Origin: Pseudocercospora fijiensis CIRAD86
Lineage: Eukaryota > Ascomycota > Dothideomycetes > Mycosphaerellales > Mycosphaerellaceae
DNA: 64,000 nucleotides
Assembly (NCBI RefSeq): GCF_000340215.1
Contig: NW_006921548.1
Location: 607,400 to 671,399 of the forward strand
Reading direction: 5' to 3'
The notes under the pieces were generated by a model that worked only from the letters and a program-made list of their open reading frames with translations, searched no databases and was not told the origin of the DNA. Position numbers and translations under genes: made by a program. Shown piece by piece: positions 1 to 64,000 of the stretch; the first letter of the stretch is position 1; every line of letters begins with the position of its first letter.

Positions 1-29
1 GCTACGTACGACTACCTTTAATACGACGG

Positions 30-470
30 CTATCGCGATCCCGATACTCCCTTATAAAGGCCTGCTTAAAGACCTCCTAGTCGGCATTAGACTTGTCGTC
101 CTTTTCTAGGTAGCTAACTAGGGTTCTAAGGGTTCGGTAAAGCTTAGTAATAGTAGTCCTCGTAAGGGACCGGACCTTATACTAGTCCGACTCCTCTTCG
201 AGTCTATACTCGGCTAAGTTGTCCTTAAAGCGTTCTACGTGCGCCGTAGCGTTCTACCCTTCGAACAAAGGGTTCCTACTGCTTCCTAGCTCTAGCGGGC
301 GACGCCTGTTCTAACGGAGAAGGTTAGTTTGCCCTTAAATTATCTTTATAACGATATTATAGAGAGCCTCGGGCGTAGAAGGCTCGATAGCCCCTAGGTC
401 GACGGCGCTTATAACAACTAGTCGTCGCCTAATTTCTTCGTTAATAGGGTCCGGTAGGTTATTAGATTCC
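30..470 (-). pseudogene. Degenerate retrotransposon Gag-like fragment
   Basis: Read on the minus strand, this AT-rich stretch gives one frame interrupted only by TAA/TAG codons, with short runs typical of an LTR-retrotransposon capsid, such as ERFKDNLAEYRLEEESD and EVFKQAFIREYRDRD. The stops fall where Trp or Gln would be expected, as RIP produces. There is no zinc knuckle or pol domain in the window, so the element is either a fragment or continues beyond position 1. The Gag assignment rests on general character (charged, helical, WExF-like spacing) and not on a catalytic motif, so another repeat-encoded protein is possible. Confidence 0.35.
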
Positions 471-539
471 GAAGATTCCGCTAATTCGTAATACTCGCTT
501 TCGCTAGAGCTTATTCGATTGTTATAAAGTAGTTAAAAT

Positions 540-1600
540 GAAATGCTATAGGAAAGTGTTTTTAGTATATATTGTAGGTTTGGTTCGATATTGCTATACG
601 AGAAAATAGTATACTAGGCTGTTTTTACTCTAATGTTACCCCTAGGGTAGTATTAGAGTTTAGCCTCCTAGGGGTCGCCTAGATACCCCTAGGAGCTTTA
701 ATTTAGTAAATTTAGATAAAAGCCGCTCGGAGGAAGGAACTGCAATCTCTATTCACACCTAGATCCTAGAAACTAGCTACTTTACTAACTATCGTTATCT
801 CCTTTAGCTAGGCGGAGGGGGCGGGGACCTTCTTTTTCTAGTAGAAGGCTAAGTACTATCCGAACGAGGCAGCGAATCCCGAAGTAATCTACCCGGTTAA
901 TAGGGGAACTGTCTAGGCATCCGACCTGTAATCTAGAAATTGCTATCGTATAGATAGTCTTAGCAAACCAAGTAAGGCCGATAGGTAATTAATCTATCTC
1001 CTCCTTAGGCGGGGCTTATCTCGAGCAAGCGGTGCTAAATGGGTCTTCGACCCGGAGCCGAGTCCTTAGAAGCTAGCTATAGTTATAGACTAGGCCCTAA
1101 GCTGTAATAGTCCTAAGGGTTTGCAGCTTTTCGGGGTTAAAGCGATGCCCTCGTTAAGAGGTTTCTCTGCTTGTCGTAACGGCCCCTTAAGATACTTTAG
1201 TATCGTCCGTATCGTAGGCTCTTATCGTGCCCTCGCTTCGGTTATAGCTATTCGTGCCTAGAGACCACCTTTAATATACCCGAACCTGTTAGATATAAAG
1301 AGATAGCCCTACCTTCGGCTCTAATAAAGGACGGAAACTAATACTACTACTACTACTTATAGCAATAGTATAGGCTACCGAGGGTAACATAACCCATAGC
1401 AATATAGGCAGCTATATTTAGTAAGATAGGATAACGAGACTGTCGCTTAGGCTAATAACTAGAGCCCTACAATATAGGCATTGTAGAAGTGTAATATAAA
1501 CAATGTGCTATACGAGGTTAATAATCTGTCTACTCTGTAGAAGGAGGCCTCTTATATAGGCTTAAAACTGCCCTATAGGTGTGGGGCCGGTTACCAGCCA
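540..1600. repeat. AT-rich RIP-type repeat DNA, no gene seen
   Basis: The composition is AT-rich, with very frequent TA and CTAG and frequent stops in all frames. No domain was recognised. It is continuous with the repeats that follow and is best read as old transposon DNA. Confidence 0.5.
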
Positions 1601-1602
1601 AT

Positions 1603-1834
1603 AGTACCCTAAACGATTCTAAAATTATTCCGGAAATATCTTTTACCGGATTGTCCGCCCGAGCGACCTAGACCGCTTACTAAGGGCGATAGGGTTAGGG
1701 ATAAGTTTTAAAACCTTAATTTTAGTATACTATTAGAGCACTTATACTATTCTCCCTAATAGAAACTTACTATCTAAGTACCCTAACCGATTCTAAAATT
1801 ATTCCGGAAACATCTTTTACCGGATTGTCCGCCC
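1603..1834 (+). repeat. Long direct repeat, copy 1
   Basis: About 230 bp recurs nearly unchanged at 3041-3270. Inside each copy a segment of about 60 bp occurs twice about 175 bp apart; its core reads attccggaaatatctttt, followed by accggattgtccgcccgag. A further diverged core lies near 1961-2020. The layout could be an LTR with internal repeats or a satellite-like array; no coding capacity was seen. Confidence 0.7.
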
Positions 1835-2018
1835 GAGCGACCTAGACGGCTTAATAAGGGCGATAGGGTTAGGGATAGATTTAGAAACTATAATCGAGTA
1901 TACTATTAGAGCTATCCTATTATTTTACTTACTAGTAACCTACGATCTAGGCCTAGCAAGTCGATTCTAAAATTATTCTAGAAACATCTTTTACCGGATT
2001 GTCTGCCCGAGCGACCTA

Positions 2019-2605
2019 GACCCTAGAGCCAAATATTCTAGTATTACAAATTACAATGTTCGCGTATATAGCGTAGGCGCGGCCGTGCGTTACTTAAATC
2101 TTAAATAGGGACATCAAAATATTTATATTAGAATGTTTAAGGTTCTAGCTAGTATTAGCTAGTTTTCTCGACTATTCTAGGTCGTATTAGATTCTATTAG
2201 GTTGAATTTATATAAAAAGTATAAATAAGTATAAGGCTTACGTAGATATCGGGGGTATTACGGCCGATATAGTATTTAGAGTTCTAGAAGCCGACTCGGG
2301 GTACTACGCGTTCTAGACCCTAGAGCTAAACATTCTAGTATTACAATGTTCGCGTATATAGCGTAGGCGCGGCCGTACGTTACTTAAATCTTAAACAGGG
2401 ACATTAAAATATTTGCATTAGAATATTTGAGGTTCTAGCTAGTATTAGCTAGTTTTCTCGACTATTCTAGGTCGTATTAGATTCTATTAGGTCGAATTTA
2501 TATAAAAAGTATAAATAAGTATAAGCCTTACGTAGATATCGGGGGTATTACGGCCGATATAGTATTTAGAGTTCTAGAAGCCGACTCGGGGTACTACGCG
2601 TTCTA
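2019..2605 (+). repeat. Tandem duplication, period about 297 bp (two copies)
   Basis: Copy 1 (2019-2315) and copy 2 (2316-2605) both begin gaccctagag and end tactacgcgttcta. They differ by a 7-bp deletion near the start of copy 2 and scattered transitions. The tandem pair sits between the two long direct repeats. No ORF was recognised. Confidence 0.75.
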
Positions 2606-3040
2606 CTACGACCTAGGAGTATTATACTAGTAATACTAAGGTTCTAAGTACCCTAGTACTATATTTAGTACTTAGCTTTTATCTAAATTAGCTAGGGGTT
2701 CTAAGTAATTCGATTAAAATCTCTAGGTAAAGAAATGAAGGCTCTCGGAGACGATAGTATTATTTCTACGTTCTAAGTACGCAATCGGGTAGTAGGGTAT
2801 AGTTCTACTACTAGATCTAGTACTAAGTGCCTATAGAAATAAGTCGGAAATTCTAGGATATTAGTCCTTACTATCTAGTAAGGTTAATAGATAGGGTAGG
2901 ACCGGAGAGATTTATTTAAAGTATCTACGATATTAGAACGGCGGAATTAGTCGTATAGGGTTAAGGCTAAGTACTAAAAGTTTAATCTAGTATACTACTA
3001 GGGCACTTATACTATTTTCCTTAATAGAAACTTACTATCT

Positions 3041-3270
3041 AAGTACCCTAAACGATTCTAAAATTATTCCGGAAATATCTTTTACCGGATTGTCCGCCCG
3101 AGCGACCTAGACCGCTTACTAAGGGCGATAGGGTTAGGGATAAGTTTTAAAACCTTAATTTTAGTATACTATTAGAGCACTTATACTATTCTCCCTAATA
3201 GAATCTTACTATCTAAGTACCCTAACCGATTCTAAAATTATTCCGGAAACATCTTTTACCGGATTGTCCG
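3041..3270 (+). repeat. Long direct repeat, copy 2, ending at a sharp composition boundary
   Basis: This matches 1603-1834. It stops inside the core motif at ggattgtccgc, after which sequence of balanced composition begins. The abrupt end suggests an insertion or rearrangement breakpoint at about 3270. Confidence 0.7.
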
Positions 3271-6200
3271 CGTTCGTGGCATCATTCTCGCCTTCGCTGC
3301 GGTGGTTTGCGGTTCCGCTTGCGTGCTTGGTGCGACTACTTCCATGTATGTGCTGCAGATGTGACGTCCGTTGATTCCATTAGCAATGGTGATTGCTGCG
3401 CGCGGTGGCACTTCTGTCCAATCCTGTGTGTGCGAGTCAGCAACCCTTTTTACTCCCTGATAGATCATTTGGTATCATCCGCCGTCGACATCCGCAGCTT
3501 ATGAGTGTATGGACCTTAGATTCCTTGTCAGCTACAAAGTGGTTCAGCCTCTCTGACTCCGACTCGTACTACAGAAATGATGCGTCAAGTGCATTCTTCG
3601 GCAAGTGGACCCAAATTTTGAGATCGATTGCACTAAGCAGAAGGACTTGCTCGGTAAGCTCTCACTAGTGCTGGTTGACATGTTCGGAAGCGAGCGTTAT
3701 GCCGGTATGATTGCGCTGTTGCGTTCCTTGGGGAAAATCTGTGGCCGTTCAAGAGTATGAGCCTTTGAATTGGGCATGCGCCTACATGTTTCGCAATATG
3801 TATCATTGGGTGTCGGCTACAGGAATGAGAATAGCTTGAGCAGGACATGATTCGACGGGGAGTTGTAGGTGGCACCGCTCTTCATCGTCGCTAGGGCCAG
3901 GATCAGCAGAGCCAATCGAGCGCAACTTCCTCAGGGCCATATTCGCAGGTGGTTGCAATAGTTTCAGTGTATCTGAAGTCATTGACCTGTGTACTCGACT
4001 TGCGACAGCTTGTGGCGATGAGCCTGAGATTCCATTGTCAAGAACCAAAAAGCAGTATCTCGCGAGGGGGTAGTTCCCAGCAGCTCTTTGTGTGCTCAAC
4101 TGCAGGAAGCATGAGCCAACTACGCAGAGCGACTATCACTCAAAGGGGCTGTCGGTGTTGTTTGTCGTGGTTCAAGCGAACAATGCACTAATGCTATACT
4201 GCAGTGTACCATCGTTTCGGGGCTGTTCTTGGCGGAATCATTTGTGGTGCTTGCTGTCGAAGCAGCGCAACTGCTTTCAACTCGGGGTATAGGTAGTTCT
4301 AGCCTCAGAGTTGCGTCACATATCTGACGACATTTTGTCAATCTAGTCTGATGGCAAATGATGCGAAGATGTGATTGCAAAATAGTCGAATTTGGCTCCA
4401 GTGGCGACTGCTTGTTCCCGAAGACTTCATTTGATACAGGAAGAGTATCGGATGATGAGCATGAGACCTTGTCATGCAGCCCGAGCTCCAATCCCGCTGC
4501 CGCGTTCGAGTGATGTTGCACAGAGGCATTGCCGGTAACTCTCATAGGCGGATTCTTCGACGACGTGGAGCTCCAGCGTGTAAAGGCTAGGACCACGACA
4601 TCAAGCATATATCGCCGGCATACCGTAAGAGAGCAAGCGAAAAGCTCGGTTGAAATGAAGTTGAAAAGCCTACCGACTTAGAATGCCCACGCACGGGCAA
4701 TCAATCGAGGCCAGAGAATGCATCAACGTCAGCAGCGTCAAATTTGCTGCCCAATCGCTCTAAAGTCGCATCCTCGCTGTACCATGTATCTGCTGTGGTA
4801 GCTCGCCATGCTGGCATCATCTCACCTGGAAAGCGGATAAGTCATGTGTTCTGTAGCGTGATCGAGCGAGCCGACACTATCCTCAAAGCCAACCCCGAAG
4901 TCAATGCCTGCCCATTGTCGCAATGTTGACAGCAAAAGGGCCGCTCATGATGACCGCCTTGGCTCATTCAACAAGTCCCACGTAGAGATGCTGGGCGCCC
5001 TGGTTTGGTGGCACCTCCATGCCAATTGCGCACCTGCAGTGGCGTCCCGACCCAGTCGTACCCTGCTACTGGTATCTCTTTTATTTCACGGCACGGAACA
5101 GTAAAGTATACAGTGTCTGAGCTATAGCAAGGCTGGAGCGGTCGCAGCACGGAACCCCGAGTCTTGATGTTGCATTTGTACCTCCTTCTGCTCGACTTCT
5201 GCGCTCCCATCTGCGCATAACGGTGGTGGTCATGGTCATGGTCGGTGCCGAAGATGGAGCTCAATATGGTGGCTGCGATCATTGCGCAGTGTTGGCCGCA
5301 TCGTCTTCGAACTCAAGATTATCATCTTGCCCGGATGTTTCGAAGCCAATGTGCCCCCCAATTGGCGCAGTGCGGGGTGTAGCGTAGTAAGATCGTGAAG
5401 GCAGGCGTGAGCAGTGGCATTCCGCAGTTTCGATCGAGGTGTATATCGCATCAAGGTGTGTTGCGGGACCAAAGAATAGAGCCTGCTTGTCAGCGACGTC
5501 ATCGCGTCTGCCAAGGCGGCTCTCTTTTTCGCCTGGCTGGCAAGGGTTCCCCACGTTCTGGCAAGGGTTCCCCACGTTCTGGCAAGGGTTCCCCACGTTC
5601 TGGCACCCTCCTACCAAATCTTGCCCTGGAGACTACTACTATATAAGCCGAGCCAGAGTGACCTCATCGAGCCCCAGCACTTTGATGAGACTTTGATACA
5701 GCAATATCTTCACTCACTCTACACAACGCCTCGAGGACAAACGATGTTCTTGTTCTTTCCATACTACCACACTTTTCGTGCATCCGTGGGAATTCATACC
5801 CTCTGCGTTGCTCAGCTCAGTCACTGGTCACCCCGGGATGGACACGACAGTGACAAGCCACAATTCACGACAATGATGGTGCGGCAGATGATGACCGCTG
5901 TTCTCTGGCGTACACTCGAATACCTGCTGCCATGAATGCAATTCACGTTTGAAACCTCGACCCAACGAGGAATTTTCCGGAATGGCTCCCTGCAAACAGA
6001 GACTAAGATGATGATTTGATGCATAAGCTCACGAAGCAAGCTTGCTCTCCTCTCGCTGCTTGTCGAATGTGCTGCCAACGAGATACCTTGTCTTGGATTG
6101 AGCTGCATCCCTTTCAGGATGACTGGTGGACTTGCGGTTATGGCTGCCCGACGCCGGGCTTATCATCTCGAACGGCATCGAGTGAACAATCAATTTCGCA

Positions 6201-9200
6201 ACGTTCCTTGCAACATCCCAGCTGGATCTCTCTCAACGCAGACATGAAGATATGGGACAATCAATTCTCGATAGGATGAGATGCCGATGCAGTCGAAGGA
6301 CAGGAGTGATGACTTCGAAACAGCATCACTTCAGACAGATCCGGCATTGCAGAGGCACACCGACATCTGCGCTTGCTCACGTTCTCCACTGCTCAAAGCT
6401 GCTGAAACACGGCCAAGAAGGCGCTGGACGATGACAGTTGAAGCCTCATATACAGCAGAAGAGGCAAGATGAGCCCCACCCTCGCCGACTCCGCGCGCGA
6501 TATACAACCAGAAGAGACCGAATACGAAGCCAAGCAGGGTCAGGACTTTGCTAGTCTTGCCAAATGGCACAGATTCTCAACATTCGATTCTGTTCGGTAG
6601 CGGAACGCTTTACCCTTACATCCTTGGCTCGATCCGTCCGCATTGCGCTTCATCGCCGCTGTCTTCTGGCACAGAGTCGAGATTTCAAGACTTCGTCTTC
6701 CATTCATATGTTCATTTAATTCCATCTCCTTCGCTCCAGGGCCGCGTTTGCTGTCGCCGGCACGCCACATCTTGCATTGATGGGTGCTTCAATGCGCAAG
6801 CCTAGAAGGAGTGGTTGACTTGGAGGGAAAGCTACTCTTTTGCAAGTGTAGACAAGACAGAAGATATGATTGAAAGCAGCTAATGTCTGGATAGACTTCG
6901 GCGCAAGCGACGAGGAGTTTTCAGAACTTCAAATGGCTGAGTAGCGGCATGCCAGCGAAAAGCAGCTGCCGTAATGTCGGCATCTTAGTGGATCTTCCAG
7001 CTTGCGTACGAGCTTGAGAACGCCAGTGTTGGCATCTGTGGCTGCGCCACATCACTACTTGGCGCTTACGTACTGAGAATCATCTCAGCCAGCGTGAGCG
7101 TTGGAGTAGGCAGATGGCGGGAAGCCAACAATACAGCTTTGGAAACCTTCTGAAGTTCCCCGAATTTCGTCAATTCCATCCAGTGACACTGCATTAGCAA
7201 TAGACGACGGCAAACGCTAGCAAGGCTCATGTACTGGTCTTTCGATACGACTTCCGGTGTGCTCCTAGAGATGAATGCCAAAAAGGATGCCACTGCCACC
7301 ACGTTGGATCTTGCATCGTGCCGATGGCTTCTGGCGACAGACTTCGAGCGAGGGCAGATACGCATACCTTACGTTGTCATATCACGACAGTGATGTTCAT
7401 GTCTCACGATTGCCACTACTAGGTTGCAATAGCTCGATCATGACTTCACTGGCGCTTGACGAGATTACGAAGAGAGACATGGCCAGACTATTCGATTGGC
7501 CGATGAACAATAAGCACGAGCACTTGGGTCGACGAGTACCAAATCGCGAGTCTCTATGACTCACGGGCTCTAGCAAAAGGATGCGGATGGTCATCGATAA
7601 CATCTGGGCTCTTGGTGTGAAGATTGGTAGCTTCGACAGATGGTACAGAAGTCAAGCGCCTTGGACAAGATCACTACCATGATCAAGTGCCCTCGCCTAT
7701 CAGGCCTTGTACTGTCGGAGCGCAAATCAATTCCCAGCCTTGTTCTCGTCGAGCGGAGGGGACCGTGGATGAGGATTATCTCATTTAGCTTGCGATTCTC
7801 GATGCGAATCGACAACACCAAAGAAACATGCGCCACTGGATCTTGATACTATTCTCTATCGGAGCTTCAGAGGTTACACGCTCACATCCTTATACAAATT
7901 GCGAACGCACTCGATCTGACCCTCTTCGAAGCACACCCACTATCCGGTCAATATTCGAGCAGCAGATATATGTCGAGCAGCATTTATGGCAATGAACTAT
8001 ATTCAACACGCGCAGATTGTTCTCGGCCAACTTCGTCATTTCTACCCCCTTCTCGGAGCATTCAAACCGAGGCAACGTCCAAAGAAGTGGAGTAATGGCA
8101 GCACATCAATGTTTGGTCTGCTTGAGCACATGCTGCTGCCTTATCCTCAAGGGAGAACTGGCATAAAGGCAGATTACTGACATCAAGCACAGTGACGCAG
8201 CGCATCAGTGCGGGTCAATCGCATGATCATACTATCGACACTATGCCTCAAAGCGGTCAGAATTTACATAGTCGGACATACCTGGGCCTAATTCACCATG
8301 TACGTTCCTCCTCCATCCGTGGTCGTCCCGTCCGATCCATCAACTCGATCCTACCCTACTTTGACGCATCAGTCGCTTGCTTACAGCTCATCGTGGCCTT
8401 ACTCCATTTTCAACGAAGTCCATGTTGTCGCAATGCTTAATATGGCAGGGTTTGGAGAATTTGGACTTCTCACCAGCTTCTGGAACTCTTTCGGATAAGT
8501 CTGACGATACGCATACCTGAGCCTTTCCCTCCGAGCGTGCCAAAGACAAGCAAACATCTTCCGGTATAGCTTTGAGCGACTCCAAGTCGACACCAGCACC
8601 CGAGTTTCAATGCGTCCTTGCCTCCTTTGACTGCGTCTATACCACATCAGACACACCTGCTCAGGCGGCAGAGCCGATGATGTGCCACTCCACAGCAGTC
8701 ATGGAGAGCAGGCGCGGGATCGCTGTGGCAGCTCTTGAACTAGCCTATTTCGCTCGCCCTCGCATCTGGCGTTTCATCCTCCTCCCAACTTGTTACCGCA
8801 CCAGAAGAAGACAAAGTTCCTTGTGAATGGTATCACGACCATCTCATATCTCGTCTACTTTGTCCAGTCGTCATAGACGCTTGCATGTGCTGCTCCGCCC
8901 TTCATTTCTCAAGTCTAAGCTCTCTCCCTCTATCGCGCAACGTTCTTGCTCTCTCGATAACACCCTCGTGCTGCGTCTGATGCGACTTTGGCTTGATCAC
9001 AAGTCTCCGCCAGTTCAAGCAAAAGAAGGCAAAGCGAAAGAAGGCAATCAACCTAGGACTCCTCCTACACATAGTCAGCCTCGGACTTTGTAGCGGCCTA
9101 CAGCATCTTTCAGCATTCTTCAGTGATTTTCGAGTCGGTTACACCGAATCTATCGAGGCAAGGACGACACAAATCTGAAGGCTGCTGAAGTCTGCTTCAC

Positions 9201-9719
9201 AAAGCATTCTAGAAATCTATAAAACTCCCCGAAAGTCAGCATTCGACAGCAAGCATTCGTTGTCAATGCTTTGAGGGAGCTAACGACATGCTCAAAAGGC
9301 ATGCGCTTTTACGAAGACAGTGCGAGGTGCTGAACACCAGATGTCCGGAAGGAGGTTCAGATAGGTGATGAAGTTCATCTGCGTCGAATAGCTAGACCGA
9401 TTCCTAAGGCGCGGTGATACTCAGCAGCTTTAAATGCAGATCGATGACCAGAAACCTAAGCGTCGAAGACTTCTATAGCTGAAGGGTGAGAGGCAGAATC
9501 GCGAGCAACGGAAAGTCGCACGCTCATATCGATTCGTCGACCGATCGGCTTCTCCTATGCGTTGCGAGGACGTTTAAAAATTCTGAGCCCACGCCAAGAC
9601 CGCGCTCAACCTTGCATTCATACATGCATGCTAAGAAATTCGATAATGAGCCTGGACGGCGGTTTCACTACCCCAATATGTAAGAACAGCGAGCCGTGCT
9701 TAGGCGGCTGGAGATGTGT
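3271..9719. other. Balanced-composition block A; no gene supported
   Basis: About 6.4 kb of near 50% GC with no CTAG enrichment. No open frame exceeds about 160 codons, overlapping frames on both strands are equally long, and none shows a recognisable domain, convincing splice pattern or conserved motif. It may be intergenic DNA or decayed genes. The only repeat noticed is the short tandem array at 5539-5601. Confidence 0.6.
5539..5601 (+). repeat. 21-bp tandem repeat, three perfect units
   Basis: The unit ggcaagggttccccacgttc plus a final t occurs three times head to tail with no mismatch, followed by ggcac. Since 21 is a multiple of three it would not break a frame, but no supported gene covers it. 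Confidence 0.9.
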
Positions 9720-10021
9720 TAGCTAGTCAGACGTCGACTTCAATACCCGCTTAATCGAAAGCTCCTAGCCGCTCCTCCAAGCTACTCGATATTAGATCGG
9801 AGACGTCCTACTCTCCTATATATAACGTAAATCCCCAATTCCGGGAGCGGTGCTCTAGGTCCTCTATCGGCTAGAGGAGTCGACCGGTTGTCCTATCCTA
9901 GGGGAATAACAATCAATTATCAGATCTTTAGCAAACTCCCCGTTCGTATACGACTAAACTAAGACTGACTTAAGAGTATAGAATAGGATTACTAAGCGCT
10001 TTGCTTAACACGGGGTTAACT
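9720..10021. repeat. AT-rich flank left of hAT copy 1
   Basis: TpA-rich sequence begins here after block A and runs to the target duplication of the hAT element. No gene or domain was seen. Confidence 0.45.
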
Positions 10022-10029
10022 AGGTAGTG
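10022..10029 (+). repeat. Target site duplication of hAT copy 1, left
   Basis: aggtagtg; pairs with gggtagtg at 13739-13746. One difference (A/G) is of the transition type produced by RIP. Confidence 0.55.
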
Positions 10030-13000
10030 TATAGTTGTTAATTGTTGATTAATTACAATTATATAGCGAATATTACAATTACAACTAATTGTAAGTAATT
10101 AACTATATAATTAAATTATACAATTAGTGCTAGTAGTCGTTATAGTTAAGAAGGAGGTGTATTTATATGCTCTTAGCGTAGTCAACGATTAACACACTAT
10201 ATCTAGCCGCTAGGTCGTTGTCTTCCGCCTCTTCTAATAATGCTAGCTCTTGTAATAGTATATCTATAACGAGGCCTGTTCTTAGCTAATTCTTTAAACA
10301 CTCACTTATCCGAATATAGTTACTACTAAGTTGTAAGCGCTCCTATAATATAGTGCGGCGGCTCTAACTAAAGGTCCGTTCTAACTCGGCTAATATACTA
10401 AAGGCTAACAATATATTAATAGCTAGTTGTGCGAGCGCTTAGTTTGAAGGTCGTTATTATAGCTACTACTTAATGGCGGTTATATAGACTAGCCTGTTTT
10501 TGCCATCCTTGCCTATAATAGGCAATATAGTAGGTGTCGCTTAAATAAAGGTCTCGAAGGGGTCTTCGTTAGTAGCAACTAGGTTAGTTTGAGACTTAAT
10601 TTGCTATCGCTCGAGAGCAGTAAGACCTTCTAAATTGCCTTTAGAAGTAGACGGCTAAGGGCTTCTATAGCGGCTATTATAGTCTTTCTATAGTAACCTC
10701 CTAAGGTCTAATAAGATCTCAATGTCTACCTCCGAGCGCTTCTTAAGCTAGGCAAGTCGACGAGTTAGATATAGAAGTACTGCTATTATATAGACGGCTG
10801 TCTGTTAGTTAAGACTATAGTACTTGTTAAATAGCTGTCTTGCAAGGCGGATTAAGCGGACAAGAGGCTTACGCCGTACGTTGTATTCGGCTAATTAAGT
10901 AAGATAGCTTCTTATATATTCTATAGCTTCTTAATACATATCTAGTGTAATAGTATAGCCTTGTAGCTTGAGAGTGACCTCCTTAAAGGGCACAAGGAAG
11001 TTATAAGTATACTATAGAACCGAGTACTCGTCGCTAGTAAGCTAAGCCTCTCGTAGATGCGGCATCCTATCGAAGAAGCTGTTTAGAATTAGCCTTGTTT
11101 AAAGGGCTTCTTCTATTATAAGAAGCTAACTATTCTAGCGCGTCTCTCCTAGAATCTTAGGTATTAAATAAGGCAGTTAAGGCCACGATTTATATACCTC
11201 CTTAAAGACGTTAAAGTTGTCGTTCGTCCGTAATAGCTTAGCGAGTGCGAATAGCCGTTATAATAGCCCTTGTTTAGCAAAGGAGTCTACGTCTATATCT
11301 AACTACCTAGAAATAGACATAGTATCGCTGTCCTCTATTACTGTCTAGTTAAACTCTTTACTCTTAGTAGACTCCTTATCCTTAGCAAACATAAAGGCTT
11401 GTATTATCCGATTGATAATATAGCTAATATAGCGGAGTTGACGGTCCTTCTAGTAGTTAAAGCTAGCCTGTCGTATATAGCCCTCGATAGATTTATAGAG
11501 CGTGCTATTAGCAGAGGTATTGTTAGCAGTTAACTAGCCAATCTTGCTAGTTATACTAAAGACCTAGAAGCAAGGTATAATAAGCTAAGCGAGGAAGTTA
11601 CCTATATATAAGCCGACCGGAAGTTGTAGCAAATCTAATAGTACTTAAACGAGCCTACCCTTCTCGTCTATATACTAGCAATTAATAGCTTAGAAGTGCT
11701 TCTTACTATATTGAGCCTTCTATATATTAGTACTAAAATAGAGACAGCTTATAGTACTAAAAAGGCGCTGTTTAACTCGTTCTCGCTAGCTCTCGAAGTT
11801 ATAAAGAATATAGGCATATAGCGACGTATACGAGCGTAGAAGTGCGTAGTCGGCTTATAGATTAGCTATTAGAATAAGGTCTCTAAACTCCTTAGAAATA
11901 AGGGCGTTATAAGAGATACTAAGTCCTATAGCAAAGCGAGCGAGGGCATAGCAGAAGGCCTTCTTATCGATAGCGTTCTTAAGGATATTAATCGTCTTCT
12001 AAGCCTCTATATCCTCGTTCTTCCGCTAGACAGACAAGAAGTTAAGCTGTATCTGTTTCTTGCTATTGTCTTCCTTCTCTTTTATACGACTAACGATAAT
12101 CTAATACTTATAGAATAGGTATTTAGCGGCGTTGCTAGATTATAACTAAAAGCGCTCTAGATCGTTGTCTAGACTCTAAACAGTGTCTGTAATAGAACAC
12201 CTTATAGCGGCTATTCTTTAGTCTCTTAGGCTCCTTATCCTTTAGAGGCCGCGAATAAGACTATAACTCCGGATCGCGCCTATTGCTCGCTCTTTTCCTT
12301 TTTTCTAATAGGGTCGGGGTCGGTGTTGGCTATATAGATATTACTAAGGACGATAATAACTGTATAGGAAGGAATAATAGGTTAGGTATTAGTCGAGGTA
12401 GTAGTTGACTTAGTAGCGTAGGATTTGGTACCTCTCCGGCTTTATTATCTTCGAGGTCGCTAAGATCGCTAGAATCTTATGTAAATAGTATCCGTTATCT
12501 ATCGTGCGTTTCCTATTGTGTTTCTTAGCTCTTACGGAAGTTTTCTAAGCGCCGCTATAAAGGCTTAGGGTTTTTACGTATCTCTACTATAGTAAGGAAA
12601 TAGTAGAAGTTATAAAAGAATAGAGGTTTAGAGAATTTGAGTTTGATAGTGCTTACTAAGGTTCAAGGCGCGAGCCGAAGCCGCTCGGTTAGTAGACTCC
12701 GGAGGCTCCTATTAGGCTTTAAAGACCCTAAATAATGTAATTAATAGGAATAGGTAACTAGAACACCGACAAGTCCTGCTATTCTACTATTCTAATCCTT
12801 TATAATACCCTTAATACTACTACTACTACTACTAATATACTCCTTTCCGAGAGCTTCAATAGCTAAGGTATTACGAGCACGTTATATAGCGAGCTCGACC
12901 TTTAATTCGCACTCCTCGCCCGTACGTAGCATATACGACTAGCAAGTATAGGGGTCACTAAATCTAAAGTGCTTCGCTCTCTCTTCGACCCTCTATATAC

Positions 13001-13738
13001 GCTTACGATAGACCTCGTAGCGACAGTCGGTTAGATATACGGCTATATAGTTGCCCTTCTTGCGGATATAATTATCGAAGGCTTCTTACTTCTTAGCAAA
13101 GACGTCGAGCTCGGCATTCTTCGTAATTAGTCGGTATTCTACGCCTTCGTATTCCTTTAGAATAAGGCGAGACTCTTATAATAACCCTTCTGTAACCGTC
13201 TACTAAGCCCCTATTTCCTTATACTATTAATCGAGCCAATCCTAACCTTTTGCCGTCTTCTTAGGGTTCTAACGAAGCCTCTTAGCAACCGGTTGTTCTT
13301 GTTCTTTATTAGAAGCGCTAGATATACTATTAGCGATAGACGACTTCTCGATAGGCGGCTTGTTATCTACTAATTGAGTCTGAGTCTATAGCGGCGGCAG
13401 CGGTAGTAGCGATAATAAGGTGTCTATAACCTCCGATTTAGGCTCGCTATCCGACAGCTATACGATTAGCTATAGCAGTCGCTAGTATTCGCTGTTTACC
13501 TACCTCGATTACTTCTATACGCTTCTAACCTATCGTTAGTACGAGATTGTATAAGGAAAGAGGTAGAAATACGATAATTTATAGGATCTATATACGCCGT
13601 AGTATTGCTATTCTCTCCCTAAGAAACACCGAGTAATTGACTAATTATAATTATAATTACATGCTTAGCAATTACATTTACAATTAATGTGATTGTAAGT
13701 GATTATATAATTAATCCAATTAACAATTAATAACTATA
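10030..13738 (-). mobile_element. hAT-family DNA transposon, RIP-mutated (copy 1)
   Basis: A 3.7-kb element. Its ends are inverted repeats: the left end begins tatagttgttaattgttg, and the right end read inward begins tatagttattaattgttaa. It is flanked by a probable 8-bp target duplication (aggtagtg at 10022-10029, gggtagtg at 13739-13746), the size hAT transposases make. The minus strand encodes a transposase relic. Near 11125-11150 the hAT signature reads TR*NS* with both Trp codons turned to TAG, followed by a LLIIEEAL-like helix; an N-terminal region lies near 12900-13100. Stops are frequent and of RIP type, so the element is dead. A second relative is at 14474-22686. Confidence 0.75.
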
Positions 13739-13746
13739 GGGTAGTG
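13739..13746 (+). repeat. Target site duplication of hAT copy 1, right
   Basis: gggtagtg, directly after the element end aactata; partner of 10022-10029. Confidence 0.55.
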
Positions 13747-14473
13747 GTCTTAGTGCCGCATCCTAGTATACCGATTGTACTAGCTGGCTTGCTTTACTAG
13801 TAGCTACTCTTCCGCGAACATAAGTTCACAAGGGAATAGGTTTCATATCAAGCCCTAGCTAGGAGAAGATAGCGATCTCTTAACTTAAAATAACCTTAGT
13901 AGCGATGCCATTTTGGGCCCGGCCGGGCTTGTACCTATATCTGCCTTATAGGCAAAGAACAGAATTTAAGCATTAAGAGTTAATAAAATTTGTTGATTCT
14001 TATAGATCTCTTATACTCTCTTCTGCGGCTTACAACTAAATCTTGCTTCTCTCCGTCTACGTTAAGTCGACTTAGGCTTTCATTCCTCCTTTTATAGTCT
14101 CGAGAGGGAACAAATCTATTATAGATACATAGATAGGCTACTTGTAGCTGCTCTACGCTAATAAGCTCGGCCTTATCCTCCTTAGCCAAATCTACCTTAC
14201 TTTCCTTAATATACGACTTCTTCGGCGCGGAATAGACGTCTAAGCGTAATAGTATCTTCGATCTATCGATTCTGCGATTATTAGGGCGCGCTAAGCCTAG
14301 CTATCGTATCGTTAATTAGCTACTACAATACGGCATCTATCGTTTAAGCGCTTAAATTGTGCTCTTTTATAAACTTCCTAAAGCTTCTAATATAGCGTTT
14401 TGAAGTTAATACAGATATCTTCGAGGAAGGCTAGCAACTGTTTTATTAAGTTGAGTATAATAGCATACTAGCA
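13747..14473. other. Spacer between two hAT elements with a short minus-strand ORF
   Basis: The segment is partly AT-rich. The minus strand at 13980-14189 is open for 69 codons, rich in Lys/Arg/Glu, and continues upstream through a similar frame with no recognised domain. It is probably the tail of another decayed transposon protein. No function is assigned. Confidence 0.3.
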
Positions 14474-17400
14474 TAGAGTTTGAATAATAATTATTTACTT
14501 AGTAGCGCCTATATTCAATATTCTAAATATAGCAACGGCCTGTATTTAAGTAAATATTTAATATTCAGTCTTCCGCGGAGGTTAATTTGCATATAATTAG
14601 CAAAAGGAAGGTAAATAGCAAAAAAATAGCAGTAGAATAGCAAAAGAAAAGGGCAATATAAGGAATTAAACCTTAGTCTTCAACTATAGCTAGTTAACGT
14701 GCTATCTACTGCACTATATTGCTAAAGATTGTCGCCTTCTACCTTATTACGAGGGTAGTATCTATCAATCTATTGTATATATACTTTTGCTATAGATACT
14801 ATAATAATAATACTGTCGGTATTACTGCAAGGCGCCTACTATGTAGTACTGCGTGTCGGTTAAGTCTTCCGGCTTATCGTCGTCTACTAAACTAGACAGT
14901 AGCTCTATAATACTAGCCTTCTACTACTGCTTAGAAGGCTTAAGTACTCGTACTATCTTACTATCGAGTTAGCTTCGGTCCTATATAATCGTACGCCTTG
15001 CGAAGCTAAAGGTGCGCTTACTCTTAGCGGATATAGCAAACGCGGACAATACGTTAATTGCTAGTCGAGATAGTAAAGGCTAGGCTTGCCGCTATACTAG
15101 CAATAGCTACTAGTCTAGTAGACTTAACCGTCTATTGTTCTCGATAGGTAGTAGACTAGCGGCGGTATATATAAAGCTGTTAAACTCGTTAGTTATAGCA
15201 CTAACAACGTTAGCTTCTTGTTACTACGACTCGAAGCTAGTAAGCTCTATAACTGCGGTTAGCGCTTATTACTAAGCCGACGAGTAGTTGAACTTGTCCT
15301 TGTATTCTTACTATAACGACCTCGCTCGTTCGAGTACTAGCTATAACTAGTCCGCCTTCTTGTTACTAGTCTAGCGCTTCTTAAGCTAGGCGAGTCGCTT
15401 TGAAGGGTATAGCAATAGTGCTATAACGTAGGCTCTAGACTCGTTAATAAGTCGATAGTATTTATTAAATAGGAGCTAAGAGACAAGAATTGACTTTATA
15501 ATAGCCGGCCTATATTAATAGTGCTAAAGCGACTTCTCGTGATAGTTAACAAGGTATTCTATAGCTTCTTAGAAGCTGTCTAGTATATAGCGATAGCTCT
15601 ATAACCGTATAGTAACCTCCTTAAAGGGATAAAGGAAGTTACGCGTATATTTAATAACTGTCTAGTCCGAGTCGGAAAGCGCTATATCTTATAGTAAAGG
15701 CTCTCGCTCGAATAGTAATTGCAGTGTCAGCTTTGCCGTAATAGCTTCTTCTATAAGCAATAGCTAACTATTCTAGCGAGTCTTACTAGGCGTCTTTAGT
15801 ATAGCGGTAGTAACGGCGGACCTAGCGAGGAATTTGAATATAGCCTATAGAACGTCGTCTCGTAGACAGAGTAATAGGTTATACAGCTTCTAAAGGGCTT
15901 CTTGTTTAGTAAACGAGGCAACGTTAATATCTAGCTAAGCGGAGATAGATATCGTATCGGTAGTACCTTCGGCGGTATTGTAAGCGGCTATTTGCTATTT
16001 AATAAAGGTACGCTCGTTGTTCTTCGCCTTCTTAAATGCTATCTTAGCGGACTCTATAGACTCTAACAATATAAAGGCTTGTATTACGAGGTTAATAATG
16101 TGTCTAATATAGCGAAGCTTCCGCGACTTCTTAGTCTAGCCGATAACGCCTTAAGAGCGAAGGAAGCGCTTAATCTTACGTATTAAGGTATCGTTAGAGG
16201 TAAGGTTATCGCTTGTAATCTAGCCGATATTGTTAATAATATTATACTAGTTAAAGACGTCAATTAGCAGTTGTGCGAGCTTAGCACTAGTATAGCGTAT
16301 AACGATAACCGGCAGGTCGAGAAGTACTTATTATAATCGGCTATTCTTATCGACAAACTAGCAGTTAATAGCTTAGAAGCACTTATAGCTATACTGCGAC
16401 TTCTACGTATCTATATAGAAGTAAATCGAGCTAATAGCAGTAGCTATTATCTCTATTACTTAATCGCGTATATTATAGAAGTTGCGGAAGACTCGAGACC
16501 GTAGAGCGGACTTAGCGTATAGAAGGACGTAAGAAGCCTCGGGGTTAATAGCTAGTATTATATTATAGAAGGCGGTAGAAACTAAGGCGTTAAAGGCGAT
16601 ATAGTGCTTAGAGGAGAAGGCGGCGAGTGCGTTACGATATTGCTATATTCTAGCAGCGTTGTATAGGATATTGCGAGCCCTCGTCTCTTCTATTAATACC
16701 TTCCGTAAAGCCTAAGAAGCTATTACTGCCCGAATATCGCCTTAATAGCGGTTCTTGTCCTTATCCTTATACTTGCTAATAGGCAGAGTGTATCTACGCT
16801 ATAGATAAAAGTCGCAATTGCTTATAATACCGTACTATTGTCCTAAATCTAGCTCGCCTGCAACCTTGTAGCATAGCTCAAACTTGCAGTACTAAATTAT
16901 ATATCTATAGTCGTCTATTTATAGGTCTTCCTATTCGTACGGCCTTCTTAGGTATTATACTACCTCCGGATCTAGCTCTTTCTACTTCTTTCTCTTTATA
17001 CTAGGCGCCGGCAGGGGTATTAGAACTCGTAGTATAGATGCTATTAATTATTGCGTAGATTAAGTCAATTGCGAGTTAGTAGATAGTATAGCGATTAGGG
17101 TCGGATTTAGCACTTCGCCGAGGTTGCTATCGCTTTTATCGCTAGCGCTATTGCTATACTTCCGCTTTCGAGGCTCGTTGTTTTCCCGTTGCGATACTTA
17201 GCTATTTAGCAAATTTTCCTACGCTTTCTATATTAATTTATAGGTAGTACGGAGGTTAACTATAGCGGAGTTTGTCGTCGAGGTATAATTGTTAGCATAG
17301 ATTTGAAGAATTTGAGTTTACTAAAGCTATTAGTGCCTTGCAAAAGGGCCTAGACGCTAGAAGCGGGGGATTAGGGCCTACTACTATATCTTCTAACTAA

Positions 17401-17615
17401 GCAACTAACGACTATATAGCATTAAATATTGTAGTAACACGGTCGCAAATGCGACTACTATATGTTATCTTACATACTGCATCTTCTTATATATATTAAG
17501 TACCTGCAATAGTGTTGTTCGTGCCGCATCTACCTAGAAGCCGTATTTTTAGTACCTAGCTAGCTTTAGGCCGTTCCCTTCGAATCCGCATACCTCTACT
17601 ATATATATATATACT

Positions 17616-18550
17616 ATGCCTGCACTTACAAAACAAGACGAGAACCTAATACAATAGGCCTTAGATAATGGTATAGAAGCCTACCTTGTCGTCAAAATGC
17701 TACTTAGCAACTATCGTAGCTCGCGGACTGCTATTTAGAACCGGATTACGAGGTAGAAGAAGATAGCGACTATATTTCTAGCAAAAGGTAGAAGGCCGTA
17801 TATTATAATACCGGCTATACGTAACGATCTATTAGACTTCCTAACAATAAGAAGTATATACTAGCTCGAAGAGATATAGATAATATTGCTAGAAAATCAC
17901 TAAGAATAGGTCTCACAATCGACTATTAGTCGCTGTCTTAGCAGTAGTAACTTTATACACAAATTGCTGTCTCGTACGGCTTTATAAAGAGACCCTATTA
18001 CAAGGGCACTATTTAAGGCTAAGTTACAGTTATTTACGGCCTTCTAGATTGTATGCCTTAACGAGTCTTATGCTTTAGACAAGACAGCCCTTCGAAGGCG
18101 TAGATAGTTACTAAGAGGTATACTAGTAAGGGATGTCTAGCACCTATACTATTTGCAGCGATATACGATCCTTCTAGTATATACGATTAATAGCTATCTT
18201 CCGGAGCTACTAATATAGCAAGGCAGTGTTAATAGTAAAGACTTTATAGCATTCGTACGCTATCGAGTATGCTACGTTATACGCTATATCTAGGTCTACG
18301 GTTAGTTATACTACTAGACAACTATAGTACCTATTTAAGAGCTATTCTAAAGGAAATATGCTTAGCTAAGGGTGTATACCTGCTCTTCCTTCTACTATAT
18401 TCGCCTAACTATAACGCTATTAAATTGAGCTTTAAGTACCTAAAGCACTAGATTAAGAAGCACTAGCAGACAATGCCTAAATATAGGTTACCTTACTAGT
18501 AGGCAGACTTCTAGGCATACCTAGAATTAGTATATAAGCGATAGGGTAAC
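17616..18550 (+). pseudogene. Tc1/mariner-type (DDE_3 / IS630) transposase, inactivated
   Basis: The frame begins ATG at 17616 (MPALTKQDENLIQ) and reads through a helix-turn-helix-like N-terminus into a DDE core with many TAG/TAA stops. The best part (18269-18451) shows LDNYSTYL, the place of the second catalytic Asp, then LLLYSPNYNAIKLSFKYLK, which matches the YSPDxNPIE block of this family. The catalytic Glu is Lys (AAA, 18422-18424), consistent with GAA to AAA at a T|G junction. The stops and the lost Glu make the enzyme inactive. Confidence 0.75.
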
Positions 18551-19299
18551 AATATTGATTACCTAGCGCAGTTCAAGCACTATAAAGTGCTCGAGAAGCT
18601 ATATAAATATAGTCTAATACTGCCGGCGGAGATATAGAATAGGAGGCAGTAATTGCGATATACGTTAAATTCTAGCTCGATTTGTATGCGGAGTGCTAAG
18701 ACCTTTTATACTATAGTAAACCAATACTATATTCTCTTCTAAGGAACTTCTAACGGTTGCCGTTTATGCTATTGCTACTAGAAGTCATTATATCGTCTCT
18801 TAAAGGCGTAGCAATTTCGAGGCTTAGCACGTCGGAGCAAATTTCAAAATGTCCGACATTTAGCTAAATACTACATATTATTATAACAACACTACATTAT
18901 TAATATTATAATAGCCGGCAATTCAATAATAGGGGCGGCGCTATTATATAAAAAAACAACGATATAAATCGCATGTATAGTTATAGTATAATCTATCGAC
19001 AACTAAAATTAATATTATCGGCTAAGCTTAAAGGTAGTAAGGAAAGCGGAGGTAGGGCTTAGAATAGCAAATTTGATGTCAAACATTTAGCTATTAAAAA
19101 TTCAATACCTATATAGCGCTAGAAGTCAACTATACTCTATCTAAATCAATCTATATAAAGTACGCGGTCTACTTATAGTATTACCTCTTGTACCTCTAAG
19201 GTATAGAACCAAAATCGGATAGGTAGTTATAGTGATCTAGATAGCTAGGGTTAGCAAAGCTAGCTTGTTATTATGTCGGCTTCGTACCTCTTAATTTCG

Positions 19300-20950
19300 G
19301 CTACTTTGACGTATTATAGTAAAGTCTATAACTCGCTTACGAAGCGCCTATCTAATGCCGAAGGCCGGCACTACTCTCGCTAACCTATTCTTATTCTCTT
19401 AGCGTCGTAGTTGTCTCAAATTCTAGGCATTATCTATAATAGCTTTAGTAATGGCCTCCTGCCTATCCTGCTATATCGGATACTATTAGAAGAACTAGAC
19501 TAAGAAGAGAGGTGTCTCTATATAGTTACCTAATATAGTGCTAATATCCGGCGGCACTAGCGAGCTACGGAGCTGTTACTATAGTATAGATTGGACCTGC
19601 TATTAAGGTTGCAGAGCGCTTATAATAGCAGGGTTAGCTATTATTAGCTAAAACAGTATCGGGTTAAACTGTTGCTACTATTGCTACTATTGCTGCTATT
19701 GTTGTTGCTAAAGCAAGGCTATAAGCAAGATAGACTCGCTGCCGCTACTGCTATTGCTAGTCGGTTGCTGTCGCTCGGCAGTAAGAGCGCCTATAAGACT
19801 GTCGATTATATACTGTTGCTAAGAAGCCTTATTCTTCGTAGAAGCGGCGGTCTTAGCCTATACGTATTCTTCGTAAGAAGCGACAATCTTGTCGGCAATC
19901 TCTATAGGCATATAGTATAGAAGAGCGCTATTAATTCGGACTATATTAGCAAATTCCTTTGCGTAAGAGCCTATTACACTATAATAGACTCTACGGCGCT
20001 TGTAATAGCCAATTCTACGACCTAACTGCTTGTTGTCGTACTAGTAATTATTGTATTTAAACTACTTAAATACTGTCGAGAATACCTCGTCGTCTTTACG
20101 GCATTCTTCCTTCGTCTTATTATTAGTGTTCTTTCGGCTATTCTTAACCTAAGAGGCTAGTTGTAGCGGCTCTAGTAGATCGCTATCAATCTTGACAAAC
20201 TAATTACTATTTAGTAGAGTTAATAGTCGATTAGGCATAGCAACGCGCTTATAGCTCTTAAGGACCTTAATAACATAGTAAGTGTTAGCATTAGCGCAAT
20301 AGCGCAGGAACTCAGCTACCTCTTTATAATAGTCGTCCTCGTAGATAATATTATAGAAAGTCTTCGAGCGCTTCGGTATAAATAGCCGTATATAGTAGAT
20401 AGTAAATACACGGTCTAGCTGTTATTGTAAGCCAAGCCCTTCTACAAAAACCTATAAGGCTACTCTATCTTCAACCTTCTATATTAACTGCGCTATCTTA
20501 TTATTATTTAGCCTCGAGTAGGCAAAGTCTATATTATTATCTTCTAGTATATTATTTATAGTTATAATATTGTGCTGTTTGCCGTATAATCGATACTAAA
20601 CGATCTATATAAGATCTGCGCTAAAGGGCTTCTTGTTCGCTCGTAGCTTCGGCGTTAGTATAGCTTTAGGCGTGCGTAAAGTCGGTCGGCGTCGCGAGCT
20701 GGCTTCTAAGTACGATTTCTTAATAACGCTATTAGATGTCGATAACAGCTTAGCAGAAGGTTTATTAGATAGGTCGGCGCTATTATTCTGCCGTTTAGAT
20801 AATGTTTTGCGGGTCTTGTTTCGTAGTGTTTTGCCCTTAGTCGATTTCCGCTTGCGTAAAGAAGCTAGCTTTACGCCCGTAGCTAGTACCTTCGGCGCCT
20901 CCGTAGGCGACTAGTCCTTCTTAATACTCTGTCTTATATAATGCTAACCC
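19300..20950 (-). pseudogene. Unrecognised decayed ORF with a Gln-rich segment
   Basis: On the minus strand one frame stays largely open across about 1.6 kb, broken mainly by TAG/TAA codons of the RIP type. The N-terminal part is basic (runs such as RRRPTLRTPK), the middle contains SKTFYNIIYEDDYYKEVAEF and a conserved-looking NRLLTLLNSNQFVKID stretch, and the C-terminal part has a glutamine run (complement of the cta/ttg-type triplets around 19670-19715). I do not recognise the family. It faces the DDE transposase within the same terminal inverted repeats, so it may be a second gene of that element or a captured passenger. Confidence 0.4.
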
Positions 20951-22686
20951 CCCTTAGCGGGTATACTAGTTCTACGAGACGCTAGTTTTAGTACGATTAC
21001 TAGCCTCGGCGGAACTGTCTTCCTACGAATAGAAGGCTCGGAAATAGTAGAGAGAGGTAGTATTTAGGAGGTCCTCTCTAGGTTAGAATGCACTAGTTCT
21101 ACCGCTCCTTTCGACCGTATATATATTATAGGCTCGTCGTTACTTGTCTCTTCGCCTAGCAATCTATTCTCTTTATCGTCGTCGTTGTTACTATCCTTGT
21201 TATATAAAGAGTTAAGCTACTAGCTAAACCGCAAGCCGTCGTCCTATATAGACAGATTGTCGAATACTTCTTAGGTACGTAGAAGATATACTTCTCGTTA
21301 GTATAGTTGCTCGTTAAACGGAATAGCATTAGGCGGAAATAGTGTATATTGTTGCTATAGAAACTAGTATTTAAAGTCGCGTTATATAAACGGGGGCGGG
21401 TTAGGAATTTAGGAAGAGTCTATAGGTAGACTACTAGGCAAATCGTTATATTCTATAGTAATACTGTCTCTGCTATTAGACTAAGTCTTGGCAATAGTAT
21501 TATAATGCATTCTACGCGAAAAACGCATATAGAAACGTAGTATAGTAGTGTTGTTATATAGAGTTCTATATAGGTTAGTAGTGCTCGAATCCCCGCCTCG
21601 GAGCGTCTAGGCCCTTTTGCAAGCTAGAATATGCGGCCGGAAAGGCCCGTTAGCGGACCGCTCTCGGTTATGCTCTCCGGATACGATAATTAGGCTAGGT
21701 TAAGCCTTATATAACGCAATAGGACCCTAAACAAGCAGTAATAGCATATGCGGTACTACGGAAGCAACTAATACCTCCTATAATCTATCTTCTTCCTTTA
21801 TAACAATACTACTAATACACTCCTTCTTTATCGCTATTGCCGCTAAGGTATTACGAGCGCGCTACGTAGAGAGCTCTTCCGTAAACTTACAATCCTCGCC
21901 GCTACGTAGTATATATAGGTTACAACTATATAGATCCGTATACCTAAAGTACCTCGCCCTCTCTTCTACCCTTCGAATCCGATTACGATATACCTCGCAC
22001 CGACAGTCTACTAGATATACTAGTATATAGTTACCCTCCTTTCGAATATACTCCTCGAAAGCGCTCGCCTTCTTCGCGTAGATATCGAGCTTAGCGTTCT
22101 TTACGATTAGTCGGTGCTTAATAGCCTAGTATTCTTTGCTAAGGTCTCGATAAGCCTTACTAAGGCCTTTAATAGCCTTCTCGGAAGCCCTTATCTTAGC
22201 GGACTAGTCTTCGAGCTACTATAGTGCCTTTAACGTCTTCCTAGGGTTCTACCGAAGCCTCTTAGTAATAGGCTCTTCTTCTAGTATATAGTTACGCTTA
22301 ATTTTAGGCTTAGTCTTAACAATAGGCTCGACTACTAGCGGTAGTAGTATTATTAGTAGCGGCGGCAATATTAGCGATAACGAGCCTTTAGACTCGGAGT
22401 CTAATAACTACGTACGACTTAGCACTACTATTTATATAATAACAACATCGACCTTCTTCTACCTCGATTACTTCTACGCGTTTGCCGCCTATCCTCGAAA
22501 GTATATTATATAAAGAAAGAGCCTAAAATACTGCAAATTCGGATATTTATATAGGATCTGTATACGCCGACGTATTGCCTAGTAAATACTTAATATTCAG
22601 TCGTATTCAGTGGATCTATATTCAAATTCATATTCAGACTGAATACTGAATACACTAAATACTAAATAATCATTATTTAAACTCTA

Positions 22687-25012
22687 TGTATACCAGGCAT
22701 GAAGATTTGTCGACTGGCAGGAGACGGGCGGACAGCACTCTCCGCGTGGTGTCTAATGACCTGTACTTCTATGCGAAGGGATCGTAATCTTCGAATTTCT
22801 GGTCCATCATTTGCCTTGATGGAGGCATATGACTTTCGGTCTCCGATGGATCTGTCTAGAGGAAGAGAGCTACATTACTCCATTCCGATGCGACTGGGCT
22901 TCGGGCGCGTGTTTGGCATGTGCTAGCAAAGTCACAGCCGATGCTTGAGCTGAGCGGCGCAGAGGTCATATGTATTTGAAACGGTTGATAATCGCTTTCG
23001 AGTCGCTTCCCGAAGTGGTTTGGGAAGAGCACATCTCGGGGATCGCGCAGAAGAAAAGCAGAATGAAATCTTAGAGCGATACTTTGACTTCCCGTGGGAC
23101 ATGCGGTCAGGATGAATATTCTAGTAGGAATGATCAAAATCTGTCGACTGTGCTTAAAGCTTCAAAATGCCATTGAGTCCCGATCATTGCCCTCGAACGC
23201 TGCTGAAAGCCGGAAGCCATCCTGCTGTGCCAAGAGCAATGGTGCATACTTCGCTGCGTACGATGACTAGACTCTTACCCTCTAGAATTGCGTTTTGTAT
23301 AGTACGTGATGCACCCGTGTTGGGCGGCTCCTGCGACCAGCTCTGTGCGACTCAAAGGCGACTTTTCTGTGTCTCGCTTGACTTGGTAGGAGGTACCTGT
23401 AGACTATTAATGGCCGGTCCTGGCTCTGCTGGCAGTAGCCTTCAACAGATCAGACCTCGCTCTCTCTTCTGTATCAATGTCTGCGAGTATGAACACCAGC
23501 GCTCTTTCTTGCGTTCAGGGCTTTTAGGGAGGATGGAGCACAGACTTTAAGGGTATGTTCGCGTCTGACTGACCTCATTATTATATCAGACAATATCAGA
23601 TCTCTGGCTTCATCTGCTGCATGGCGGGTCTTGAGACATCCTCGCCGACTTGCTGAGCAAAGGCTTGACCAAAACTGAAAGATAGTTATCTCCTCTTCAG
23701 CCAGGATCAGTGTGTGAAGGGATACTCGAGTCTAGGTCTCAGTTCGCTGGCCACTATGCATGCTAGCTGGACCAGGACGGCGTTAGGACTTGGCCTAGGA
23801 GGACGGGCTTCTGGGGGCTAAATTGAAGGAGTTCTTCCTCGGTAGATGTACGAGTGAGGAGCAGGAAGCAGAGCACTTTGTTCCACTGCCCGGTAAGGTG
23901 AGCTCGAGATGAGGCTGAGATATCTGATCAATCGAAGTCTATAGCAATGGCAGGCATGGTGACAATATCAGCTGCTGTCACACTGACGACGCAGCCTGCT
24001 GAGCGAGTGAAGAGCAGAAGCCGTCGGTGTATCTAAGGCCTGGATTATGATATCTGCCTTCCAATCATCTGCACAAGGCCCAGTAGCTGCTGTTGTGCTG
24101 CCGTTGGCGGCGATGGCAAGCGAGAGTAGGGAAGTCGACGTTAGCACGGCAATTGGAGTCAACGAGCCTTCCGCAGAGGCTGATGATGCCGATAGGTTTG
24201 GCTAGCATCATTCCAGCCACATGCATCTTGCCATTTCCACGAACGCAACCGCGTAGTCCGACGCTCTGCACCTCCTAGCAAATGTCTGGGATGACCTTCT
24301 CAGTCCTGGCAGCCACATTGTAAGCCATCATGGCCACATTTGTCAATATGTCTAGCTAATCTCTGCCTTCCACTGTTGTCGTCGTTGACACCCTCTAAGT
24401 CCATTCTGCAACAGCGAAGGTTTTCAAGGCGATGCAGTCCTGAGGTCGTGATGGTAGAAGGTGGCCTCTCAATACAGACTGGAATTGGCGTTGGATAGCT
24501 TGAGCAGCGTGTGGATGGTGCTTGGGATACATTGCCTTCGCTTTCCGGGCCCAGTCTTGACCGCTTCTAGTCCCTTAATCAACCGCCTCCTCCGCCGCCG
24601 CCTTTCTCATTCTGATTGTTCACAGTCCGACCGGAGAGCGGCTTGAATGCAGTCGTTGCAAAAGCACTCCTGCCTCTAGAGTCCAATGTCAGACCACTTC
24701 GAATAAGGCTAATCTTCCCCAGCTTCCCATTGCAATGAGATCCAGTCTCTAAGGCTGTTCGCGCAGCAGTAGCAGCAGCAGAAACTGTGCGAAAGCTGCT
24801 CATCATAACCTTCACGCCGTGCAGTCGTGGATTCTGCATGCGATCCAAGGTTGGGTTGCATATGCGCCGATGTACGGGAAGCTAGTTGCTGGGTGGTTTG
24901 ACAAGAGAGCAAGCAAGACGGAGTACTAGGGCGACAGCGAGATGTATGATGTTGAGCTGCCAGCGAGGGACGAGGACTGAAGTATAGAAAGAGGCTCTGT
25001 CGATCATTAAGG
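22687..25012. other. Balanced-composition block B; no gene supported
   Basis: About 2.3 kb of near 50% GC between the hAT cluster and the Copia element. It contains short open frames on both strands (longest 127 codons at 23167-23550) and a proline/glycine-codon triplet run near 24587-24605, but no domain, signal or splice pattern I can defend. It is probably a surviving fragment of ordinary host DNA cut out by the flanking insertions. Confidence 0.5.
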
Positions 25013-25227
25013 TAATTTTATCTCTAATACATACTAACGACATCCGATAGCACTGTGAAGGTGTAGAACATAATTGAGCCCCTATCTCTTCTAACTAGGT
25101 TGCTATAGGCTAACTATATAGACAGCCTTACTATTGTCGTACGTTTCCGGACACCTTCCTTTAGTAACAAATTACCTTAGCAGTAGCGCTGTCCTCTTTA
25201 TTTAATTCTCCTACTAACTAGCTACTG

Positions 25228-25446
25228 CTATACTAACCGTATATTATTTAGGGGATTAAGGTAAAGCCTTTTAAGAATGCCTTCGAACGTAGCTCTCGGA
25301 AGCGCCTTTGTAAACATGTCCGCTAGGTTGTCCTTCGTATTAACTCGCGCGATGTTTATCGTACCCTCTGTAACTTGTTCTCGAAGAAAGTAATATCGGA
25401 GTTCTATACACTTCGTTCGTAAATAGAACTCTAGGTTCTTCGACAA
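25228..25446 (-). pseudogene. Copia RNase H C-terminal fragment
   Basis: An open 72-codon stretch reading KCIELRYYFLREQ, then VNTKDNLADMFTKALPR, which is the conserved end of Ty1/Copia RNase H (the HIDIRYHFIRE and T(E/K)xxLADIFTKAL blocks). The expected HID reads CIE, suggesting damage. It marks the 3' end of pol of copy 1. Confidence 0.85.
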
Positions 25447-26960
25447 CTTTATCGCGGTATTATTGTCGATATAGAGGGTTACCGCGTCTTAGATAAAGCT
25501 AGGAATCCTTAGTTCTTAAAGGAAGTTCTTTAACTAGATAGCCTCCTTCGCGGCTTCTACTACTGCGATATACTCTGCTTTATATATAGACATTGCAATA
25601 CTCTTTTGCCTCTTCGAGGCCTAGGTAATAGGGCTACTAGCAATCGTAAACGTATAGCTAGTAGTAGATCGCCGTGTGTTATAGCATCCTGCCTAGTTAC
25701 TATCGACGTACCCTATAAGTTTATTAAGGGAGTAATATAGGATAGCAGTACCTTTAGTCGAGTCGGGATCTCGACTAGTCCGCTTACTTTGCTCTCCTAC
25801 TCCTACTTAGCTATCGTCTAACTTACTGCTATAGTTCGGTCCCAATTTAGGGTATTTTTTCAGGTAGGCGTAGATGCGTCGTACGGCATCTAGGTAACTT
25901 TAATTAGGATTAGAACTGTACCTTAACACTACTCCTACTACGTAGGTGATGTCTAGTCTTACTACCGTTATTAAATAGTTAAGCGATCTAACTATTAACT
26001 AGTAGCGACGTATAAAGTCGAGTCCTTTAACTTCTCCTTTATTATTTGTTAACTTCCTCGATACGTCTATAGGTATAGACACTAGTCTTAAGTCGTAGAG
26101 GTTGAATCTAGTAAGGAGCTAATCTATAAAGGCTTGCTAATATAGATGAATGCTCCTACTATCGTCCTGCGAGATATACATGCCTAAATAATAGGCGCAT
26201 TCTCTAAGATCGGAGACAGTAAAGCGCTTTTTTAGCTCCTCCTTAGTTTTCTTAATCTTAGCGAGGTTAGACCCGAAGATGTTAATATTATCTATATATA
26301 CCGTTATATATAGACCTCTTTCCGATCCTTACTGTGCATTAGCATCTATAAAGACTAATAAGTTATATGCTAAGGCAGTCTAGCCGATAGATACAAGATA
26401 TTCTCTAAGCTTTTAATACTACTATCGTAGGGCTTGTTTTAGTCCGTAGAGAGATTTCTCTAGTTTGAGAACCTTGCCTTTAGCTTCTAGAAAGCCCTCT
26501 AGTAGCTCTATATAGATTTCTTCTTTAATGTCGCCGTTAAGGAATGCGGTCTTAATATCTATCTAGTAATAGTGCTAATTCTTTCTAGCGGCGATAGCAA
26601 AGAATAGTTTGTATAAGGGTAGCTTAATAATAGACGCGAAGGTCTCGTTAAAATCAATCCCGTAGATTTACTAAAAGCCTCGTACTATAAAGCGTACTTT
26701 ATATCGGACTATAGAGCTATTAGGGCCTAGTTTCCGCTTTAGTACCTATCTCCCTAAAAGCGGTCTTTAATAGGTAGGTCGAGTTACTACCTTCTAGGTA
26801 TAGTTCTTAATTAAGCTATCGTATTCTTCTTTAACTGCTTGCTTCTACTAAGCCGCTTCCGGCGATCGTCTCGTAGTAGCTAGGGTACGAGGTTCCGGAT
26901 CGAGTATACCGTTTTCGGCGTATAGGAGGCATTTATACCCTCGGCGTAGTTTACTTTTAT

Positions 26961-27369
26961 CTCCTAGTTAGACCCCGCAGTAGTTCGGTTTGCGAACTAT
27001 AGAACGTATATAGTTTGGTTTCTTAGCGGTACCCCTCCGGTTTGGTTCCGGTTTGGTTTTTTACCCCGCTAGTCTAAGCTAGTTTCCGAGAAAATCCGAC
27101 TAAACTACGACGATATGCGACGACATGCGACGACCTCGGATTTAGTCCCGGACGCGATAGGGGCCCTATATTGTACACGCTACACGATTGTATCTGTGTT
27201 TCGGGCTATTTAGACGTGTTTTAGGATAGGTTTTTGTCCGTAGCCGGCACGTAGCCGGCAAACCGGTCCGTATACCGGTTGCTTAGCAAACTAAACTAAA
27301 CCAAACTAGAATTTCGGCTTGGCAAACTAAACCAACCCAACCCGGACTACTGCGGGGTCTACTCCTAGT
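26961..27369. mobile_element. 393-bp hAT-type MITE with 8-bp target duplication
   Basis: The element (26969-27361) begins tagaccccgcagtagttcgg and ends with its inverse, one mismatch in 20. It is flanked by perfect 8-bp direct copies of ctcctagt (26961-26968 and 27362-27369). The second Copia copy has an unbroken version of the same site (near 44360), confirming insertion. There is no coding capacity. TIR start and TSD length fit a non-autonomous hAT element; no autonomous partner with the same ends is in the window. Confidence 0.9.
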
Positions 27370-28142
27370 AGGTAGATAGCGGTTATAAGCTTAGGTTTTT
27401 ACGGTAGTATACGGTAGTTTCCCCCTTTAACCGAACCGAAGTTAAGTAAACTTAGTTTAGTTACTAGATTTGCCGCCTACCCGTTGTTACTTGTATAGTT
27501 ATCTTCTAACTTCTTCCGTTTTTTCCCTAAGACCTATAGAATACCTTATACTTTAGCCTCGTCTTCGGAGAGGATAATTCTATAGACCTCTATAGCTCTA
27601 GAGGGATAATCCCTCTTATAAGTATTCTAGTAGGGGTCTTAGTTTCTTCTTTCTATATATATATTATAGGGGAAGTTATAATCCGAATTGATTTCCTTAT
27701 TCTTATTTAATAGTTTTGTATAGTATTCGTAGCACTTATCTCTAACTATTAGTACTAATTCCTAACTAGGCTTCTATTAAAGGTAATATCTGTTTCGAAT
27801 AATCGGATATATATATATATATCTATTAGTAGTATATTCGTTATATAGATATTGTCGGTTACAAGTTCCTACTCGGTTTTCGTATCTTATATATCTTAGG
27901 CCTAGAGGTTCTTAGTTCTAAGGTATATATTTCCTAATAGGGTCTTTTAGCTTAGAGCAGGTATTATATAGGTAGTTTCTATTATATATAAGTACTTGCT
28001 TAAGGTATCGTTTGTATTTTTATTCCCTCGGAACTCCTTTTTAGCTACCGATTTTTCCTTCGCCCTAATTTACGCATTTTCGACCGTATTTAATATATAT
28101 TAAGCAAGGGTCGTCTTCTAAGTAAGGAAATTGCTTATTATT

Positions 28143-28346
28143 GCGAGCGAAGCTCGCCTTACACTAACAAGGGTACTACAGTAGCTAATTGCGCCGAGTT
28201 GTCACTACGTGATTCCCCGGATTCTGAAAGCTGAAGCTCTAATTAGCTGAATTCTACAAGAACTGCTAGGACGGCACGGTAGAACACAACCTCCGAGAAA
28301 ATCACGTATCTAACTTTTACGCGACTTTATTGCGAGCGAAGCTCGC
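28143..28346 (+). repeat. Two direct copies of a hairpin-headed repeat
   Basis: Copies starting at 28141 and 28330 both read ttgcgagcgaagctcgcc then ttaca; similarity continues at a lower level (cccggatt..., ...tttctacaag...). The head folds into a 6-bp GC stem with a GAA loop, a known unusually stable DNA mini-hairpin. Confidence 0.75.
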
Positions 28347-28492
28347 CTTACAATAGCAACGTAGGTACTAATCCAGTTGCTAGAATGCGCACTTAGCTAC
28401 ACGTAACGCTAAGCCGACCCCGGATTTTAGAATCCTATATACCTAATTAGTCAATTTCTACAAGTAGAGACTTTCGGAGCTAGCGCCGGTAT

Positions 28493-28582
28493 CTCCGAAC
28501 AAGCGCCGACTTCCCGAACAAGCGCCGACTTCCCGAACAAGCGCCGACTTCCCGAACAACCGCCGACTTCCCGAACAACCGC
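28493..28582 (+). repeat. 19-bp minisatellite, about 4.7 units
   Basis: The unit is cccgaacaagcgccgactt. The last units change aag to aac. It is GC-rich within an AT-rich setting. Confidence 0.85.
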
Positions 28583-28954
28583 TAGTAAAGCCTTTTGCCT
28601 TCCTTCTAATACTTCAAATATATAGTAAAATATATAGTAAAATATACAAACAATTAATAAGAAAATTAATAAGAAAATTAACTAAAACATTAATAAAAGA
28701 ATTTATAAAACAACTTATAATAAAAGAACCTATAGAAAAATTAATTTTAATTATAGAAAACATACGATTTAAATTTATAAAATTACCGAAAAATATTAAA
28801 GGAACGAGAGCGAGAATAAGAGCGAGGAACCCTAAAATTCGCGGCTCCGCTATACTAGGTATATATAAAATTTAAAAACTCGCGGGCGCTACCGCTATTA
28901 CTACGTAAGTAGAAGGAGCAGAAGTACTTACGTACGGGTACTATCCTAGTTAGT

Positions 28955-29310
28955 AAAACAATTAACAAAACAACAAACAAAACAACTAATAAAACAACTA
29001 ATAAAACAACTAATAAAACAACTAATAAAACAATTAATAGAACAATTAACAAAACAATTAGTAAAACAATTAACAAAACAATTAACAAAACAATTAATAA
29101 ACCAATTAATAAAACGATAAATAAAACAATTAACAAAACAATTAACAAAACAATTAACAAAACAATTAACAAAACAATTAACAAAACAATTAATAAAACA
29201 ATGAATAAAACAATAGTAGAACAATTAGTAAGGCAATTAATTAAATAATTAATTAAACAATTAGTAAAGCAATTAGTTAAACAATTAGTTAAACAACTAG
29301 TAAAATAAAT
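28955..29310 (+). repeat. 12-bp-period A-rich tandem array
   Basis: Some 25 to 30 units of aaaacaattaac and variants (aataaaacaact, aacaattagtaa). The minus strand reads as monotonous Leu-Ile-Val or Phe-Ile-Asn-Cys repeats; these are an artefact of the array and not a protein. Confidence 0.85.
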
Positions 29311-32300
29311 TATATTCTAGTAAATAAATAACTTATAATAAAGTTAAAAAGAAGGTAAATAATAAACTAGAGAAGAAACTAAATAATAAAGCAAATAACA
29401 GATTAAATAAAAAACTAGAGAACAAAGTAAATAATAAACTAAATAATAAGCTAATTAATAGACTAAATAATAAGCTAGTACTAAACTAAGTAGTAAGATA
29501 GAAAACAAGTAATAAATAAGGATATAAATAAGAGGACTTAGACGTATTAGAAAAAAGAAAACATATAATAAAAATAAATAAGAAAATATAAAATAGGTAA
29601 GTAAAACAAGTAAGATACTAAATAGAAAAACTGTAAAACATTAAAGAAAAAAATTAAAAATAGTTTTTTTAATAATATAAAAAGTAGTAATAGATATAAA
29701 AAATTAGAGAAAACTAGAATAAAAGTAAGTAATATATATAAAGTTAAAAATAATAAAGTAGTATCTAAAATACTAGAAAAGAAAAATAGTAATACAAAAA
29801 TATAAAAATACTTATTCCTAATAAACTATTCTAATAGAACTAAATCGTATAATAATAGTAATAGCTTCAAGGTCTAGCTTCGAGGTCTAAAGAACCGAAT
29901 TAGCTTAGTATATATAAGGCGAAAGCTTCGCTCGCACTCCTCTAGGCACGCGCTAGCCGCCTAGGAGCACATTTTATACTAGTCTCTAGGAGAAGCAGCT
30001 TTAATATTTGTCCTTCTTACCGGGTTAAGGTTTAACGAACTTCTACGTTTATAGCTTATATAGGTAGACGTTGTATCGTACGTAGTAGTAATATAGTCTT
30101 TCCTCGGAGTATATATAGTTCGATATATAGTAGAAGGTATATTTTTCTTCCTTCGGTATTTTCTTTCCTTTAGAAGGAAGTGCTTCGTTATCCTTAGGTA
30201 TTAGAGCTTGCGATATAGAGTCTTAGGGGATATAACTCGATCTACTATTAGTATATACCGTATAGGGTCTTAATTCTTCGTATTAAAGCTTCCTTTTAAA
30301 GCATCGTTAGTATTTAAAGTTATCCGGTTTTAAGCTACGGATACCTTATATAGTAAGGGAAGGTATTATTTCTGTTCGATATCGGATAGGTAGGTCTTTA
30401 TTTCCTTCCTTTATTCGGTAGGTCTTTATATAATTTCCGAGGCTACTAAACGACTTATAGTAGTATAGATAGTCTCTATAGACTAGCTTCCGTTTCTTTC
30501 TTTCTACTATTTACGCGAAGAAGTTAGATCTAGTACTAGTATTAAGTACTTCTCGTTAAAGCTCGTCGATATCTCTAAAGAGTTCTTTATCTTCTTAAAG
30601 AGCTCCTTCTAGCCGGTTTCGAGGGGCGCTATTCTTATCGAACTCGTCCTTATATCTACGCTAGTTAAACTCGGTATTATCGTCTTTACTTTCTCCGGTA
30701 AAGATAGATTCCTATTATTATACCGGCTAAATCTAGGACGGTTATTAAGGGGTACGCTTCTAAGGAGGAGGTATAGAGTTATAGAGATCTTCTTCTTCCT
30801 CTATCCCCTCTACGTTATTTCGAGGTATAGCGTCTTCTACTCTAACGTCGGACTCTTCGTTATTATCCGAGTCGTTCGAGTCCGAGTCTCTTTTAGAGAC
30901 TCCTTAATTAGATACCGATCTACCTTACTTATTATTCCCGTTATTATCGGACGAGTCTAAATCTAAGGTAGGGCTATCGCTTATATTTCTATTAAGTTCC
31001 GGTAAGGGAGGCCTTTTAGGCTCCTCTCCCCCTTCTTTAGATAGCTAGTTATCGTCGATACCGTCGTTAATCTACGTATTAGCGTTCCTTTTAACTCTCT
31101 ATTAATCTAGATCCTAAATAAGATATACTAACTCTACTATATTACCGATAAAGTATCCTAGCTATACTCGTAGTAAGCCGAGCTTTATATACTAGGTAGT
31201 TATTCGTCTCTTATAAGGTATAGTAACGTATACGCGACTACCGAATACGTATTCTCTTAATAGGTTTAGCTTATAGCTATATAGTGCCTCCTAGGTAGTA
31301 ATCTTTATCTTAAGTGCCCTTATTAGCGAACGGTTCTTTAGCTATATAGCGTAATTAAAGGCGTCTAGCTATATATCCTTAGTTAGATCGGTATTTCGAA
31401 GAAACTCTTCTCCTTTATCTTTTAAGATCTAAGAGATTCTTTATAGGAGAGATAGTTCCTATAGTATTATAGCCGCCCGATCTCTTTTAGTACGATATCC
31501 GCGTTCGGCTACTCCGTTTTGTTCGTAGGCGTACGCTATAGTAGGCTCGATCTTAATCGAGTACTTCTTAAGCTAGGCTATAATAAGTCTATTATTTAAG
31601 AACTTATTATTAAAACGATATCGCCTAATCTTAATTCGGTGTTTTCGCTTAATCTTCTTAAGTAATTTCCGAAATCTTTATAGGATCTCGGCCTTAGACC
31701 GTATACGGACTCTCTACGTATATCTCGTCGCGTTATCTATTACGAGGAGAAAGAACTTAGTACTATCTCGTCCCGTAATCGGGTATAGACCCTAAGTATC
31801 TACGTAAACTAGCTCTCCCGGTTTCTTAAATCTCCGGGTAGCTAGGTCTCGAGGCGTTCTTACTAACGCCTTCGAAGTAGCGTAGACTAGGTAGACTACT
31901 CCTAGTTTCGCTCTTAGTTACTTATTAGTAACTCTAATTCCTTCGCTAACTTTTAGTAATCGTCGTAGGTTATTAAAGCCTAGATAACCTATTCGGCGAT
32001 AAAGCTTCTAGACTAGGTTAGAGTAGTCGATAGTAGCCGCGATATACGGCGGTCTTACTCCCTAAAGGACTATAGTATTAGGATCGTTAGGCGAGTCTTT
32101 ATAGATAACTTTATCGTTAGGAATAGTAGTAACTAGTCTATATAGTCCCTCGACCTCTTCTATAACGGCGATATCGTATCCCGCTATAGACTAAATAACT
32201 ATTTCCCTATTCTTCTAGTATCCTAATAGTTTTCCCTTCTTAGAAAGCTATAATATAGAGAGGATGTTATATCTTAGTATTAGTACGTAGGCTACTATTA

Positions 32301-34110
32301 TTAGAGTAAGTTCGGTAGGTCCCTCGTTCGTCTTAAACGCTAGGGTTACCGGGCTACTACCCTCGATATATATTCGGCTATCGCCGTCGGTAGTGCCTAC
32401 TAAGGACTTCTAAGGTTTAAAGTCGTTAAACTACTTTTTGTTATTAACTAGATATAGGTTAGTATCCGAGTCGATAATCTACGTATTATAGTAAACGGGA
32501 CGAGTTAAAGGAGAATACAATATCAAATTATAAAGACTATTAAAACTAGAGATATTACAAGTAGAACGCGTATAATCTCGTTTACTATTCTCTATACCTA
32601 CCTTCTTCCCTCTTAGGCTAAGGGGTTTGTTAGTAGGTATTTTATATAATAAACTTAATAAGTACGTACCTATATATTGCCTTAGCTCTACTTTCTTTAA
32701 ATTAAGAGTATTACGTTACGTAACGTAGTAGTTACTTTCTTTATCGAAGTTTACTATTACCGTAAACTTACGCCTAGTAGGTATTATCTTTATCTTATTA
32801 ACTACTGTTTTATTCGTAGTCTTAACCGTTTATAGTCCCTTTACGCTACGATAGTCGCGCGCGTAGTAACCGGCTTTACTATAGTTATAGTAGGTAACGT
32901 CGGGTTTCTTATTACTCTTTTTCTCTAAGTTCTTCGAGTCCGTTAATAACTTTAAGTATACCTTATTTATCTTATTAGCTTAGCCTACTTAATAGTCCTC
33001 TTTAAACGTAAGTAGTCTTATAGATATAGTATCGAAGTTATCGGAGGTTAGGTTAAGGGTTCTTATATTACGATAGTTTTTAAGGAAGCCTTATACCTAC
33101 ATTACTCCTCTTAGACTACGGATAAACTTAGATATTATTATCTTAGGGCTAATATATCTACTAGTAGTATTAATATCGAAAGCCGCTATTTCGATTTTGT
33201 TAATATAGTCTTATACCGACTTAAAGTCGTATATTTAGATATCTTCCTATTAGTCGAAGGCTCTCTCTAGTTCCCTTTAAGGCGTAGCTCGATACTACGA
33301 GTCTAGCTATATAAAGGTATCGAAAGGATCTATAAAATTTTAAATTCGACGCTATAGATTTTTAGGAAGGCGGGCGACGAGGCTAGCTAGAGCTCGTTAA
33401 ACTCGAGTCTAATTATACCGCTACTCGTCCGTTTTAAACTTAACTAGGTTAAGTTTCTTACTAAGACTAAGACCCTTCTTAATTTCCTTTCGCTCTATCT
33501 TAAGAAGGTTTATAAGTTCGTCTAGTCTAAGGGTAGAACGAGTCTTCTTATAGTAGGCGTTATAGTCTTTCTTTTTATTATCGGTAAGAAGAGATTAACG
33601 CTTCTTATACGTCCTATACTTCTTAACTCGGCGCTTTAGGGAGGCGACTTTATCTATAGTAGAGCCGAGGCTAACTAGCTTTATTTCTTTTCCTCCTTCT
33701 TCTTCGATATAGTAGGCTTCTTCCTAGATAATATATAGGTCCGCTAGGAGGTTTACTCTATCCTCTATTAGCCTAAAGTCGACTACTTTTAGACGGCTAA
33801 GAGGTCTTTCGGATCCTTTAAAGAGGGACTAAAGGCTTTCGGCCTATATATCGGTCTAAAGATTAACTCTCTATTTTAGAAAGTTACGACGGGATCTTAG
33901 GATCTTATAAGGTACTATACTATAGTAGCGACCTTCTATATCGAAGGAGTTAAGAGATATAATAAATAATTTATTTAAGAAGTATAGGTAGGGGGTAGGG
34001 GCTTTTATTAACTAGTATATTATATAATAGTCTATAGAGGATTACCTCGAGTCGGTCTCGTAACGGAACGCGCTATATTACCTAGGTTTTAGGAACCCGG
34101 GCTTATCACT

Positions 34111-34534
34111 ACAACAACACTACTAGGGGATTTTGTTACTAAAGCCAGGTGTCTAGGCCACGTACGATAGTTAGTTGGCTATATATATGATCGGCCTGGA
34201 GGACCCTATGTATAAGATCTTAGANNNNNNNNNNNNNNNNNNNNNNNNNNNNNNNNNNNNNNNNNNNNNNNNNNNNNNNNNNNNNNNNNNNNNNNNNNNN
34301 NNNNNNNNNNNNNNNNNNNNNNNNCCCGCCGCGCAAAATCAAGACCCGGGTAATGTCTCGCCTAAGCCTGTCTCGGGAGCTCTGTTAGGAGTTACAGATG
34401 TCGGGGTGCTTACCCTACGTAGTAGGGCCTTCGGTTATAGTCATTCTGTGGCAACCTACTAGATAGAAGAGATAGAGGCTCAATTATATTCTATACCTTT
34501 ATAGTCTATATAGTTTAAGTAGTTATAAGCCCGG
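34111..34534. other. Junction between two inverted Copia 5' ends, with LTR-like sequence
   Basis: Less mutated sequence on both sides of the assembly gap. The part at 34440-34490 is an inverted match to the LTR-like sequence at 25055-25110 (caattata...gaagagata...caacct). It probably holds the 5' LTRs of both copies. The translated frame across it includes the unknown bases and is not a gene. Confidence 0.5.
34225..34324. other. Assembly gap (100 N)
   Basis: Exactly 100 unknown bases, the usual placeholder for a gap of unknown length. The head-to-head arrangement of the two Copia copies therefore depends on scaffolding. Confidence 0.98.
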
Positions 34535-34596
34535 GTTCCTAAAACCTAAGTAATATAGCGCGTTCCGTTACGGGACCGACTCGAGGTAATCCTCTA

Positions 34597-34610
34597 TAGA
34601 CTATTATATA
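34597..34610 (+). repeat. Target site duplication of the LINE, left
   Basis: tagactattatata; an identical copy is at 39518-39531. Copy 1 of Copia has a single uninterrupted version near 34025-34040 (inverted). Confidence 0.9.
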
Positions 34611-36099
34611 GATAGATAGATATTTCATTTGCCTGTTGTAGTGCCTTTCGGCCTATGTAGGTCTGTTTCTATGTATTGTTTTGGGTAGGAAACCAACTTA
34701 GTTAGTAAAAACCTCCCTCCTGTCCTATTTATAAGTGTTAATCTTCCTCGTTTCCTTGTTTTCCTTCCTCTAGAGTGTACTAGTGTTATAGTTGTTACCC
34801 TCTAACTACCTTGCCTGCTGCCCTGCCCTTCTTTCCCCCTCTTCTTCCCTCCTTCTTATCTACTCCTTAGTTTCCCTTACTAGTGCGAATTGTTGTATAA
34901 ATCCCTGTTTAATAATCTACTTTACTATCCTCTTTAGGTCTTCTTTGCTCTAGATTAGCTTGTCGTATTCCCTTTCTATTGCTTTTAGTCTCTAATCACT
35001 TCTACCTTCTAACTATTAAGGGCAGACTAGTAGTATATACTTAGGGTTCTAAGATTGGTAGCTATATTAGCAAGCTCTGCTTTTAATTCCTAGGACGTTT
35101 CTTCTAAACAGGTAAGATCTGAGTCTAATGTGTTTAGATCTGATTTAGATAGCTAGGCTTGCCTCGGCCCTGTTTAGGTCCTTATAGAGCTAGTAGTTAT
35201 ATTAACCAAATTTGATTAGTGCCTTTAGGGTTCCTAGTCTAACTTGTGTTTTGTTCTATTCCTACTCCTATAGGTATCTAGCAATTGATTCTACTAGGCT
35301 TTGTTTCTCTCCCTTTAGCTTGTCTTCCTTTAGCCTTATATTTAGTCCCTAAAGCTCTTTCTCTAGCATTTCTCTTATTAAGACTCTATATTGCTCTAGG
35401 TCTTTAACTTTTTAGGGAGTTATTTGTAGTCTATCTCGCCTCCTAGTCCTAATACACTAGGCTTTTATCTTGTCTAGTGCCTTTTAGATAGTCTATTAGG
35501 CTAGGTATTCTATTGTCTTTGCTGCATATTAGTGTCTTAGTCCCTTGAAGTATTGTTTAACTAGTAGGATCCCTAATTCCATTTCTACTACCTTTGTTAG
35601 TATAGTTTTGTATATCCCTAGGATTTTCTTTAGGCTTTAGGTTTAGGACCTGCTAACTAGTTACTTAATCCTCTTTAGTGTTTTCTCCTAGGCTGTCTAT
35701 ATCTATGCTCTATATAGCATTGCTAGCTTAACAATTGCTTTATATATAACTTTGGCTTTCTCGAATATAGCCCCCTATATAGAGGCTATAAGCCTATTAA
35801 TAGATTGCATATTAGCATCTGCCCTCTGCTTTGCCTTCTTTACTTATAGTCCCCAATTTAGTTTTAGATCTAGCTAGATCCCTAGTACCCTAAGCTCTAC
35901 TAATAGTTAGGTTTTAAAGCCTTAGATAGTAATTAATTGCTTTATATTATAGGTTAATTTAGCCTTGCTAAAGTAGATAAGCTAGTACTTTTCTAGGGCG
36001 AATTTTGCTCTATACCTCCTTGCCTATTTTTTATACTCCTAGTGCTTCTCTTCTAGGATCTTGCAGTTGGTTTCTATTGTCTTAGACTAGGCTAGGATG

Positions 36100-36240
36100 T
36101 TTGTATTATCTATAAACCCTAATACTAATGTGTTTTTTGATTCTAGGAGTAGGAGTAGGTCTACTATAAAGATAAGGAAGAGGATTAGGGAGAGTATTAA
36201 TCCTTAGGGGATTCCCTTTTTAGTTAGTATTAGGTCTGAT
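36100..36240 (-). pseudogene. LINE reverse transcriptase active-site region
   Basis: Reading leftwards: KKGIP*G (the GxPQGSxLSP block with Gln as TAA), then GFIDNTNIL, where Tad1-type elements have F(V/A)DDxN. The second catalytic Asp is Asn (AAT), a G-to-A change in the TpG at the codon junction. Confidence 0.8.
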
Positions 36241-38629
36241 TTGAATTTGCCTAGAATAAGCTGTATTAATCTTTCCTATAGGAAGGACTAGATAAATTAG
36301 ACTATCTAGTTTAGTATAGCTTTCTGTTTAAGTATATATAGGAGCCTTTTATAGGAGATATTGTTAAAGGCTCCTAAGATATTAAGGGAGAGGAGGGTTG
36401 CTACCTAGTTTTGACTATAGTGCTAGATATGTTTGACCTATTCTGTGATTAGTTCTATAGCTATTAGTATTAACCTCTTCTTTCTTCCTCCTATCTAGCC
36501 TTTAGGAAGGATGTTCCTTTCCTCGGTAAAGGTTGTTAGCCTTTTAGCGACAATTTTTTCTAGCACCTTGCCTATTATATTAAGTAGGGCTATTAGTCTA
36601 TAGGCCTTAAGCTATATATAGTCTTCCTTCTAGGGCTTCCTTAGCACTACTATTAGGGACTTCCTAAATAGTCTTAGGTAGTGTCCTAGTGCTAGGCTTT
36701 ATGAAAAGATATTAGCTAGTACTAGGGCTAGCCCCTTCCTATATACTTTTAGAAGTTTGTTATAGATCTTATCTTCTCCTAGTGCCTTATTACCTAGAAT
36801 TTTCTTTAGGATCCTTTTAATAGTTTCGGGTTTAACCTAGGTGTCTCTTAGTATGCCTAGCAGTAGAGTCTCTTATTCTTTCTCCTTTATATCTAATAGG
36901 TCTGCTTGTACTTTTCTATAGAAGAAGTGTTAGCCTAGGGCTCTTACTTTCCCTTCTATTATAGTCTGTATTTGTCCTTATTAGTCTATAATGTCCGGGA
37001 ATTGTAGTAGCATATCCTTGTCCTGTTTAGGTCTCCTTACCTATTTAGCTATCCTCTATATCTCCTCTAGTTTCTTTGTAATTATTCCTATTATAGATCT
37101 CTATTCTTGTATCTTGTCTTTCTTAATCTAGATCTTCTTTTCCTAGTAGGCTTTGTTGTAGTTGTCCTATGCTTCCTAGGTATAGGTTTGTATCTACTGC
37201 CTCCTAGCCTTCCTTGCTACTTTAACCTTCCTTATATACTTACTAGTCTAGTATAGTTGCTAGTATAGTAAATGTTTCTTTGCTAGGGTATACTTTCTAG
37301 CTACCTGTTTTAGGATTCCTATTAGTTCTTCTACTGCCTTGTTAATGTCCTCTAGCCTTAGTAGGTGCTTTGTTAAGAGTTCCTCTAGTTTTAGGTCCCT
37401 TTCTAGTTCCTCCCTAATCCTACTATATTAGGTACCTTTCTAGTTAAGCTTCTCCTCTAGTTCCCTTTCCTAATTGGCTTAGACATTTAGCTCTATCTAT
37501 ACCGGGAAGTAGTCTAATGATTCTTCTAGTTCCTAGTTAACCCTGCATCTTGTAATCCTATTCCTAATCTAATATAATGCAAAGCATAGGTCTAGTATAC
37601 TGCTACTTCCTCTTGCCTCCTAAGTAATTAGTCCCTTTAGGGTAACAATTTCTATTCCTTCCCTCTCTAATATATTAATCAGTCTTCCTACTAGGAAGTA
37701 ATAAGCTAGGGTAAAGTCTAAGCCCTAGAGGGGGTAGTAGAGGTTGAAATCCCTAAGTAGGATTTAGTAGGTGTTCCCCTAGATAACTCTAGGTAGTCTT
37801 TCTAGGGTTTTTAGTTAGGTACTACTTCTTAAGTCTAGTAGTAGGTTGTATATATAGTAGACTTGGAGTGTACCTTAGGATGTCTCTACTTAAACTAATG
37901 TTAGGTCCCTATCCTCCTATAGTATAGCCTGCTAGGTTTCTGTATCTATCTCCTTGCTAATGTAGATGTATGTCCTTAGGGCTCCCTAGTTGTAGATAAT
38001 TAGGTAGTATCTTGGGTCTTTAACTGTTACTAGTCTCTTTATATATAGGTTGAGCTAGGGCTCTTAGATTGCAATAATGTAATATTCTTTTAGGTTTAGT
38101 ACTTAAAGGAAGCTCCTCTATACCTTATCTTTGCTCTTATTAATATTGTACTATATAATATTCAGTAATGTTGTAATGTTTATTAGGTTTCATCTATATC
38201 GTTTCCCTATAAGTTTTCCTTTAGTCTTCCCTTACTTTAGACTAACATTTAACTAAGCTTTATCTACCCTGCTTCCTTTCCTGCAATATTAAGGTATCTT
38301 AGTCTCCCTAGTTGCTAGTAACTCTCTTATGCTAGTGAGGCCCTAAATGTAAACCTATTATCTTACCTAGACCTCTTTTGTAGCACTTAGCTAGGTTGCT
38401 TCTATACCTAGCTACCCTAGCTTATTGTATATCTTTTTAGTGTATTGATTCTAGCTTCCTTTGCCTTCCTAGCTGCCTATATTCTTACTAGGTATTCCTT
38501 CGCCTAAGAGGGGTATCTTTTAGTATAGTATATATATCTTGCTTCTCCCTTATATACTTTATATTCTTTAACCTAGTAATCCCCTACATAATAGGAGCAG
38601 GTATTAGTTGTCTTTATGCACTTAGCTAC

Positions 38630-38680
38630 TAAGTGTCTATAGTATTGACATTTAAAGCACTGCATTATCCTATAGTTGCT
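38630..38680 (-). other. CCHC zinc knuckle of LINE ORF1
   Basis: The minus strand reads CFKCQYYRHLVAKC, a canonical C-x2-C-x4-H-x4-C, followed by a second partial Cys cluster (NTCSYY). Unlike the Copia knuckle, its ligands are intact, which suggests the LINE has suffered fewer mutations. Confidence 0.7.
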
Positions 38681-39517
38681 TCTATGTATTTCTGTTTCCA
38701 ATCTTTTAAAGTCCTAGAATAACCCCTAGTCTAGTACTATATTAGCTTACTCTACACTCCCTACCTAGATAATTAGGGAAGACTGCTTCTTAGTCTCTTC
38801 GATTTTCCTTTTAATCTATACTACTTTTGTGATCTTTAGGCCTAGGTATATAGCTTAGTTTTGTCTCTATAGGCTCTTAATATCCTATTCTTCCTTAAAG
38901 CTTCTTATTATACTATAGGCTATAATTATAAATTGCTGTTAGGAGACCTTTGCTGTTTTCCCTATCTTAGTTGTCTATTCTTTTTGTGTTTCTAGCTTCT
39001 TTTTGTCCTACTCTTATACTATAAATAGCTTAATTACCCCTTTACCTTCGTTCTTAGCCCTAATTACCTCTTTAACTGCAATTCTTTCTACAATCTCTTT
39101 CCCTATAAGTCCTTAGATTTCCTTTTACTCCTGTAGGTCCGTAATGTAGACTCTAACTACTGTCCTCGGGGGTTTTAGCGCCTCCTAACTAGCTACTGCT
39201 GCCTAGGTGCGGTAGTTTAGGCTTATCTCCTATTGTTTCTTCGTAATCTTTGCTGCGACTATATTTGCTACCTTTGTGATTACGTAGCTTGCCTAGTTAT
39301 AGATTGCTTTCAGTCCTCTAAGGAGTTCTAAGATTATTATCCTATATGCCCTCTTAGGGGTTCTTCTATCTTCTGCCTTTAGCACCTCCTTTGCCCTAGT
39401 ATATAGTGCTTTCTATTCGTCCTCCCTTCCTTCTTAACTATCTTCCCTCTGTCTCTAATTGTTCGCTGCTATTTTTCCTTGAGGAATAGTATATAGCTTA
39501 GCAATGCTAAGGCCCTT

Positions 39518-39531
39518 TAGACTATTATATA
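39518..39531 (+). repeat. Target site duplication of the LINE, right
   Basis: tagactattatata; identical to 34597-34610, after which Copia sequence resumes. Confidence 0.9.
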
Positions 39532-42500
39532 ATATACTAGTTAATAAAAGCCCCTACCCCCTACCTATACTTCTTAAATAAATTATTTATTATATCCCTT
39601 AACTCCTTCGATATAGAAGGTCGCTACCGTAGTATAGTACCTTCTAAGATCCTAAGATCCTGTCGTAACTTCCTAAAATAGAGAGTTAATCTTTAGACCG
39701 ATATATAGGCCGAAGGCCTTTAGTCCCTCTTTAAAGGATCCGAAAGACCTCTTAGCTATCTAAAAGTAGTCGACTTCGGGCTAATAAAGGATAAAGTAAA
39801 CCTCCTAGCGGATCTATATATCGTCTAGGAAGAAGCCTACTATATCGAAGAAGAAGGAGGAAAAGAAATAAAGCTAGTTAGCCTCGGCTTTACTATAGAT
39901 AAAGTCGCTTCCCTAAAGCGCCGAATTAAGAAGTATAGGACGTATAAGAAGCGTTAATCTCTTCTTACCGATAATAAAAAGAAAGACTATAACGCCTACT
40001 ATAAGAAGACTCGTTCTATCTTTAGACTAGACGAACTTATAAACCTTTTTAAAGTAAAGCGAAAGGAAATTAGGAAGGGTCTTAGTCTTAGTAAGAAACT
40101 TAACCTACTTAAGTTTAAAACGGACGAATAGCGGTATAATTAGACTCGAGTTTAACGAGCTCTAGCTAGCTTCGTCGCCCGCTTTCCTAAAAATCTATAG
40201 CGTCGAATTTAGAATTTTATAGACCCTTTCGATACCTTCGTATAGCTAGACTCGTAGTATCGAGCTACGCCTTAAAAGGAACTAGAGAGAGCCTTCGACT
40301 AATAGGAAGATATCTAAATATACGACTTTAAGTCGGTATAAGACTATATTAACAAAATCGAAATAGCGGCTTTCGATATTAATACTACTAGTAGATATAT
40401 TAGCCCTAAGATAATAATATCTAAGTTTATCCGTAATCTAAGAGGAGTAATATAGGTATAAGGCTTCCTTAAAAACTATCGTAATATAAGAATCCTTAAC
40501 CTAACCTCCGATAACTTCGATACTATATCTATAAGACTACTTACGTTCGAAGAGGACTATTAAGCAGGCTAAGCTAATAAGATAAATAAGGTATACTTAA
40601 AGTTATTAACGGACTCGAAGAACTTAGAGAAAAAGAGTAATAAGAAACCCGACGTTACCTACTATAACTATAGTAAAGCCGGTTACTACGCGCGCGACTA
40701 TCGTAGCGTAAAGGGACTATAAACGGTTAAAACTACGAACAAAACAGTAGTTAATAAGATAAAGATAATACCTACTAGGCGTAAGTTTATAGTAATAGTA
40801 AACTTCGATAAAGAAAGTAACTACTACGTTACGTAACGCAATACTCTTAATTTAAAGAAAGTAGAGCTAAGGCAATATATAGGTACGTACTTATTAAGTT
40901 TATTATACAAAATACCTACTAATAAACCCCTTAGCCTAAAGGGGGAGAAGGTAGGTATAGAGAATAGTAAACGAGATTATACGCGTTCTACTTATAATAT
41001 CTCTAGTTTTAATAGTCTTTATAATTTAATATTGTATTCTCCTTTAACTCGTCCCGTTTACTATAATACGTAGATTATCGACTCGGGTACTAACCTATAT
41101 CTAGTTAATAATAAAAAGTAGTTTAACGACTTTAAACCCTAGAAGTCCTTAGTAGGCACTGCCGACGGCGATAGCCGAATATATATCGAGGGTAGTAGCC
41201 CGGTAACCCTAGCGTTTAATACGAACGAGGGACCTACCGAACTTACTCTAATAATAGTAGCCTACGTACTAATACTAAGATATAATATCCTCTCTATATT
41301 ATAGCTTTCTAAGAAGGGAAAACTATTAGGATACTAGAAGAATAGGGAAATAGTTATTTAGTCTATAGCGGGATACGATATCGCCGTTATAGAAGAGGTC
41401 GAGGGACTATATAGACTAGTTACTACTATTCCTAACGATAAAGTTATCTATAAAGACTCGCCTAACGATCCTAATACTATAGTCCTTTAGGGAGTAAGAC
41501 CGCCGTATATCGCGGCTACTATCGACTACTCTAACCTAGTCTAGAAGCTTTATCGCCGAATAGGTTATCTAGGCTTTAATAACCTACGACGATTACTAAA
41601 AGTTAGCGAAGGAATTAGAGTTACTAATAAGTAACTAAGAGCGAAACTAGGAGTAGTCTACCTAGTCTACGCTACTTCGAAGGCGTTAGTAAGAACGCCT
41701 CGAGACCTAGCTACCCGGAGATTTAAGAAACCGGGAGAGCTAGTTTACGTAGATACTTAGGGTCTATACCCGATTACGGGACGAGATAGTACTAAGTTCT
41801 TTCTCCTCGTAATAGATAACGCGACGAGATATACGTAGGGAGTCCGTATACGGTCTAAGGCCGAGATCCTATAAAGATTTCGGAAATTACTTAAGAAGAT
41901 TAAGCGAAAACACCGAATTAAGATTAGGCGATATCGTTTTAATAATAAGTTCTTAAATAATAGACTTATTATAGCCTAGCTTAAGAAGTACTCGATTAAG
42001 ATCGAGCCTACTATAGCGTACGCCTACGAACAAAACGGAGTAGCCGAACGCGGATATCGTACTAAAAGAGATCGGGCGGCTATAATACTATAGGAACTAT
42101 CTCTCCTATAAAGAATCTCTTAGATCTTAAAAGATAAAGGAGAAGAGTTTCTTCGAAATACCGATCTAACTAAGGATATATAGCTAGACGCCTTTAATTA
42201 CGCTATATAGCTAAAGAACCGTTCGCTAATAAGGGCACTTAAGATAAAGATTACTACCTAGGAGGTACTATATAGCTATAAGCTAAACCTATTAAGAGAA
42301 TACGTATTCGGTAGTCGCGTATACGTTACTATACCTTATAAGAGACGAATAACTACCTAGTATATAAAGCTCGGCTTACTACGAGTATAGCTAGGATACT
42401 TTATCGGTAATATAGTAGAGTTAGTATATCTTATTTAGGATCTAGATTAATAGAGAGTTAAAAGGAACGCTAATACGTAGATTAACGACGGTATCGACAA

Positions 42501-44815
42501 TAACTAGCTACCTAAAGAAGGGAGAGAGGAGCCTAAAAGGCCTCCCTTACCGGAACTTAATAGAAATATAAGCGATAGCCCTACCTTAGATTTAGACTCG
42601 TCCGATAATAACGGGAATAATAAGTAAGGTAGATCGGTATCTAATTAAAGAGTCTCTAAAAGAGACTCGGACTCGAACGACTCGGATAATAACGAAGAGT
42701 CCGACGTTAGAGTAGAAGACGCTATACCTCGAAATAATATAGAGGGGGTAGAGGAAGAAGAAGATCTCTATAACTCTATACCTCCTCCTTAGGAGCGTAC
42801 CCCTTAATAACCGTCCTAGATTTAGCCGGTATAATAATAGGAATCTATCTTTACCGGAGAAAGTAAAGACGATAATACCGAGTTTAACTAGCGTAGATAT
42901 AAGGACGAGTTCGATAAGAATAGCGCCCCTCGAAACCGGCTAGAAGGAGCTCTTTAAGAAGATAAAGAACTCTTTAGAGATATCGACGAGCTTTAACGAG
43001 AAGTACTTAATACTAGTACTAGATCTAACTTCTTCGCGCAAATAGTAGAAAGAAAGAAACGGAAGCTAGTCTATAAAGACTATCTATACTACTATAAGTC
43101 GTTTAGTAGCCTCGGAAATTATATAAAGACCTACCGAATAAAGGAAGGAAACGAAGACCTATCTATCCGATATCGAATAGAAATAATACCTTCCCTTACT
43201 ACGTAAGGTATCCGTAGCTTAAAACCGGATAACTTTAAATACTAACGATACTTTAAAAGGAAGCTTTAATACGAAGAATTAAGACCCTATACGGTATATA
43301 CTAATAGTAGATCGAGTTACATCCCCTAAAACTCTATATCGCAAGCTCTAATACCTAAGGATAACGAAGTACTTCCTCCTAAAGGAAAGAAAATACCGAA
43401 GGAAGAAAGGTATACCTTCTACTATATATCGAACTATATATACTCCGAGGAAAGACTATATTACTACTACGTACGATATAACGTCTACCTATATAAGCTA
43501 TAAACGTAGAAGTTCGTTAAACCTTAATCCGGCAAGAAGGATAAATATTAAAGCTACTTCTCCTAGAGACTAGTATATAATAAGCAATTTCCTTACTTAG
43601 AAGACTACCCTTGCTTAATATATATTAAATACGGTCGAAAATGCGTAAATTAGGGCGAAGGAAAAATCGGTAGCTAAAAAGGAGTTCCGAGGGAATAAAA
43701 ATGCAAACGATACCTTAAGCAAGTACTTATATATAATAGAAACTACCTATATAATACCTGCTCTAAGCTAAAAGACCCTATTAGGAAATATATACCTTAG
43801 AACTAAGAACCTCTAGGCCTAAGATATATAAGATACGAAAACCGAGTAGGAACTTGCAACCGACAATATCCGTATAACGAATATACTACTAATAGATATA
43901 TATATATATATCCGATTATTCGAAACAGATATTACCTTTAATAGAAGCCTAGTTAGGAATTAGTACTAATAGTTAGAGATAAGTGCTACGAATACTATAC
44001 AAAACTATTAAATAAGAATAAGGAAATCAATTCGGATTATAACTTCCCCTACAATATATACGTAGAAAGAAGAAACTAAGACCCCTACCGGAATATTTAT
44101 AAGAGGGATTATCCCTCTAGAGCTATAGAGGTCTATAGAATCATCCTCTCCGAAGACGAGGCTAAAGTATAAGGTATTCTATAGGTCTTAGGCAAAAAAC
44201 GGAAGAAGTTAGAAGATAACTATACAAGTAATAACGGGCAGGCGGCAAATCTAGTAACTAAACTAAGTTTACTTAACTTCGGTCCGGTTAAAGGGGGAAA
44301 CTGCCGTATAATACCGCAAAAACCTAAGCTTGCAACCGCTATCTGCCTACTAGGAGATAAAGGTAAACTACGCCGAGGGTATAAATACCTACTATACGCC
44401 GAAAACGGCATACTCGATCCGGAACCTCGTACCCTAGCTACTACGAAACGATCGCCGGAAGCGGCTTAGTAGGAGTAAGCAGTTAAAGAAGAATACGATA
44501 GCTTAATTGAGAATTATACCTAGAAGGTAGTAACTCGACCTACCTATTAAAGACCGCTTTTAGGGAGATAGGTACTAAAGCGGAAACTAGGCCCTAATAG
44601 CTCTATAGTCCGATATAAAGCACGCTTTATAGTACGAGGCTTTTAGTAAATCTACGGGATTGATTTTAACGAGACCTTCGCGTCTATTATTAAGCTACCC
44701 TCGTATAAACTATTCTTTACTATCGCCGCTAGAAAGAATTAGCACTATTACTAGATAGACATTAAGACCGCATTCCTTAACGGCGACATTAAAGAAGAAA
44801 TCTATAGAGCTAATC

Positions 44816-46002
44816 GAGCTATTCCCGGGCCCTATTAACAATACTCGTTGTATATCCGCGTACAAGCTAGCTAGAGGAGCCTATACTAGACTGGACGCCG
44901 AAAAGCCCACCGGTCGGTTGCACTAGGATTCTAACAAGGTAAGAGGTGGCAGTCTATACTTAAGAAAGCTGAGTCGCGCCGACCCGCCGGTGTGCCGAGG
45001 TATCGATTCTGGCGGAGTGTAGATAGACTAAGTCTGTACAGAGATAATAGGCTTCCCTAGTACATCGCCCTCCCTTCCTCTCAAAGTCCTCAATCTGGCT
45101 TGCGGGGAGATATTGGCTACCACAAACAAGTGTTGTATATTGGTTGCAGCAATGACTGCACCAAACAAACGGATCCGAGTTAGCTCATCTCCCTCCTCCA
45201 AGATCTTCTAACACATCTTGGCAAGCTCATATCCGCTTCTAACCCTTTGGGAATCTTGGCTGAGACACTCCCTTGCAGCAATCACGCCAAAGTAGTAGGT
45301 GAGACTGGATGACACGCTGGCTAAACCTTGGGTGAATATGGGGAAGGGGGCTTCGGGAGTTCCTCTCTTACATGTGGAAAAGACCTGGTACATCCAAGCA
45401 CCTAGGGCCTTGTCCTCGGCGCCCTTTCCAACACCTACGCTCAACCCCATAGTTGCCCGCTGGTAGTCAACTTCCCTCAGAGTTCCAAGGAGAGAGGGTA
45501 CACTTCTGCGGATCTCAAAGTCAAGAAGATCCAAAGCCCTTCTCTGTGCGCCTCGTGGGCCTCTCCCACAACTAAGGCAAAACTGGTATCCTACACGGAG
45601 CCAGATTGCTCGGGCTACCGCATCTAAAGTCTCTTAGGTTGTGATTCGATTCCCCTTAGGCAAGTCTATCACTCGTTGAGATTGGGGAACTCCGAACGTT
45701 CTCCCCATGCGGGTGGTAACAGGATTGCCCTTTCGAAACTGCTCTAAGAAGAGAATAGAGGCGGCGGAAACTATGGAAGATTCTCCCTCCGCCTAGGGAA
45801 GCTTCAGCCTGTTTCCTTGTAGTCGGGCAGAAGACTCTGCGTTCTTGGACAGTGTAAGAGCCATCACGCTAGTGTAATAATTTCCGGTACCCGCTGAGAA
45901 AGAAGGCGGGGTCACTTCAGAGGCAATGATGTGGTCGGATATCGGATCTAAACGAGATAGGTCACATTCCATCACCAGCCCCTACGGAGGAGAGTGGAAG
46001 TG
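44816..46002 (-). pseudogene. L: Endogenous mononegavirus L protein, broken C-terminal part
   Basis: The L frame continues without any frameshift for 1.2 kb beyond the first stop, interrupted by TAA 46003-46005, TAG 45982-45984, TAG 45793-45795, TAA 45634-45636, TAG 45208-45210, TAG 45028-45030, TAG 44923-44925 and TAG 44881-44883. Recognisable coding stretches lie between them (for example DLSRLDPISDHIIASEV and RIRLFGAVIAATNIQHLF). The last piece, near 44817-44845, reads VLLIGPGNSS, resembling the SAM-binding loop of the L methyltransferase, and then Copia sequence begins. All stops are explicable by C-to-T at CpA, the RIP context. The remaining methyltransferase and C-terminal domain are absent. 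Confidence 0.85.
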
Positions 46003-49000
46003 TTAAGAGTAGTGCCAGCAGGCCAAGCTCGCCATGCTCAACATTGCCTCTTGGAAATCAAATGGGTAATCGGTGGTGCCTATCTCTCTAGACAGGTTAG
46101 TGGAGTAAGTGACGTGAGTTTGGAAGTTAAAGCATCCATTCCAGTAAGATCCTTTAGGATTATCCCGAGTCTGATACCTGTGACCGACACAACCTCCTAT
46201 CCTCACCCGAAGAATCTGGGTCAAGTCTTCCACATCCAGGTGAGACCGGGATTGTGCCAAACTAGTGAGCATGGCATAGGTGGAGGAGTTCGGTTTCGTC
46301 ATTATCTCCCGGATGGACAAGAGTCTCAACACATCCCGAAGTGGAGGAGATGTATTGACCGGCTTTACCCACTTCTCCACAGCCTTGTCCGAGGTTGCTG
46401 AGCCAAGGTAAGGATACACCGGACCGCGCGTGGTGGTGGTAAGGGTACTGTCCGACGTCAATCCCACGAGAACGATAGTAGGTCTCCCAGTGTCTTCCCA
46501 AGCAGTTTGGGGAGTCCAGGTGAAGTCGCCTACGCACAAAGGATGAGCTGTAGAGACACCCTCCAGATGATTCCCCGTCCATCTTTTTCTCAGCTTCACT
46601 GCTACCCGATAGCAATCTCTTCGCGAAAAGGAAGGGCTGTTGATCCCTACCTTGTAGACATAAGCGAAGTTGTCCAGGACACGCTGACAGTATACATAAT
46701 CCGCCGTTAGTGAGGTGTGGGTCACGTCAACCCCAGCTCTCCTACTTATGTTCAACAGGGTTCGTGTATTCGAGAATCTCTTGGCGAATGAGTCTCGAAG
46801 TCCCACTAGAGAAGACTTGTAAATGTCGTGGGCAACCTTGGGGTAGTAGGGTAGCATACTCCTCAGGTAGGCCATCAGCTCCTCCCTGTCGGTGCGCGTG
46901 GATCTCTCCAACAACTCTCTGAAGACCTGGTTCTGAGTTATCTCTGGGAGAATTTGAGAGGTGGCGTTAGCAACTTTGCTCGAGGGAGCAGAGTATTGAA
47001 GCAGAGGAAGTGCATACGGATCCTGCACCAACCCTTCTATATCAGGATTGTCTTTGAAGAGCCACCCCTTGAGCAATACCTGCTTGTATCTCTCTACGGC
47101 AACCAAAGGGTCCAGCAAGCATAAATGTATCAAGGAGGAACACAAGGGGTCGGAGTGTCCCCTGTACATTATCTCTAGGAAGGTGGTAATAGGAAACCCT
47201 CCCAAATTCGAGGGAATAGACAACGACAACCGAACAAATTCCCTTGCTGCTCCCTCTCCCGACGGAACGTCCAAACCTTGAGGCCCACACAGGGAGCGAA
47301 GGTGGTCCGCCAAGCGGGTTCCGTGCAACAGCGACCGCTTGTACTCCCTACACAGTGTCAAGCACTCAATTGCCTTGGACAGGTAATACACCGGGTAGGT
47401 CCAATCACTCCGGTCCGTTGCACCAGACGCTCCAGAGGAGATGCTGGACATCATCTCATATAGGCTAGGTGCGTCACTGGTGGTGGAAGGAAACATCCGG
47501 GACACGGCCTTCAAGCAGGTAGGTAAGTATGCACCGTTGAGTATCATCTCCTTGCCGTAGATGAGAAAGCAGGTGGAGTAGATACACTCTTCAGGCTTGA
47601 CCTGTTGACCAACCTTTGCCCCGATCACCGAGATCGACTGAGACGCCCGACGTACAGTACCTCTCACTAGTTCTTGCTGCTGCTTTTCGGAGGTGTTCCT
47701 TGGGATGTAAATGTTCAAGAGACATACCTGGTTATCTCCTTGTCCGATAATGCGGTAGGACAAATTCATAGGCCACAGTGCCATGTGAACAAGACAAATG
47801 GTGCAGGTGGTCCAGAGCTTTTGGGCTATTCCCTCGAAGCCTCCCTTGTGATTGTACCACAAAGTTCGGCCTTCAGGAGGATCCCGCCGGTTCATCTCGT
47901 TCAGGTTGTCGGGTGGGTAGTCTGGCATCCGCAACATACAGAGAGACGACTCAAAGAAGTCATGGACTACCGAGAAGACTCCAGCGGTTCCGTATATTTG
48001 GTCCATTCTAAAGCCAACCCGGTGAACTACCTCCTTCCTCCAGTACAAGTTCCATCTCTCAAAATCAATTCCGAGCACTGCTCGAACCCAGGAGGCACCG
48101 GTCTTTTCTGTCGACTTTAAGAACAGGTTAAGCAGCTCCGTTCTGGAAAGTGTCATTGTCTGTTCCGGTAAGCTTTTGAAAATACCCTCCGCAATGTTGT
48201 GCTCGGTCAAGACAAAGAACAGCCTCATCTCCAGCGTCATCATGGAGAACATTCTTGGTTGAAGCTTCATCTCTCTCTCTTTGGGGCAAACGGTCACAAT
48301 GCGCCACTTGTAAGGAATGTCCTTCTTAGCAACCTGCTCCACTATGCTGGCCAAATCCAAGTCAGGACGGGATATCAACTCCTCCATGACTCGTGAGGAA
48401 GTGTTGGGCCGCTCCGGTTTGTAATCTAGCTTGGTATTCCAGGTGTGGTCAAAGTGCTGCCTCTCGTAAGACAGAGACTTGTCCACCACCAACCTCAAGA
48501 TGTCCTCTCCGTAGTCAAAAGATACATGAGGTAGGAATCTGGCATAGTTCCAGTCGGAGGAGGGATACTGGGTGAATCCGAAGGCCAAACTAGGTTGATG
48601 TCTTTTGTAGAGCAGTTCCAGTTGGGTTGGCCCACCGATCCGAGGTGTGAACTCTAGGGGAGGCCATCTGCCTCTTTTCTGCAAGTACCCTCGTGTGTAC
48701 ATGTGGCAGAAGCAGTGCTCCAGTTCCTTGCAGTTCTCAAGACTGAGGTTTAACTCTGTCTTCCCCACTTTCTTTGCCGACTCACATCCAGCCACTGGAT
48801 CCACGTAAGGATGCCCCCAAAGCTTGAGGAAACCGAATCCCTCCGCCACGTCCGCAGTCTTCTTGAAAGACCTCAAGTACCCATCCAATCGGTCCACACA
48901 TGCACAACGTCCGCCTAACTTCCTTTCTTTCTCCCTATACTTTTCCACCATCACCCGGTGTTGCTCCTCTGCATCCAGTAGCTGTTCTTCCCGACGGATC

Positions 49001-49035
49001 ATCTCAGTGGGAAACCTCAAACACCTCCAACCCAC
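46003..49035 (-). CDS. L: Endogenous mononegavirus L protein (RNA-directed RNA polymerase and capping domains), open part
   Basis: A 1010-codon open frame; it stays open upstream to a TGA at 49138-49140, and the codon at 49035 is GTG, so there is no genuine start. Numbering from 49035: LKLWGHPYVDP at 70-80, KEREMK at 252-257, motif A IDFERWN at 323-329, motif B GGFEGIAQK at 398-406, motif C GQGDNQ at 431-436 (GDNQ is the hallmark of non-segmented negative-strand viruses). The capping domain follows, with PYLGSAT at 875-881 and GHRYQ with the HR pair at 952-953. The GxxT position appears as GPVY. In viruses this enzyme copies and caps viral RNA. About 250-300 N-terminal residues are missing. 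Mymonaviridae-like origin is inferred from the fungal host; Bornaviridae/Nyamiviridae relatives are alternatives. Confidence 0.93.
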   Translation of the reverse strand: MGWRCLRFPTEMIRREEQLLDAEEQHRVMVEKYREKERKLGGRCACVDRLDGYLRSFKKTADVAEGFGFLKLWGHPYVDPVAGCESAKKVGKTELNLSLENCKELEHCFCHMYTRGYLQKRGRWPPLEFTPRIGGPTQLELLYKRHQPSLAFGFTQYPSSDWNYARFLPHVSFDYGEDILRLVVDKSLSYERQHFDHTWNTKLDYKPERPNTSSRVMEELISRPDLDLASIVEQVAKKDIPYKWRIVTVCPKEREMKLQPRMFSMMTLEMRLFFVLTEHNIAEGIFKSLPEQTMTLSRTELLNLFLKSTEKTGASWVRAVLGIDFERWNLYWRKEVVHRVGFRMDQIYGTAGVFSVVHDFFESSLCMLRMPDYPPDNLNEMNRRDPPEGRTLWYNHKGGFEGIAQKLWTTCTICLVHMALWPMNLSYRIIGQGDNQVCLLNIYIPRNTSEKQQQELVRGTVRRASQSISVIGAKVGQQVKPEECIYSTCFLIYGKEMILNGAYLPTCLKAVSRMFPSTTSDAPSLYEMMSSISSGASGATDRSDWTYPVYYLSKAIECLTLCREYKRSLLHGTRLADHLRSLCGPQGLDVPSGEGAAREFVRLSLSIPSNLGGFPITTFLEIMYRGHSDPLCSSLIHLCLLDPLVAVERYKQVLLKGWLFKDNPDIEGLVQDPYALPLLQYSAPSSKVANATSQILPEITQNQVFRELLERSTRTDREELMAYLRSMLPYYPKVAHDIYKSSLVGLRDSFAKRFSNTRTLLNISRRAGVDVTHTSLTADYVYCQRVLDNFAYVYKVGINSPSFSRRDCYRVAVKLRKRWTGNHLEGVSTAHPLCVGDFTWTPQTAWEDTGRPTIVLVGLTSDSTLTTTTRGPVYPYLGSATSDKAVEKWVKPVNTSPPLRDVLRLLSIREIMTKPNSSTYAMLTSLAQSRSHLDVEDLTQILRVRIGGCVGHRYQTRDNPKGSYWNGCFNFQTHVTYSTNLSREIGTTDYPFDFQEAMLSMASLACWHYS

Positions 49036-49223
49036 ATTGGAGTGACTCCAAGTTACACGATAACGCCCAGCAATCCCAAAAGCATCACATACTTGGCCAG
49101 TATGTCCCTGTGGGACTTTGATACTTGCTGTGCCATGTCAATTCCTGTGAAGCATAAGGTTATTCTCGTCTGAAGACTAGCGACCTCATCCGTCTCAATG
49201 GTAGGCGAAGATGCAACAACATC
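49036..49223 (-). other. N-terminal edge of the viral insertion
   Basis: The L frame is open to 49137 and reads VPQGHTGQVCDAFGIAGRYR before joining the main ORF. The neighbouring frame is also open, from about 49210 to 49060 (MAQQVSKSHRDILAKYVMLL), and joins an upstream frame through a TAG at 49221-49223. Which of the two is viral is not decided, so the boundary with host DNA lies somewhere between about 49050 and 49220. No poly(A) tail or target duplication was recognised. Confidence 0.5.
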
Positions 49224-49763
49224 CTACTGCATGTACCGCCTGTTCGCCAGGCGTTTCTGGGATGAGATTCGGCCTGGAGGAAGCATTCTCGAAACTGATC
49301 GCTTTTGGCGATACACGAGCACTTCGAATGTCTTGAGAGAACAGCGGTGAATGGTTCCAAGGTCACTTTCCGTGACTGGTTGTGGGTCTGAGTGGCAGGA
49401 AATGCCTTTCGTTCCACAAGACCATTCCGGCCCACGGCAGTACGTCAAATGAAACGCATGCAAGCTTGCGGCGGATGTAGAGGCATCGAGGGATGCGCTG
49501 AAGCTCAGCTCAGCTTGACCCGACGAGTTGTCTTGATCTTTACAGTGACCGTTCTGCTTCGCAACAGAAGAACAGGAAGACAGCCTCTCTGCCCGGTATA
49601 CTCGCGCGCTGAGGAGCCGCAGATACGCCGAGCTTGCTACCTTTCGCAAGGCGGACGTGCTGAAGATGTCGTCCTCGGAAGGTCTCTTGAGCGGTGACGA
49701 TCGATGTCCGTGTTGCATCTTTTGATACGCCATTCTGATGGGAATGACATGCTCCAACGGCAC
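49224..49763 (-). CDS. Hypothetical ORF of 179 codons upstream of the viral L
   Basis: An open frame rich in Ser, Arg and Ala without a recognisable domain; it contains a Cys/His-scattered middle (SCSSVAKQNGHCKDQDN). It ends with TAG at 49224-49226, after which the same frame continues open toward 49060. It could be a decayed host exon, part of the viral region, or chance. Overlapping plus-strand frames reach only about 100 codons. Confidence 0.2.
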   Translation of the reverse strand: MPLEHVIPIRMAYQKMQHGHRSSPLKRPSEDDIFSTSALRKVASSAYLRLLSARVYRAERLSSCSSVAKQNGHCKDQDNSSGQAELSFSASLDASTSAASLHAFHLTYCRGPEWSCGTKGISCHSDPQPVTESDLGTIHRCSLKTFEVLVYRQKRSVSRMLPPGRISSQKRLANRRYMQ

Positions 49764-49842
49764 TGTCGTCTGCCTTGATCTCTTCTTCTTGTGCCGCTTG
49801 CGTTCATGTCTGCCACGAGCTGTGCTTTGCTGTCTTTTTCTC

Positions 49843-49868
49843 CGAGCTGAGCTGAGCTGAGCTGAGCT
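49843..49868 (+). repeat. Pentanucleotide repeat (gagct), five units
   Basis: gagct occurs five times in a row within block C, next to shorter duplicated words (aaagagtcttcat twice at 49895-49925, gtcgcgtgtcgcgtgtcgc at 49974-49992). Confidence 0.85.
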
Positions 49869-51513
49869 TCGCCTGCATCGGCGTCTTCATCTTGAAAGAG
49901 TCTTCATCTGAAAGAGTCTTCATGTGCGATACTGAACTCGCGTAGATTGGGGAAGCGATTCGCATTGCTGTCTGTCGCGTGTCGCGTGTCGCAGAGTTGA
50001 AGAGTAAGAGATCATCTGAGCGAGAAGTTCGCGTCGAGTCTCTCGTTCCGTTCCCGCCGTTCCCGCGCATCGCATCCGAGCTCCGCGACTGCTTTCAATA
50101 CTCTCTCTCCTACCGCCCTGCCCTGCCACAATAATCGCGACGACACACCCACAGGTGCTTGCATACGAGCGGTGCGGTGGTACCTCTCGGCTCCGATCCG
50201 ATCCACGCATTACGCGCTTCAAGCTTCGACACATCAATTTGGACCTGTCCACCTTGCAAGACGTAGCCGGCGAATACCAGTCGTTTCATCTGGAAACTTC
50301 CTGCGAGTACCTGGGACAAGTCAAGAGGTGGATGGCTGGGAACCAAGAATGAAATTTGGGCTGAGCACAAGAGGAGAGATCCCGATTACAGATACAATAC
50401 TTCGAGCTGCTCGAGCAATACCACGGATATGCAAAAGCGTCAAAGAATAGCAAAGGACGCTCAATGAAGCGATATGGGCATCCTAGCAGCCTTATATGAG
50501 CACCCTGATGTTCCTTCTGCTCGATGGGATATCAGAACACCGCGCATCAATCTACGAAGCTTTCCACACGAATGTGGCACTACCGTGTCCGGGACCTTCG
50601 ACAGCGCTCTCACACCTTCAAATGATCCCTTGATGTCTCTGCTCCGCTTGCTGGGAATGAGATGCATCCGAAGCCCTCAGTGGCCTCGAAACACAACACA
50701 TACACCCCAGACCTACCGGAAGACCGAAGAACAATGAAGTAGTGCAGTTGTGCGATCGTCCTATCTTCGCGAGATTCTGTCAGCTATCCAAGCAAACTCA
50801 CATTCTCCATCATTACCTCCCATCTGGTAAGAGAATCATCGCTGACCGCGATAAACTGTCATCTCATGCGCTGAACTCTTCAAACACATCGAGAAGGCAA
50901 GCTCGAAGTGCTGCAAAGCACATTCAGTACACAACATGAATACAACACTGGTGGCATCCTGAAGCAAAGGCAGCCCTCCGTCTGGCGGCTCGTCTTATGG
51001 AGCGAGAAGGTAGATCTTCAGCATCAATCTGCCGGCTAGAGCACAGTTCGGATTGATTACAGCAATGGAAAGTCTTCTAGGAACGTCTACAGATCTGTAT
51101 ACTGTGGAAAGCTGGCCCGAGTAATGTCAACCTTCTTTAGTTGGAAATGATCTCGCATTTCAATCAGGCCGACCACGCATTTGGTTATCGAATTCTATGC
51201 CGTCGCATGAGTGATTTCATCATCCGAAGAATGATGATCGTGTCAAAGTCAAAGTAATCGATTATGGAGAAGCGTTGGGAATTCCAGCTTCAGCCTGACC
51301 AGCAGACGCTAGAGCTGCCACAATCTCGGCATCTTTGACTATGGTCTCAATATGCGCCAGTATCCACACCTCCAACGAGCTTTTTGTAGCCCCAAGTTGC
51401 TATGAGAGGCAGTTGGAGTCCAACAGGACCACCTATACTCTCCATTCAACAAGCACCATTCTGGAAACAAGAAGGACGTATCTGCTACTTTCTCCTACAT
51501 CAATGGTCGATGC

Positions 51514-51534
51514 GCTCTCTCTCTCTCTCTCTCT
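51514..51534 (+). repeat. (CT)n microsatellite
   Basis: About ten uninterrupted CT units. Confidence 0.9.
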
Positions 51535-52333
51535 GCATTGACAAAGTGTGGTCCCCCGAGCATCACATGATCATCATGCGCCATCCCCATGGTTCATGAT
51601 CATCGACGTCCATGAAACTTCGGTATCGGGCAGCTGCCTGCAGTCTTTCGACGTTGAGTATGCCACCTGTACGTCCTACAGCTTGATCAACTTGGCCATC
51701 TGTATGTATCCGATCCGACCTGCCTGAAGGCCACCTTCGGCCATTTGCATGCCCGCCATTTCACTCTGGCTTGATGGACGTCAGTCAACTTGCTTCCATC
51801 GCAAGTTTTGCACGCTTCTGGACGAACGCACCGGATCTGGTGATGAAGCCATGTTGCTGTGATCGAAATTAGGCCAGTGTTCGCCCAATTCTGAGCGGAA
51901 AATAGCTTCGGGGCCCTGCATCGCGGCTTTGATAGCAAGCGTCGCCTGCAGCTGTGTGTGCATACCCGATCGGAAGAAGCAGGAGTCTGACGCAAGTTCA
52001 TCATGATTGATCATGGCCATGACATTCATTATGGTCCGGAACAGCCAGCACCAGGATAATTATGGCCTGCTTCCTTCCAATAAACCTTCACCACTTCGAT
52101 CATCTCAGCTCTGCCTGTCCGTCAAACATTGCAGACACTGCTCGTTTCTCTGCTGATTCTTAACAAGTAGAGCTTTGCAGACTTTTATCGACGTCCAAGT
52201 CGCTCTGTCGACCACAAACCTTATCAGCCTTCGTTTCCACCATCTCTGTTCTCCTGCAGAAATCACATTCACTCTCCAGATCGAATTCGATGGATGCCCA
52301 AACTGCCTTGGCCACCATATTCAACCCATCAGC

Positions 52334-53026
52334 ATGAGAGATAGGGCTACAGCCCAGATCTTCTTGGTCACGGCCACACATAATCGCAGTCGCTCAGGCA
52401 AGAGGCTCAATGAGGGCTTCCCGCGCAAGAGGGAGATCCTGGCCTGCGACACGTGTAAGGCGACAGCAGCAGCATTGCGTGAAGCCATGATCAATCTGTG
52501 GATCACGAGAACTCTTGTCCGTTATGGCCGCATCCCAGTATGCCATTTCACCTTTCTTTCTTTTTGCTTGCGAGCTTGATGCTGACATACTTGTCTCTCA
52601 TTATTAGAATGAAAACTCCAGTGTTATCGACTTGACGAACACCAACCCAAACAACAATGAACCCTTCGCCAACGAAGCCCCACACACTTGCGGCGTCTGC
52701 CTTGAAGGCGACATCAATCCTACATTCGACAAGAAATGCTACTAATGCAGCCAATTTCTTCACGCTTAGTGCTTCGAACACCTCTCTACCACTACAGCAG
52801 ACAACATCACGGCCGAGTATTTCATCTATGGCAATTCTCCCGACGGTTTCGCCCTCATAAACCGAGACACTAGAGAAATCTACGGAATCGAGATAGATGT
52901 CAATTGTCCCTTCTGTCGTGCCCGGTTAGGCTCCGTTGATGTGCCGCAGGAGGTGATTGTTGATTTGCTTTACGGGCAGCTGGAGGAGGAATATTATGCT
53001 GCTCTGGAGATGTTGGACAGATAGGA
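52334..53026 (+). pseudogene. RING-finger-like protein gene with one intron and two in-frame stops
   Basis: Exon 1 can start at ATG 52334 (the frame is open back to 52175) and ends ...YGRIP. A 70-bp intron, 52538-52607, has GTATGC, a TGCTGAC branch-site motif and a TTATTAG end. Exon 2 continues in phase and carries CGVCLEGDI, then Cys-Tyr-stop-Cys, FLHA-stop-CFEHL, and finally VNCPFCRARL, the Cys/His spacing of a RING domain; it ends with TAG near 53024. The two stops (TAA at about 52743, TAG at about 52770) sit in the zinc-binding region and resemble CAA/CAG or TGG mutated by C-to-T. RING proteins are usually ubiquitin ligases; this copy cannot make a complete finger. Confidence 0.6.
52538..52607 (+). 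other. Predicted intron in the RING-like pseudogene
   Basis: 5' GTATGC, branch-type TGCTGACA at 52579-52586, 3' TTATTAG. The length of 70 bp is typical of filamentous ascomycetes, and both exons join in phase 0. Confidence 0.6.
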
Positions 53027-53578
53027 GTAGAGGGCGTACAATCTTGACTATTGATGGGAGAGATGGGCGAGCTCAATTCATGATGATTGTGGATTGCTTT
53101 GATGTATACCTTCTTGAGATGGGACATGACAACAGCGAGACGACCGCGCTGTTGATAAGAGCACATTGATAACGGCCGAGGTATTGTGGTCTAAGCTGGT
53201 TCGTCGCTTTATTAGAGCTTTCTTACTCTCATAGATCGTCTAGAAGGAAATCGAAAATGCTACGCTTGTACACGTATCAAAATCTTGAGTCACTGTCTTC
53301 GACGTCACATGAAAAACTTCTAGCCTGCAGCTGATTTGCACACGAAGAGATTGGTGTTCAGCTTCCAAAGTGCGATGGAACTCATTTCTTCTTCTACTGA
53401 GTCGCTCCTTGATCTCCTTTTTCTACCAAATATTGAAAAGACTACATTTCGCCGAAAGCAGCTTGCTGCTCTCACGCCTCGATTGTGCAAGAAGGTCCGA
53501 GTGGAGGTCAGAATGATTGATTATGATCAGACTTCTACGCAATGTTGTGCGTGAAGCTGCTCCGAGTCTTGACCAGTC
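53027..53578. other. Intergenic, nothing recognised
   Basis: Balanced composition. Short frames only, none with a domain. Confidence 0.4.
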
Positions 53579-53900
53579 TCAGAATGCTTCAGTGTGTCGA
53601 AAAACAGCGTCGATCGTTATTCGACTGGTATGAAAGACCTTCGGTTGGAAAGTGAGCGTAGTGCTAGCTTCACCTGTGATTATGGGATCAGACTCAAGAA
53701 TCGAATGAAGAATCCCTAATGCAAACCACAGGTAGTAGGCATCCGATGAGTCCTCCAAGGCGAGCAAATAGGGGTGCTCGGAGCGTTTCTGTTCTTTACT
53801 AGTTTTTGAGCTTCCTCTCCGCAGCACCGAGGGCAATTTGAACTGTACGAGAGGCCTTCCATCGCCTTGGGCTCTCGCTATCTACCTCTAGGGTAGATAT
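53579..53900 (-). CDS. Exon-like open frame, unknown protein
   Basis: The minus strand is open for about 107 codons from near 53900 to the stop at 53579. It reads GDGRPLVQFKLPSVLRRG, then SEHPYLLALEDSSDAYYLWF and ALGILHSILESDPIITGEAS. The mix of acidic, aromatic and aliphatic residues looks like real protein and not chance. There is no in-frame ATG at the left end of the frame; the sequence preceding it (gaggtag) could be a splice acceptor, so an upstream exon may be lost or unseen. No family recognised. Confidence 0.35.
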
Positions 53901-54169
53901 CGCCTGTCGCTACATCAAGCGGGCCTCTTGTTGTCGCAGTCTTCTGAATTACCGGAAGAGGCCACAGTCAAGGTCGTTCTGAGGAATGGAGTGCTATCGT
54001 CCAGAAGATCCACGGCCTTGAAAAGAAGGTGGGATGATTTCGAGGAGACATGCAACGATGTGGTGATGCGAACGTGGCTGGCTTCATGTTGTGCAACGTC
54101 GCCAATGGTTCCACTGGCACGTCGACCGTCGCCTGCCTGCATATCGCCATCGAACATACACATCCAAAA

Positions 54170-54486
54170 ATGCTCAGCACTACCCAAACTCCAGCGTCGC
54201 ACGTCGCACCGCCGCAACAGCCTGCGTATCACAATACCTCCGCGGGAGAAAGCAAAACACGAAGACAGCCCTACATCCATGAACAGGATAACCGAGCCTG
54301 TCAGAACTGCGCCGATGTACAAAAGGCCATAGAAGCGATGCAGGAGGACATGCAAGAGCTGGAGGATCTACTCTAGAATACTGCTTGACCGAAACACTGG
54401 CGCAGGTGGAAGCCGCACAGATGGCCCCGCGACACCAGCCAAATGAGGAGCCTGTGGTCATCAATGGCGGAGCATATACTGCATGA
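54170..54486 (+). pseudogene. Small coiled-coil protein gene with a probable frameshift
   Basis: ATG at 54170 sits in a good context (ccaaaaATGctc). The first frame gives 68 residues: a Pro/Ser/Thr-rich start, a CQNC pair, then the acidic helix VQKAIEAMQEDMQELEDLL, ending at TAG 54374-54376. The next frame immediately continues the same heptad pattern (EYCLTETLAQVEAAQ) to a TGA at 54484-54486, as if a small indel at about 54373 had split one gene. Function unknown. If the first stop is genuine, the product is a 68-residue protein. Confidence 0.45.
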
Positions 54487-55833
54487 GTGATATACGCAGC
54501 CTAGGAAGCTTGCAGAACCCTACACATTCAGAAATACCGCCGGGAATGCCATTACCAGTCCCGCGAAGCAAGTCATAATCGCCAGGCCTTGTCGGTCATC
54601 GGTCTATCTGGTGCTCTCTGACATTGGTCTCATGCTTGCTCTACCTCCCACGAAAGCAATATGGACCGCCAGAGACCGCATACTATGAAGTCGACAACGC
54701 GGGCACCAGCGTCATCATCAGAGGGTTGTCCAATCTTGTTCTCCTCGATCGACAAGCTGCATATCACTCAAATGGATCAGGAATCGAGATGAAGACTGCC
54801 GTGTGATGAAGCATCAGATGGAGACCTTCCGTCGCCGAGCTTGCCGGAGTCTGCTCTTTCAGTGCCCAGTTTGGCGTCAACCTATCGCGGTTCTGGAGCA
54901 GCGACAAAAGGATGCACTGCTTGGCAGCATTGGTACGACTGAAACTTCCGTGCCAGGTTCATTGTTTCCCAAAGAAGTAACGAAGGGTTTCGAAGCTCCT
55001 TGCGATATGGCGAACGATGTCTGTGGCAGTAGAAAATGCGTTGAGATTATCACGAGATTGGGCTGCGTGAGCTTGACTCGGGATTCTTGGATCATTGCTG
55101 TCACGACCCCAGGAACCGGATGTTCAACATTCAGACTTGCACGTCAGGCCCGCACAGGGCTCAAGAGAGCACGTTCTGGTGTACAAGAGAGTCGAACGGG
55201 ACTTGCACTGGACGTCCATGTGTCTTCGAATAGTGATCCTCACGAAATGATGGATTCTTTGCATCCCTTACAATCTTTGCGGCTCCGATTTCGCGAGCCT
55301 GTCTATCAGCAGCTTCCCAGTTACCAGCATAGAGTTCCTGCTCGTCACTTCGAATCCGGCCACTACTTGAGTACAAAAGCGGCCTTCCGCAAGCATTCAC
55401 AATGATGGTCGAGCGAGTGGCTTGCGACACTAGGCGGCATGCCGGCATGGAACGTGCATGGCTCAGGCTGAGCTTCAAACCCCTCCTTCTATGGCAACAC
55501 TGCGAACCCTCCCAAATGAAGCTCAGACCCGGGTCTTCGGAGTTCGGCGGAGTCGCGAGATTCAGCTCGACAAAGTCTTTGCTGTGGAAAATCCAGGCAG
55601 TGCTGCCAATACGCGATGCCGCTCTCTTCATCCTACACATCGTCATCCTGGGCTTCGTGGAAGCGTTTCACCTCCTCGTCCGCTTTCGGCTTTCGTCGTC
55701 TCAACGATCAACGGGTCCGCCACGAATCTGTCAAAGGCTTTTTGAAGCATATGATGGTAAAGACAAGGTTCTCAGCCTTCCCTGCATCGAACTTCCTCTG
55801 CAAGACAGTCATCCCTTGCGGGGGTCGTATGTC
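54487..55833. other. Block C, long antisense-overlapping frames, no gene supported
   Basis: Plus-strand frames at 54803-55405 and 55402-56040 (200 and 212 codons) and a minus-strand frame at 55161-55646 overlap one another. None has a domain; the second overlaps the better supported minus-strand membrane-protein pseudogene and is considered its shadow. Confidence 0.4.
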
Positions 55834-57140
55834 TCAATCCTCTGCCAAGCCAAGTTGGGAGGCAACAAAGGCTGCAACCATGAACCCAAGGATAATTGTC
55901 CAAGTCGCTGCCATCTGAGAGGCTTCAGTATCATGGAAGCTTGCAGAAAGCGAACCTCGCACGAACCTTTGCATTTCCATCCCACCATTTCTCATATTCT
56001 TTCTTCAGAGGTCCTTCTTGCGCTCCGACCCAAAGCATGAGACCCATCCCGACTACCATGTACAGAACGCTCGTAGTCAACAAGGCTGGTCCAATTTGCC
56101 AAGTGTGCACGCGTCATCGATGTGGTAGCACATGGCCGTTCTGGCTGAGACGACGACTAGCCATGCATCTCCGGATCCGCTCGAGGCCATCTCTGTGTGC
56201 GGCCAGTCGATGCAACCGCATCGCCTGCTGAGCGACTGTCAAGACCGCGAAGAGAGCACAAACGATGCCGGCATACCAACATGTCGTGACAGTCCATAGC
56301 TGCGATCTGCCATTGCCAAGCACGTTCGGCCAATCCCCAGTTGAAGTGAGACAGCTTGCTAGGAGCGCACCCTTCTCGAGGTGATCCGAGCACTGGACGG
56401 AGAATTCAGCTCGCAACATTTGAGAGCGAGACTTACAACAATGCCGACGAAGTTCAGCTTTTCGAGCTTATGGGTCTGCTATTTCTCGGTAAGTCTATCG
56501 CGCTCTTTCTCGTCCTGAGTGTTCAAGATGATGTAGATCGAGCCAGAAGTGGAGTCGTCGAAAGGGGAAAGGCTGATGTAGACACGGCGTAGTATGCCTA
56601 CGCTGGCTTTCATCGCCTACTCAGTAGTTAGTGTTCGACGCACCGCAGGAAGCCTGGTTGGCAGGATTGCCCTCACGATTCGCCACCCGTCAATCAATTC
56701 TTGTCGATACGATCTAGCCTTGGCGGTAACCTCACTGGACAACTGATCAAGTCTCGCCTATTGCTACACGATGGCTCATCGACGAAATATCATTGTTCTC
56801 AGCCTCAAGGTGATGCTCCAATTGCAGCAGCAATACCGTGACCATGACGATACTCAGAAGTCCGAGCTGTGATTGGCTCGGCATACCAAAGCCAACGCGG
56901 CCGCGAAGCCCGAGCTGGAGATGAGTGACATTCCGACTCAATATTGGAGAGAGATGGGAGCGATGAACATATATAGCAATCACACGAGCATGATCACTCA
57001 CGGAAGGATAGACTGGAATCAACATGCTTGAGGGGCCATCAAGCAGCTCTTTAGCATTTACTGAACACCCTTCTACCAAAGCTACGACTTCACGTTAGCC
57101 GTCTCCACCAACGAGTTGCTGCGGGTTCCATAAATGATCA
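55834..57140 (-). pseudogene. Multi-membrane-segment fungal protein gene, decayed
   Basis: The minus strand preserves exon-like pieces in order. Exon 1 has WNPQQLVGGDG, then TAA, then REVVALVEGCSVNAKELLDG. An intron 57001-56915 (GTGAGT...CAG) is followed by a hydrophobic helix and a charged helix (RLDQLSSEVTAKARSYRQEL) that lies in a shifted frame. Next come SLSPFDDSTSGSIYIILNT with an internal TAG, and a membrane helix after GRSQLWTVTTCWYAGIVCAL. A TGA follows, then HTWQIGPALLTTSVLYMVVG with WVGAQEGP and a WWD motif, a final helix MAATWTIILGFMVAAFVAS and a stop at 55834-55836. The layout suggests three to four membrane segments. The family seems common in ascomycetes but is unnamed. Three stops and one frameshift indicate a dead gene. 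Confidence 0.55.
56915..57001 (-). other. Predicted intron of the membrane-protein pseudogene
   Basis: GTGAGT at the 5' end, CACTCATCTCCAG at the 3' end, 87 bp, phase 0. Confidence 0.45.
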
Positions 57141-58034
57141 AGTCGTCAGGAAAAGAAGTTCTGCACCTCATGGTATGCAGTATGTTCGAATGAGCAGGTC
57201 TTGCCGTTTAATCGGCGAGCAAGCAAGCAAACCTGCCTCGATACCTTTCCCGAATCATCATGCACAGGCATGCGGAATGTTCAAAGTCAGACCAGGTGTG
57301 CACATAGCTCCACCACTTCCACTTGGATAAATCATTGGTCACCATGACTAGATGAAGTCGCCCACGATCGACTCATGATTTGCTTCCGGCATCCATAACG
57401 CCAGCGCATCTCTACCAACCACAACGAGCGAGCTGTTATTATTAAAAATTCCGTTATTTTCTCTTCGCAGCTATGATATGAGGGACAGCCACTTCTTCAT
57501 AATCACTTTTATCGGTTACTTCCACGTGCTTGGACCACTTTGATACTCTCCCAAAGCCTCGTCTCCAAAATCGCATCCTCAAGTTGGTTCTGGTCCACGA
57601 GTTCCCCGCAATGTTCTAAGATGTTTCTCGCTGGTCCCTTTCTTGCTAGACTTGATGCTGCTGAAATAGTCTTGCAACTTGATTATCCACTACACTTGGT
57701 GCAGTGACTCTGCGATGCTTCAATGGGTATGCAGAAAGAACGGCCGCGAAGGCGATCAAGTCTCCAGCTGGCAGCATGAAGTTCAGCGATACGATGATGG
57801 CACACCTTTGGACTGTCAAATTCTGCTGCTGGCGCTATGGAGCTCGCAAAGTAAAGACTTTGAGGCAAGACTTCGATTCATAGCGATAGCTTAGAGTCCC
57901 GGATTTGAGACCGAAATGCCTGGAGGTTTGGAAAAAAGTCTACCGGCATTCCAGCCATCAAAGCGGCTCAAGACGGCATGCAATTATATTCTGGCTACAT
58001 CCAGGTCTTGGGAAGCCCTATGTTGGGTTTCTAG
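57141..58034. other. Right part of block C, nothing recognised
   Basis: Balanced composition with short frames on both strands (longest 71 codons at 57679-57894). AT-rich DNA starts at about 58035. Confidence 0.45.
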
Positions 58035-59775
58035 TGTTCTTGACTACTGCACGTGCGATCCTTCTTTAGTAAAAGTCCAAGTAGATCTCTAGGACATCTT
58101 AGAACGAGGTATAGCCTCTAACTAATATAAACAGTTTTACCGAATCGATAGACAGTATATGCCTAAAACAATTATCGCGTATAGTATAGACAAGACTATA
58201 CCCTCCCTATATAGAAGATTAGATCGATAAAGGTACCGGAACAATAATAAGATATATTAGTAGTTATAAGAAGGGTACGTTAGCAGGTAGATAGGGTAGT
58301 AGTAAATTAGTATAGTATTCGATAGAGAACTAGGAGGAGAAGGAGGAAGGTAGGCTAGTTAGCCTAACGCCAAGCGCTAAGCCCTGCCTAAGGTACTAAG
58401 ACCCTAGCTTTACTCGGCCTAATTATATACTAATTACGTATAGCCTCTTTAGCCCTAATATACGCTTCCCTTCTAAAGGCCGCGCCCTCGTAGCCTGTCT
58501 ATATTCTAATCTCGACCTCTATTACTACCGACTTAGCAAGTCTAATAAGCTACTTAGCCGCGCTAAATTAAACACTTAACTACCTAATTATATAACTATA
58601 TCAAATCTCACCTCTAACACAATATAATATACAACTCTAACTGCGCTATCCCTATATACAATAAACTATAAAGTAATATATATCTATAAGAATTAAGGAC
58701 TATCGACTAATTATAATACGAGCGCGTCTTCCCTACTATAATAGGTAGACGTACGAGGTATTGTAGCCCTGCCTCCGTTCTAAGTAATATCGTACGAGTT
58801 CTTTACGTCTACTCTAACAGACCTAGAAATGTCCGCTTCGAGGGTTTGTCCGCTTCCGAGGGTTGTTCTTATTATTACGAGGACTATTATTTACTATCGT
58901 AGTTTTACTAGCCTAAATTAGTTAGGTTTAGTAGTCTTTAAGTGTTAACTAATTATATCTTTTCAAAAAACTCAGTTCTTCTAGTTTCTATAGGTAAAGG
59001 CTATTATAAGTGCAGTAGTAGAGGTTCGCCTCGCTTAAAGAGTCGGAAAGATCGAGGAGTAACCTATTATCCGCAAGATCGACCCCGGCTAGCTTAGCTC
59101 TATAGTTTTGCCCTTAGTCGGTTAGTCTATTAAGCTACTTAATCTTTTAAGCCTTAATATTCTAACTTAGCCTTAAAGTTTTAATTAAAGTTTTGATTAA
59201 ACCTTTAATATAGCTATCCCTTTAACTTAACCGATATAGTACGCTCCGGCTCGTAGTATAGGTAAGGTTGTGTCTATAGGCGTAGTAACAATAGCAAGTA
59301 ATATTAACAATAGCAGCGAGTAGGTAATGTTAATAATAGCGGCGCTAGTCGTCTTAGCGCTAACTTTACCTTGCTTCTAATCTTCTTCTTTAACTAATAA
59401 TATACTCTATAACACCGTTACTAATATAGTCGCGCCGGCCGCGCCGTCGTTATTATTATTACCCTCTACGCACACGCGCCGTCCTCGCCGATTACCTAGG
59501 CATCGAGGCCTCGACAGAATAGAGGGTTAAGAGGGGGACCTAAACACCGAGAGAAGGGCTAAGAGAAGGGCCTTATTGCGTGCGCTAGTAAAGGGGTAGA
59601 TCCCTTAAAAGAGCAGGCGATTAGTTAACAGTTATAGCGCGCTTGTTAACACTCGGTACGCGTTTACTATAGTAGTGTAGTCTTATTGTCCTTTATTACT
59701 AACAATTGCTTGCTTCTAATTAGTTAGCTAATAGCACCCCGGGGGTAGCATTAATCCTAGGCCTTAATAGTAACA
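58035..59775. repeat. AT-rich repeat DNA with probable Gypsy 3' LTR
   Basis: TpA-rich, stops in all frames. Reading on the minus strand, tgttactattaaggcctagg just below 59776 starts with TG and follows the chromodomain end of pol, so the 3' LTR probably begins there. Its far end could not be fixed. The remainder (58035 to about 59400) is unassigned transposon-like DNA. Confidence 0.4.
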
Positions 59776-59814
59776 TTATAAGCTTTTAGCCTTCTTCTTG
59801 TTCTTTACGCTAGT

Positions 59815-59990
59815 CTAATACTTATCTAACAACTCGGTTATATCCTTAAAGGAGTCTTCGGCTTCCTATAAGTCCTATTCTAGTAAATAGCCTTGCTATC
59901 TTAATAGGTACTCCTTCTTGCCTTTCCTAGTCCGGTGCTATAGGATACGTTCTATAGACTACAGTTCTTTACTATTAGCTAAGACTTCTT
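59815..59990 (-). pseudogene. Chromodomain of the Gypsy integrase
   Basis: Reads ERIL*HRTRKGKKEYLLR, a stop, QGY, then a second and third stop around DL and EAEDSFKDITELLDKY. Stops stand exactly where chromodomains have the conserved aromatic Trp residues (LVKWKGY, TWEP), so the histone-binding cage is destroyed by TGG-to-TAG. Confidence 0.7.
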
Positions 59991-60479
59991 CTAACTTAGT
60001 AGGCGCTTTATCGCCTTCGCGCTAGTAGTATAGTTTAAGGAGGGAGATATAGAAGGTGTTATAGATAGTGTAATAAGGTAGAAGCTATAGCTAGTAGGCC
60101 TATACGGAGGAGCCCTTAACTTCTCGAATGCGGAATAGGCTAATATATCTTAGTGCGAGCTTGGGCCTTGTTTTGCTATTAGGTAATAGATGTTTACGGA
60201 TACGGAGGTTCTTAGTGCTTAGTATAACTATATCGCCTTGCTTGAAGGTTATTAGCGTATAGTGTTTATTATAGTAGGCCTTCTAATAGGCCTAGGCCTT
60301 TGCTAGTTTGTTAGCTATCTTAGCGTGAATTTCTCGCATCTTTTGAACCCTCTTAATAGCCGCTAGTGTTTTAGGGGTTAGTACTTAATACGCTTCCCTT
60401 TCCTTACGCTCGGCCTCGAGCGATAGAGGGTCTTATAGTATAGCAGCGTTCTAGCCTATTATAGCTATATATAGTAACA

Positions 60480-60990
60480 CCTTAGTTAATAAATAGACAC
60501 TGTTATTGTACACGAATTTAGCTAGTTGCAGGAGGTTAACCTAGTCGTTAGGCTTCTCGTTAATATAGCTACGTAGGTACTGCTATAGGGTAGCATTCTG
60601 CCTCTCTATTTAACCGTTAGTCTATAGATAGAAGGCTATTAACAGCCGATGCTTTAGTCTCAGCTATAGGCATATTTCGCTCTAATAATAAGATATAAAT
60701 ATTAAGCCTCGGTTAGAGACTATCCCCTTAGGGGTCCCCTAATAGGTATAGAAGATATTGTTCTATAGCGCTTCTGCTATATTAATAGCAGTCTAGTCCT
60801 TCCGAGCTAGAATGTAACGAGCACCTTTAGTAAACCGATCTACTATAATAAGGATAGCATCGAAGATGTCCTTACTACCCCTACGTTTAGTAGGTAGAAG
60901 GCCTATAATAAAGTCTATTATAAGCTCTGCAAATGGCTTATAAGGGATTAGTAATAAGGACAACTCGCTAAAAGGCTAATACTTTAGTAC
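60480..60990 (-). pseudogene. Gypsy integrase core
   Basis: Reads ILIIVDRFTKGARYI (first Asp intact), GTPKGIVSNRG (the second Asp is Asn, 60712-60714) and a third block ending IERQNATL (Glu intact). Trp and Gln positions are often stops. Confidence 0.8.
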
Positions 60991-62283
60991 CTTAATACGT
61001 TAATATACGGCACACGTATTTACGTAGTCCTTTATATCCCGCTTACTATTTAGCTAGTAGTATATGCGCGATAGTAGCTCGTACGACCTCTCTATACTAT
61101 AGTAACCGGCAAGCTCACTATTATAGTGTCGCTTAAGAAGCTCTTATCTAATCGATTGTTTAGCGGGGACATAGTATCTGCCTTTAAACTTTAAGTAACC
61201 CTTGTTATCGATCGACTAGTTACTCTTACTAGATCGAGTCGTTCGCCTACTTACAAGCTTGTCGGTGCGTTTAGTAGCAAAGGCGTCCCTTTGCTAAGTA
61301 CGTAATAGCTTATCTATAAACGATTGACTATCCCTATTTATAAGGTTATTTAATAGCACCCTCGCTATTAAACGAGGTACGCATTGTATGTATCTAATAG
61401 TACTAGTAGCCGGATTAACTGCATTAGTGCTTTAATCGCTGTTACTATATATAGCAATATCGACTAGGGAGCTATTATAACTTCTCCTATCTGTGTCCTT
61501 AGCCCTTGCCTTAATACGCACTATTAATATAGCAAGAGCATTAACATGCTTTAAGCCGTCGCGGAGTCCGGTAAGCCGCTTATCCTACGAGTACTTATTA
61601 ACAATACGGGCTGTAGCAATCTTATACTATAGGGTTAGAAACAAAGAATTAATATATTAGGTTTCGCTATCGTAATTAGGTCGCCTCGATAGGCTATCGG
61701 TAGGGTTACTTACGCCTAGCCGGTATAATATATTAAAATCAAACCCGGCGAGGTAGACGGCCTATCTAGCCTATCGACCTATAACCCTAGTAACCTTAGT
61801 AATGCTACGGAGGTTGTTATAGTCTGTATAGACCTGTATCGTATATTAAGCCCTATCGAGGTAGTGCCTCTAATACTTAAAGGCCTCGACAATAGCTAGG
61901 AGCTCTTACTCGTAGGTCTCGTAGCGACGCTCTATATCGATTATTTTTCGTAAAAAGAAGGCAATCGGGTGCTAATAGTAGTCCTTGCCCGACTGCTAAG
62001 ACATAATAGCTAAAACAGCAAACTGTAAAGCGTTAGTCTTAATGCGGATTGGTTTGCTTAGTACGAAATAGTATAGCAGGGGGACTTTAGTAAAGCGTTG
62101 CTTTAAACCGTTAAAAGCGGCTTATACTCTGTTAGTCTATTTAAACTCTCTAGTCGGGTTAGCCTTAGTTTTAGTAAGTTCAGTTAGTAGTATTACGTGC
62201 CTCGAATAGCCCTTAATAAAGCGACGATAGAAATTAGCGAAGCCGAGGAACGACTATAGCTCCTTAATTAACGTAGGAATAGG

Positions 62284-62960
62284 CTATTTAGTAATAGTTT
62301 TAATCCGATTAGGATCAGCCTTAACACCCTTAGTTAATATAAGGAAGCCGAGGAATAATACCTCTTTAGTAGCAAAGGTGCATTTAGAAGGCTTGTAATA
62401 TAAGCTATAGGCTCGTAGGCGATCGAGTACCTTACGTAATACGGACTGTAGCCTAGTGCTCCGCAATGTTAGGAGAGTGTATATAAACTAGGATGTTATC
62501 TAGGTAAACTATATAGAGGTAGTCTAATAGGCCTAAAAGGGCCCGATTAATATAGGACTAGAATATTGCAGGGGCATTAGCTAAGCCGAATAGCATAACT
62601 AAGTACTCGAAATAGCTATAGCGAGTACGAAAGGCTGTCTTCTATTTATCGCCCTTACGAATACGAATGCGGTAATAGGCGTCCTTAATGTCTAATATAG
62701 TGTAGTAGTAGGTACTAGAAAGGCGATCGAGGGTCTTATTAATAAGAGGAAGTAGACAGCGGTCTTTAATAGTAATAGCATTAAGCCTACGATAATCGAC
62801 ATATAGGCGTAGGCTACTATCCTTCTTTAGTACGAACAGGATAGGGGCGCTAGTAGGGCTGTTACTATACCGTATCCGGCTATTAGCTAGGTTTTCCTCT
62901 AGATACTTACGCAATATAGCAAGCTCTCGTTCGCTAAGGTTGTAGAGGGGGCTAAAAGGA
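62284..62960 (-). pseudogene. Gypsy reverse transcriptase
   Basis: The open parts read APILFVLKKDSSLRLYVDYR, RLNAITIKD, LDIKDAYYRIRI (with the first catalytic Asp), then YLDN in place of YLDD (62495-62506), and finally KPSKCTFATKEVLFLGFLI with KADPNRI. All the expected blocks are present. Asp-to-Asn at the active site plus stops inactivate it. Confidence 0.9.
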
Positions 62961-63457
62961 ACCTCTTTGCCCTCTATAATATTAATCTTATAATCCGTCT
63001 CTTTGAATATAGGTAATGTCGATACTAAGTAGTATTTGAATACATTAATATAGGTCTCCCGAATAGGCTCTAGTATACGCTCGAGCTAATTAGAGTCTAT
63101 ACTATTAGGGGGCACAGGTTTATCGTTATTACTACCGAGCAGGTCGGCAGTTAGATTAGCTAAGGCGGGTATTAAGTTGCTAATAAACAGGACCCTAATA
63201 TCGTTAGGGCACTCGCTAATATTAATGTGTTTAATGTCCTCTTTCCTAGCGATTCTAAATCGCTACTATTAAAGGCCTAGGTCTATAACTATAGCGTAGT
63301 ACTTAAGAATAGGGTTGCTAATAACAATATCGGAGGGGAGGCTGTCTATATCTACCGCATAGGTAGTAAAGTCTAGTAGGCGTTTATTTCCGAGGTCGTC
63401 CTTTAGAACTATAGGAATATAGTAGGCCCTATAGGTTAAGTGCCGAGCGTTATTAAA

Positions 63458-63652
63458 CTAAGCAAGGGTTAGTAGGTTAGTCCTAGGCAATTGTCGAAGG
63501 TCTAATTGCTTAGCTAGGCGATAGCTAATAAAGGCGCTAACTGAATTTCCTAGATCTAGTATAACCTTAGTCTTATAGTTAGTTCTATATATGTCCGATA
63601 CGAGATAGGTACGTATAATAGCTAGTACAATGTCGATAGTCTTACGCCGCAC
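63458..63652 (-). pseudogene. Gypsy aspartic protease fragment
   Basis: The open 64-codon stretch contains VILDLGNSVSAFISYRLA, the D(S/T)GA-xxxFIS block of retroviral-type proteases. The Ser after the catalytic Asp is Leu, so activity is doubtful. Confidence 0.75.
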
Positions 63653-64000
63653 AAGGCTAACAGTTAGTACGGCGCTTATTCTTTTTTCGAAGGTTAGCCT
63701 ATAGGGGTAGCGTTAGCTACTAAGAGGTGCTTTCGGTGCTTAGCGGTAGTACGGTCGACTCGGGCCTAGTCTCGAGGTCTATTATATTAGCCTAGTAAAT
63801 AAGTAGTGCTATTACAATTAAAGCACTTGTATCTAGTTAGGGCACTGCTAGGTCCGCTCGAATTGGTACTAGAATTAGATAAACGATTAGGGGTATATAG
63901 AAATAAGCCCCTTCCTTATCCTCTTCCTCGCTAGAGGTTTCTACCGCGGTATCGGCCCCTATCCCTTCTACGTTAGTCGTTACTATTTCTATTGTTAGTA

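What the first reader, a model, noticed from the sequence alone, without database searches (positions are those of the whole stretch)
44816..49137. Fossil of a fungal negative-strand RNA virus: an integrated L polymerase gene with about 1,045 open codons
The minus-strand ORF has the complete set of mononegavirus L landmarks in the right order: KEREMK, motif A, GGFEGIAQK, GQGDNQ, PYLGS, GHRY. DNA copies of non-retroviral negative-strand virus genes are known in eukaryotes, but one this long and this open in a fungus, set in a graveyard of transposons, is unusual. It records past infection of the lineage by a mymonavirus-like agent, and the open part might still be transcribed.
Basis: partly seen in the sequence, partly recalled or inferred. 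Interest (0 to 1): 0.92.

Follow-up and report, generated by a model that had tools for sequence, protein, structure and literature searches.

The report
Fungal chromosome carries viral polymerase fossil
The chromosome of a fungus that is likely the banana black Sigatoka pathogen holds a DNA copy of the middle of an RNA virus's polymerase gene, fused to a dead retrotransposon that likely helped to capture it and from which the fungus's repeat-mutating defence has likely spread into one end of the viral gene; such viral fossils are already known in fungi, though this one is unusually long and open.

Summary
On the minus strand, 44,812-49,011 encodes about 1,400 codons of a mononegavirus L polymerase (Pfam Mononeg_RNA_pol 2.5e-125; mRNA-capping 7e-22) in one frame. 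The first 1,002 codons (inside a 1,044-codon stop-to-stop frame) have no stop; the last 397 have 8. About 240 N-terminal and 250-275 C-terminal residues are missing. The element is single copy in a 73.9-Mb genome. The host is very likely Pseudocercospora fijiensis: protein MYCFIDRAFT_84735 is identical over 425 residues. In trees it sits in a clade with 15 unnamed environmental L proteins, within a larger clade that holds the named mymonaviruses. It joins, inside the reverse-transcriptase region, a Copia element heavily hit by repeat-induced point mutation (RIP). RIP-type synonymous states fall across the viral gene with distance from that junction (48% to 17%) while control sites stay flat. 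Best reading: a non-retroviral endogenous viral element, single copy and so spared by RIP except near its repeat neighbour. The open frame needs no selection if neutral divergence is below about 2-2.7%. It is a new member of a known kind. Capture by the Copia element is inferred; expression and domestication are untested.

The parts
44812..49011 (-). Endogenous fragment of a mymonavirus-like L gene (about L residues 241-1640 of 1,900)
   Evidence: tblastn of 15 close relatives, one frame, e.g. P0016 265-1662 of 1932 at 57% identity; N-terminal profile match starts at ~49,011
46003..49137 (-). Open frame of 1,044 codons (stop to stop); the ATG at 49,002 gives 999 codons
44812..46005 (-). Decayed C-terminal quarter: 8 in-frame stops (all TAA or TAG), RIP-type synonymous shift
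48265..48282 (-). KEREMK motif of the L polymerase
47818..47844 (-). GGFEGIAQK motif
47728..47745 (-). GQGDNQ, catalytic motif C of mononegavirus polymerases (name of the motif from recall)
   Evidence: QGDN invariant in 14 aligned sequences, the element included
46399..46413 (-). PYLGS, in the mRNA-capping region
46174..46185 (-). GHRY, HR motif of the mRNA-capping region (name of the motif from recall)
44812..44824 (.). Left junction zone: Copia similarity ends and viral similarity begins; the two overlap by a few bases
39515..44818 (+). Copia copy A, broken off inside the reverse-transcriptase region at the viral junction, strongly RIP-mutated; 39,515 is where similarity to copy B ends
   Evidence: 96-98% identical to copy B; RIP index 1.59 for 42,000-44,812
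25047..34037 (-). Copia copy B, inverted, interrupted by insertions, continues through reverse transcriptase beyond the point where copy A stops; its true ends are not fixed
   Evidence: Pfam RVT_2 3.6e-12 and 1.2e-9 for two of four pieces
49012..58000 (.). Right flank: GC-rich, not RIP-mutated; a query of 49,000-52,500 had a single 155-bp match (76%) elsewhere in the genome

Best explanation
Window 44,812-49,011 (minus strand) is a single-copy DNA copy of the middle of a mymonavirus-like L polymerase gene, fused to a RIP-mutated Copia retrotransposon in a fungus that is very likely Pseudocercospora fijiensis; it was likely made when retrotransposon reverse transcriptase copied viral RNA, and RIP has likely leaked from the Copia side into its last 1.2 kb. 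Shown here: viral homology, single frame, truncation at both ends, single copy, the junction inside Copia RT, stops confined to the Copia-proximal quarter, and a falling gradient of RIP-type synonymous states with flat controls. Inferred: capture by Copia reverse transcriptase (template switching, or joint capture of two cDNAs at a break); RIP leakage as the cause of the decay; and inertness, the long open part surviving because a single-copy sequence is not a RIP target and the element is young (neutral divergence below about 2-2.7%). How likely: integrated element 0.95; RIP leakage 0.75; Copia-borne capture 0.5.
For: Pfam 2.5e-125 and 7.3e-22. All 15 close relatives (52-57% identity) align as one stretch in one frame over about 1,400 codons. 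One match in the 73.9-Mb genome for PF00946, PF14318 and the element's DNA. 8 of 8 stops lie in the 397 Copia-proximal codons, 0 in the 1,002 others, p 4e-5. RIP-context synonymous states: left 43:53, right 64:185, Fisher p 0.001; controls 137:139 against 309:385, p 0.15; trend -0.34 per kb, none of 1,000 permutations as steep, control trend p 0.20. TpA observed/expected is 1.15 at the Copia end and 0.49-0.61 in the last two of seven bins. RIP leakage of at least 930 bp into single-copy DNA is reported for Neurospora and invoked for Leptosphaeria (passages of PMC2973834); RIP with CA-TA bias is reported in P. fijiensis repeats (passages of PMC4981457). Host: 425 residues identical to MYCFIDRAFT_84735. 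Tree: inside a 16-row clade at 100/100.
Against: No LTR was located for either Copia copy: blocks like copy B's 3' end lie at 34,119-34,217 and 34,420-34,509, but in the opposite sense to copy B, and none flanks copy A. No target-site duplication could be tested, because the right end of the viral part is not fixed to the base. Only 3 of 8 stops face Q or W in at least half of the relatives, so RIP is not shown stop by stop. The interaction test of RIP context against control is modest (p 0.025). Absence of TGA among 8 stops is not significant (p 0.09). Of 130 mismatches between the two Copia copies 119 are transitions, but only 46 stand in the CpA/TpG context. The window's contig is 828,493 bp, the contig listed for MYCFIDRAFT_84735 is 851,953 bp, so how the two records relate is unknown. 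The relative P0028 shows that 7.9% deviation at otherwise invariant sites can be purely viral.
Confidence: 0.8

Rival explanations
1. A domesticated viral polymerase: the 999-1,044-codon frame (polymerase plus most of the capping region) is kept open by selection and ends at the stop at 46,003-46,005; what lies beyond decays because it is no longer translated.
For: 0 stops in 1,002 codons against 8 in 397. The element deviates at 16 of 351 clade-invariant sites in the open part but at 7 of 41 in the well-placed left part (Fisher p 0.006), while the equally divergent P0028 shows no such contrast (30 of 381, 3 of 44). Precedent: bat eEBLL-1, 1,718 codons, transcribed and under selection (abstract of PMC4865735).
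Against: The same contrast is expected from RIP leaking in from the Copia side, and the dinucleotide gradient supports that. If neutral divergence is below 2.1-2.7%, having no stop in 1,002 codons is not unusual without selection. No ortholog or transcript was available.
Confidence: 0.12
2. The viral segment entered by end joining of a free viral cDNA; the Copia neighbour was there already (or came later) and played no part.
For: No LTR or target duplication ties the viral end to Copia integration.
Against: The rest of Copia A is not found on the far side of the viral segment in the window, so it is not a simple insertion into Copia; a later deletion would be needed.
Confidence: 0.4
3. Assembly chimera or contaminating viral cDNA joined by mistake to fungal contigs.
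For: No long reads were available; the assembly has a 100-N gap at 34,225-34,324.
Against: The gap is not at the junction and is the only run of N in the window; a protein with 425 identical residues is on an 852-kb contig of a P. fijiensis record; RIP-type change grades from the junction into the viral gene, which needs physical linkage in a living fungus; 8 stops would not be in a live virus.
Confidence: 0.03

Closest known systems
[quoted passage not shown]
   Same: Same polymerase and capping domains (precomputed Pfam) and one clade with the window's element and its relatives.
   Different: The element's own 16-row clade holds no named virus; the element is DNA, truncated at both ends, with 8 stops.
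MYCFIDRAFT_84735, 437 aa, Pseudocercospora fijiensis CIRAD86 (UniRef name begins 'RdRp catal')
   Same: Residues 1-425 identical to the frame from ATG 49,002; very likely the same locus.
   Different: The protein leaves the viral frame right after the catalytic GDNQ for 12 residues read from another frame near 47,443, as after a predicted intron, although the frame stays open here.
L-like proteins under Golovinomyces names (P0011, P0013, P0121)
   Same: L-like proteins in records of a fungal genus.
   Different: 29-41% identical to the element or its P. fijiensis gene product; P0011 and P0013 are in another part of the tree. Their contigs are 5.6-10.4 kb, so integration is not shown.
Bat eEBLL-1 endogenous bornavirus-like L
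   Same: Long open L-derived frame in a host genome (abstract, PMC4865735).
   Different: There transcription and selection are reported; here neither was shown, and only the middle of L remains.

Membership tests
Non-retroviral endogenous viral element | Sequence derived from an RNA virus without DNA stage | tested here: met
   Pfam, PDB and protein searches: mononegavirus L
Non-retroviral endogenous viral element | Joined to host chromosomal DNA on both sides | tested here: met
   Copia on the left, nearly unique GC-rich DNA on the right, in an 828-kb contig; in the assembly only, long reads lacking
Non-retroviral endogenous viral element | Fragmentary or decayed, not a whole viral genome | tested here: met
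   Both L ends missing, 8 stops, one L region in the genome
Non-retroviral endogenous viral element | Shared with other isolates or species at the same site | not testable with these tools
   No other fungal genome could be searched; one public P. fijiensis protein matches
Mymonaviridae (origin of the element) | L groups with mymonavirus L proteins | tested here: met
   97-row clade (support 100) in a 111-row tree; 16-row clade at 100/100. Midpoint and single-outgroup rooting only
Mymonaviridae (origin of the element) | Negative-sense genome of about 10 kb with NP and other ORFs | not testable with these tools
   Only L is present; 9 of 15 clade relatives lie on contigs of 9.4-10.4 kb, which fits (PMC12642805, whole text)
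Domesticated endogenous L gene (eEBLL-1-like) | Long open frame with polymerase motifs | tested here: met
Domesticated endogenous L gene (eEBLL-1-like) | Purifying selection after integration | tested here: inconclusive
   Contrast between open and decayed part, but RIP leakage explains it too
Domesticated endogenous L gene (eEBLL-1-like) | Transcription | not testable with these tools
   No RNA data held
LTR-retrotransposon-borne chimera | LTR and target-site duplication bounding the fused unit | tested here: inconclusive
   No LTR was located for copy A or, in the right sense, for copy B; the right end is not fixed to the base, so no duplication could be sought

The most novel reading that the evidence does not exclude
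The fungus has kept a truncated mononegavirus polymerase-capping protein of about 1,000 residues as a working gene: the first domesticated negative-strand viral replicase in a fungus, for instance acting in antiviral RNA interference.
Probability: 0.08. Interest if true: 0.85.

Novelty: new member of a known kind. Interest (0 to 1): 0.45.

Why it matters
It would record an infection of the lineage of a major banana pathogen by a mymonavirus-like virus. No paper in the held library has both the species name and 'mycovirus'; a narrower search under the old name also found none. It ties a so far unnamed environmental clade of L proteins to a likely host, a plant-pathogenic ascomycete. It also gives a clear natural case in which RIP, a defence against repeats, appears to reach into a single-copy viral fossil from the retrotransposon it is fused to. 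Repeat neighbours, and not only time or selection, may then decide which part of a viral fossil stays open in RIP-active fungi. That can be tested on other fungal viral elements.

Tried and rejected
Chance frame: rejected. More of L beside the element: no N-terminal continuation to the right and no C-terminal continuation into Copia; no second L region by family or DNA. PF14314 found nothing in the genome, but the control rang nowhere, so this says nothing. Other viral genes (nucleoprotein and so on) were not searched for. Relatives in IMG/VR: none by six peptide patterns. LTR and target-duplication test for Copia capture: no support. My first reading, that the blocks near 34,119-34,509 are copy B's LTR, was wrong, since they lie in the opposite sense. 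Stop-type spectrum as RIP evidence: not significant; facing residues: only 3 of 8. In one search some left pieces were placed badly, so repeats the count on three of the seven left pieces that were aligned (255 columns), and the left-hand rates are not used. Tree rows: 9 of 119 proteins were left out of the 111-row tree for short overlap; 38 of the 111 rows were chosen for the careful tree. One search scored only the 7,992 candidates that share most words. A bacterial promoter and terminator scan of 48,800-50,200 was uninformative. The search of the whole genome with a full relative L protein did not complete. Literature: 10 searches; listings show at most 20 papers each, and I opened six (PMC12548735, PMC4865735, PMC9069137, PMC12642805, PMC4981457, PMC2973834). 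I saw no description of this element. PMC12548735, which screens databases for such proteins, does not name Pseudocercospora in its main text (term search, passages and one section); its supplements were not readable and may list it. A 2013 paper by Kondo and others on negative-strand sequences in fungi is known to me from recall and from one citing sentence; that fungal negative-strand fossils are already in print rests on that recall.
Full report
What is there. The minus strand carries a stop-to-stop frame of 1,044 codons at 46,003-49,137; the longest chance frame in 200 Markov windows of 64 kb was 301. Pfam assigns it to Mononeg_RNA_pol (2.5e-125) and Mononeg_mRNAcap (7.3e-22). The 35 PDB sequences matched are L, large structural or RNA polymerase proteins.

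Extent. All 15 close relatives (1,735-1,932 residues; P0001 lacks its N-terminus) align as one stretch in one frame, ending at 44,806-44,812 in 14 and at 44,755 in one. P0016 matches with residues 265-1662 of 1,932 at 57% identity. A profile of the first 300 residues of 14 relatives finds in the right flank only the piece that begins at about 49,011 (E 6e-12; next 1.8). A profile of the C-terminal part finds two weak pieces, the last ending at about 44,809 (E 6e-4), and nothing significant beyond (next 0.89). So roughly residues 241-1640 of L are present and both ends are missing. The frame from 49,011 to 46,006 has 0 stops in 1,002 codons; the next 397 codons have 8, all TAA or TAG. The chance of this clustering, if stops fell evenly, is 4e-5.

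Copy number and host. The 73.9-Mb genome (30 contigs) has one match to PF00946, one to PF14318 and one to the element's own DNA. Protein MYCFIDRAFT_84735 of Pseudocercospora fijiensis CIRAD86 is identical over its first 425 of 437 residues. The published genome of that strain is about 74 Mb in 56 scaffolds (passages of PMC4981457), which fits. The window's contig has 828,493 bases and the contig listed for that protein has 851,953, so I do not claim that they are one record. In that paper most gene models lie on 12 scaffolds and many small scaffolds may be dispensable; whether this contig is one of them is not established.

Surroundings. To the left lies Copia copy A (39,515-44,818), 96-98% identical to the inverted copy B. 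Copy B goes on through reverse transcriptase where copy A stops (Pfam RVT_2 3.6e-12 and 1.2e-9 for two of four pieces). Copy A breaks off inside the reverse-transcriptase region where viral similarity begins; the two similarities overlap by a few bases at 44,812-44,824. The Copia side is strongly RIP-mutated (index 1.59 for 42,000-44,812), the viral part intermediate (0.11, -0.10, -0.39 from left to right), the right flank not (-1.02). Of 130 mismatches between the two copies 119 are transitions, and 46 of the 130 stand in the CpA/TpG context.

How it decayed. At synonymous sites in the viral frame I scored RIP contexts (NNY before A; xTR) and control contexts. RIP-context sites are in the mutated state in 43 of 96 cases in the left part and 64 of 249 in the right (p 0.001); control sites in 137 of 276 and 309 of 694 (p 0.15); the interaction has p 0.025. 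In five bins from the Copia end the RIP-context fraction is 0.48, 0.31, 0.27, 0.32, 0.17; the control fraction is 0.49, 0.48, 0.46, 0.42, 0.45. RIP leakage of at least 930 bp from repeats into single-copy DNA has been reported (passage of PMC2973834). Results that do not help: TGA is absent among 8 stops, but p is 0.09, and only 3 of 8 stops face Q or W in at least half of the relatives.

Selection or youth. At 351 sites invariant in 15 relatives the open part deviates at 16; the left part, counted on its three well-placed pieces, at 7 of 41 (p 0.006). P0028, as distant as the element (mean identity 0.599 for both in the open part), deviates at 30 of 381 and 3 of 44. So the open part looks like a virus that has hardly changed since integration. 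With no selection, zero stops in 1,002 codons are compatible (5% limit) with neutral divergence up to 2.1-2.7%. Selection is therefore possible but not needed.

Relatives. Protein searches gave 14, 114 and 11 matches. A 111-row FastTree puts the element in a 16-row clade (support 100) with 15 unnamed environmental proteins, within a 97-row clade (100) that also holds the named fungal and lesion-associated viruses; Orinoco virus, parrot bornavirus 2, Hedemora virus and a hymenopteran virus fall outside (that those named viruses are mymonaviruses is in part from recall). A 38-row IQ-TREE gives the same 16-row clade at 100/100 and a 10-row set with the element at 96/93. Nine of the 15 relatives lie on contigs of 9.4-10.4 kb, the size of a mymonavirus genome (PMC12642805, whole text).

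How it got there. Orientation (Copia sense beside viral genomic sense on the plus strand), loss of both viral ends and the break inside Copia RT would fit reverse transcription that moved from viral genomic RNA to Copia RNA, or joint capture of two cDNAs at a break. This is inference: no LTR was located for either copy in the right sense, and no target duplication could be sought. I give it about even odds against plain end joining.

Verdict. A known kind of object (a non-retroviral endogenous viral element), well preserved, from an unnamed mymonavirus-like clade, with a clear RIP-type gradient. The literature searches showed no description of it, with the limits told in the rejected list.

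Noticed in passing
25047-34037 and 39515-44818: Inverted pair of Copia copies, 96-98% identical despite heavy RIP; 119 of 130 mismatches are transitions. The 3' part of copy B has only two weak matches (68-77%) elsewhere in the genome.
   Followed up: partly
34021-34610: Inverted 92-base pair (97%) around a gap of 100 N, with two blocks like the 3' end of Copia copy B but in the opposite sense.
   Followed up: partly
28950-29305: Array of about 30 copies of a 12-base unit (TTAATAAAACAA) inside an insertion in Copia copy B.
   Followed up: no
4000-9500, 23000-25000, 49138-57500: GC-rich islands without RIP signature between RIP-mutated blocks; 7 of 7 ORFs of 150 aa or more tested in the first and third gave no Pfam match at E 0.01.
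   Followed up: partly
47408-49002: Public gene product MYCFIDRAFT_84735 leaves the viral frame right after the catalytic motif, as through a predicted intron, although the frame is open.
   Followed up: partly
2050-2605: Tandem repeat of a 290-base unit, 96% matches, near the left end of the window.
   Followed up: no
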